From the NCBI RefSeq assembly GCF_040054535.1, contig NC_090783.1, positions 5,188,001-5,252,000 on the forward strand: a stretch of 64,000 nucleotides of DNA. The letters are read 5' to 3'. Numbering within the stretch: the stretch's first letter is position 1; every line of letters starts with the position of its first letter. Of the stretch, positions 1 through 64,000 are shown one piece after another. A program made the position numbers and the translations under genes. The DNA comes from Antennarius striatus. Its lineage: Eukaryota > Chordata > Actinopteri > Lophiiformes > Antennariidae. The notes under the pieces are model-generated. The model was not told the DNA's origin. It made no database searches and saw only the letters and a list, made by a program, of their open reading frames with translations.

Positions 1-1154
1 TGTGAAATGATGAAGCCACACTCGTCAGTACAAAGTTTAGCATATGCTTTGTATAAATATTCATGATTCCCAGAGGATAAATCATCCGATGTTTGTCTGA
101 TTGTTCTTTTTGCATCACTGTGAAGTTGACAGTTGTTGTTTCAGGTGAAACAACTCAACTGTTATCTGAACTGCCGTGAAAACCGGTCCGGATACTGTCG
201 ACCCTCTCAGCAAGAATTGTCTTTTCATTTAGCTCCACCATCAGGTCAAATTATGGAAGTGTCAAACAATAACTTATTTTAGCATGCTAGTCCACTCAAA
301 CAGTTTGCCCGGACACATGATACCCACCGCCAACTTGTTTGCATGATATTAGCATTAAGCTAAAACCAACAGTCTACCTAAGCACGGCTTGACAGAGATG
401 GTAGTTTAGATTAAACCCAGACTAGACTTAGTCCAATTTAACTGGTAAATAAAATAAAACAGCTTTTATCAGTTGTGTGATCAGCAGAGGCGCACTTCCA
501 ATAAGTTCCATTGTACTCAGTTAGCAGTAGAGGGTTCACACACAGATTCCTCTACACATGGACGCATCTTTTAAAAGTTATCTAAATGGAAAGCACTATT
601 ATTAATGAGTTGTATTTTGGTTTTGTCGTTTGTTATTTGGTGATAGTCATTAAAACAATCATTTGCATTGATGCAGACAGACTCTGAATGCCACACAGAC
701 ACAAATCTCTTGATATGTGCGTGCGGACCAGAAATGTGTCAACTTTTGTGAGGAAGGAGCTGGTGGTCTCTCTATTCATGTGGTTCTGAATTCAGTTTAA
801 ACGTATATTTTTTAGAAAACCCCAACACAAACAGAATCAATCATCGGCTGTCACACAAACCACCAGTTATGTGGAACTCCGTGACTACACACTTTACTTA
901 TCAGTGTCTGGGTGTAAAAAAAAAAAAAAAAAAAGAACAATCATGAATATTCCTTCAACACAAAATGACTTTAGAATCCATCTTTCTTCTCTGCTCGTAT
1001 GTTTCAAAATGGAAATGATGTCAGATTTCACTATTACACCATATGAGAATTATCGCTTTTGAATGCAAGACCTACCCCTGCTCATAGCCAGAGGCACATC
1101 TGTGCACCTTCTGTGGTGGGCTTTGCTTTGTGCAGATGGGACAAGCAGATGATG

Positions 1155-1270
<116 letters not shown>

Positions 1271-1572
1271 CTAACAGACAGCCACAGGTGGACCCCCAAT
1301 GTGATAGCAACAACAAATGTCTTTTACTCTTTAATGAACTCCATCCAGACAATGTTCCCCACCACTCATCTATGCCTTCCATCGGTCTGAGCAGCCCTTG
1401 TGCATTATTGGTGCCTCAGAGCTGATTGTGCACTAATGGCCTGGGTGAATAATGTGTAATGTGTGTTACAGTCATTGACAATGAGGTCATACCTTCTAAT
1501 TTTCATTTTGTACCTCACACAGAGCTGCTTGCCAACTCCTACTACTGATACTCACACACAAATTCATGCACA

Positions 1573-1697
<125 letters not shown>

Positions 1698-1838
1698 GAC
1701 ACTTGCTCATCGACGGTCTGTGTTTGCTCAAGAGTTACGGGAACAGGCCACATTGAAGTCTGGAAGCAGGAGAACCTCCGGCCTCCAGATCTCACGGTTC
1801 GACTGATTGACCTAATGAAGACCAAAAGCTCCAATCAT

Positions 1839-1872
<34 letters not shown>

Positions 1873-2092
1873 TGTGCGCGCATGCATGTAGCATGTGTGT
1901 GGGCATGGCTTTGCGTGTGAATGGGTATCAATACCTGACCACACACACAGTGTGGATGAACTGTTATCATTTGCACATTAGACTTTCCAGAAGTTCTGTG
2001 GCCAGAAGCCGTATTATCCTTCCCTTCCCCTGCTGTCTTTAATCCCACACAAGAAGACCCACATCACTGGTCTTTCAGGTGTGTGTGTTTGT

Positions 2093-2097
<5 letters not shown>

Positions 2098-2131
<34 letters not shown>

Positions 2132-2152
2132 TGCATGTGTGTGTGTGTGTGG
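2098..2152. repeat. (GT)n microsatellite
   Basis: A GT array of about 55 bp with one short interruption (GTACGTGCAT). Confidence 0.93.
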
Positions 2153-2330
2153 AGATTGTTGGTTTTATCTGCTTCCTAGGTGGCATGGTAGCAGTGATGG
2201 GATCTTGAAAGCTCGGTCAGTGCGTCTGAATTTAAATACAGCTGGTTGAAAAATGTACACTGAGGGAAGGAGGGTGGGAGGCTGGGGGGCTAGGGGGCCA
2301 GAGGGCTGGGGGGTGGGGGTACAAGCCAGC

Positions 2331-2456
2331 GTGCCGGTCACAAGCCCGGATAAATGGAGCAGCGACAGGGAGGGCATCCGGCATAAACCCTGTGCCAGTT
2401 GAGCGATGCAGATGGTGCCCTCTGATCAAGAGGAGCCAAAAGAAGAAGATGAAGAT
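2331..2456 (+). mobile_element. Probable 3' end of a non-LTR retrotransposon
   Basis: The text contains GTGCCGGTCACAAGCCCGGA, then a GGGCATCCGGCATAAACC block, and ends in AGCCAAAAGAAGAAGATGAAG. This resembles the 3' untranslated end of RTE-like LINEs common in fish genomes, which finish in a GAAGAA-type tail. The two LINE copies at 57.4 and 60.4 kb end in a similar way (AGCCGAAAGG followed by AGAAGAAG). No reverse transcriptase reading frame is attached, so it is a 5'-truncated fragment. Family assignment is from memory of such repeats and was not searched. Confidence 0.45.
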
Positions 2457-3958
2457 AAATGTGTGTCACTAGACATCCAGAGGTCGTTCTCAATGTCATT
2501 GAAAGACCCACCAAAGACATGAAGAACAAAGTGGAAGATTCTCTTCTCTGTGAGGCTGGAACCAGACTCCGTCCCTCGATAGACCTTCCTGGGACACAAT
2601 GGCCGTCTGTTCGACCGTCAGCCGACCGGTTCCAGCTCCCGGTTTGTGCAGGATTCTCAAGACGACAGGCTGGGACAAGAGTTTGTCGGTATTTTTGCTG
2701 GAGACATGTTTCAAAATGAATAATCTCTTCTCAGAACAGCGTTTTATTTCTCTATAGATCAACCCAAAAAGGTCAATCCTGCAAACTGTTCATTAAACAC
2801 AATTTTTATCCAACATTGACATGTTTTGCTCATTAAAACGAGAGTTATTATGCAAGAAATAAGTCGGTTTTACACTGAGCTGGTTTATGGTGTGTTGATT
2901 TCTTTTTTTAGGGTTGAATAATTATGAGATTAAGCAAAGAAATAATCAAAAGAGTAGGTGGTAGTGAATATAATCAATCTGTGTGTCCTCTGGCTGACAC
3001 CACTGTTTACCTCCTATCTGTGTCTCATTGCGCTGTGAATAACTGGAAGCCTTGATCCGCTTTTACCACATAAACATTTTCTCCTCCAAGCTTTAGTGTT
3101 ATTATAATTATTATTATTTTTACAATATTGCACAAACGCCTTCATTAGCATTTTTTGCTCTCCTTTTCCCGTGGTTAATACCTGTTAATATAAGAGTTTC
3201 TAACATTTCTCTACCCCATCAAACAAGGTAATGGTGCCAATACTGTAAGCCTCTTTTATTTATCCACCAAAATTGGCATGGGGTGAGTGATAAATTGGCT
3301 CAATGGTGCGTGGGTGGTATGGGCCGCGTTCTCTGGGTGGTCATATTTGGAAAATGGGAAGTCTAATAAATGTGTATAATTTGGAGGGCATTTTCATCCA
3401 GATGTACACAAAATGTCCCAGTAGAATCAACACTGGACGTCTTTACAGGCCTCGTCTTTCTATTCTCTTCATCAGAAAAGGTGAAATTTGATGAATTTCC
3501 TTGGAAACATTCGCAAAAACAAGCTCCGTTCTTTGAGGAAAAATCACCATTTGTTCTCTTGAGGATGTGGAGCATGCGCCAGGATGAATTTGTCTTATGT
3601 TCAAAATGCTGTGCACACAATGTACTCAGTGTTTTGCCTGGAAGATTTCCTGAGGATGTAAAAGCGTTGGTTTCACTGTATGCGGCCGGCTTATGGATCA
3701 GACGACCCGCTGAGAGGAGTGACTGACAGAGGGCAGTGGGGAAGAAAGAAAGCAGCGAATAAGTGTTCTGGCTTCTTGACCCCTTAGCATGAGAAGTCTT
3801 CTGAGTTCAAACTCCAGTGATTACAAGCTGAGCTGGTATTTAAAGTGCCCCCCACCCCCCCGCCTCCCCTCCACCACCACCCCCACCCCCATTCACTACA
3901 GACTCGTGTGAGCTGTGTGTGCATGTGTGACAATCTATATGACTTGGATATAAGAGAG

Positions 3959-3959
<1 letters not shown>

Positions 3960-4014
<55 letters not shown>
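3960..4014. repeat. (GT)n microsatellite
   Basis: A pure GT array of about 54 bp. Confidence 0.95.
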
Positions 4015-4017
<3 letters not shown>

Positions 4018-5291
4018 AGTAAGGTTTTAGTAGAGTAGGTGGGCAGGGTCAGGGGTTTCTTAGTGGGGTTCTGGGGCCAGTAGGCCTTCTCCATTGTTCA
4101 AACCGGAGGGGGCATGGAGTATTGATGCCGAAGGTATTGCCTGCTTACGGTAGGGGGGTAGCAATAAGTGTGTTGGTGTCCTCATATGTTATGTGGATCT
4201 TTTGCTCCAGGAGGAACCCACAATGGGCGGGAAAGGGGAAGTAATTAGAGATGATATAGAACCAAAGGGAGGAAATTGATTCAAGAAAATGGGTGACCAG
4301 GAAGTGAGCAGGAATCTTTGTTTCCCCTTCAATTAAACTAAAATGTCTCAGTGGTCCCCCTCCTTAAGCTGCATGTGGTGGAACATATGGGGGGTGGGGG
4401 GTTCTTACTGGAAAGGGAGTTGGGGGTCTATAGGGGTGATATGGACAGATCGGTGGAGTCTGTGTGGAGGTTAATGCCGCTGTCCTCATTGAATTCTGGA
4501 ATATAAAAGTGGAATTAAATGGGAATAATAATGGGATGAGACATCAGTTTTTAAACTAAAGCAAATAAATGGAATTAGTCAAATCTGACCCATACAAGCT
4601 ATTGTTTTCTTTGTCTGTGCTAATAAGATCTTGACAGTCATCTAGTTTAGATAATTTGGTCTTAATTATTATCAGACCAATATTTTCCCACCCTGTGTTG
4701 TATTATTGTCATGTTTTTTGGGGGGATTTCAGACAATACTTTTAATAATTGACAAAATAAAACTTTAAAAAGCACCTTCCTGGTCAGAGGTTACAAATAA
4801 ACACCAAAACACCATCAAAATACAAAAGGCATCACGGATCATGAACACAGATTTAATAAACTTATTCCTGGAGCTAGATTGCATTATGTTGTGTCACATT
4901 TCTTTAATGCCGTAAAACTATCCCCGAAATTTTATTATAGGCTTTATAATAGAACACATGATGTTGATCAGTTTAATGAGTCATCTGCAGACTTTTAAAT
5001 TGTAGCTGAGAGCTGAGCTCCAATCCTTTGCTGCTACCTACATTTTAACTTTTGCGGTGTTTGTTTGGGGTAGCAGTGTTTATTCATAAGTGGAGTTAAT
5101 TGAATTTAAATGAATTTGGGGAAAAAAAAAGTGCAGATTTGTGAGCATATGGAAAAATTATGTCAAATTCCAGTTCCTCTCCCTCCCTCTGTCTCATTTA
5201 CTGTTGTTTCTCTGTTACTTGCTTGGCAAATGTAAGTATACAGTATGAATAGTTTTACAAGGCCGAGGGAGAAATAACAGTGAGGGGTGGT

Positions 5292-5395
<104 letters not shown>

Positions 5396-5750
5396 GTGGG
5401 GGTGGGATAAAGAAAGAGAAAACAGGTTGTCAGTGTGGTTGAACAGCAAAATAGCATTTTCTCCCTCGGGCTCAGCCTCCACAGATGTTTCATTCAGGCC
5501 CCATGGCAGGGCCACTCTAAAAGTGCTCCAGTCCCGACACAATTCAGCCCCTTTGTGCACTGAAGGAGAGAAGCTCAGCCCACTGTTTACTGCTCATCCA
5601 CCCCCCATCCCTCCTTGTCTAACCCCCCTCCTCAAGTTAGCAGGCGGAACAATTGGGGAGGGCCTTGCCCAGAGCTGGGGCGGTGTGGCAGGTCAACAGA
5701 ATGGGCTGTGAATCCTGTGCCTCTGAATCCTCCAGGTGGGTGGTCCAGCT

Positions 5751-5974
5751 CTCCTCTCCTCTCCTCTCCTCTCCTCTCCTCTCCTCTCCTCTCCTCTCCT
5801 CTCCTCTCCTCTCCTCTCCTCTCCTCTCCTCTCCTCTCCTCTCCTCTCCTCTCCTCTCCTCTCCTCTCCTCTCCTCTCCTCTCCTCTCCTCTCCTCTCCT
5901 CTCCTCTCCTCTCCTCTCCTCTCCTCTCATCTCCTCTCCTCTCCTCTCCTCATCTCTCCTCTCCTCTCCTCCTC
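5751..5974. repeat. (CTCCT)n pentanucleotide tandem array
   Basis: About 36 perfect CTCCT units run to 5930, followed by slightly degenerate units containing CTCAT and CATCT. One strand is all pyrimidine and the other all purine over roughly 220 bp. It has no splice sites or protein homology. Confidence 0.98.
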
Positions 5975-7208
5975 CATCCTTGTGATTAGCTCATCCACCA
6001 GGCCAGGCCTGCTGGTGCCTGGGCCCTGTAATGTGGTGATAGGTGGCCCAGAAAGGAAGCCAGGCAGGGTTCTTTTTTTAATTTTATTTTTTAGGATTAG
6101 TGGACTCCCAGTTCCTCATCACTGCGACAGACCCAGTCGGGCCAAATGGCATGAGGGGCCTGCGGTGGCCACGTGGAGCTAGTGACTGGGTGGCAGTTAA
6201 CACTAATCCTCCTGCTGATTACCACTGGCATGGGGAAATAAACAGTCATAAATGAACCTACAAGGCTGAGCACACATATTCCACCTACATAAGACAAGTA
6301 CGTAGTAACACTGGCTCCCATTTATCTACCTTCAAAAGTGCAGAACTTTAACAAATGAGGCTGATTGATCTGACAATGACATTGAGGGCTGTAACAATAG
6401 TGAGAAATACAATTCCAAGTTGCAGGAGATGTATGCAAATGTCTTCTTTCATTCAGCTAACAGATCAAAACCATCAGTCGCACATTAAAGGTATCAAATT
6501 TCAAATTCAAGAACCTGGAGCCAGAGACAGTTGTATATTATTACCTTTAAAATGACCATGTGTGTTGATTGCTCTCCAGAAATTTGCTGCCTGATTCTCC
6601 TGATCTGTGAATTCTTTATTCTTACAGGGTAATAGTAATGTTTTCTTCACCATACTATAAAATAGACTTCAGTTTCTCAGTTGCCACAGTATTAGTACTG
6701 ATCTTTAAATGTTATGTCTATTTAAACACGGACCAAATGATTTAGTCTGATACCTTTACATCTAATTTCTCATATGACGGTATAATTAAAGTTCATTCCA
6801 CACTCACTAGCTTGTCTGCATCTGGAATATTTCTCCTTAGTCACAGCGACATCTAGTGAGCAGTTAGTGATACTGTAGACAATGGAAAAACTTTTTTCTT
6901 TGTCATTATTTCTCAACAACACTTGTAACTGTTTGTAAGAACTTAAAAGCTTCTCACAGATATGAAAATATATTTGTCACAGGTTCACAGGAGGCACAAA
7001 TAGGACATATTGTTCCTTAAATTAACAAAGTTTAACGTTAAAATGAGCCAAAATAAGAGTTAAAGACGTACCTCTTATTTTCAAGCAAGAGGTAATTCTG
7101 AAGCAACACACCAGCACAATGTTTCCTCTTTATTACACCGTTTGAGCAACACTGCTCTTTGATGCATCCTGCTGTGGTCGGAGACACTCATCCTCTTTTT
7201 TTGGGTTC

Positions 7209-7216
7209 CTATATAT
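7209..7216 (+). promoter_or_regulatory. Possible TATA box of the sialomucin-like gene
   Basis: TATATATG lies about 120 bp upstream of the ATG at 7332. That spacing would give a short 5' untranslated region of about 90 nt if transcription starts 25-30 bp downstream. No experimental start site is available. Confidence 0.35.
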
Positions 7217-7331
7217 GCAGGCGTTAAGGAAGAAACGAACTGTATGAGAGCATCACCCCGAGGAGACAACTCTGATCAAATACTGAACATTTAATTCTCT
7301 CTCTCAACTGCTGCTGTCAATCAAACTCACA

Positions 7332-9108
7332 ATGTCATCAATCGCTTGGTCCTTCTTGATCCTGGGTAAGACTTTATTATTCTTTATTATTTTTAATCTG
7401 TGTCATCATTGTTATTATGAGCTAAACAAGACGTAATCAGGACCACACCTTAACATGCGGTGTTTTAGGAGCAGATTCTCCTAAAAATTCATGCTTCTAC
7501 AGGTTAAATAGGGCAGTTTGAGGATGGAGTGAACGTGTGGTTTACGGAATAAGCAAAGAAATTTCAGTGGAAATTGTTTTTTGGTGGTTAAGAGAAAAGA
7601 AGGCACTGGTGCCTGACAGAGAGAGAGGGGGTCTGGGGTTGAAAATCACCTGAAGGCTATAGTTTATTTCTCTCTGTGGAGAGTTTCCATGTTCTCCCTG
7701 TGTCTGCGTGGGTTTCCTTTGGGGTTATCCGGCATCCTCCCACACATTGACTGTATGCATCCTATGATGACCTGGTGACTTGGGTCATTTTCCTGTTTGT
7801 CCACTTCAGTAATTTTTCTTTTCTTGCAGGTTTGGTTGTGGCTTTTGTTGCAGCACAAGAGACATCAACAGTCATGGACAGTAATGCTACTCTCAGTACT
7901 CTGGATTTCTCCAGTACCACCAACATGTCCATCACCAGCAGTGCCATGAACATCACCAACATCAGCACCACACCCTCACTAACAACGAAGGAAGGTGAGG
8001 CCGGTTGTATGCATCATGTAAAGCTTTACAGGTGTCCTTATAAGATTCCATTCATCTTGTCTTCATTTTACTGTTCCTGCCATTATCACCGTCTGCATGT
8101 GGAATAACACGATTCTCTGGTTCAGGTAATGAAAGTCTGACGTCCGCAACACCTTCAACTACTACACACAGCAAAACAACAACATCCAAACCAAGAATGA
8201 AAACGACAAGTAAGTAGAAACTGCTGATCGATATTCACACGAGCGATAGAACAAAGCTCGAATGTCTGAATAGTCCGATAAAGATCAAAAGCTGTATTAA
8301 TTTTAATTATTGAAAGTAAAACAAACAACGAACAAATCGTGGATCCAGCCCTTCGTCTTGATCCACTTCACTCCTGTCTCACCCTACATTTTCTTTGACA
8401 TAGATAATCCTAGTGAGATCTGGATTACATACAGATTAAACATAGACAGACACACAGATGAAGAAATGAAAACTAACTGCATTAGAAATAAAACTAACAC
8501 AACCCTTTAGAGCTATCTAATGAACTAAAAGCCCATTCCAGCTCATTGCAATTTAAACTTTTAATACTTCTCTCAGCGACCACTGCTGAGCCGCTACTGG
8601 AAGCAAACGAGAGCACCGGTGAGTTAAAATTTGAACGTGATTATGCACAATGGTTAAAAACTATAGTTACTATGCTAACGCTACGTATAAACACAAACTG
8701 CCTTTCCTCATCCAGGTATCATCATCTTGGTTGTGATCATCCTGGTTGCTCTTATGTTTGGTGTCGTCTGCTATGTCGTACGGAAGAGAGGAAGGGTATG
8801 AATTTGAATGAATGAGATGAGACTAAAAAAAAGCTTTAGTCTTTAGCTGTAAATGAACACATGACAGAAACAGTCTATACCAGAAACACGAGGGCAGTAT
8901 TGGTTTGACCCTTTATTCAAATAAAGGTGACCTAAAGTGAGATTAGTGAGTTTTATTCTTGTTTTCTATCATGTTAGTAGTTTCCTGTCATGCTAAGCAA
9001 AAACAGAAGCTTCACGTTTAGGCTACAGGCATTAAAGTGCCCTCATTTAAAAAAAAATATATATATATAATTCCACCCCTCTGCTGATTATTGTGATATT
9101 AACATGTG

Positions 9109-9198
<90 letters not shown>

Positions 9199-11876
9199 CT
9201 ACAGCGCTACTCGGTTGACTTTTCCTCCAGACCAGACGAGGCTAACATCCCTCTCAGTGTGATGGACCCTGAGCTGCCTCGTGAGGCCATGCCCCAGAAC
9301 GGTCAGTGCACTGTACCAACAAAGGCAATGGTGTCATGTAAAACATGTGGCAGTGCTCAAATAATTCTGAACAGATTGTGTTATTTTGAGATGGCCGCAG
9401 AAACGTTATTAAACCTGAGCCGTGAACACCTTTCAGGTCTGAAAACCTTTGAAAACCCAGACCCTGCTGCAGGTACGTCGAAAGAACCAGAGGTAAACGT
9501 TGAAGTCCAAGACGAGCAGAAAGGTCAGACCAAAACCTTTTTGTTGTTGTTGTTGTTGTTGTTGTTTTTTTGTTTTTGTTTTTACAGTTCCAACCTCAGA
9601 GAAACGTTGTGAATTTAAGGATATGTTAAGGGCTAATTTTGTAGGTTACATTTTCCTTCCTCTTTTCTAAGGTCAGAATAAAAGGAAGTACAGTTTGTTC
9701 CACCCCTCTGCTCTCAGTATTAACACAGACACCTTGACATAGATTCTTGCAGGCATGTTTAAACCAGACGGAGATGTGTTTTTTTCCCACAACAAGGCAT
9801 TTTGAATGAAAACAAATATGTTTGAGTTTGGTTGTATTTGAAAAAATCTTATAGGAGGAAAATTCTGCATATCAGACTGACTCATACCTGCCTTGAAAAA
9901 CAATTTTGAAATGTCTGTGGAAAGAGTATGCACAACTGACACAAGTGACTTCCTCACTTTGAGACAGGCTTGAAATGAGTCCTGCAGTACTCATGTTGGC
10001 CACCAGGTGGAAATGGAAGCCTAGTAAAGACGAGGTGACCCTTCAAATATCCCACTCTTGTTCTCGTTTCATGAGTGTATTGTTGGGAATAGTTCAAATC
10101 CTAATGAACAAAAAAGTTATTAAATAAGAAATTTTCAAAATCCATATATTAAAAGCCAAAAAGTCACCTCATTGGCAGAAAGAATCTGACTTGTCTCTTG
10201 CTGACTTGCTGACTGGTTTTGATCTCATGCGTTTTAATGATGGACCTCTGAAGAAAAGCAGATGCTTGCCAAATCATGATGCTAAATTACAACATCTTAC
10301 GACATTGTCTGTGACAGGAATTCCCCCAGAGACAGTCATCTTTTGTGCCCAGTATGTTTATTACACCCAAAAACCTGACCCATTCCTCACCCATGACCTC
10401 AGTGAAAAAGTAACGTAGTCTCCCTTCATCATCACAAACCCACTGGTAAAAGATCTTTGGGTTTGGTTAGTAGATAATGTGATCATAGTGCAGTGAACTG
10501 AAACAAGAAGACATTGTTAGACTATAATCAGGTGTGCTCTCATGTATGTGAATTATTTTCTCAGGGAATGAGGTAAGCATGAAACGCAACACAATAATAC
10601 TAAATGCTAATATGTTGCGACAATACAAAAATTCCAGGGTAATGTTTCCCGTGTGCATTAGCATGTTAACATGTCAGGAACATTGCATTCTAGCACACCG
10701 ACTGCAATGTCATGACGTTTGTAGATATTCAGTTTTAAATGCAAGTATTGGACAAAACAAAGTTTTGATATTATGCTGGATCTGCAGACAGGTGTTCAAC
10801 TCAAGGGGGGTTAGTGAGCAGATAGTGGTACAGTAAATAGTAATTGCTAAGTTAAGGTGACACTAAGTGACTTTATCTGTAAGTAACATGTAAGATATTT
10901 TCTTTGTTTGCTCAAAGGTCTAAAATGTTTATTTAAATACTAGAGTTTAACCGATAACAGTTTAAATTACAAGTCAGGTCAAGGGTCTACTTATAATAAA
11001 TGGTCTGGTCATCTGCTATAAACCGAGCAGACGTGGTGATTCTCTGGAGGCCGGAAAGATGCCCGAGGAGATATTTTACTCATGGCAGAATTATGTGCAG
11101 AGTAACAGTCACCTTCTTCTCCCCTTCATCTCCGCTTTCCCTCCACCTAACCCCGGGTCAGATAATGATGGGGCCGCCCTACTTTCCCACAGCCTCCACC
11201 AGCTGTGTGGCTGTGGTTCATTAAGAAGTGGTCAGTAATCAGCTGCCTCATTACCGACATGGTGGCCTCATCATACGCATCTGACGGAGGGAAATCCCCC
11301 TGACAAAACCATCTCGGGCGGTACGAGAGGGAAAGCTGCGATTATGCAGGCGCTACGTACAGAATGCATCCGCCCACATATGAAGTCCTACATGACACAG
11401 ATCGTGGAGCAATGTCCCAGCAACATGACACAATCAATTCATTACAACACTTCAAATTCCTGTTTAACCTACGTAACGGTTTGGCTTTACCAGCGTATCC
11501 AACTGACTCACACCAACGTGTTGTTTTCATTCAGCCACACCTTTGTTTAAGTTTATATACCCAATGACGAAACTGTTTTTAATATATTGATGTCACTGAT
11601 AGCTGAAAAATCAGGATGTGGTTGCCGTTCACAGTTGAACCTGGTGACTCCAGCACAGAGGCGGCGGCGGCGCCTCCCCAGGACAGGGCCGAGAGCGAAC
11701 TTGAAAACGGGGGCGACGCCCGGAGTCCTGCCTCACCTGTGGAGGAGAAAAACATGGAGGAGAAAACCGGTGACGGAGGAGCCGTCTCCGATAAAACGTC
11801 AGAGGAACCGATGAAGGAGACAAATGAGAGCAACAGCAACAACACTGACGTCACTCAGCAGACGGGTTGGAATTGA
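7332..11876 (+). CDS. Mucin-like single-pass type I membrane protein; candidate glycophorin-locus gene
   Basis: Eight exons join in frame to 276 aa: 7332-7365, 7830-7994, 8126-8209, 8577-8618, 8716-8795, 9205-9301, 9437-9523, 11635-11876. Residues 1-21 form a signal peptide split by intron 1. Residues about 22-108 are a Ser/Thr-rich stalk with six N-glycosylation sequons (NAT, NMS, NIT, NIS, NES, NES). A hydrophobic span at about 109-130 is followed by RKRGRR, and the acidic cytoplasmic tail runs to 276. Exon joins are phase 1 except the one after the membrane exon, which is phase 0. I do not recognise the protein by sequence. It lies upstream of frem3 in the same orientation, which is where GYPA/GYPB/GYPE lie relative to FREM3 in human. 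The tail motif PDEANIPLSVMDPE resembles glycophorin A PDTDVPLSSVEIENPE. Against this, the tail is much longer and the membrane span lacks the glycophorin GxxxG dimer motif. Alternatives are another sialomucin or a TMEM154-like protein. The last exon's acceptor is only moderate, so the C-terminus is the least certain part. A possible poly(A) signal (AATAAA) is at 12891. Confidence 0.72.
9106..9194. repeat. (GT)n microsatellite abutting a splice acceptor
   Basis: About 43 uninterrupted GT units end ten bases before the acceptor of exon 6 of the sialomucin-like gene (TTTTCCTACAG, exon from 9205). The transcribed strand is therefore a long UG repeat directly upstream of the 3' splice site. Confidence 0.95.
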
Positions 11877-14800
11877 ACGCTTTCATTGGCTGCTTTTCTT
11901 ATTTTTAACCCGTAGTGAAACATTTGACCCACTTTAATGTGTTTTTTTTTTGTCTATATACAGTAAATGCAAAAGATTTCCCAATCAGGGAGTCCTACAG
12001 ACTCACATAGCAAGATATTACATCTCTGAATTTTTCTTTCAAGTGATCAGTAGATTCTATAATATAAAACAGTCATCTGCCACCTCTTCTCCTTCTTCTT
12101 CTTCTCTTCCTCACCTTCTTCTTCTCTTTTGTTAATTTTTAGATCTGAGGTCAGGCAGCGGCTTCTCGGACGTCCCCCTTGATTGGCCGGTGTGAGGCGT
12201 TTCCTGTCTGCCCCCCCCCCCCCCCCCCGCCCCGGTGCTTCTCTCCAGGAACACGGTAAGACCTCAGGAGACGGACGTTTAGCTGCAGCTGCTGCTCTTC
12301 TCAGGTGCTGGTGGAGGGAAACCCCACCACCACCCTTCCTGAACGGTGCTTGGGAGTATTGTGTTACTTTCCATCTTGTTTTGAGCAATCGTAAATAGAG
12401 GAGTCGTAAACATGATATCTAAAAACATCTAAATCCCTTTTAGAAACACCATCATTCTCGACATACATCACATTACTTTCTTATCATCGTTTGTATTCAT
12501 CCTCTCAGTTAGGTCCAATAGATTTCGAGCTTTAACAAAGTATAGCCCCAAAACCGCTCGTCTAATTTTCTGAATAATTGATTCTTGTTCCACGACTACC
12601 TTCGCTGGTCTGAGGACCACACCTGCACCTGCACTCCCTCCCACCTCTTAGCTGCAGCACCCGAGGCCGAAGCATGACGCCCAAAGGAATTCACGCCAGC
12701 CGTGCGAGCCGATGATAAGCTCACATCTGAGAGGCTAACTGCTCAGATTCTCAGTGTCAGCGGTCACGGATCATCTCTGTTCCCACAAAAACAACCAGCT
12801 CCAGAAATCTCAAGCATCTCCGCTTCAACACAGGCGCTCAGTTTGCAGTGTTTTATTTCTTCATACTTTTATACATAGAGTTAAAAAAAAAATAAAGCCA
12901 TCATTCTAGAGTGAGACATACAATATGGCAGTAACAGCATTTATTTTATATTTACGTTTTAAAAATGAATCACACCATGTGAAAATGCTCAGTTAGCGCT
13001 ACTTTTCACAGTTCTTTTGAAGCACTTGAAGGGGTTAAAGATTAATTTAACATCGCTATGTTATCTGTTTGTACACTGAGGAGATGAGTTCAAGTGGATC
13101 ACGTCTCCCGTGAGATGTTTTTGAGATGCTGAAAAAAAAAAAAAAAGTATGGAAAAGGAAACGGTGAACTCTTCACTCATTACCACCTGGTCCGGGAAGC
13201 GATGAGCAAGCTGGAAACACAAGTTAAAAGGCTGCTCACCATTCTGCAGTCCTGGATAATGGATGTGAGCTGACAGGTCATAAACCAAACCAGCATAATT
13301 AGACCTGGGTCTTCACTGTGTTATTTTCCAGTCAGACCTCAGCTTTCATGTTTAATGGTTAATGATGGAGGAAACTGTCTGCGCCGCCTGGATGAATATC
13401 TCACATCGAGGACCAGGATGTGAAGAATAGAGCTACACGTGTCTGTTTCTTTTTGTGCCAAGAGCTTTTATCATGTCATTCAATTTAAAATATAATTCTG
13501 AGCAAACATCATGATTTCCCAGGGCAGTGTAAACACACATTTATTTTCGCCAGGATGACAATGTGCCATCTGTCGAACACAGGATACGTATCTCAGTAAT
13601 GACAGTGAAGGCGAGCTTCCTGCTCCCGTGGTTTGATGTGGTTCAGATCAGCCGGTCGGCCGTTACACCTGGGCAGCTTTACAGGAGGGAGGGCCCGTCG
13701 GAAAACCGGAAAGATATTCCCTTCACCAGAAGAAAGCGTGTGGTTGGAGGCTGGGTCGGCCCCCTTTTCTCTCCTTACTTCCTCCCACAAGCCACAAAGC
13801 TATGATCAAAAAACTGTTAATTGCAAAGTGGTGACCGTAACTATGACACTGATGTGTCTGGAATAGATGCTGTGCAGGCTGTTTTGTGGTGGTTAACTGT
13901 TTGTCAGCACTCTTTTTTTTCCTGGAAGTTGTGGATGACTTTCACACTTTAACAGAAACATAATGATTTTAAAGTCCGTAGTTACTAAGGGAGGAAATGT
14001 TCAAAGTCAAAACGTCAAATGTGTCGCCGACGCCTCGACCGTAGCAGTCAGTAAACCATAATGGGTTCATGTGCCCTTTTGCTCGTCTTAGATCAAAATG
14101 GCTGATTACCGATTATTGGTGATTGAGCCGCCGGTGTTTACTTCATGCAGCGGAATCCCTGGAAGCAGTTCGTACATCCTCTGGCAAAGTTGAACAGGTC
14201 AGCTCCACTTGTTAAAGTGTTAGTAAAAAATGTTAACGTCATTCCAGGCATACAAGTTGACCGTTACAGGACAAGATAAATCTTCTTGTTGTGTTTTGAT
14301 CTTTGACCTCCAAAGATGCCATTCTTGAACATCCTGTCAGCATATTTGAAACGATACACCCAATAAAATGGGAAGAGGAGGTGAGATAATTGTTTCCCAT
14401 AGTTATTGACTTTCAGTTTCTTTGAGAACTTTTATGAGGTCATGGTTTGATGTAAATACGGTTTAGAATTTTTTTTACTGTGATGTCATCTCGTGTGTAC
14501 ACCAGGCTGATGCTTCCCTTTGTGTGTGCGTGCAAACAGTGTCCTGAATTATCTGTTTTCATGCTTCGGTTCCTTCCTAGATTTCTGGTTCGGAGGGCTT
14601 GTCAGAGTTCACAGGTCAGGTAATCGTAATTAAAGGGAACACAAGGACCGCAGAAGAATAATGTGGCCTCAATGTCAGAGTCAACAGCCTCAAATTCTTC
14701 ACCCGTCATGGAGCAAGTCTCTACAAAATGTGATTTGCAGCAGCTGCTGTGATGCGAGGCTCAAAACATGATACGTGTTAAGAGAGACGGCTGCTCTTGA

Positions 14801-17800
14801 CAGTTTTTATTCCACTAGTGACTCAGTTTTTCTGATGCTAAGTAACATACTTTTTTTTTTTTTTGCTGTAATCAAAGCCGTCTTCCTTTTTGCCTGATGC
14901 ACCGACTTACTTTTTATTTTAAGAGATTTTGAGGTACGCCGGGCCTCGACCTTCACCCTCTGCAGCGTTGACATTTTACAGGAACAGTGTCACATTTTCT
15001 AGATTCTTCCTTTGTTCTTCAGTTCACGCTTTAGCCGGTGGCCCGCAAACATTTTCAAGACATAATTAGGTTGTGAGTTTCACTTCTTTACACCATACTA
15101 CACTTGTTTCACTTTGAGAACACTAGAGGAAACACTCCACAGACAACACAGGAATAGACTCAGCAAGTCACTGACTCATGTGGGGGTCACAGTTGTGTTC
15201 ATTAATGGCATTTTGTAATCCATCGTCTGAGCTGCCTCCACCCCATCCAGTTTGCAAAGCTTTGTGCAACTCACCAAAAGAGGAGACGGTGAAGTAAAGA
15301 CAAATTACTGTAGTTTATAAATGTGTCATAATCACCAGTGTTCACAGCTTTGAAAACTGCTTTTACGTTACCAATTCTGGGAACCTCCTTAACCATTAAC
15401 GTGATGCTGAAGAGAATGAATAACTAAACCAATAATAACCAACTTCGCTCAGAAATGTGTCTTCAGGTTGGGTGAACTGAAACAAGCGAGGTTGGATTAG
15501 TCATCGGTCACGAGTGAAATAGTACGAATGGAAAACTAAAGAAAAGATCGTAAAGTGAGTTAAAACAGCGGGGAGAGAGACATAAATGATAAATGTTAAT
15601 ATGGACACAGTGACATGCTGATATTTTGGGATAACATAAAAATTTTAAAGTCTGTAAAACGTAAAGCATGGGACTGTGAATTTACCCTCTAAATAAATCT
15701 GGGGTCTGGACTTTTAGGGACACTTTTCCCTCCTGCTGTCCTCTCCGGGTTGATTTAGACATTCCCGCCCCGGCTCTGTGCAGTTGGTAGAACCGCTATG
15801 ATCAGAGGCCTGCTGACAGACGGATGTTCATTCACCTGTCGGTATCGCCGCCGGCGTCGACTCCACATTCCTCAGGTAGCGACAGATTGTCAGGCTCATT
15901 ACGTCTCAGCCTCTTTATTCTTGAACAGTTTGAAGTGACCTCAGGTGGGATCTCACGTCAGGCAGAATGAAAGCAACTAAAAACAATTAGCCTTCCTCCG
16001 TGAAAGTCGATGCGTGAAACATCAGAGGATAGTTATGAAATCCATACGTTAGTCTCCTCCGGGCAATAGCTGGTGTGAGTTTACAGACAGGTGGCGCTGT
16101 ATGAGAATAACCCAATACTGCTCACATTTCATGAGGAGGTAATTAAGGCAGAGTTGGTTGACTGCTGTAGCATGCTACTGCTAACACCCACTGGGTTTCA
16201 GTCCCACTTCTGATGTGTGTTAAGATAACTGATCACAATAAAGGCCCAACAGAAAACAGGTATCTGAATGATCATTAGGAATAAAATGAAAAAACCTGTC
16301 ATTGGTAAAAGAACCTGGAAGCTTGGCATTAGAGTCTTTTAAATAGGAGCAGGTTCTGGTTTCAGTGTCGTGTGCACATTAGGTGTGTCGCTTTGGTGAA
16401 TCTATTCTTAAACTTATCACTATTTGATCGGGGTGACAGAGAAGAGAGCAGAGCCATGGTCCAATGGGATGCCACAGGCACATCCATCAAATGGGTGTTT
16501 AAATTTATTTTTCCAACTTAAACTTACATTGAAATACTTAAAACTATTTTTTATAAGTTGTTTTATTTATAATGGAGCCATAATCATGCGTGGAACATCT
16601 GTCTGCGTTGAAACGAAACTTCGAAGTGAGCGACCCATTAATCCTGATTTCTTTTTATCGTTCCAGTTGTTCCAACTTCTGTTTCTGTGCACGCCCCTTG
16701 TTGTGTCAATAGCCCCCCCCAATAAAGACGTTCATTACTCCACAAAATGCACACTGGTTCACTTCAGAGTCACATGATGCAATGTCCTCCTCTTTATTTA
16801 TGTATTAAATTTAAAACCTCTTTAAGAACAGAAGGGAACAATAAGAACTTACTTAACCTCTAGAGGATTTGGGATAAGAGTCATTGTTAGACCTGAATGT
16901 CATTTGTGGGTGACTGAAAAGAACCAACATCCTCGCCTGAGATTCAGCGGAGCATTTTCTTCCATACTGATAAATCCCCTTTGGAATGTCCACTCTATCA
17001 GCAGCCAGGTCGCACTGCAGCGAGCAGCTGTTCTGATCTCTGTCGTTGTGGCTCAACCCAGGGTCGGTGTTCAGATGGCAATCGCCGTAACGTCCCACCT
17101 GAACCCGGGTCTAAGTTAACATAACGACTGCTTTCAAACTGAGGTCAAATTTAAAATATTAATTGTAAAGGAAAAGCAATGACGGAGATTTGTATATTTA
17201 CTGAGACATGTATTTGGGTACGTCAAACATGTTGTCAATGGTTGTGCAGCTGTTCAATGGATATGCGTAAATCACATCAATAGATTTGGAGTAGCATTAT
17301 GTCAGCTAGCCTTGCCCTCCAACAGATGTTTCGCTATAGAGGTCAGAGGTCATGGCAAAAGCCACATAAACTTGGTCAAAGCAGAAGTTGCAGGTATAAA
17401 AAGCAGCTGATTACAGGACACATGGATGTGGGACAGTGTGCATGGTTTTCATCGTTCTGTCCTATTTTTGCTTTTCAGATGACGGACAGACTCAAAGGAC
17501 GGACAAGGACATTTATTCTGGAAGGAATTGAGTTGCTTCACTGTTAAAACAGCAGCTTTTTTATTTTTTATTTTTTATAATTGAAGGTCAGCTAATCTCA
17601 GCTTTTATTGATAATTGAATATTTGTGCTTTCCGGACACAATATATGGACTAAATGTTAATATTTTTAAAACTACTGTAACACAATAAGTCCCCATTTTT
17701 ATCAAATTGAAGCAGCTTCTGAATATATAATCAACACAGCAGTGACCAGCCGCTGCATCTCATCCTGTGGACACACATACACGGAAGCTGGAAACTGATA

Positions 17801-20800
17801 TGAATGAATAACGAAGTAAAATGCAGCTGTAACATCATAAAATATGTCTTCATACATGATGTTAGAATCGCTGACAAATAATATATTATGATTTAAATAT
17901 TATTAATTACATTCATTAAATGTTTGATTTCTGCTTGCAAATTTCAAATAAGGAAGCTATAAAGTAAATTGTTGCAGGTTTATTGTTAGATTTGGTTGTT
18001 AATGGTTAACGGTCTCATTCAAGAAAAAATAATAATGTAGATAATGAAATGTTGTTACAGTTAGGGTAAGTGTAAATATTAGAGGTGTATATTCATTTCA
18101 CTGAGATCATTAAATGTGAACTCATAACCTGCTGTTTTAAAAATTCTCTTTAATCTTCATTGGTAAAATAAAATGAAAAATATAAAAGATAATATGGAGT
18201 TTAAATGTTTTAATTCTTGTATCAATTTCGATTGCAGTCTTTGTAAATGCAGTGTTTTACTGGGTTTCTCTATGTTGGTTCTATTCAGTTGCATTAAAGT
18301 TTCTATGATGCTTTAAAATTGTGTGAAATTCTTTAATGTGATTATGTAATAATCCAGACATGATGCATTATTTATAGGATTTCATCTGCTTGTTTACCTT
18401 GGAAACAGATCATGTTAATGAGGATTCATAAAGTCTGTCATCCTGTCTCTGCTGCTTCCACCAACTGTTCTTTCAGATAGCCTCTTACTTGTTCTACTAC
18501 AAATGCAAATGACTTCAGGTTCAAACACATTCAGTTCAAAGTGGCGGCGTTAAAAGACAGGAATGCCTTAATGGTACATTCTTGGATCAGTGACCAGCAT
18601 TCTGATTTTGGACCCTGTGTTGTCTAGTAGTAGTAGTGAGGTGCTACATGGTGCAAGTTAAAACTTCAACACAGACCTGACTGACGGACTAATCAGATAT
18701 CTAGAAAATATCATCCATTTGATTTCAGGAGCAATAGAATTGATGTGTTGCCTGGTTTTTGGGTCTCTATTTAGACCTCTGCTATATCCAGCTTGTTTCC
18801 ATGGGCTTCCTTCAAAGACAAGTGATAGCCTATATCAATCCTCCCGCTGGATACTTTAATCCACCATTAAGCAGATGAAATGGTGCTCTGACCCTGCAGG
18901 GCAGCGGTGATGGCAGGAGCGGATCTAAAATTTGAGCGCATACCCCTCAATCCTGACCGCAGTCATGACATGACACCCTGCGCCAGATCAGCCAGTGCAG
19001 CGGGACGCAAACTCTTCCTCCTCGGAACTGGATCCAAATGTCTCAAGTCTCAGTATCCTCTATTTATACGCTGTGTATATTTACAACAGAACGGATGATT
19101 AGGATGCTCGTACATAGTGACTAGAATTTAGGGCTAGTCTACTTTGGCTATTTACGGGGACAAGGCGTGGAGGGTTGAGACTCCTTTTCTGATGTCATAG
19201 ATTTTTTTCTCTATGTATTTCATTATTTCTGTTTAATGTTAAATAGTTGAAAACTTCCAAATTGAAAATCTGCTCAACATTCAACTGAAGGTCTTTCCAC
19301 AGTCAATAACAAAACACTTCCTGGCATCAGGAGAGAAACATCATTCATCTCGACTCAAGAAACTCATAAAACATGTGACAAACTTGATGAATCCGGGAAA
19401 GTTTAAAATTTATGCTGTTGTTTAAATATTTATCCTGTGAGTTTGCTGGAAAGTATGCGCGCCCATTGGACTGCATGTCGTTGTCGACCTGCACCGGCAT
19501 ATTTATGAGTGTGTTTAGGAGAACGGCTGTGATGCTGCAGACCTTTACCGACAGACGACTGTACTCACGCACACTGACAGTGATAGATCTCTAGTAATGT
19601 CCTGCACAGCTGGATTGAGTCGTTTGTCATCCCTATGAATGATTGAGGTTATTTAGAAGAATTCAGAACGGGAAGATCGATCACTCAAAGCGCTGGAGAG
19701 GGAGAACATTCATCAAGCTACTGTCAGCAGTGGAATATGATTTATTTGATTACATCAAGTAAATCATCTGAATTGAAGTCATGTATGTTCTTGTTATTCT
19801 AAACTATTACAGTAATGCTTGATACACTCATTCAACTAAGGCTCCAGTTAGCCAACCAATCATGATACAGGTGATAGATAAGCTGTGTTCTTACCAAGAA
19901 AACTATAAAATCCATGTTCGTTACATCCTGTTTCAAAGCGGTGATGTATTGTGATTGTCAGTGTTTTTGTGTGTGTTTGTCCATTTCATAGATCAAAGCT
20001 AGTTCTTTGATCTATGAAAAGCACTAGCTTCGATCTTTGACCTATGCAAGAAGGTTAGGGTAAAAATCTGAAATCAGGGGTGTTGCAGGATGTTGTAGTC
20101 TGTGACTGCATTGGTTCTAGTTTCTCTTTGTTTATTCTGTTGTCATTTTGTCATTTCTTGTCTCTTAAGCTAAAAGTTAAAGCCGTATTGGATGGTGTAT
20201 AAGATATTATTTCAAGTAAATTATTCTGTCTGGCCATATGGACTGTGTCTGGCTTCCGTCAACCAGCTCTTCATTCTTTGGTAATAACATGCTAAATCTA
20301 AGCAATGAGCACAAATCTGCAGAAAATCTCAATGAGACTAAGAAGGATTGAGTTTGGAACAAAGTAGGGGATAGACAGTCAAATGCAATGGATGAAATAA
20401 AACAGAATCACATTAATGAAGCGTTACAGAAATGACACATGGAATAAAATGTAATAAAGTGTAATAAAAATGTAATAAAGACATGTAATAAAATGACAAT
20501 AAAAATAAAGCCTGCTAAAGCTTTTTGTTTATGGGATGTATCTTTATAAATAGCTTAAAGGAGACGGAGACTCAGAATGAGGCTTAATCTTGACAGACAT
20601 CTGCATAAAGAGAACAAAAAGAAAATTGTGTCTTCTCCCTGGGTGACTGTTGTGGATACAGAGATGGGATCCGCTCCGGATTTATTTCCCATCTATCATT
20701 GGGTCGTTACAGCCCGCTGTCATCATTTGGTGCCCCCTGGATGAAGGGTGGATGTCGGGTAGCAGTGCTTGGCCTTGACCCAACTTCCCTCTTTGTTTAC

Positions 20801-23072
20801 TTGAGACACTCATTAAAGGCATGTCATGCCTTTCGTATCGTAATTGGACAAAGCCAACCTGACGGGTGAGAGAATGCCGAGCTTCTACTTGAGAACAGAT
20901 GTGTCTTTAATTTTAACCCATCAACTTAAGATAAAGAGAAGAATTTGACTCTTTAGTCCGCAGGATATTTTTGTAGTGGACTTCTTTGCCATGGGAGGAA
21001 TGAGAGTGAAATCTTGGAGTAACAGAGTATAAAAAGCTCGGTGTGTTTGTTTCTATAGTTACACCTCGCTGTGCGCATTTGTGTTTGTGTGTGTCTTCTT
21101 TTTTTATTCCTGGCTTGTTAAGAGAAGAGCGCAAGATTTATTTACAGGGATGCAATGAAAAGTGTGATACAGAATGCCTGGATGGATATGGCATCTCTGC
21201 TATTCAGGCTAAGCTTAGAGGAAGGTTGTTGAGTGGTTCAAAGTCCTCCTGAAAGCACTGTCATTGCTAATAAACAGAGGAACAACAATAATTGTCATGG
21301 AGGATTAAATTAGATTTCTCCCATTGAATTCTGGAACACATCCTGAAAATGTCCAAGAAAATTCCTGTTGTTAGTCCTCCATTCCTGAAATGTATTCAGT
21401 CATATTCTTCAGAACTTTTTATCAGCTGCTAATCAGAAAAGTTCAGAGGTGCCCATATCAATTTACATAATAGAATTTAATATATAATACTGTAATGTAT
21501 CACAACTGACATCAGTAACAATAAAACATGTAAATATTTCAAAAATGCCATCCACTGCAATTGAAAGAACTGCGGAAAAACGTTTGAGCAATGCACACGG
21601 ATCACTTCATCGAGTGACAGCCCCGACCCAAAAGATGATCCATAAAAGGCTACTCGGTATTTTTATCTTAACATGACCTTGTACGTCATCCTGACTACAC
21701 ATTCTCACATTCTCACTGCTTCCAATATGACTCTTGAAATCTCCACTCAGAAATGCTCTATTCTTTGCAATTTCTTCATATTTACAACAAATGTTTTATC
21801 AAAATAATATTATCTTATCACTGGAATTAATGTTTTCAATTTAAAAAAAAATCTTTATTTAATCAGACCCTGTCATAATAACAGAGGGTGGTACTAAGAT
21901 TAGTATTAAATCCTATGTTACATGATTTCCTCCATGCTCAGGGTGGACTTTATACAGTATTAACAACTAAGAAACACAGACAAGGAACTATTTTGGGAAA
22001 CTTCCAAGTATCCCAGCAGGGTTTTGTGTTTGTGTTTTCATTTTCCTTCCACCTGTCCCACCAGCTGATGTCAGGTTATTGTCCCTTGGTGTGGGTTGAA
22101 TGGCCGGTCTGGTGCCGAAGCCAAAGTGTCCACTGACGTGACCTCACTGCTACTGAAGCGCTTTTAGAAAAGTCGTGTGTATTTACTTGTTATGTTGATA
22201 GTGATAATCAACATTTAAAGTTTTTGTTTTGTGTTTGCTAAACTTTGTCAAGTTTAATGTCTCCAAACGCCACCTTTAAAACGATAAAAGGAAAAAATAA
22301 CCTAACTTTAAATATCTTTTGCTCGTCACTCTATAAGAGATAAGGAATTTACTGTATTGCAAAGTGATTGTCCCTCCAAACAACTTAACACAACTGTCCA
22401 CAACAATGACCGCTTAGTGCTTTATTCCACCACCGATTTGAGGCCACAAACTGAGAAAAATAAATTTCTTACATGCATAATTTACAAATGTGAATATATC
22501 AAGGAAAGATGTGTTTATCTATACGTTTAGAATGATAAGTAAATAAGCTGTGCATTAGTTTTGTCCTGTCTTATGCAGAGAGATGAAAGTGTTCTTGATC
22601 ACTTTGGCGCCACAGAATTAGACTCGATAAGGTTTGGAACTGGAGTTTACCCCCCCCCCCCTCCACACTAACACACACTTATTTCTTTTCAGAATGACAG
22701 GGGGGTGGGGGGATGGGGAGTTGTGAGGGTAGTGCCGGTTCAGTGAGCACTCTCCTGGTCTTGTCCAATGGTCTCTCTTAAATTAGCTTTGGGGGGCAGG
22801 AGGTTCCCTCCCCACCCTGACAGAAGGAGGAGCCTATGTCTGTCACTGTCTACTGTTTCATCATTACCTGCACGGTCCTGCAGCATTCACCACACTTGTG
22901 TGTCTGTGTGGCCACATAGAAACAGAGACAGTGAGACAGGATACACTCCAAGGCCCAAATCATCACAGAGGGTTTTTGGGTTTTTTTATAGACTACCTTT
23001 TTTTCCTACCTGGGACAGGAACCTGCCTTCCTCCACAGACTAAAATTAATTGCAGGGCAACTAGCAACGGAT
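11877..23072. other. Intergenic, no gene seen
   Basis: About 11 kb of AT-rich sequence between the sialomucin-like gene and frem3. The first kilobase probably includes the 3' untranslated region of the upstream gene. There is a run of 18 C at 12211-12228 and a 14-bp-arm hairpin at 19985-20018. Open frames are short, lack splice context and resemble no family I know. TTGCAG ends at 23055, just before the frem3 ATG, and may be an acceptor for a non-coding first exon of frem3; no matching donor was identified. Confidence 0.6.
19985..20018. repeat. Perfect 14-bp inverted repeat (hairpin)
   Basis: TTCATAGATCAAAG at 19985-19998 is followed by CTAGTT and then its reverse complement CTTTGATCTATGAA at 20005-20018. 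A further imperfect copy of the arm (CGATCTTTGACCTATG) follows at about 20031-20046. The sequence just upstream (19921-19970) is shared with the right end of the window, so this is probably part of a dispersed repeat. Confidence 0.6.
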
Positions 23073-26000
23073 ATGGCTGGTTGTCTGCAAAGTTTGCCAC
23101 TTTGTCAAAGGTGGACACTTTTGAGATCCTTGCTTGTGACATTTGCTCTCAGCTTCTGTTTTGTTTCAGTAAATGCAGAGCCATTTGACCCCGATCACCT
23201 TTATCACCACACAGGACCTAATGAAGACAATATCATCATAGCTAACAATGGGATCCGGGTGCCTTTGGGCAGGTCTGTGTTTCTGGACCCTTTGAATGAC
23301 CTGGTAACAGAAGTGCACCCCGGTGACCGCTGTCATATCACAGTTTTGGACAATGACCCACTGGCCCAGAAACCTGGGATGCTGACCCCTAAGAAGTTCC
23401 CATGCTTGTTTGGACCAGATGAAGTGAAATACATCCATCTTGGATCTCGAAGCCCCAGCAAGGACCGGGTGAAGCTACAACTCCGTTATGATTCCCAGAC
23501 GAAAACGATTATCATCCCATTCATGCTGGAAGTGGAAGTTGTTTTCCAGCAGCTTGAAATCCTCACCAGGAATATGCCCCTTACTGTGGAAAAGCTCCAT
23601 GGTGACAGCAACCCTGTTGATAGGAAAGCATTGGAGTTTTCCTTTGAGGACGGTGTCACACAGTGCAAGATCGGCACTTTTGCTGGCGAAGGAGGTCTTC
23701 CCAGGTATGGCATTCTTTTGAATAACCCCTTAAATGGCCAGATGATTGACTGTGATGAGTTTGTGACACAAGGCATCCGCTACAAGCACACAGCTACAAC
23801 CAACTCACCAAACAGAGACTATATTCCAATGCGAGTAGAGCTGCAGGATAATGAAGGTAACATCATAATGCAAGAGCATTTCCAAATGATGGTTAGAATC
23901 AGAGAAGGGGCAGAAAACACTGCTCCTAAACCCAGCTTTGTAGCGATGATGATGATGGAGGTTGATCAATTTGTGATGACGGCTATTACAAATGACATGC
24001 TAGCCGCTGAAGATGTTGAGTCTGACCCAGATGATTTAATCTTCAACATCACTTTACCGCTTTACCCCCAGCAAGGCTACATTATCAGCACAGACGATCA
24101 GAACCTGCCAATCACCTCTTTCTCTCAGAGAGACATCAAAGATCTTAAAATAGCCTATAAACCCCCCTCAGATGACTCCGAAGTAGAGAGGATTTTCCAG
24201 CTAGAGCTTGAAATTGTAGACCCTGATGGTGCTGTATCTGATACATTTGCTTTTATGATTGTGGTGAAACCGATGAATACCTTGGCTCCTGTAGCGACCA
24301 AAAATACAGGGCAGCTATTGTTTGAAGGACAATCTAGAGCTCTCTCCAGCTCCCAGAATTTAGAGATCAGTGATGAGGATAACCTGGAAGATGTCAGAAT
24401 TACTGTTGTTGACGGCTTAAAGCATGGAGACCTGACTGTGCTCGGCGCTCGGAGGAAATTCTTCACACCTACTGATCTAGACGCAGGAATTGTGGTGTAC
24501 CAGCATGATGGCAGTGATACCTATAGTGACAACATCATCTTTAGAATGACTGATGGCACTAACAACGTCGAATTTTTGTTCCCCATCACTATCGCTCCCA
24601 CGGACGATGAGCCGCCTATCATCAATGCTAACACCGGCCTAGTGCTGTTCAAGAATGAAGTCATGCAGATCTCTCCCTTCATACTGAGTGCCACAGATAT
24701 CGATTCGGAAGATTCTACCATTAAGTTTATCTTGGAAGCACCTTACTCCATTATAGGGGAGCTCTTGCTACGGCAGGTGGAGCCTCCCTCCGACCCGTCT
24801 CTCTGGAAGTTCAGCGAGACAGATGAGATGTTTGAGCAGGTGGTGACTGAGTGGTTTCAGCAGGATATTCTTGATGGAAAGCTCTTCTATCGTCACATCG
24901 GACCCCATAGCACGACTACAGTGATTGATAATTTTGTGTTCCGAGTTCAAGATGATAATGATCCTCCTAATCAATCAGGTGAACACATGTTCACCATCAA
25001 AATCCATCCTGTGGATGATCTGTCCCCAGAACTGTTTGCTGGCACCACCCTTCACATGACAGTACAGGAGTATGAGCTGACTCCATTCAAGAAAAAATTC
25101 TTGTGTTATACTGATTTAGATTCAGATGACAGGGACTTGAAATACACCATTATCAAGAGCCCTACCGACACAGATGAGAATAATCCAGCCCCTTTAGGTA
25201 ACATTGTACTGACTGACAGCCCTGACACTGTCGTCACAGAGTTCACACAGGCCCAAGTCAATCACCACAAGGTAGCTTACAGGCCTCCAAACCAGGAGTT
25301 GGGCATCACTCCAAAAGTGGTTCAGTTCACATTCATTGTGGAAGATACTGCAGGTAACACAGCTGATGGACTCTTTACCATTTTTCTACAGCCAGTTGAC
25401 AATACGCCCCCACTTATCACTAATGCTGGGTTCACCCTTATGGAAGGAGGCACATATGTCCTCTCTAAGAAAGACCTGCATGCTACAGACACAGACACAG
25501 ATAATCAAAATATTGTCTTCACCGTAGTCCAGGCTCCGATCAATGGGAAGCTACAGTATTTGGGGATTGACATGACAAACGGTGAAACATTCATCGTAGA
25601 TGACATCGAAAATGGCCGCATAGCCTACATCCACGGTGGAGCCGAATCCCTCAGTGATGTCATTAAGATTGATGTCAGTGACGGTTTTCATGAAGTTCCC
25701 ATCACCATTAAGATCATCACCGAACCAGTTGATGACGAGACTCCCACCATTATGCTTCCTGACGGTTTGCTCGGAGCATCCATCGATGTACTGGAGAATG
25801 GAGCAACAGAGATAACAAGCAATGTCATTCAAGGTCGTGATGAAGACACAGATGACCTTATGCTTACTTTCATTGTTGAGGAGCCTCCCAGGTTGGGTGA
25901 AATCCTTGTTAATGGTGCTCCTGCTGAGAGATTCACCCAGGAAGATATCATAAACGGCATAGTGGTGTATACTCACACATCTGGTGAGATTGGACCTGTC

Positions 26001-28098
26001 AAAGAATACGACTCCTTCAACATTACTCTGTCTGATTTGTCAGATCAGTGGATGGTGGGTGGCAATAAGGTTCAAGGTGTGACAGTTCATGTCACCATCC
26101 TTCCTGTTGACAGCATCCCACCTATTGTCAGTGTCGGAGAACAGTTTGTTGTCACTGAAGGGGAGAAGAATATCATCACTCTGAACCACATTCATGCTGA
26201 GGACATCGACACTGACAGTGATGATATCCTGTGCACCATCATCGTCCAACCAACATCTGGATATGTAGAGAATATCTCCCCGGCTGCAGGCTCTGAAAAA
26301 TCCAGGGCTGGGACAGCAATCACAGCCTTTGACATCAAAGATGTCGCCCTTGGTCATATCTACTATGTCCAGAGTATCCACAAAGGGGTTGAACCTGAGG
26401 AAGATCGCTTCACCTTCCGCTGCTCAGATGGTATTAATTTCTCAGAACGTCACTTCTTCCCCATCGTAATCATTCCAGCAAATGATGAGAAGCCTGAGAT
26501 TTTCATCCGGGAGTTTGTGGTCATGGAAGGCATGAGTCTGGTCATTGATTCGCCAATTCTAAATGCAGCTGATGCTGACATACCTGGGGATGAGCTGCAC
26601 TTTGAGATCATCAAGAAACCACAACATGGTACCATAGTTCAGCAGCTCAGCACTGGCATGATCCCTGTGGAAAACTTTAACTTGGAACAAATCAAAGAGG
26701 CATCCAATATTGTTTATGAACATGATGACTCAGAGACTAAGGAGGACAGCTTTGTAATAAGGCTCTCAGATGGGAAACATACAGTAGAAAAAACAGTTCT
26801 TATCATGGTTATTTCTGTTGACGATGAGACACCAAGGATGGCTATAAATGATGGGCTTGATGTTGAGATTGGTGAGACAAAAGTCATCAGCAACAGGGTT
26901 TTGAAGGCCACAGATCTGGACTCTGAGGACAAAGACCTCATATATGTTGTGCGTTATGGCCCGGGTCAAGGCTACCTTCAGCGTATCAGCAAATATGGTG
27001 ATGTTTTAGGCAATATTACGTTTGGGATGAACTTCACACAGGACGAAATCGACAAACAGCTCATCCAATATGTGCACACAGGTCAGGAGGGAATCCGTGA
27101 CCTGCTGAAGTTTGATGTCACAGATGGCATGAATCCACTTATCGACCGTTACTTTTACATCAACATTGGAAGCATTGACATGGTCTTTCCAGATGTGATC
27201 AACAAAGGGGTAACACTAAAGGAAGGTGGGAAAGTAACTCTTACCACTGACCTTCTCAGCACCACTGATATTAACAGTCCTGATGAATTTCTCAGCTTTA
27301 GCATCACAAGAGCACCTAGTAGAGGTCACCTAGAGAGCACCGACCATCCAGGTGTTCCCATTTCCACCTTCACCCAACTGCAGCTTGCAGGAAACAAGAT
27401 TTATTATATCCACACCTCAGATGATGAGATGAAAATGGACAGCTTTGAGTTTGAGGTGACAGACGGTTACAATCCTGTCTTCCGGACATTCAGAGTGTCC
27501 ATCACGGATGTAGATAATAAGAAACCCGTCTTGACTATAAACAAATTAGTTGTGGAGGAAGGAGAAACCAAGCTCATCACACCTTTTGAATTGACAGCTG
27601 AGGATCGTGACACTCCAGACAACCTACTACGATTCATTGTCACCCAGGTTCCTGTGCACGGGCAGCTGCTTTTCAACAACACTAAACCCATCACGACCTT
27701 CTCCAAGCAAGACCTAAATGAGAACCTCATCAGCTATAGGCACGACGGCACAGAGTCCAATGAAGACAGCTTCTCTTTCACTGTCACAGATGGTACTCAT
27801 ACGGATTTTTACGTCTTTCCTGACACTGTGTACGAGACCCGTAAACCCCAGATGATGACCATTCACATCAACACTGTGGACAATGGTGTTCCCCAGATCG
27901 TGGTCAACAAAGCAGCTGCCTCACTGAAGGTTCTGCCAACAGGACAACTAGGTTTTTTGATCACCAGCAAAGCCCTTCGATCAGAGGACCGTGACAGTGA
28001 CAAGAGAATCCTAAAATATGTGCTATCCCAGGCTCCCCTTCATGGCTTCATAATGAACACAGCGCTGGGAAATAACAGCATCAAGACCTTCACACAGG
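23073..28098 (+). other. frem3: frem3 exon 1: signal peptide plus CSPG repeat region
   Basis: One 5026-nt exon codes for residues 1-1675, more than half of the protein. The start [14 protein letters not shown] leads into a hydrophobic signal sequence. Repeating units recur about every 110-130 residues, with acidic cores such as TDIDSED, TDLDSDD, TDTDTDN and [13 protein letters not shown] elements, and the pattern V-HDGSD-x-x-x-D-F-F-V-DG. These are hallmarks of CSPG/NG2 repeats; about twelve are expected in the family. The donor is CACACAGG|GTAAGG. The family's single giant first exon is conserved here. Confidence 0.93.
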
Positions 28099-30525
28099 GT
28101 AAGGCACAGTCTCAGTATTTAATGTTTTAGAATAGAATGAAAAGTTATATTGCACAATTAAAATGCCCATATTTGATATGAAAGACATAAAGTAGCTCAT
28201 ATCATCTTTAATTGCAGTCTATGGTCTGCAGCTAGAACCTTATAAGGGGGGCTTTAGTTGTCACAGCTATCTTACTTAACACCATATCTTTATATTTGTC
28301 ACACAAACAGCTGATATTGATGACATGAAGATTTCATATGTGCTTCTGGATGGTAGCAATGCCACAAGTGATATCTTCTACTTCACAATTGAAGACAAAG
28401 GTGGGTAAAGCTTTAATATTTTACACTTCTGAGCATAGACACCAAAATGAGACCCAATACTTCGGAACAACATGACCGAAGGCTATCCTCTAGTGTTTTA
28501 ATGGGTTTTTAAACTTCCTGCTCGCTGTCAGTCTCCCAAGTGTTTGCATCACAAAGACTTAAGGCAGTTGGCCATGACTGACACCAGAGTATAGGTCCAC
28601 TATTTCTTTTTGCCTTACTGGACCAGGTTTAAGAGAAAGGGGTCAAAGGGTTATGTCAAAGGGAATGTGGGTTGCTAAAAGTCGAAGAAGTGGGACTGCT
28701 TCATGCTTTTAAATGTATTGTGAGAGAACAACGGGATCCTTTAGACCAGGGCACTACTCAAATGTTCTTTCTTCTTGTGCCTTGATTGATTCTGTGATAA
28801 AGACTACATGTGAGTTTAAATTTCTACTTGGAATCGGCTTCACAAAGAACAAATTTATCTTTACCTGCAATGGTGCGGAAAATAACTAAGTAAATGTTAT
28901 GATTGTGCATATCTTGGCAATTTTAACCCTGTATATCGTAGATTACATTTCAAATTAAATAATCCGTTTTCACATCTAATTTAGACACCCATCTCATACA
29001 CTTTGGTTTTCAACGGTTTCCAGAATATGATTCTTCTTACAGTCCCTTCTCGTTTTATATAGGCCTCCTTTTTAGAATGCTAATAATATCCACAGGTATA
29101 GCATGACAAACTGTTGGTATATCTATGATCCTGATCTCATCCTGTTAATCCTAAAGAATTATCTTAAATGAACCGCAGATGTATGCACAGACACGATGAT
29201 ACACTGCTGTCATGTAGATTTGCTTGAACAGCGCTATAAATATAGAAAATGTAATAAAAATACAACGGGTGTTTTTTTCTATTTCAGTGTCAGCTGTAAA
29301 ATACAAAATAAAATGTGGGATTGTAATCAATGAAGCAATTAAAGTTTAGTCCATACAGTTTAGTCTCTCATTAATCTAGATTACGGACGACGTTGGTGAT
29401 GATAGGAGCAGTGCTATCAGGGCTATGAGAAGGCAAGAAAAGGATGCTTCTTTTTTTTGACAGGTTACCATCTTTTTGTCAGAAAAAGTGAAGTTTTCTA
29501 TTAGTCTCATTTGTACACAGATTGTTTTTTGAAGGTGATCATTTGTTTTGACATTGATTGATGTAGATAATAGATGTTTTGGGTTTTTTTAAACGGAGGT
29601 TTAAATGGAGGTTTAACTCCCGGAAAGAAACTCGAGGGCCTCAAATAGCTCAACCGTCCCCTCTCTGATTTAAACATGCACCCAAATTCTGAATGGAACA
29701 ATGGTGCATACTGGGACATCAAGCAGATATCTTCCTGAATGACCACAGTTCACATGCATAGGTCAAAGACCGTGATGAATTCAGCTCACACCATAGAATA
29801 CCATTAAATTAAATTAATGTATTATTGTATTTAGCTTGACAATATGTTAGAATAAACTTGCGCGCACACACGTACACAGACATACACACACATAAATGAG
29901 TAAACAGGAACATGAAGTACAAGGGGTCAAATTACAGATAAAAGCCATCTAAACCTAGCAGTGTATTGGTAAATGTGAGTTCCTGAAGACGTGATAACTT
30001 GGGGGGGTGGTACTTACCTGGACAGGTCGGGACATGCAGGAGGAGAGCATACTGAAGGTCAGCTATCTGTTTATAAATCTAAGTTGGTGAGCTGTTGGTG
30101 TCGGAAGAGATTTGTACCCAAGATTATCCCCTAAAAATCGGTCTTTGTTTGAACAGAGTGAAGTTAAAAATGTTGTGTTTGCTTCAACAGATAAAAATTT
30201 TGACACTTTAAAATTTTATATTTGGATCTAATCCAAATACTGGATCAGTAATCCCGCTGAAAAGATAAGTGTCCACTATGATCTTAACATCCATCACTGA
30301 TAAGTCCTTTTTTTTACCCAGGTATTTACATAATCACTGATCATTAATCTTCGTTTCCGAGACAAAGCATTTTCACAACTATGTGGTTAAAGAAGATCTA
30401 ATGTTTGACACGGCTTCAGTGTGACCTCATTTTAGGAAATGACCCTCAGATGCTCTGATATGAGGAGCCGCTTACGGTTATTAGCAACCTCTAGGAGGTA
30501 CCTGTCGCTACATGCTCTGCGCTGG

Positions 30526-30601
<76 letters not shown>

Positions 30602-33600
30602 CCAAACAACAGATCATCAAGGAGTAGCGTCAAAGTTTGGTGTACTGCATAAGGCATCACTGTTGCGTGTGACATACATGTTCTCTCAGCAGCAGCACAT
30701 GTGTGGCCGGCCCACAGGTGAACTGTGTCTTATGAGAGGTCAGGAAGTGCCATTCAGCTTCACACTGGGGGTCTCTGTGTGGACCTGTTGGTCAGCGGTT
30801 ACATTCCAGATTCAGAGGAGTCCTGGACAGCTCTATCAAGTCTGGACACATTAAGATGGCTTTTGGCTTTTGACCTATTTGCTGAAATGTGTTGAGGTTG
30901 CATAAATCATTCACGTGACAGAAGCAGGAAAAAAACAGTAAATCAACCTGAGTAAGCCCCAATGCAGTATTTCTTCACAGATATGTGGATCATGTGCAAC
31001 AAAATATATATGAATTAAGTCATCCTTGTACACTTGAAATGTATATACTGATTTCTCATTTAATACATTTTCAGTAGCTGATACATGTAACTGACAAGTA
31101 GTTTTGTCATGACAGAATTACTACTTTCTTGAATCATATAGCTCTGCTGTTAAAGCTGCAGAAATAAATCAAGAAACATTATTTAGATTTAGTGGGTTGC
31201 ACTTCTTTTTGCTCTAGGTGTGTTGGATTGATTTATCTGATATCTTAACTGCAGCCAACTGATCACTTCTCACAAAGGCGTTGTAAAACACGTACCGAAC
31301 TGTCTTGTTGCCTGGTGATCTCCAGTTCCCATTGGTCGATTGGTTCATTCATCTGTCTGTTGTGAATTTTTCAATGACGAGCAGTAAACTGCAAGTAAAG
31401 TGACCAGGTCAGAGACTCCCTACAGCCATTCAAAACAAGGCCTACTGCAGCAATAAATACTTGTTTTTACAAGTGCATACACGGCTTGCATATCCCTGTC
31501 CATTGGACATGGGCTGAGTGAGCCACGGGCTAAGAAAGAAATCCTTTCTTACTGCCAGACATGTCGAGACATTTCTTTTTCTTAGAATTAGAGGAATAAA
31601 TTAGTGTCAGATATTTTGACCATGGTCAAAGTTGGTCGCAATTTCACTTTGAAATTTATGGCTACAAGATAACTCCAATTTCAAAGCAATATCAATCAAA
31701 CACTACTGATCTAAAGATTGGAAGCTGGAGCAAACAAAGCAGTCAGATAAGTCGGCTCCGTCTCTTTGCTTTTTTCTGATTGTAACGTTTTAGTCTTCGG
31801 GCACCGGAGAGGGATCATAGACCCCAGCAGTGTTATGCGATCATTCAGAACAGGGAGAGGAATGTACTTCCTTAGAGTCTCCAGACTCTGGGGCCGCAGA
31901 CAGAACAGGGCCTGGAAGTAAAGTGGTATCCTGAGCAGACAGGTGTGTACGTGAGAGGGAAGGTTCCAAGCAGATCCTCTTTCAAAGGCCCCCATCTCAC
32001 CACTCTGGGCTCTGCAGAAATCCAACCCAATCCCAGATAGCGTGATAACCTGCAAACTTCCATAGCCAAAGGTGACCACCCTGAGGACACAGTCCGTGAT
32101 TGGGTGCCATAAAATGGGAGAGAATAAGTATATATTTTCTGTGCTCTAATTTGATTTCCGTGAATTTTCCCTGCTGTATGGCAGGAACGCGTGGAGACTC
32201 ACAAAGCCATGTCACACCCAGACTTCCTAACTGTGTTTTGGGATCTTACATGTCACCCATGTCAACAGTCGCTGGGAGATTTACTGACTAATGGTGCCAC
32301 AGGCCTCCTGTGACTAGAAGATGAGGCTTCTTACTCCCCCTCCAGCACTCCCCACTCTGTTCTCACTCCCCCTCTGTCCCCCTCTTAAAGACTCCCTCAT
32401 GGTTTGACTGTGCTTTGGTGAGTTCATCCTCTGACCTCTTCTCTAATTCTTTCTCTTTTCTGTCATAGAGGTTTCCCCATATCCTTCTCAATGAACGTTA
32501 GAATCACCTAATATACTTTCTCTGTCTTTCTATTTAGGTCTTTTTTCTTTTTTATGTCTTTTCCCTCCTTCAACCTTGATTTATGGCAGTTTGATGGTTG
32601 CAGGGTAGGGAGTTATGATGTATGGCTACAGCAGTTATTCTTATCTGCTCTCATATGGCAATGCTGGCGCTGTTGCCACGCTGTCATTGAATGACGAGCA
32701 ATTCCCTAGCTTTTCTGTCATGAAAGATTTTCCAGTTGATATCTAAAGATATAAATGGTTATAAAATATCAATCATCAATCACATCTTTGATCTTTCCTT
32801 TAAATTCCCGGTTGTGATATCATCAAGTCAAATTCTAATAGCTTCGAATAAGCTGGTTAAAATCATGTTGAACAAGTACCCTAATGACTGAGGTGTGAGT
32901 TTGTCAGGGGAATTTTTTTAGCATGCTAATGTTGAACTTCAGCTATTTGATTTCTATGCACTTTTATTTTTTAACACTTCTTGCCATTCAAATTTTGTAA
33001 GCTAGGATCCTGTGTAATCATGATTTTTAACACCCTGTAGCCATCACTTCTCCATCAGTCCCCAAACCAGCAATCCAGCCTCCGTGACGTGTTGATCTGC
33101 AGCACATGCTGCCACTCTCTTGGAGGAATGATTAAGAGTTATTAATACACTGTAAATTATTTATAATCATGCAGCATTCCGAGCATGAATACTTCAGAGT
33201 TCAGAGAGGAAGTTTTACTTTCACTGTAATCAAAAGCTCACTCAATAACATATTATAGATATAGAAATTAATATTCTTCAGTTTTGACCTCTCCATGATA
33301 TAATAGCACATATTTAAAGGAATGCTATTAAATGCCTAGCATAGCTAACTGGAACCTCACAAGTATTTATATCAACCGGATGATTAATGAGGAAATATAA
33401 TAATGGCCATGCTTGTCACTGGATGAGATATTCTTAGAAGGTTGCCCTTCCTTGCATCATGCTTGTGATCGTCAAAGCCTCATTTTAACCTTCTTGTCCA
33501 AACATTCATCCGGCCTGACCCACTATCCCACTGCATCTATGTATGGTGCAGGCGGCAATGCTGTGTAAATATGAGCTCATGAAGAATGTGCTGTCAAAGG

Positions 33601-36600
33601 ATGCTGCTGAAGGGGAAATCTCAAGCGATTAGGCGCTGTGTATTTATTGATGTTGTTTTGCTGAGGGTATCGGATACTTGAAATGAAGAAGGGTATTCAT
33701 TTCCTCACGCTTTGCCTATAATCCAAACACTGGACTTTTACATTCTTGTGTTTTCTGGAACTGATCGCTTTGGTTAAATACATCATCAAAACACAGTTAC
33801 CTCCAGGCCTTTATGTGATTAACTGCTGTTAAATATGTCAAACAGCTTTTAGCGGAGACTTAAAAGGCATCATATGAGTTTCATATTCATCGCCTACCCT
33901 TGTCTGCAGATAACATAAATCACACTGAAGCTAAATTATTAGATAGCTGACAACGCAGACATCGAGAAACATGTGTGGGCTATAAAACTTTTCATCCCAC
34001 AAAAATTATGATAGCTGTCAATTTGAATAGCTAATGGAAATATGAGATGAGTCGGGCAGCTACTGTACGTGTAGGATTTAAAACTCAATCTGGTGAAGTA
34101 AAAGTTCAACCGTAAATCAGGACTAAAATCTAGAACTCACATCAACACATCCATCCACATCGGTCTTTTTATTGGCCATAAAACATTTTCTGGCGGGGAT
34201 CTTTGCTGAGACTCATGCCAGCTCCAGACTCGATGTCTGACATCTACAAAAGGAGCCAGACAAAAGAAAGATTCCCCTCTCTTCCGCGGGTGCGAACAAT
34301 GTGGAGGCACACGGGGGAGGCAGGCCTTGGTGGCGGTTCTGGCCCACCCAGACAGCGGCCTGCTGTCTTCCTCAGTTGTTCGTCCTCTCGGTGAACAAAG
34401 CAAAAACGTGGAGGAAGGGGAACACAGAGCATGGGAGGTTTGTGGAACACAGCTGTCACTACATGGAATCTGGGAGAGGAACCGGAAGGAGGGTTTTGTG
34501 GGACGCGGAGAAAGGAAACAACATCAAGTTTTTTAGTTTTTGATTTACCTTTTTAGGCAATAATAGAAATCTACGGATATCAGGTTCTCATTCATAAAAC
34601 CTCAGCGGTACATGAAGCTAAATCTGCCTGATTACTGGAAGCCCAAAAAGAAGCAGCTTTTTGTCTTCGCTGTGTTAATTTGATAATGGGTGGTGATAAG
34701 CTCCGAATAGTCTTCTCCTCATATCAGCTTCAAATAAGGCTGGCTGCCAGAACACACTCTGCAGCACAGGCACAATCTGAGGGTCCACATTTCCCCAAGA
34801 TTGACATCAGTTCTCAATGAGAAGCAGTGAAGACAAAATTCAGTCAGGCGTTTATATGCACCTACAAACAGGAAACACCTACAATTCATTCTGGTTATCA
34901 TTTTATGCATGTTCTGTATGAACACCTGAAGAACTTGAGACTAGCAAAAACAGACATGTTTCACACTTCCTGTATTTTTAGCTGTGACTCTTGGAAACCT
35001 GAGTATTGAACGTGGCCGAGGGGTGGCTGTCCCCGCTGGGCTCTACATAATCCCTACATAATGCTGCCTTGCCTCCAACCAGGTGCAGGCTTTCACTAAT
35101 TTTCTTTCCATACTGTTTGTGGAAGATGACAAAGGCATAAGACTCACAGATTTCAGTCTATTTAGAGAGGACAATTCTCTCTCTCTGGTCCAATATAACT
35201 CTGACTGTTTTCCCCAAACCGGTGAACTTCCATCCTCGAGTCTTTAATAGGGTTAGGTCACCAGGGCCACTGCAATATATGATCAGTCGTGCAAGAAGCA
35301 GCCCTCTCTAAAGTCCCTGACCAAAGACCCCTCTGAGCTCGACCTATTTCACATGAAAAAGTCACAGGTCAGCAGGCTTGTCTCACTAAAGAAGAAACTT
35401 TCAGACCTTTTGCAGCTGTTGTTAAAAAAACATTCCGATTATGTTGTAGCGCCTATAATCTTAAAAATCTCCAGAGTGACCAGTTTCAAGTCGGTGACCA
35501 CCACCGAGCTGACAGTTTGAGGGATTACATGAGTCATGAGATGGTATGGATTAAGGAAAGGGTTTAAAGTTGTAGGACTGTGGCAGGTGACTGGTAGGGT
35601 GTCGGTTCAGATGTGTGCTTTATGAGTGTGACCGCTTTCCCAGATAATAAAGAAGTATTATAACAAGGTCATAAAGAACTGAAGGTCAAAACTGAATGAC
35701 TTGAAAATCTATGTTAAAGAATTATCTGGTGAATATGGTAAATAATCTGTATTTGTCACCTTTTATTGTCTCTAATGGAAAACAAAACTCACATTAAAGC
35801 ATGAACAGCCAAGTCACTTACAAATTCATGGTATGGTAATTTTTTACCAACAGATCATGTTACAACTGTGTTTCCCTTGTTATAGAGGTGACAGTGTGAA
35901 AGGGCATCAGGTAGAAATGGATGAGAACCAGAGGAAATAAGAAACGACTCATCTTCAGGTCTTCTAAAGTGAAGAAAAGGGAAGTCCTGGTATTAAGTTA
36001 TCATGTTTCCCTCTAAATTAAAATGCCCTTTGAATCCTTTTTACCTTGAGCCAATAGCAGACTGCAGTTTATGCGCCTCAGTGGTTCCTAACATGAACAA
36101 ATAGATGTTTCATTGCTGTGCTGTGCAGTGGAGGATGTCTTTCAGACAAAGGATTGCTCTCACTTTTTTTTCTACGTTTTTTTTAGGTGGAAATAAACTA
36201 AATCCTCAGCCATTCCGGCTCAACTGGGCCTGGATCTCTCTGGAGAAGGAGCTCTATGTAGTGGATGAGGATGCCAAGTTCCTGGAGGTGACGCTCAAAC
36301 GCAGAGGCTACTTGGGAGAAACCTCCTTCGTCAGTAAGTCTTTCGGGCATTAGTTTAGTATCTGTCATGATACAGCATGTGACTATTAGAACTGAACATA
36401 TCCTTTTTTTTATATATACAGTAGATTAATGAACAATAAATAAATGTCTGTTCGAATTTATATCTATGCGTTAGCTTCAGTAAATTTAGCTAAAATAACT
36501 TCAGCCTTTTTGATAAATAATCTGCTTTTCTTTCAAAATTCAAAATTTGTACAAAGACAAAAATTTTTTTATCACCTTATCACTTAAATCTATACATATT

Positions 36601-39600
36601 CAAGTTAAGCTCTTCAAGTCTATCCCCATTAAAATTTAAAATGAACACAACATCGATAAGAACAACAAGCAGAAAGCACAAATCCTATGTGTATGTGTAT
36701 ATGTGTACTTCCCCTCACGCCTGGGGTCTTCTGACTGAGAGCTCATATAACACTTCTTCCTAAAGGTCACAAGGAAAGGCTGACATGCTGGCCTGCTTGG
36801 CTGCAGCAGACATTTGCATGCAAGAGATTTATAACATGTTAACATGCACACGTCTGGCTTGGAAGATGCAAAAAAGTAAAACACACAAATATAAATACAT
36901 ACAAGTATAAATACACACAAATAGATATACAAGTAAATTGATGTATGGATTTTTTTTAAAATGCTCGTGAACTTTTTTGGTTCAGAATCTGCTCATTGTA
37001 CCTGTAGAACATAATTCATGAGACCTATCTTTTAATGTTTAAAACCAAAGAAGTAGTTTCCTAAAATATTATTAAATCATCAATCATTAAATCTCTTGCC
37101 TTACTGTTTTTTGTCAGGTATTGGCACTGTAGATGGGACAGCTAAGAAGGACAAAGACTTCCGTGGTAAGGCCCAGAAGCAGGTCCAGTTCAACCCTGGT
37201 CAGACTACGGCGACTTGGAAGGTGAAGATCTTCATGGACCAGGAGTTTGAGAACTCGGAGACCTTTCAGATTAAGCTGTCAGACCCAGTCATGGGTCTGT
37301 TGGAATTTCCTGACGCTGCAACGGTCGAGATTGTTGATCCTGGAGATGGTACATCTATTACAGTCAAACATTAAAACACATGTAATTTAATGATAACATT
37401 TCTTGAATGTGATTATTCATTATTTGTCCTTCTCTTCCCAAAACAGAATCGACTGTCTTCATTCCTCAAGCAGAGTACAAGATTGAGGAGGATGTGGGAG
37501 AGCTGTTAGTTCCGGTGCGGCGCTCAGGAGATGCCAGCCAGGAACTTATGGTGGTCTGCTACACCCACCAAGGTGAAATGAAAGTGTTTGCACTTATTTT
37601 TGCAAAATAAGATGTGTCAAAGAAATGTTTCTAATATGTATGTAAAAACATGTATTTTTGGATACTAAAAATGTAAATGCTTATCTATTTTCATAAGGTT
37701 ACGACATCTGTATTTATGCATTGTATCATCTCTTCTCTTTTGAATTCTGTGACCTCATGCTATTAGCATCTCCACAGTAATAGATGAAGTCTCAAGTTTA
37801 ACCCCCTGTGTTCTCTCTTCCTATCATTCCTCAGGCACGGCGACAGGCACCATACCCAGCACTGTGCTGTCCTACTCTGATTACATCACTCGACCTGAGG
37901 ACCACACCAGCGTGCTGCGCTTCGACAAAGATGAGCGAGAGAAGCTCTGTCGCATCATTATAATAGATGACTCCCTGTATGAAGAGGAAGAGAGCTTCAA
38001 CGTGAGCCTCAGCATGCCCATGGGCGGCCAGGTGGGCGCCAATTTCCCAACCGCCAAGGTCACCATCCTGGCAGACAGTGATGATGGTAAGTAGATTGGT
38101 ATGAATTTATGGTCAATTGAGGAGATCTTAGAGAAGAGCATTGACAATTTATTGTTAGATTTACTGTCATCTCAGAGGCCTGGGTCACAGTTAACCACCT
38201 AAATACAGCTAAGATACTTTTTTTTGGGTCTGTTTGCATTTTATTTTTCAGCCTTTTGATGTGTTAGCCTTACCTCAGGTTGGTGCCATTGTTTCTTGAA
38301 TACGCCTTTGACTTGGATCCATTGGTTATTCATGAAACTTTTTGAGAATTTAATGACAGGCCATAGTTAAAAGGCTACTGTAGGTCATGGTTGCAGGTGT
38401 GAGTGATTCTGTCTGCATACTATTGAGCTACCAAAGGTGCACAGGAAATACAAAAGCATCAGACTCCAAAAACAAAAGCCCTCCATACTACTTCCTGTAA
38501 TGGCTTCACAGTATATTGTGTAGTCCGTCTGCCTGTCTCTGTCTGTCTTTAAGTGGCAGGAACAGGACAACACCACACAGGTGTTAAGAGGGAGAATGTG
38601 GCCTCATTGTGTGTCAGACAAGGCTACACTGACAGATAAATGGACTTCAAACCCCATTGCGCCCCTCAAGCGATCCCCGTCCTCATTGGCATTCAGGGGA
38701 GCTCGGGGGAATCAGAGGGTATCCCTTTGTCTGGTGGAACCAGAAGACAGGTGGTGGAGAAGAGGGCATATTGTGTGTGGAATCTAAATGACTGGTATGT
38801 TTACAGTCTTTCAGGAGGTTTTCAAGCCAAACTTCTTTTGTTTGAGTTGATCCACTGAAGAAAATGTCTCAACAAATATGACAAATTGGAAACTTCAAAT
38901 TCCTAACAATCCTCAAGGTCATCCAACAGGAGAAAATCAGTCCACTGGACTCATAGAGAGTTCCTTGAGAACATTTCACCTTTCATCCAAGAGGCTTCTT
39001 CTGTGAACGGAAGAAGCCTCTTGGATGAGAAGATTGATTTGTGGATTGATCGAAATGCCTTTGGATAGCCATGACTTGCTTGAATTAGAACCTTCACAGA
39101 CAATCCTCACAGTCCTTCGTCTATCTGACTAGTCTTGTTTACTCAACTTCAAGTTCCCCCACAAGATGTCCAACCTTTCACCAGAGGTACTTTCTCATCA
39201 TTACATACCTGGTCACAATGCAAACATTCTTTCCATTCAATTTGCAACAGAAACACAATTGATCTTTATGCATAAAAGATCAGCATTCCTAGACATGTGA
39301 CGAGAAAAGAGAAAATTTGTGAGTGGAGATCTTTATTATGTTATACTTCTTGGTGGGTCCTGGAGTAACAACCCACCATAAATCTGGTTTAGTGTGTGTG
39401 AATGTCTGTGTGTGTTTGTGAGAAATCAAGTGCCTGTCTGGGTAAACTTGTCGTTTGGATTCTCTCCAGCATTAAGGATGCATTGTCTATCTGCCTCTTC
39501 CTCACACTGATCTTTAAAGTTGCCATGTAGGCACTCGTTGCCCTCATACAGCCGAGTTATTAAGTAGCTGGCTCCGACGCTGGAAGCTTTTGAACTTGTG

Positions 39601-42600
39601 CCAACAGTCCTCCATCAGTCGTCTGTTGCAGCATCACCAGTAAGCACAAGTGGTGAAGACATCATTCAGTGTCAGCAAAAAACAGTCAAGTATTTTAGAA
39701 TCAGTATACAGTATTGGGTTTGCTAAGATTACCTATCGTTAGCCGCCACAAGCTACAGGGAATCCTACCTGACAAAATAGTGGGAAAACTCGAGTCTTTA
39801 GAATTTACTTTTTTCTTGTCAGCATTTATTGGGATCAATCCTCATGGAATACTGTAAAGATCTTTTATAATTTACTTTTTTATCATTTAAAAATCCAAAT
39901 TGAATGTTTATTTTTTCAGGGCAGTTTCCTAACATTTAGACACAAAAAGAGACTTTTTCACCTCGTAGCAATCCAAATACACTTGTTGACCTTACCTATA
40001 AAACACTGGAAAATGATTGACTTAGCATTCATGAATCTACAAGCTAATGTGAGTAATTACAATTTATGAACCTATTACAAAGGCTGTCTTTAAATTGTTG
40101 CTTCCGCGTCTCTTCATATTTGTATTGTGTACTAAAAAGGTTTAAGTCTTTCACTAGCATCTCTATCCACTGACCTTGAATAGCACTGGCTGAAAATGCT
40201 TTATATGTAAGTGAGGAGAGATAAATGGACCTAGAGTTCCAGAGGTCTGAATTCTTGCCCTCTGCTTTTGCAAATTAGATAGTTGCCTTCTTGTCTCTGC
40301 CAAACCTTTACATAGTGTTTATCAGCAACTCTATCATCAAAACCCAGGAACATCTCTTCACTCTTGCACATGCAAGCATACACCCTATTATTCAGGTGTG
40401 TACCAGGCCTTCTGGCATTGAGCTCAGACAGGGCTGTCTGGATTTAGATAAGTGGGGGAGTAAGGTTGAAGGATAGAACCGGATAAGGGAGATCACAGCT
40501 CTCTTCCTGTGTGACTCAGAAATTAACGAGTTTGCACAGCTCCTTGTGATAATTTGTAGCTGAACCTAGTTGTAAAGCTTGAAAAGTCTGTCATGGAAAT
40601 ATCCTTGGACTCCTTACTTTACCTTTCAGCAAGACACTTTTACTATATTATAATTGGTATGACAAAATGTCATCATGATTAGTGTTTTTCACGTGTCGAT
40701 TTGGCATACAGCAGTGTGATTCATTCAGTAAGAAAGTACTGTATTGATCTTAAGGAGTTTAGAAATGGTCTTAATCTTAATCTTAAAACTGTCCTATCCC
40801 ACAGAGCCCTCGCTGTATTTTGGGGAACCTGAGTATGTTGTGGATGAAAGTTCAGGCTACGTTGAGGTGAAGGTTTGGAGGACGGGAACTGATCTATCCA
40901 AGGTAGCTACTGTGACCGTCCGGTCGAGGAAGAGCGACCCGGTTTCTGCAGAAGGTAACACTGGCTGTTCATCAGAAGGAAGAACCCAGAGTTGTGACTT
41001 TGCATTTTACAGTTTCCGTTCTGTTTGGCAGCTGGATTAGACTATGTCGGAATCAGTCGCAACCTGGACTTCGCCCCCGGGGTGACAATGCAGACATTTA
41101 GAGTCACTATTCTGGATGATCTGGGCCAGCCTGAACTGGAGGGGCCTGAGACCTTCGACCTTGTGCTACGGATGCCCATGAATTCTGTGCTGGGAGAGCC
41201 GAGCAAGACCACCATCACCATCAACGATACGTTCACTGACTGTAAGTGCCAAAGACACACTTAGAAAATGGTTATGGGTGCCCAAGCGTAAAGAAGCATT
41301 ACACTGTAATCTGAGATGATGTGAGATATATTCTACCAATGCTGGCAGGTATTTAAACTGAGTTAAATAATTGGGTAATCTTATCTTATTCTTTGATGTA
41401 TAATGTAACCTAATTGAATAAACAATAAATAGTTACATAACACACTACAATGCTGTGACCGAGAAGATGTACCTTACTGATTAATTAATAATAATTTCCC
41501 CTCGGGATTATTAATGTATTCTTCAGCTTCTTCTTTTATCTTCATCAAGTATAATAGCAGATCCATTAATTAAATATACAAATCCTCTCAAAATACATTT
41601 TCATTGAACATCTTAATTAATGTCCTGATGTGGGTCAAAAGCTGCTTTAGTAAATTTAACAAAACATACATTTTAAAAAATATATTTTTTTCATTGTATC
41701 TATTGTTGTATGTTATTATTATGATATAAACCATTTAAGTTAGAGTTCACACATATAGTCAGGGATTCATACACTCCCCCAAATGTATTTCAACTTCTAA
41801 CACTTTTTTTTTCTATCATTGCAGTGCCAAAGGTACAATTTAAGGAGGGAAGCTATAAGGTAGATGAATCTGATGGGGAAGTAAAGGCTATAGTGTTCCG
41901 CAGCGGAGACATTAATGTCAGGTCAACGGTGCGCTGTTACACTCGTCAAGGCTCTGCTCAGGTCATGATGGACTACAGTGAAAGACCCAATACAGACGCA
42001 TCAATCATCACTTTCCTGCCAGGTGAGTCTTCCCTCTTAAAGTCCTCCTCCACCCAACCCCTGTGTGCTGTCACATTTACACTAACCATCTATCTACAGG
42101 TGAAACTGAGAAGCCATGTGTGGTTAGCCTGATGGATGACACCATCCATGAGGAGGATGAGGAGTTCCGTCTTGTCCTTGGAACTCCCAAGAGCAAGTCT
42201 CCACATGGAGCTTCTATTGGGGAGCAAAAGGAGGTGCTGATCACGGTCACTGATGAGAAAGACAGTATGTATCCTATCAACAGACAAAAAAAATGTAATT
42301 ATTTTAAAATATCCGACTGCAAAAATTCTCTCATGTGATTCAAAGAATGGGAGTAATAATCATCAGATATCTGTCTGTCTGTCTCAGTTGTTTTATCCCT
42401 TATTAATTCAAATTCTCCTCTTCGTCTAGAGCCAGTCATCCGTTTTTCTGAGATCAAGTACAGTGTACGTGAACCTCAGGTCAAAGGAAACGTGGCTATC
42501 GTGAGAATTCCCATCCTGCGTGTTGGGGACACGTCGAAGGTCTCGGTGGTGAGGGTGCACACGAAGGATGGCTCTGCCACCTCTGGAGACGACTACAACC

Positions 42601-45600
42601 CGCTGTCAGAGGGTAACAACCTGGTTTATAAACACCACCAGAAAAACAGTCACTTGTAAATTGCAGTTTTAAGTATTTTCTGGCCATTGCTCACCACCCT
42701 GTCTCCGTGTCAAAGATGTTGTGTTCAAGGAAGGAGAGAAAGAACACTTTGTCGAGATCGAGATTCTGTATGACGGTCAGAGAGAAATGAGAGAGGCATT
42801 CACGGTCCACATGAAGCCCGATGACAACATGGTGGCAGAAATACAGGTGAAGCACGAAGCACGTGCAGAAACTGACATGAATAAAAAACAAGTCCTGTGT
42901 GTGCACGAGTACAGTGGTGCACATACACACACGTAAGCATACGCTGTCATGTCACCCTGTGTTAAAATAGCCAGGCAGCAGCTGGCATTGCTGTCAGCAC
43001 GCCTGAACCACAGAGCCTTATAAAAAGCTTTTCCCTCTGGAGTGAGATGCTGAGGGGAATGTCCCAGCAGAGACAAACAGTAGCCAAATCTATTAACAGA
43101 ACTGGGGCATTCGACTCGTATACTCTACATGTACATGTACCGCGACCAAAATTTAAGGTCGACTGTAAGAAAACTGCTGAAAGGATGTTGTACTTGAATT
43201 GTCTTGTTTCACCAGCATTAGTTTGGAAAATATTTTTTAACTATTTATAATCGAAAATCAAATTCTGTCATTCCTCTTCTTGGCAGATGAACAAGGCCAT
43301 TGTGTACATTGAGGAGATGGATAGTGTGGCAGATGTGACTTTCCCTGCAGTGCCCCAGGTGGTTTCCCTTCTCATGTATGATGACACAGCTAAAACCAAA
43401 GAAAAGCCCAACCCACCAAATGGATACCCTGTTGTGTGCGTGACGGTGAGTGCAGTTCCTTTAGTTATATTGGTGGCCACGCACACCTCCAGATTTATTA
43501 TATTTTGTAGCTACAATCCATCTTGCTATCTTTTGCAGGCTTGCAACCCAAAGTATTACGACTTTGACAAAACTGGGTCCATCTGCTCTGCGGAGAGCAT
43601 CAATGACACTCTCACACAGTATCGCTGGTTGGTCAGCGCCCCCACCGGCTCAGACGGAGTGACCAGCCCCATGAGGGAGGTGGACACAAATACTTTCTTC
43701 ACCAATACCAAGTCCATCACTTTGGATTCAATCTACTTCCAGGCAGGCTCAAGGATTCAGTGTGCAGCAAGAGCTTTCAATACTAATGGAGATTCTGGGC
43801 TGGAGCTGTCCAGTCCCATCATTGTGGTCAGCAAGGATGAGGGTGTGTGAAGGGCTGATAGGGAAGACGTACATCTTGGTGTAGAGCTTGCTGGTTTAAC
43901 TGACTTTCATCCCTTTGCAGGTATGTGTCAGCCTCGCATCCAAGGTACTGTTGGAGCAGAACCTTTTTCTGCAAAGATCCGCTACACAGGCCCGGATGAT
44001 CCAGACTTCCCCAACCTCATTAAACTAACTGTGCACATGCCTCACATGGATGGTAAGCTGGAAACATTTGTTGCAACCACTGAAATGCAGTCGTCACAGT
44101 TTACCAATCTAGACCAACACCGAGAAATTCAACTACCATTTCATTCCAAACAGGCATGTTACCGGTGATCTCCACAAGACCCCTGTCCAACTTTGAGCTC
44201 ACACTGAGTCCGGACGGCACACGCGTGGGCAATCATCGCTGTTCCAACTTGCTGGACTTCAATGAGATCCAGACGGGCCACGGTTTTATTACCGATGCAA
44301 CAAAAAACCCTGAAATAATTGGCGAGACTTCACCTTACCAATATAGCCCAATCATGCGCTCAGCCAACTCTCTGAGGTTCTACAGGAACCTCAACTTAGA
44401 AGCCTGCCTGTGGGAGTTCACCACCTACTATGACATGTCAGAGCTGCTGAATGACTGTGGAGGCTCCATAGGCACAGATGGACAGGTGGGAAACACAAAA
44501 GGACAAAAACTAGACGATCAAGAGAAGATTTATGCTAATTTTTCAGAGCAACTTCATCTGCATAGAAATCTAAACATTTTTTGACCAATAGAAAACACTC
44601 TTGACAGAGAGAGCCCAAAGAGAAGGAAGCTAATGGAACCTTATGCCGATCGCGGACAACAATATTCACACTGATGTGATGAATTTCACGTTGAATTTCC
44701 TTGACAATGTATGACTCGTCCCTGATTTAGGTCCTGAATCTGGTCCAGTCCTACGTCACCCTGCGAGTTCCTCTATTTGTGTCATATGTCTTCCACTCTC
44801 CTGTTGCTGTGGGAGGCTGGCAGCACTTTGACCTGCAGTCAGAGCTCAAACTCACCTTTGTGTACGATACAGCAATTCTGTGGCAGGAGGGCATTGGTAG
44901 TCCACCTGAAGCTGAACTGCAAGGTATGAATCTCAATACATGGCTGCTCTCTACTGGTACTAACAGAAGTCCACATATGAAGCACTCTAAAACTGTGTTT
45001 TTGTAGGAGCCATGTACCCAACCAGTATGCGTATAAATGAGGAGGGACGCCTAGTGGTCAACTTCAAGACAGAGGCACGCTTCAGGGGACAGTTTGTTAT
45101 GTCCCATCCAGGTAAGAGAACACACGCAGACATCCTATAAAAACCCATACAGTATGGCACAGTACCCTGTTGAATTACCCTGTGGTCCACATCCTCCCGT
45201 TGTCTATTTCTGGAGCTCCACATGCGGGGTCCTTTCAGTGTCAAAGTACCAAAGGTCATTTCAGCAACTGTCATAATGACCCTGCAGTGTTTACAGTGAG
45301 CAAGCGAGTGACACAAACAATGCAAAAGGTCACTCCTTAAATATAAAGGGGAACGCTGTTGCTGGCTCTAGCAAGGACAAATGCAACCTTAAAGATTTAA
45401 GACTATGCATGTCATTTTTAGGAACCAGCTTGTCATCGGTGGTGATGTGTGCTGACCACCCCGGGCTGACATTCACTCTCTCCCTGGTCAGAACCGAACC
45501 CACTTACAACCAGCCCATGCAGCAGTGGAGTTTTGTCTCAGACTTTGCTGTGAGTCGATCAGAAATTGGCACTTTTAACAAAATATCATAGTCCCTAATC

Positions 45601-47666
45601 TAACAGAGAATGTTAATTCCTTTTCATATTTTTATGACCTCTAGGTGCGAGATTACTCAGGGACCTACACAGTGAAGATGATCCCCTGCATTGCTTCACC
45701 CAATGGAGAGTTCAGCATCCCTCCCGTCTGCCACCCGAGAGAACCGCTTACATTTGATATGGATATTCGCTTCCAGCAGGTTCCAATAACTAGATGTTTT
45801 TTATACTAAAGTAATGCATGGTTTTGGTGGGGGTGGAATCTGGAGAACCCAGAGAGACTTCACCTTACCACAGTAAGGTGAAGTCTTAGGAAATGCTGAA
45901 GGAAATGCAAAATGCACACAGAAAAATCCCACAGATTTGAACCTACGATCTTATTTCTGTGAGGCACAGCTGTGCCACCCTGCTGCATAAAACAAGATAA
46001 ATAACACTTTTTTCATTGATGTTTAATTTATTGAAAGTTTAAGTTTGATTACAAATGCAGCATGTTGTATGAAATTACCTGAAATTTCCCAGAATCTATT
46101 CCATGTATGTTCCTCATACGCTCCAGGTGAGTGACCCGGTTGCAGCTGAGTTTAGCCTCAACACTCAGATGTTCCTGCTGTCCAGGAAGGAGTTGTGGTT
46201 GTCTGAAAGCTCCATGGGCTTTGGAGAGGGGACCGATACTGCTTTTTCAGAAGGTATTACAACACTGCCACCGAATGGATTTCAGTAAAATTACAGATGT
46301 GAACCAACAACCCTATGAGGATCCCAACTTGCCCTCTCATCGGCTCTTTTCCCCAGGTTCCACAATCTACGGTCGTGTGATGGTGGACCCAGTCCAGAAC
46401 CTGGGTGACTCATTCTCCTGCAGCATTGAGAAAGTCTTCCTCTGCACCGGTGCAGATGGCTACGTTCCCAAATATAACCCCACAAACAAGGAATACGGCT
46501 GCCTGGCAGATGCTCCTTCCCTGCTTTACAGATTCAAAATCTTGGTGAGATGCAAAACAACCACTAGGATAACATTAGTGATTTAATGTGTTGTGGAAGA
46601 CTCGCGATGAAGGAATCGTATCTGATTTGTGGGTGTTGTTCTTCAGGATAAGGCCCAGCCAGAGACTCAGGCTTCAGCCTTTGGAGATGTTTCTTTTCAG
46701 GCCACGCTGGCTCAGGACACACCTGGAGGTTTGACTTTGATCTCACAACCAGGATCAGACGGCTTCACGCTTTCCTCATCTCCGCTTTTCCAGGTTGGTG
46801 TGATTGTCAGATGTGTGTGATTGTCTGTTTTGGCATAAATACACCTTGAAACAAATCTTTTAAGGTTTTTGTCATCATTGCTTAAAAACATGAAAATAGA
46901 TTTATTTATAACTACATCTACACTCCTGGGCAACTTGAATATTCAAGCCAAGTTGCTCTTCTAAGTGAATCTGCATTCATACCCTAATCTGAACAGATAA
47001 TCTACAACCCGTTCTTGACTCCACTCCTACATCATGCCATCAACTCGATTTGAAAACTTGTTGAGCTCTCTAAGAAAAAGACAATGAAGCCTGTTTGTTC
47101 TGCAGGTGGCTGCTGGTCGGGAATGGTTCATCCACACTATCTACACAGTCCGCTCCAGGGAGAATGCCAACCGCAACATTGGCAAGCGCAGTGTGGAGTA
47201 CTTGCAACACAGCATGTCCTCTGTTGAACAACCATGGGCCTCCAACGTGGACAATCACCGTCATCGCCGTGCGGCCCCCGCCTACCCCAACCCTGCCCTG
47301 ACCCAAGACATAGGCATTGAAAACAACCGGGGCACCAACATCCAGCACATTTCTCTTGACCGTTCAGACCGCATGGTGGTCAGCCAGCGTCAGCCTTGGT
47401 CCCCTAATCACAACTCCCTCGTGGAGCGCCCCCTGCTGGAGAGTTCTGGCAGAGAGTCGACCGACACATCTACCCTCCCCATGCTTGTGGGCCTAGCAGG
47501 GATGATCCTCCTCATCTGCATCATTGCCACCGTAGTGATTCTCCTGCTGCGGCGCAAGAAGAAAGAAAAGAAGAGCCAGTTACCTCCTTACAGCACCTCC
47601 TCCTCTTCTGCCTACTGCCCAGCCCCTGGGAACATGTGGAGTAGCTCAGACAGCTCTGAGGTTTAG
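23073..47666 (+). CDS. frem3: FRAS1-related extracellular matrix protein 3 (FREM2/FREM3 family), complete
   Basis: A basement-membrane protein of the Fraser complex family. 24 exons join to 3139 aa: 23073-28098, 28311-28400, 36187-36333, 37118-37348, 37447-37572, 37835-38086, 40805-40954, 41032-41241, 41825-42022, 42100-42264, 42430-42612, 42716-42846, 43287-43445, 43539-43842, 43921-44052, 44154-44485, 44731-44923, 45007-45111, 45422-45549, 45645-45779, 46127-46253, 46357-46544, 46647-46793, 47106-47666. A signal peptide (about 1-36) precedes a long CSPG/NG2 repeat region, five Calx-beta domains (about 1706-2303), a conserved C-terminal ectodomain, a membrane segment (about 3077-3101) and a basic tail ending SSEV. 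There is no VWC/furin region (unlike FRAS1) and no C-type lectin domain (unlike FREM1). The exon number and length match human FREM2 as I recall it. The flanking smarca5 and usp38 genes match the human FREM3 locus, so frem3 is preferred. Exon 20 has an atypical donor (GTTCCA). Confidence 0.9.
28401..36186 (+). other. frem3 intron 2 (7.8 kb), no other gene seen
   Basis: This is the largest frem3 intron, between donor AAAG|GTGGGT and acceptor TTTTTTAG|GTGG. It contains a CA array at 30530-30597 and otherwise AT-rich sequence. Open frames at 31.7-32.1 kb and 34.1-34.5 kb have no splice context or recognisable product. Confidence 0.65.
30530..30597. repeat. (CA)n microsatellite in frem3 intron 2
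   Basis: A pure CA array of about 67 bp. Confidence 0.95.
36187..42846 (+). other. frem3: frem3 exons 3-12: five Calx-beta domains, two exons each
   Basis: Exon pairs 3-4, 5-6, 7-8, 9-10 and 11-12 each encode one Calx-beta domain of about 120 residues. Each begins with a strand such as [46 protein letters not shown] or [16 protein letters not shown], and the second exon of the pair supplies D-x-x-x-E-x-x-E-x-F-x-x-x-L. Calx-beta domains are calcium-binding folds in Na/Ca exchangers and the FRAS/FREM family. The regular two-exon layout suggests past tandem duplication. Confidence 0.88.
38983..39028. repeat. Perfect 18-bp-arm hairpin in frem3 intron 6
   Basis: TCATCCAAGAGGCTTCTT at 38983-39000, a 10-nt loop (CTGTGAACGG), and the exact reverse complement AAGAAGCCTCTTGGATGA at 39011-39028. 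The same palindromic words occur in a dispersed fish repeat that I remember but cannot name, so it is probably a mobile-element remnant. Confidence 0.65.
47106..47666 (+). other. frem3: frem3 exon 24: convertase site, membrane segment and PDZ-binding tail
   Basis: The last coding exon encodes the end of the ectodomain, the sequence HRHRRAAP at 47256-47279 (RHRR fits the furin R-x-K/R-R rule; GKRS lies 25 residues earlier), a hydrophobic span at 47475-47549, a stop-transfer cluster RRKKKEKK, a Ser-rich tail and the C-terminal SSEV. The last residues fit a class I PDZ ligand. In the family, the FRAS1 and FREM2 C-termini bind GRIP1, so the same is inferred here. Confidence 0.8.
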
Positions 47667-48562
47667 ATATGGACCCCCTGCCATCTCAAACATCAACCAT
47701 TTTAAAAAAGACTGATAGTGTCCTCCACCATTGTGCCTTTAAATCCCAGCTCTTGTAGCACTGAATAGAGCCCAGTACAACCTGTGGACAGCGCAATAGG
47801 TCAGCGTCTGGGAGTCGACATGCAGAGGATGCACCAGTTTGTCAGAGGCCCGTTTATCTGGTACTGGTTTGTTCTGTAGTGTGCTGTAGGTTGCAGCCTA
47901 TTTTGAAACGTGCTTAGAAGCCCCTCTTGGAATGATTCACCTGCTTCATTGGTTGTGTAAAATAACCCCCCTCCCCTCCCACTTTTATCCAATGCTTGCA
48001 AGTGCATGATAATCCCATTATAGTAAATGCAATTATTTCACTCATTAAAAGAGAATTTTCTATGTTCCTACTTTAAAACAAGTTTTTTTTTAATCCGTGT
48101 TTTGTTTTGACTGAATGAGTTGAAGCTGGTCTTTATGTGACAAATGATTTTTATGCAGATATTTCAGTTTACCTGCTCACTGCTAAACAAGACGGACAAT
48201 GTGGCACCATTAGAAGGGATTGTACTGTAAATGTCATTTTGAAAATGCTTTTTGTTTTGTTTTCTGAGGTCAATGAGGATGAAATCAAATGCAAATCTCT
48301 GTACATACCAATATAGGACTTTGACATGTATTATTACACCCTGGTGAAACTTGAAAATCTATGATCTATACATCTTACTGGTTTCCTGATCATATCCTGA
48401 AGAAAAAAACATCAGTGTACATCTTTCAATGTTCCAACTATTAGTCGACTGACAGATTATCTTTGTCTATATCGAACGTTCAGACCTATGTCCACTTCAA
48501 CTGCCAAATACAAATGTCTTTTTTTGAAATTGTGTCTTATTATTCAGTGACAGCACATTTTT

Positions 48563-48568
48563 AATAAA
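48563..48568 (+). terminator. Putative frem3 poly(A) signal AATAAA
   Basis: A canonical hexamer about 900 bp after the frem3 stop. It is followed by a G/T-rich stretch (GGGGGTTTATTTGTGATGTT) that suits a downstream element. Confidence 0.5.
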
Positions 48569-48574
48569 AGGGGG

Positions 48575-48580
48575 TTTATT
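48575..48580 (-). terminator. Putative smarca5 poly(A) signal AATAAA
   Basis: TTTATT on + reads AATAAA on -, about 410 bp after the smarca5 stop. It lies only six bases from the frem3 signal on the other strand. Confidence 0.45.
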
Positions 48581-48959
48581 TGTGATGTTCAAAAAGACAT
48601 TTTACTACTTCACATAGGAAGATACAAGAAAACATATTTTAATTAAAAAAAAAGGGTACATATTTTTTCAAGCAATGGAATGTGGTACAACCAACAGGCA
48701 TAAATACATTTCAATTTAGTACTAGTAAAAGAAAAATATACTAGTCAACAAACAACTAAACCAGCACAGCTGCAGGGTTTAGCTCAGTGACAACAAGGCA
48801 GGCTAGGCTTGTAAAAGGAGCACTTCCTAAAACCTAATACCACAAGATGGGTCCATCAGAGGAGTTTACACAGTACATGACCACAGCCTGTCAAACAAAC
48901 ACAGACACTATTACTAATGACGGTGGAGCTGGCTGCCGCTCTCGTATATCAGACACTGT

Positions 48960-48969
48960 TCTCGCGAGA
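48960..48969. promoter_or_regulatory. TCTCGCGAGA palindrome
   Basis: A perfect copy of the CGCG promoter palindrome recognised by BANP in vertebrates (established for CpG-island promoters). It lies 19 bp past the smarca5 stop codon rather than in a promoter. It may be functional or coincidental. Confidence 0.4.
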
Positions 48970-48987
48970 TTCCAGCTGCTAACTTCT

Positions 48988-56776
<7,789 letters not shown>

Positions 56777-57398
56777 TTTTATCGAATTCCCTCTACGATT
56801 CAAAGATATATTGTCCGTTATTTGTTGCCTTGTGTGATCCCGTGTTTCTGCCCGTTTGAGATTCTCCGCTCTTTGAAGCTATGAAGACCAGCTATCTTGT
56901 TGTTTATAATGAAAGGCGCACCGGTTAGTCACAGGAACACGTTCGCGCTAAGGAAGATTGTTGTCGGGCCCGCGCGTTCCCGTTGTTGTATCGCGAGACT
57001 TGGCTTTGCTTCCGTCAAGACAGTTTCTACTGTTTATTCTACGGTACTGTGTTAAAAAAGGTGAGCAAATAATTTATTAGAAAAGTCAAAGATTTGGCCA
57101 CCAAAATGGTCTAAAACAAAAACTGAAATTGTATCTATTTTAGTAAAAACGTACTCTGGGAACAGTCCAATGCGAATTTGTGATTGATAGATCTATTTTG
57201 TTTTGCACAACTTGCATAGCACCTGATATTAATGCGGAAAAATAAAATTTCTATATCATATGCCAGTATATTTTATATATATGTTACACTGTAATGCTCA
57301 ACTGAAATTCGGGCCTTCACCACATTTCCACATACACAGTGCACCTAATATGTCAAATCTGCATATTTCCATGAAATAGATGCCTGCATATTATGAGT

Positions 57399-57582
57399 TT
57401 TGAACTGCCAGGCAGGAGGCCTAGAGGAAGACCAAAGAAGAGGTTTATGGATGTAATGAGGGAGGATATGAAGGTAGTTGGTGTGAGAGAAGATGATGCA
57501 AAGGACAGGGCTAGATGGAGGCAATTGATTCGCTGTGGCGACCCCTGAAGGGAATAGCCGAAAGGAAAAGAAGAAGAAGAAG
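57399..57582 (+). mobile_element. 5'-truncated RTE-like LINE 3' end
   Basis: GAGTTTTGAACTGCCAGGCA begins a segment nearly identical to the end of the LINE in usp38 intron 2 (from about 60311). It continues with GGATGTAATGAGGGAGGATA, the GTGGCGACCCCTGAAGGG block and a GAAGAAGAAG tail. Only the last part of the reverse transcriptase frame (LPGRRPRGRPKK-type) and the 3' end are kept. Confidence 0.75.
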
Positions 57583-57810
57583 ATGCCTGCATGTTACGTT
57601 GCATTAATACTGACACTCGATCCCATATTCATAGCATAAATTATGCATAAATACACATACATTATTTACTCAATCGATTTGAACTATAATTTCAGGAAAC
57701 TGCGCATTTGGTTTCCTCATTTGAAAACAAATGATATACTGCGGAACAGGCAATAGTTAGACGAAAAATGCTTCACACAAGGGTCCTACCAGTATTCCTG
57801 TCTGCAGCAG

Positions 57811-57818
57811 TGACGTCA
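57811..57818. promoter_or_regulatory. CRE/ATF site TGACGTCA
   Basis: A perfect full CRE palindrome about 140 bp upstream of the inferred non-coding exon donor of usp38. Its position fits a proximal promoter element. Binding is not shown by sequence alone. Confidence 0.4.
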
Positions 57819-58398
57819 TTGTAGCGTTAATCAGCTGATTTTGAGCGATCAGATAAGCCAAATGTAGAATTTCTTTGGTCAGAAGTGGGTTAATACTACC
57901 TAAAATTGACGTTATTCTTGTCGGATACGGTTGACATGCTTTATTTGGGTAAGTGCAGCTCGTAAAACATTCGTGTCGCGCTATTCCATGTCTGTATATT
58001 TATCCTTAGTCACTGAAACCTAATGTTACTCAGCTAATGCCAGGCCTTTTAAGTGCTTTGTTGTTGGTTTTTTTTCTTGGTTTATTGGAGTATGTTATTA
58101 TCAAGTGTTGCTGTCAAATGAGAGAGTTGGCGCAGGTGAGTTAAAGGTGTCGAGCAAACGAGCTTTATGTTGAACTGTAGACGTGTAGAGAAACCCGATA
58201 ATGTTACAGCTAGCATTAGCAAGCTAGCCACCGGTTTCCACACAACAGGCATAAATAACGATCTGTCGCTGTTTTCAAAGAGCGAGATAAGAGGCAATCA
58301 TCCGGCGTAAAGTTACACTACATGTGTAAACCTTAATAATACTTCCTTTTTTCGTGGGGATTTCACACCATCCAGCTAAACGATGATTTTTATTTTTT

Positions 58399-58413
58399 GG
58401 GGGGGGGGGGGGG
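58399..58413. repeat. Poly-G run
   Basis: About 15 consecutive G in the inferred usp38 first intron. Confidence 0.85.
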
Positions 58414-58796
58414 GACTTCGATAAATGTGAGAAATGCTTCAGAATTGAGACATAACTTTGACATAAAATTACTTCTTAATGTCGAGGAAAAATAAGGCAT
58501 TTATCATTTGGGATAAAAGAGGAAAATGAATTTGGGATATTTCAAAGATGACAAGGATCTGAAAACCTGGAACTCGTATAGATGTACATTATGCAATAAT
58601 TGTTAAAAAAAAAAGATATGCTGTGTATTTAATTTTTTTTATGTATGTTTAAAAACAACCACAAATGAGACCTTCCTATTTATGAAAAGCACAAGTTCTT
58701 CAGTAATATAATGTTAAATTAAAATTTTGTCAATGAGTAGTGTCAAAATCACAGAATGTGACTTTATAAAACTATTATTTCTTGCAGATATCCACC

Positions 58797-61700
58797 ATGG
58801 ACAAGATTTTGGAGGGCCTCGTGAGCTCCGACCACTCTGTTCCAGTGAAGAAGGCCATTGTGAAGAAGGTAGTGGAAGCAGCGGACAAAGAGGTGACTGA
58901 AGAACAGTGTCATTCACTGTTCACTCTCACCACCCGCCTCATCTTGCTTGGTGAAGATGCCTTCCAGAGGCAGATCGGCTTGCAGGTTTTGGATGCCTAT
59001 GCGCGTTACCACCGCCCAGAGTTTGAGCGTTTTTTAAATAAAGATTTCGTCCTCAGTCTCCTCCAGCAGGGCTATGGTCAGCTGGACCGCAAAGACCCAG
59101 CCATCATAGACTATATACACTGCGGCCTGCGGTTGCTGATCAGCTGCCCCTCTGTCCTGGAGATCTTCAGCGTGATCCAGGTGGAGGTTTTAAGGATGGT
59201 GTGTGAGCGCCCAGAGCCCGCACTGTGTGCCCGCCTGAACACTTTGCTGTCAGACTTTGTACAGTGTATCCCGAGGGATAAGTCAGGAGTTTTGTTCTGC
59301 CAGCAGCTGGTGAGAACCATCAGTTATTTCCACTGCTTTGCCAGCCAAGAGGAGGAACTGAGGGAGTATGTAGGTCAAGTGACTAAGGTTAGCACACTTC
59401 TGCAGAACATCTGGAAGGCTGACCCTGCCACCCTGCTTCCCTCGCTGCAGGAGGTATTTGCAATTATCTCATCCACAGGTGAGATTCCTCACTTTTTTAC
59501 ATCCGTGAGCAATAACTGCCTATATTGTTAAAAAAAATATCTTTGGTTTTTGTGATTATGTACCATTGTTATCTTCACCTGTACTATATATTTATTTTGC
59601 AGACCCGTCTTTCGACCCATCCATTGCTCTGGCCAGCCTAGTCCAGCACATCCCTGTCCAAATGATCACAGTGCTCATCAAGAGTCTCACCACTGACCAA
59701 AATGTTAAAGATACAAGCATGACTAAAGCACTCAGCAGGTAATGTCATCTGAGATGAGGGACTTTTTCAATATGTCATTCTGTTGGATATTTGTCCCGGA
59801 AAGGAGAAGAATGAAAGTTAACCGCGGTAAGACAGAGTACATGTGTGTCAATGAGAGGGACCCAAGTGGAAGAGTGAGGTTACAGGGAGAAGAGATCAAG
59901 AAGGTGGAGGATTTTAAGTACTTAGGGTCAACAGTCCAGAGCAATGGAGAGTGTGGAAAAGAGGTGAAGAAGCGTGTACAGGCAGGATAAAATGGGTGGA
60001 GAAAAGTGTCAGGTGTGATGTGTGATAGAAGAGTTTCAGCTAAAATGAAAGGAAAGGTGTACAAAAATGTGGTGAGACCAGCGATGTTGTTTGGTCTGGA
60101 GACAGTGTCACTGAGGAAAAGACAGGAGGCAGAGCTGGAGGTAGCAGAGATGAAGATGCTGAGGTTCTCTTTGGGACTGACCAGGAAGGATAGGATCAGG
60201 AATGAGTTCATCAGAGGGACAGCACATGTTAGAGGTTTTGGAGATAAAGTCTCCAAATGATTTGGACATGTCCAGAGGAGAGATAGTGGATATATTGGTA
60301 GAAGGATGCTGAGTTTTGAACTGCCAGGCAGGAGACCTAGAGGAAGACCAAAGAGGAGGTTAATGGATGTAGTGAAAGAAGAGATGAAGGTAGTTGGTGT
60401 GAGAGAAGAGGATGCAGAAGACAGGGTTAGATGGCGACCCCAGAAGGGAAAAGCCGAAAGGAGAAGAAGATTCTGTCATTTTGATGTCTGCATTATCTAC
60501 ACCTGCATAATCCTTTTCTGTCCCTCTAGGATGATTGACTGGCTTTCGTGGCCTCTGGCCCAGCATGTCGATACCTGGGTTATCGCTCTTCTTAAAGGAC
60601 TGGCTGCAGTTCAGAAGTTCACTATCCTCATAGACATCACTCTGCTTAAGATTGAGCTGGTTTGTACTGAGATTCCCTCATTTTAATTCATTAAGGATCT
60701 CAATAAGTTGCTAAATAGAAACGGTAATACTGCATTATAATAATTTATTATAGTAATAATATTATATTAATAATATAATAATTGTAATATTATTTTATAA
60801 TTTCCCTTCTGGGATTAATAAAGTTAAATTATTCTTAAATTAATCTTAATTTTAATAAATGTTATTGACACCCTTCAGTTTTGGTCAATGATATTTAGAT
60901 TTCTTGTTTAACCTGCAGGTATTCAGTCGTCTGTGGTATCCCATCGTGCGGCAGGGGGCACTCTCCGTGCTCTCCCACATGCTGTTGAGCTTCCAACACT
61001 CTCCTGAGGCCTTCCATTTGGTACGGGATCTCCTGCCTCCTCACAGGCCATTTCCCTCTCATATGGACACTTTAGTGGTTTTCTCATTTTCTTCTCTTCT
61101 GGCTTAATTGACTTCAAAGCTGCATAGAACTCTCTTCCCACAACCCCAGGCTTGGCATCACTCTCCTACTAATGATGTGTGAAGCACTTCAGTGCCGAGC
61201 AACGGCATCTGAGTTGGGCCAATTTAATTAGTGTCTCAAAATATGAATAGTCTCCAAAATGGCCATTAAATGAAGCCTCTGTGGGGTTCCTGATGTCTAA
61301 ACTAGACCTTCTCGCTCTCCGTCCTGCAGATTATCCTATATGATTAGGCAATAAATTCCATCAGCATCACAGTATCCTCAACATATTTATCTTATATTCT
61401 TTCCTCACTATTGCAGGTTGTTCCACTCGTGGTGCATCTAGTCCAGTCTTTGAGGACAGATGGGCTTCCCACCAGCAAAGTTTTCATGCTGCAGTTCACT
61501 GAACTCATACACTGCATGATGTATCAGTATTCCGGATTCCCAGACCTTTATGACCACATATTGGAGGCCATCAAGGTAAAGGAGTTGGAGGCATCAAAAA
61601 ACTCCCATAAAAATGTACTTTAACCTAACAATTTGAAATTGGTTCTCCAGGATCTCCCAAAACCTCCAGAAGAGAAGATCAAGTTGGTGTTGAATCAAAG

Positions 61701-61903
61701 TGCCTGGACGTCTCAGTCCAACTCGTTCGGCTCGGGTCTTCTGAGGCACGCTGTGAAATCAGAGACGGGAAAAACGGGTCTGGTCAACCTGGGGAACACC
61801 TGCTTCATGAACAGCATCATCCAGACCCTCTTCATGGCCACGGAGTGAGTTGTGTCTGCAAACGTCACACACATGCACGCACACACACACATACACACAC
61901 ACA

Positions 61904-61945
<42 letters not shown>

Positions 61946-63825
61946 TGTATTGTATTAAAAGACATAAATGTGTTTGAACTTTCCCTCCTTCAGTTTCAGA
62001 CGACGCGTTCTGTCATTACCTCTAAATGGTTCCAACACATTGATGAAAAGGCTCCAGCTACTCTTTGCTTTCCTTGCTCACACTCAGGTAAGTGTTGTCC
62101 TATGAACTAGATAGAAATAAATGTAACTACGGTTGATGGCATACACATACCTTACGCATGTTGTGCATGTTTGCTTCTGACAGAGAGCAGCATACGCTCC
62201 TAGAAACTTCCTGGAAGCATCTCGACCTCCCTGGTTCAACGCGGGATCACAGCAGGACTGTTCAGAGTACCTCAGATTCCTTCTAGACCGGTACAGTCAC
62301 TTTGTACTGGTCCCCTTTTCTAAATGGAAATGCTGTATATTGAACTCTCTTTATAACTAAACAGTGTGACCCATCATTTTGTTTTTAGAATTGCTATGCT
62401 ATCATAGCGATAGCACTAATTAAATCAACAATCAGCTTTATTTACTTTTTGAACATTGAATGTCTGTGTCTCCTGATCTTAAGGTTACATGAAGAGGAGA
62501 AAACGCTTCAGGTCCTTGAATCAGCCAAGCCAAAGATTGCCTCCTCCGTTGATACAAGCAGCAAAGACCCAAGAGGTCAGACTTCTCCGGAGGAAGGAAA
62601 ATCATTGTTGTCATCATCGGAAACCAAACCTGGGAGCTGCAGGAGGACTTTGATAGAAACGATGTTTGGTGGGAATCTGATCACAGGCATTCGCTGCCTG
62701 CAGTGTAACTGCGTCTCTGAGAAGGAGGAGCCTTTTACAGACCTCTCGTTGGCTTTCTGCCCTCCTGCCTCCTCTCTGGACAGCCCCCAACCTGACCGAC
62801 ACTCGGAGGAACCCAAGGTTCTCTGTCAGGGATCTGTCAATGGTGGCAGTGAGATTCCCGAACCGGGCTCGAACAAAACCACGGCTAGCAGTATCCCTTT
62901 TGTTTCAGCGGTAAGCGAGCCTCCTCTGTCTGTGCCTGATCTGGTGAACTATTTCCTGGCTCCGGAGATACTGGATGCAGAGAATGCCTACTTCTGTGAG
63001 ATGTGTAGCTCCCTCCAGCGGGCCGAGAGGACCATGAAAGTCGTGTCAGCACCCGAATACTTAATCCTCACCCTGCTGCGTTTCTCATACGATGCCAAAT
63101 GTCATGTCCGGAGAAAGATTCTGGAAAACATCACCATTCCACCACTCATGAAGCTTCCTGTACATGCTCCTTCAATGCCTACTCGGTGTTCCTCTTCTAC
63201 CTCTTCACCCCTGCAAGTGGATTCTCCCGAGAGCAGCGAAAATCTTGCCAAAAAGCTCAAACCGTCGCAAAAAGATGAGGACGAAGAGGAGAAGGAGCGG
63301 ATCGATGGACCACAGCAGATAAACAGAGGAGAGACGTCCGTTCAATCGGTGGTCTATGTCCTCAGCTCAGTGGTGATGCATTCTGGTCTGTCATCTGAGA
63401 GCGGCCACTACTACTCCTACGGACGTAACATTAATGGAAGAGATGGGACACAGCATCCAGTCAATCATTTTGCCCTCAAGGAGGATTTGGGAACTGGCCA
63501 GGCGGAGTGTAGTGCCTCTACCTGCTCTGCGCTCTCAATTCCACCTGAGCAAGGAAACACACTTTCTAATGGCAGCCAGGAGGCAAAGGATTGGCTGCTG
63601 TTCAACGACAGCAGAGTGACTTTCTCATCCTTCCATTCAGTCCAAAACATTACTAATCGCTTCCCCAAGGACACAGCCTATGTGCTCATGTACAGGAAAC
63701 AGGAGTTGCCAGAGCAGAGAATAAATGGAGAACCGATGGCAAATGGAATGAGACTCAGTGCTGAACCTCCCCTGCAGAAAGAGCTACTTGATGCTATTAT
63801 CAAGGATAACAAACTGTATTTACAG
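58797..63825 (+). CDS. usp38: Ubiquitin carboxyl-terminal hydrolase 38 (USP38), 3' end beyond the window
   Basis: Cysteine protease that removes ubiquitin from target proteins. Nine coding exons join in frame to 982 codons: 58797-59478, 59603-59738, 60530-60659, 60919-61020, 61417-61575, 61651-61844, 61994-62087, 62184-62290, 62484-63825. The start CCACCATGG is a strong Kozak context and begins MDKILEGLVSS, as in the family. The N-terminal half is a helical-repeat region (VQHIPVQMITVLIKSLTTD). The catalytic Cys box is GLVNLGNTCFMNS, with Cys at residue 454 (codon 61801-61803). The His box is SSESGHYYSY (His about 843, 63406-63408), followed by the FNDSRV Asn/Asp box. A divergent Ser/acid-rich insert lies between the Cys and His boxes. 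Human USP38 has about 1042 aa, so one final exon of about 60 codons lies past the window; the last donor here is TACAG|GTATGC. Confidence 0.96.
59760..60472 (+). mobile_element. Degraded RTE-like LINE fragment in usp38 intron 2
   Basis: Three frames together give a reverse transcriptase C-terminal region: KVNRGKTEYMCVNE, FKYLGSTVQSNGECGKEVKK, RPAMLFGLETVSLRKRQEAE, FGHVQRRDSGYIGRRML and LPGRRPRGRPKRR. In-frame stops (TAA before NGWRKVSG; TGA before FGHVQRR) and the loss of the endonuclease and most RT motifs make it inactive. The 3' end AGCCGAAAGGAGAAGAAG matches the copy at 57.4 kb. Clade assignment (RTE-like) is from memory of fish repeats. Confidence 0.8.
61860..61941. repeat. (CA)n array just after a usp38 donor
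   Basis: A CA array with a few ATAC interruptions begins about 30 bp downstream of the donor of the exon carrying the catalytic cysteine (exon end 61844). Confidence 0.93.
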
Positions 63826-63873
63826 GTATGCAAGGGTGAACCGAGGACTCGCTGTTTCCTTATACAGCCATTG

Positions 63874-63995
63874 TTACAATCCGCTTCAAAGCGGTGATGT
63901 AATTGTCAGTGTTTGTGTGTTCGACTGTTCGTCAGTCCACCAAATATCTTCACAACAGTTGCAGATAGAAAGATGAAACAAAATGCACATTACTC
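63874..63995 (+). repeat. Dispersed repeat fragment in the last visible usp38 intron
   Basis: TTCAAAGCGGTGATGT and TTGTCAGTGTTT are shared with 19932-19967, in the same order and spacing. The segment continues with GTCAGTCCACCAAATATCTT and ATGAAACAAAATGCACAT, the words of a fish interspersed repeat that I recall but cannot name. Confidence 0.5.
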
Positions 63996-64000
63996 GGGCA

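Follow-up and report, generated by a model that had tools for sequence, protein, structure and literature searches.

The red cells of fish and chicken carry biochemical glycophorins (PMC5746815, PMC4194046), and the purified carp glycophorin contains 14.7 mol% Lys and 8.72 mol% Arg (PMC4194046). For the human proteins, PMC9653601 assigns the glycophorin span to exon 5, PMC6591965 gives residues 36-63 for exon 3 of glycophorin C, and PMC12531907 uses the number c.270+5 for the splice variant GYP.He(P2). We read the latter position as GYPB exon 5 terminating at a codon boundary, with the exon assignment presumed. Judged by title, none of the listed matches from the open-licence literature describes a gene located in fish where the glycophorins would be expected.

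The window analysed comprises 64,000 nt of Antennarius striatus DNA (assembly GCF_040054535.1, contig NC_090783.1, forward-strand positions 5,188,001 to 5,252,000). The spliced sequence at 7332-11876 on its forward strand is a genuine gene with eight coding exons (start phases 0,1,1,1,1,0,1,1) that together comprise 831 nt and encode 276 amino acids; the sole stop codon is the terminal one, and GT-AG borders were present at all seven introns.

7332..7365, + strand, coding exon 1: start codon and initial part of the signal peptide; ends in phase 1; GT donor, hydrophobic start
7830..7994, + strand, coding exon 2: remaining signal peptide and Ser/Thr/N-glycan-rich stalk; phases 1->1
8126..8209, + strand, coding exon 3: Ser/Thr-rich stalk; phases 1->1
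8577..8618, + strand, coding exon 4: juxtamembrane, 42 nt; phases 1->1
8716..8795, + strand, coding exon 5: 80 nt, membrane span and first basic residues; phases 1->0
9205..9301, + strand, coding exon 6: end of the R-GRR-Y-S-V juxtamembrane motif and PDEANIPLSVMDPE stretch; phases 0->1
9437..9523, + strand, coding exon 7: acidic cytoplasmic tail; phases 1->1
11635..11876, + strand, coding exon 8: acidic tail and stop codon

The codon score amounted to +82.5 in the coding frame. The two remaining frames of the forward strand scored -100.7 (10 stops) and -94.6 (17 stops), and those of the reverse strand -29.1 (9 stops), +5.2 (3 stops) and -138.4 (15 stops). Among 20,000 random concatenations of neighbouring sequence, none was free of stops and none matched the codon score of the gene. 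For exon 8, a possible alternative in-frame acceptor is located 24 nt downstream of the modelled one. A search of the fish's own genome found no second copy, and the best match outside the gene had an E value of 0.003.

Downstream of the gene, the following neighbours were assigned in the window.

23073..47666, + strand, frem3-type gene, from first to last recognised coding ORF (Frem_N, E 3.9e-98, and Cadherin_3; the matches point to a Frem gene without singling out FREM3)
49501..56878, - strand, smarca5-type (ISWI ATPase) gene, approximate ORF extent (PDB match of ORF 54092-54358, E 3.2e-28)
58770..63897, + strand, usp38-type ubiquitin hydrolase gene, approximate extent (UCH, 1.1e-20 for 62389-63894)

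The sialomucin gene and the frem gene run in the same direction, and the ISWI ATPase gene beyond frem lies on the opposite strand. The upstream flank contains HHIP (PDB match with E 4.4e-22; folate-receptor-like domain slightly below cut-off), then a SMAD1/5/9-type gene, the R-SMAD MH1 domain of which matched SMAD9 (1e-85), SMAD5 (1.6e-83) and SMAD1 (9.9e-83), and MMAA (3e-34). Between HHIP and frem, no other gene was recognised by eye in the codon scan and the window ORFs. The human order, which we take to be GYPA/B/E between HHIP and FREM3 with SMARCA5 following, serves as reference. Since HHIP, SMAD and MMAA flank the fish gene on one side and the FREM, SMARCA5-type and USP-type genes on the other, it sits in the human GYPA/B/E interval, and its orientation relative to HHIP, FREM3 and SMARCA5 is supported to be that of GYPA/B/E in the presumed human arrangement. 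An earlier note on this DNA had described the gene as preceding frem3 in the same direction with smarca5 next, in agreement with the Frem_N and ISWI matches, and had pointed to the glycophorin position, which HHIP, the SMAD1/5/9-type gene and MMAA on the other flank now strengthen.

The predicted protein consists of a signal-like hydrophobic start, a stalk, one membrane span and an acidic tail of 146 amino acids. Assuming signal cleavage after residue 20, the stalk comprises approximately 88 amino acids with 48% Ser plus Thr and six N-glycan sequons, and it is followed by a single strong span at residues 109-127 (Kyte-Doolittle 3.3). Signal peptide, Ser/Thr-rich stalk and one span, as in glycophorin A/B/E, are present in the fish protein; exon model, codon score and hydropathy agree with the spliced gene for a protein with Ser/Thr- and N-glycan-rich stalk and single span proposed earlier. 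The GxxxG dimer motif is absent from the span, in which only A-LMF-G occurs, and the tail is far longer than that of human GYPA (36 amino acids), both as already noted from the sequence. The basic juxtamembrane R-GRR-Y-S-V fits, as a sequence match, the (R/K)-x2/3-(Y/L)-x-(L/V/I) rule for FERM binding described for ERM-binding receptors of the PSGL-1/CD43/ICAM-2 type (PMC7073024). When the initial 20 residues of the tail were shuffled 20,000 times, this motif arose by chance in 879 cases, and the same scan did not find it in the human GYPA tail. Searching solved structures with the fish protein gave no match at E<=10. Contigs of prokaryote genomes and of viruses contained no relatives either, which is what one expects of a gene from a vertebrate.

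In the fish gene, a 42-nt exon precedes the 80-nt membrane exon of phases 1->0. For human GYPA we assume a length of 39 nt for exon 4, and the phases of the remaining human GYP exons are likewise taken as presumed. Four other sialomucin-type membrane exons from this genome were used as controls, with phases of 1->1 (TMEM154), 1->2 (podoplanin), 0->0 (CD34-family, one of several matches) and 1->2 (PARM-like, below cut-off), and the phases of the membrane exon alone were compared. A 1->0 membrane exon, as in the partly presumed human GYP structure and unlike in the four controls, provides moderate support for homology. The argument is only moderate because phase-1 introns are common among extracellular exons, the four controls are few and the comparison is limited to the membrane exon.

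Taken together, we assign the gene, for which no second copy was found in the genome, as a teleost gene for a type I membrane protein of sialomucin type; in all likelihood it is the positional homologue of glycophorin A/B/E in mammals (probability of approximately 0.64). Gene structure, protein anatomy, the position between HHIP and Frem and the exon layout are the directly observed parts of this explanation. Homology with the glycophorins, to which we give about two chances in three, is likely because of synteny and exon architecture; sequence similarity does not contribute and does not reveal kinship.

The Glycophorin_A profile (PF01102) matched neither the fish protein nor its membrane-tail piece at E<=10, and it gave zero matches in the whole genome and in the control genomes, with the 70-amino-acid membrane-tail piece of the human protein found at 2.3e-37 as positive control. 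Local alignment of exon 6 with the human GYPA tail yielded a score of 28 that was reached by 558/5000 and 830/5000 shuffles. When the 2121 six-frame ORFs of the window were ranked by how well they match this tail, the exon-6 ORF came only 19th. The tail motif, reported in the earlier note to align with glycophorin A, was rejected as homology evidence on the basis of these chance-level values. The suggestion of a fish glycophorin relative is thus retained for its synteny and exon architecture and finds no backing in the sequence. The amino-acid composition correlated with that of human glycophorin A at r 0.85 over 16 residue groups (second human column, Table 2, PMC4194046).

The missing similarity to glycophorin A in the PF01102 search and the tail alignment also speaks for an unrelated, lineage-specific fish sialomucin located by chance between HHIP and FREM3, with the likeness being a low-complexity mucin-type convergence. 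In the same direction points the best own-genome match outside the gene (E 0.003, on C16), which was rejected as a paralogue: it is an unrelated LRR/EGF protein that matches the span and the basic tail, so that resemblance in this region is cheap. Such an origin would, however, make a double coincidence of the place and orientation on the one hand and the small exon in front of a membrane exon of phases 1->0 on the other, provided that the presumed human sizes are right, and we consider it unlikely. Of the further own-genome matches, that on C7 was discarded with three internal stops, and another one was on C17.

A relocated or duplicated member of the TMEM154, podoplanin, PARM1, CD34/podocalyxin, CD164 or glycophorin C family is disfavoured and appears highly improbable. 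In its favour, the full fish protein matched Podoplanin (PF05808; E 0.0025, 18.5 bits, cut-off 30) and MLANA (E 0.0044, 17.7 bits, cut-off 27), both below the cut-off, and the membrane-tail piece alone gave 0.0016 for MLANA and 0.63 for Podoplanin; the juxtamembrane RRYS also resembles podoplanin RRMGKYS. Against it, other places in the genome hold loci for TMEM154, podoplanin, the CD34 family and, weakly, PARM, and in the one membrane exon read for each of these four the phases all differ from those of the fish gene. The TMEM154-type locus is on the same contig (C8 4.25 Mb, 0.94 Mb away) with a 186-nt membrane exon of phases 1->1; it is the one match followed from a profile search that gave 41 matches, three of them above cut-off, and that also matched one control genome. 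PF15102 (TMEM154) did not match the fish protein at E<=10, and this family, put forward earlier as a rival, is set apart from the gene by locus, phases and profile. For PARM1, likewise named as a rival in the earlier note, the genome has a PARM-like pair on C15 that is weak and scores under the Pfam cut-off; the one membrane exon read there has other phases. Podoplanin is located on C2 and the CD34-family loci on C22 and C5. PF05283 (CD164, MGC-24) gave no match with the fish protein or its membrane-tail piece at E<=10. Glycophorin C presumably has span and tail in one exon, unlike the fish gene.

An ancestral vertebrate sialomucin of the interval that is distinct from GYPA and disappeared in mammals, where GYPA then had an origin of its own close by, would account for a long tail and FERM motif closer to PSGL-1, CD43 and ICAM-2 than to glycophorin A (rule in PMC7073024), but it requires two independent sialomucins in an interval in which one was seen by eye and no second copy was found, and is hardly probable.

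As a positional homologue of the glycophorins, the fish protein would possess a densely O-glycosylated and sialylated stalk, forming a negatively charged rod that projects from the membrane. R-GRR-Y-S-V may dock a FERM-domain protein of the ERM or band 4.1 type and tie this rod to the cortical cytoskeleton; a GxxxG-type membrane dimer as in human glycophorin A is not expected. The protein could then belong to the glycocalyx of fish blood cells, perhaps of red cells, which keeps cells from adhering and is encountered by microbes. Red-cell expression is predicted as a guess with about even odds, and the gene is a candidate for that encoding fish red-cell glycophorin. The composition correlation with carp glycophorin was only 0.52, a poor fit that was rejected as support. 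In the putative promoter region scanned (6332-7431), neither WGATAR nor KLF-type sites were present, and the reading as an erythroid promoter was dropped. Inside the gene, one E-box/GATA pair occurs near 8083, a bare occurrence with no control compared.

That the gene represents the true bony-fish orthologue of the glycophorin A cluster and encodes the sialoglycoprotein purified from fish red cells is a tentative proposal, which we hold to be possible at less than even odds. If true, glycophorins would have existed hundreds of millions of years before mammals did. Their ancestral form would then have been anchored to the cytoskeleton via a FERM motif that mammals lost as the tail shrank and GxxxG arose. 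The syntenic candidate makes the origin of glycophorins directly testable in fish.

Among the known systems, the carp and chicken glycophorins are non-mammalian glycoproteins of the red-cell membrane that carry sialic acid and O-glycans, known by composition, gels and glycans alone with no gene named (PMC4194046, PMC4289865, PMC5746815). With the ERM-binding receptors PSGL-1, CD43 and ICAM-2, the fish protein shares a basic juxtamembrane cluster following the FERM rule (PMC7073024); the likeness seen here concerns this motif and is one of sequence. The fish stalk contains six sequons versus one N-glycan in the human protein (PMC9653601). From human GYPA, the fish protein further differs in the lack of a PF01102 match and of GxxxG, in the presence of the FERM-type motif and in a tail that is about four times longer and without significant similarity. 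TMEM154 is likewise a short type I protein with an acidic tail, encoded on the shared contig, but differs by its own locus, the 186-nt 1->1 membrane exon and an unlike tail. With mammalian GYPA/GYPB/GYPE, the fish gene has in common the signal, Ser/Thr-rich stalk, single span and cytoplasmic tail, the HHIP-FREM3 interval and orientation (human order presumed), and, if the partly presumed human exon structure is right, a separate membrane exon with codon-boundary end next to a small juxtamembrane exon.

The sialomucin-like membrane protein gene at 7332-11876 (+ strand) was rebuilt from the raw sequence as eight coding exons joined in a single open frame of 276 codons, with GT-AG borders at 7/7 introns. 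With codon usage trained on the frem and usp ORFs, this frame scored +82.5; the other two forward frames scored negative and contained stops, and the reverse frames, all three with stops, scored −29.1, +5.2, and −138.4. Of 20,000 random concatenations of nearby sequence, none was stop-free and none reached the score of the gene. The spliced gene proposed in the earlier note is real, far beyond chance. Simple repeats were recorded as follows, the (GT)n array at 9107-9194 lying directly 5' of the exon 6 acceptor.

1156-1270, 1572-1696, 5290-5394, 9107-9194: (CA)n/(GT)n arrays
about 5750-5970: long CTCCT pentanucleotide array

The downstream genes of the window, together with a codon scan of 120 kb 5' of it, gave the following neighbors.

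upstream: MMAA (match 3e-34)
upstream: R-SMAD with MH1 domain (best matches SMAD9, 5, and 1)
upstream: HHIP (PDB match, E 4.4e-22 over 60 residues; Folate_rec 8.7e-07, slightly under the curated cut-off)
downstream: Frem gene (Frem_N 3.9e-98)
downstream: ISWI ATPase, SMARCA5-type (3.2e-28)
58770-63897, + strand, downstream: ubiquitin hydrolase, USP38-type (1.1e-20)

The human order is MMAA - SMAD1 - HHIP - GYPA/B/E - FREM3 - SMARCA5 - USP38. The fish order MMAA - SMAD1 - HHIP - gene - FREM3 - SMARCA5 - USP38 matches it at a resolution that does not separate FREM3 from FREM1/2, SMAD1 from SMAD5/9, or SMARCA5 from SMARCA1, and the gene occupies the place of the human glycophorins GYPA/B/E. The orientations of HHIP, the gene, frem, and the ISWI gene are those expected from human. 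The nearest recognized HHIP exon (C8 5155399) lies about 40 kb from the gene, though the first HHIP exon may be nearer, and frem starts about 11 kb from it; between HHIP and frem no other gene was recognized by eye, weak codon-scan segments not being taken singly. The earlier argument from position was one-sided, with frem and the SMARCA5-type gene as neighbors; with HHIP, the SMAD-type gene, and MMAA on the other flank it is now stronger, and to the extent that neighbors are named the location of the gene is firm. OTUD4, ABCE1, ANAPC10, and GAB1, further human genes of this region, were not seen or not sought at the fish locus. The USP38-type gene, on the + strand, is seemingly flipped relative to the human order, and a small local rearrangement around it is possible. 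No coding sequence of GAB1 type was noticed in the interval between the SMARCA5-type and USP38-type genes. ORF fragments of the type GRRPRGRPKKRFMDV, resembling tails of a LINE-type reverse transcriptase, flank the first usp38-type exon (57375-57548 and 59727-60475).

The introns of the gene have phases 1,1,1,1,0,1,1, and a 42-nt exon directly precedes the 80-nt membrane exon. Human glycophorin exon 4 has 39 nt, the remaining phases being as in the fish gene. Excerpts of PMC9653601 assign the span of GYPA and GYPB to exon 5. The splice variant GYP.He(P2) is numbered c.270+5G>T (excerpt of PMC12531907), which puts the end of an exon, taken to be GYPB exon 5, on a codon boundary. For control, one membrane exon per family was read for four families of the same genome (intron phase at start -> at end).

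C8, 4.25 Mb: TMEM154, 186 nt, 1->1
C2: podoplanin, 109 nt, 1->2
CD34 family, one gene: 180 nt, 0->0
C15: PARM-like, 79 nt, 1->2 (gene under the Pfam cut-off)

Phases 1->0 were found in 0/4 control membrane exons, a comparison of phases and not of pre-span exon size. Since extracellular exons are often bordered by phase-1 introns and the controls number only four, the exon layout is moderate, not decisive, evidence for homology to the glycophorins.

The best Pfam matches of the 276-residue fish protein were to podoplanin (18.5 versus 30 bits) and MLANA (17.7 versus 27), both below cut-off; profile searches of the genome placed a podoplanin locus on C2, CD34-family matches on C22 and C5, and a weak PARM-like pair on C15. 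TMEM154, named earlier as an alternative identity, is disfavored by a separate TMEM154-type gene at its own locus (C8 4.25 Mb), whose membrane exon differs in phase; this was the one match followed of 41 in a profile search with three over cut-off and one control genome also positive. A membrane RING-CH ORF, which we take to be MARCH-type, lies nearby (C8 near 4.244 Mb, 1067-1783 of the extracted region). CD164 had no Pfam match in the fish protein.

The likeness of the juxtamembrane tail to glycophorin A, on which the earlier note had also relied, did not survive as evidence of homology. A human membrane-tail query identical letter for letter to PDB 7uz3 aligned to fish exon 6 with a score of 28, which was reached by 558/5000 fish-peptide and 830/5000 human-peptide shuffles; for exons 6-7 the counts were 1018/5000 and 1663/5000. 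The true exon 6 ranked 19th of 2121 six-frame ORFs of the window (24th with the membrane span in the query), which is chance level. The Pfam Glycophorin_A profile PF01102 recognized the human piece at 2.3e-37 and had no match in the fish protein at E ≤ 10; its search of the genome (548 Mb, 42 contigs) gave 0 matches, a result of little weight because the control genomes also gave 0. No second copy of the gene was found in its genome. The best non-self match to its span and basic tail (E 0.003) was the span of an LRR/EGF membrane protein, presumably vasorin-like (C16 near 12.796 Mb, 1-1794 of the extracted region). This protein is an example of juxtamembrane convergence, and its match shows that such resemblance is cheap.

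The fish protein has a hydrophobic, signal-like N terminus, a stalk of ~88 residues (assuming cleavage after residue 20) that is 48% Ser+Thr and carries six N-glycan sequons, one membrane span (hydropathy peak 3.3) with one cysteine close to its inner end, and a 146-residue tail whose net charge is −16. As the earlier note had reported, the span contains no GxxxG. The tail begins RKRGRRYSVDF, in which R-GRR-Y-S-V fits the pattern given for ERM binding, (R/K)-(2 or 3 residues)-(Y/L)-x-(L/V/I) together with a basic cluster (excerpt of PMC7073024). This suggests a candidate juxtamembrane motif for FERM anchoring; the pattern arose in 879/20000 shuffles of the first 20 tail residues, and the same check found none in the human glycophorin A tail.

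Glycophorins of fish red cells are known from biochemistry: a carp sialoglycoprotein that carries O-glycans and N-glycolylneuraminic acid and is bacteriostatic has been described, and the excerpts of the three reports name no gene for it (PMC4194046, PMC4289865, PMC5746815). The amino acid composition of the fish protein fits that preparation poorly (r 0.52) and correlates at r 0.85 with human glycophorin A (second human column, table in the excerpt of PMC4194046). The mismatch argues against direct identification with carp glycophorin, although a preparation so rich in Lys and Arg, made from nucleated cells, might include further proteins. A glycophorin C antibody has been used on trout red cells (excerpt of PMC5946108), and exon 3 of glycophorin C covers residues 36-63 (excerpt of PMC6591965). 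None of the literature matches listed, judged by title, reported a glycophorin-locus gene in fish.

Position and exon layout together make homology to the glycophorin A cluster likely, at about two in three. Since the Pfam profile did not place the protein in the glycophorin family, the gene is classed not as a glycophorin but as a sialomucin situated at the glycophorin locus. Judged by its anatomy, the product would form a glycosylated, negatively charged cell-surface rod, which may be anchored through the candidate FERM-binding motif. Sialic acid carried by glycophorin A contributes to a negative glycocalyx that keeps cells from adhering (excerpt of PMC9653601), and by analogy the fish protein would act against cell adhesion in the same manner.
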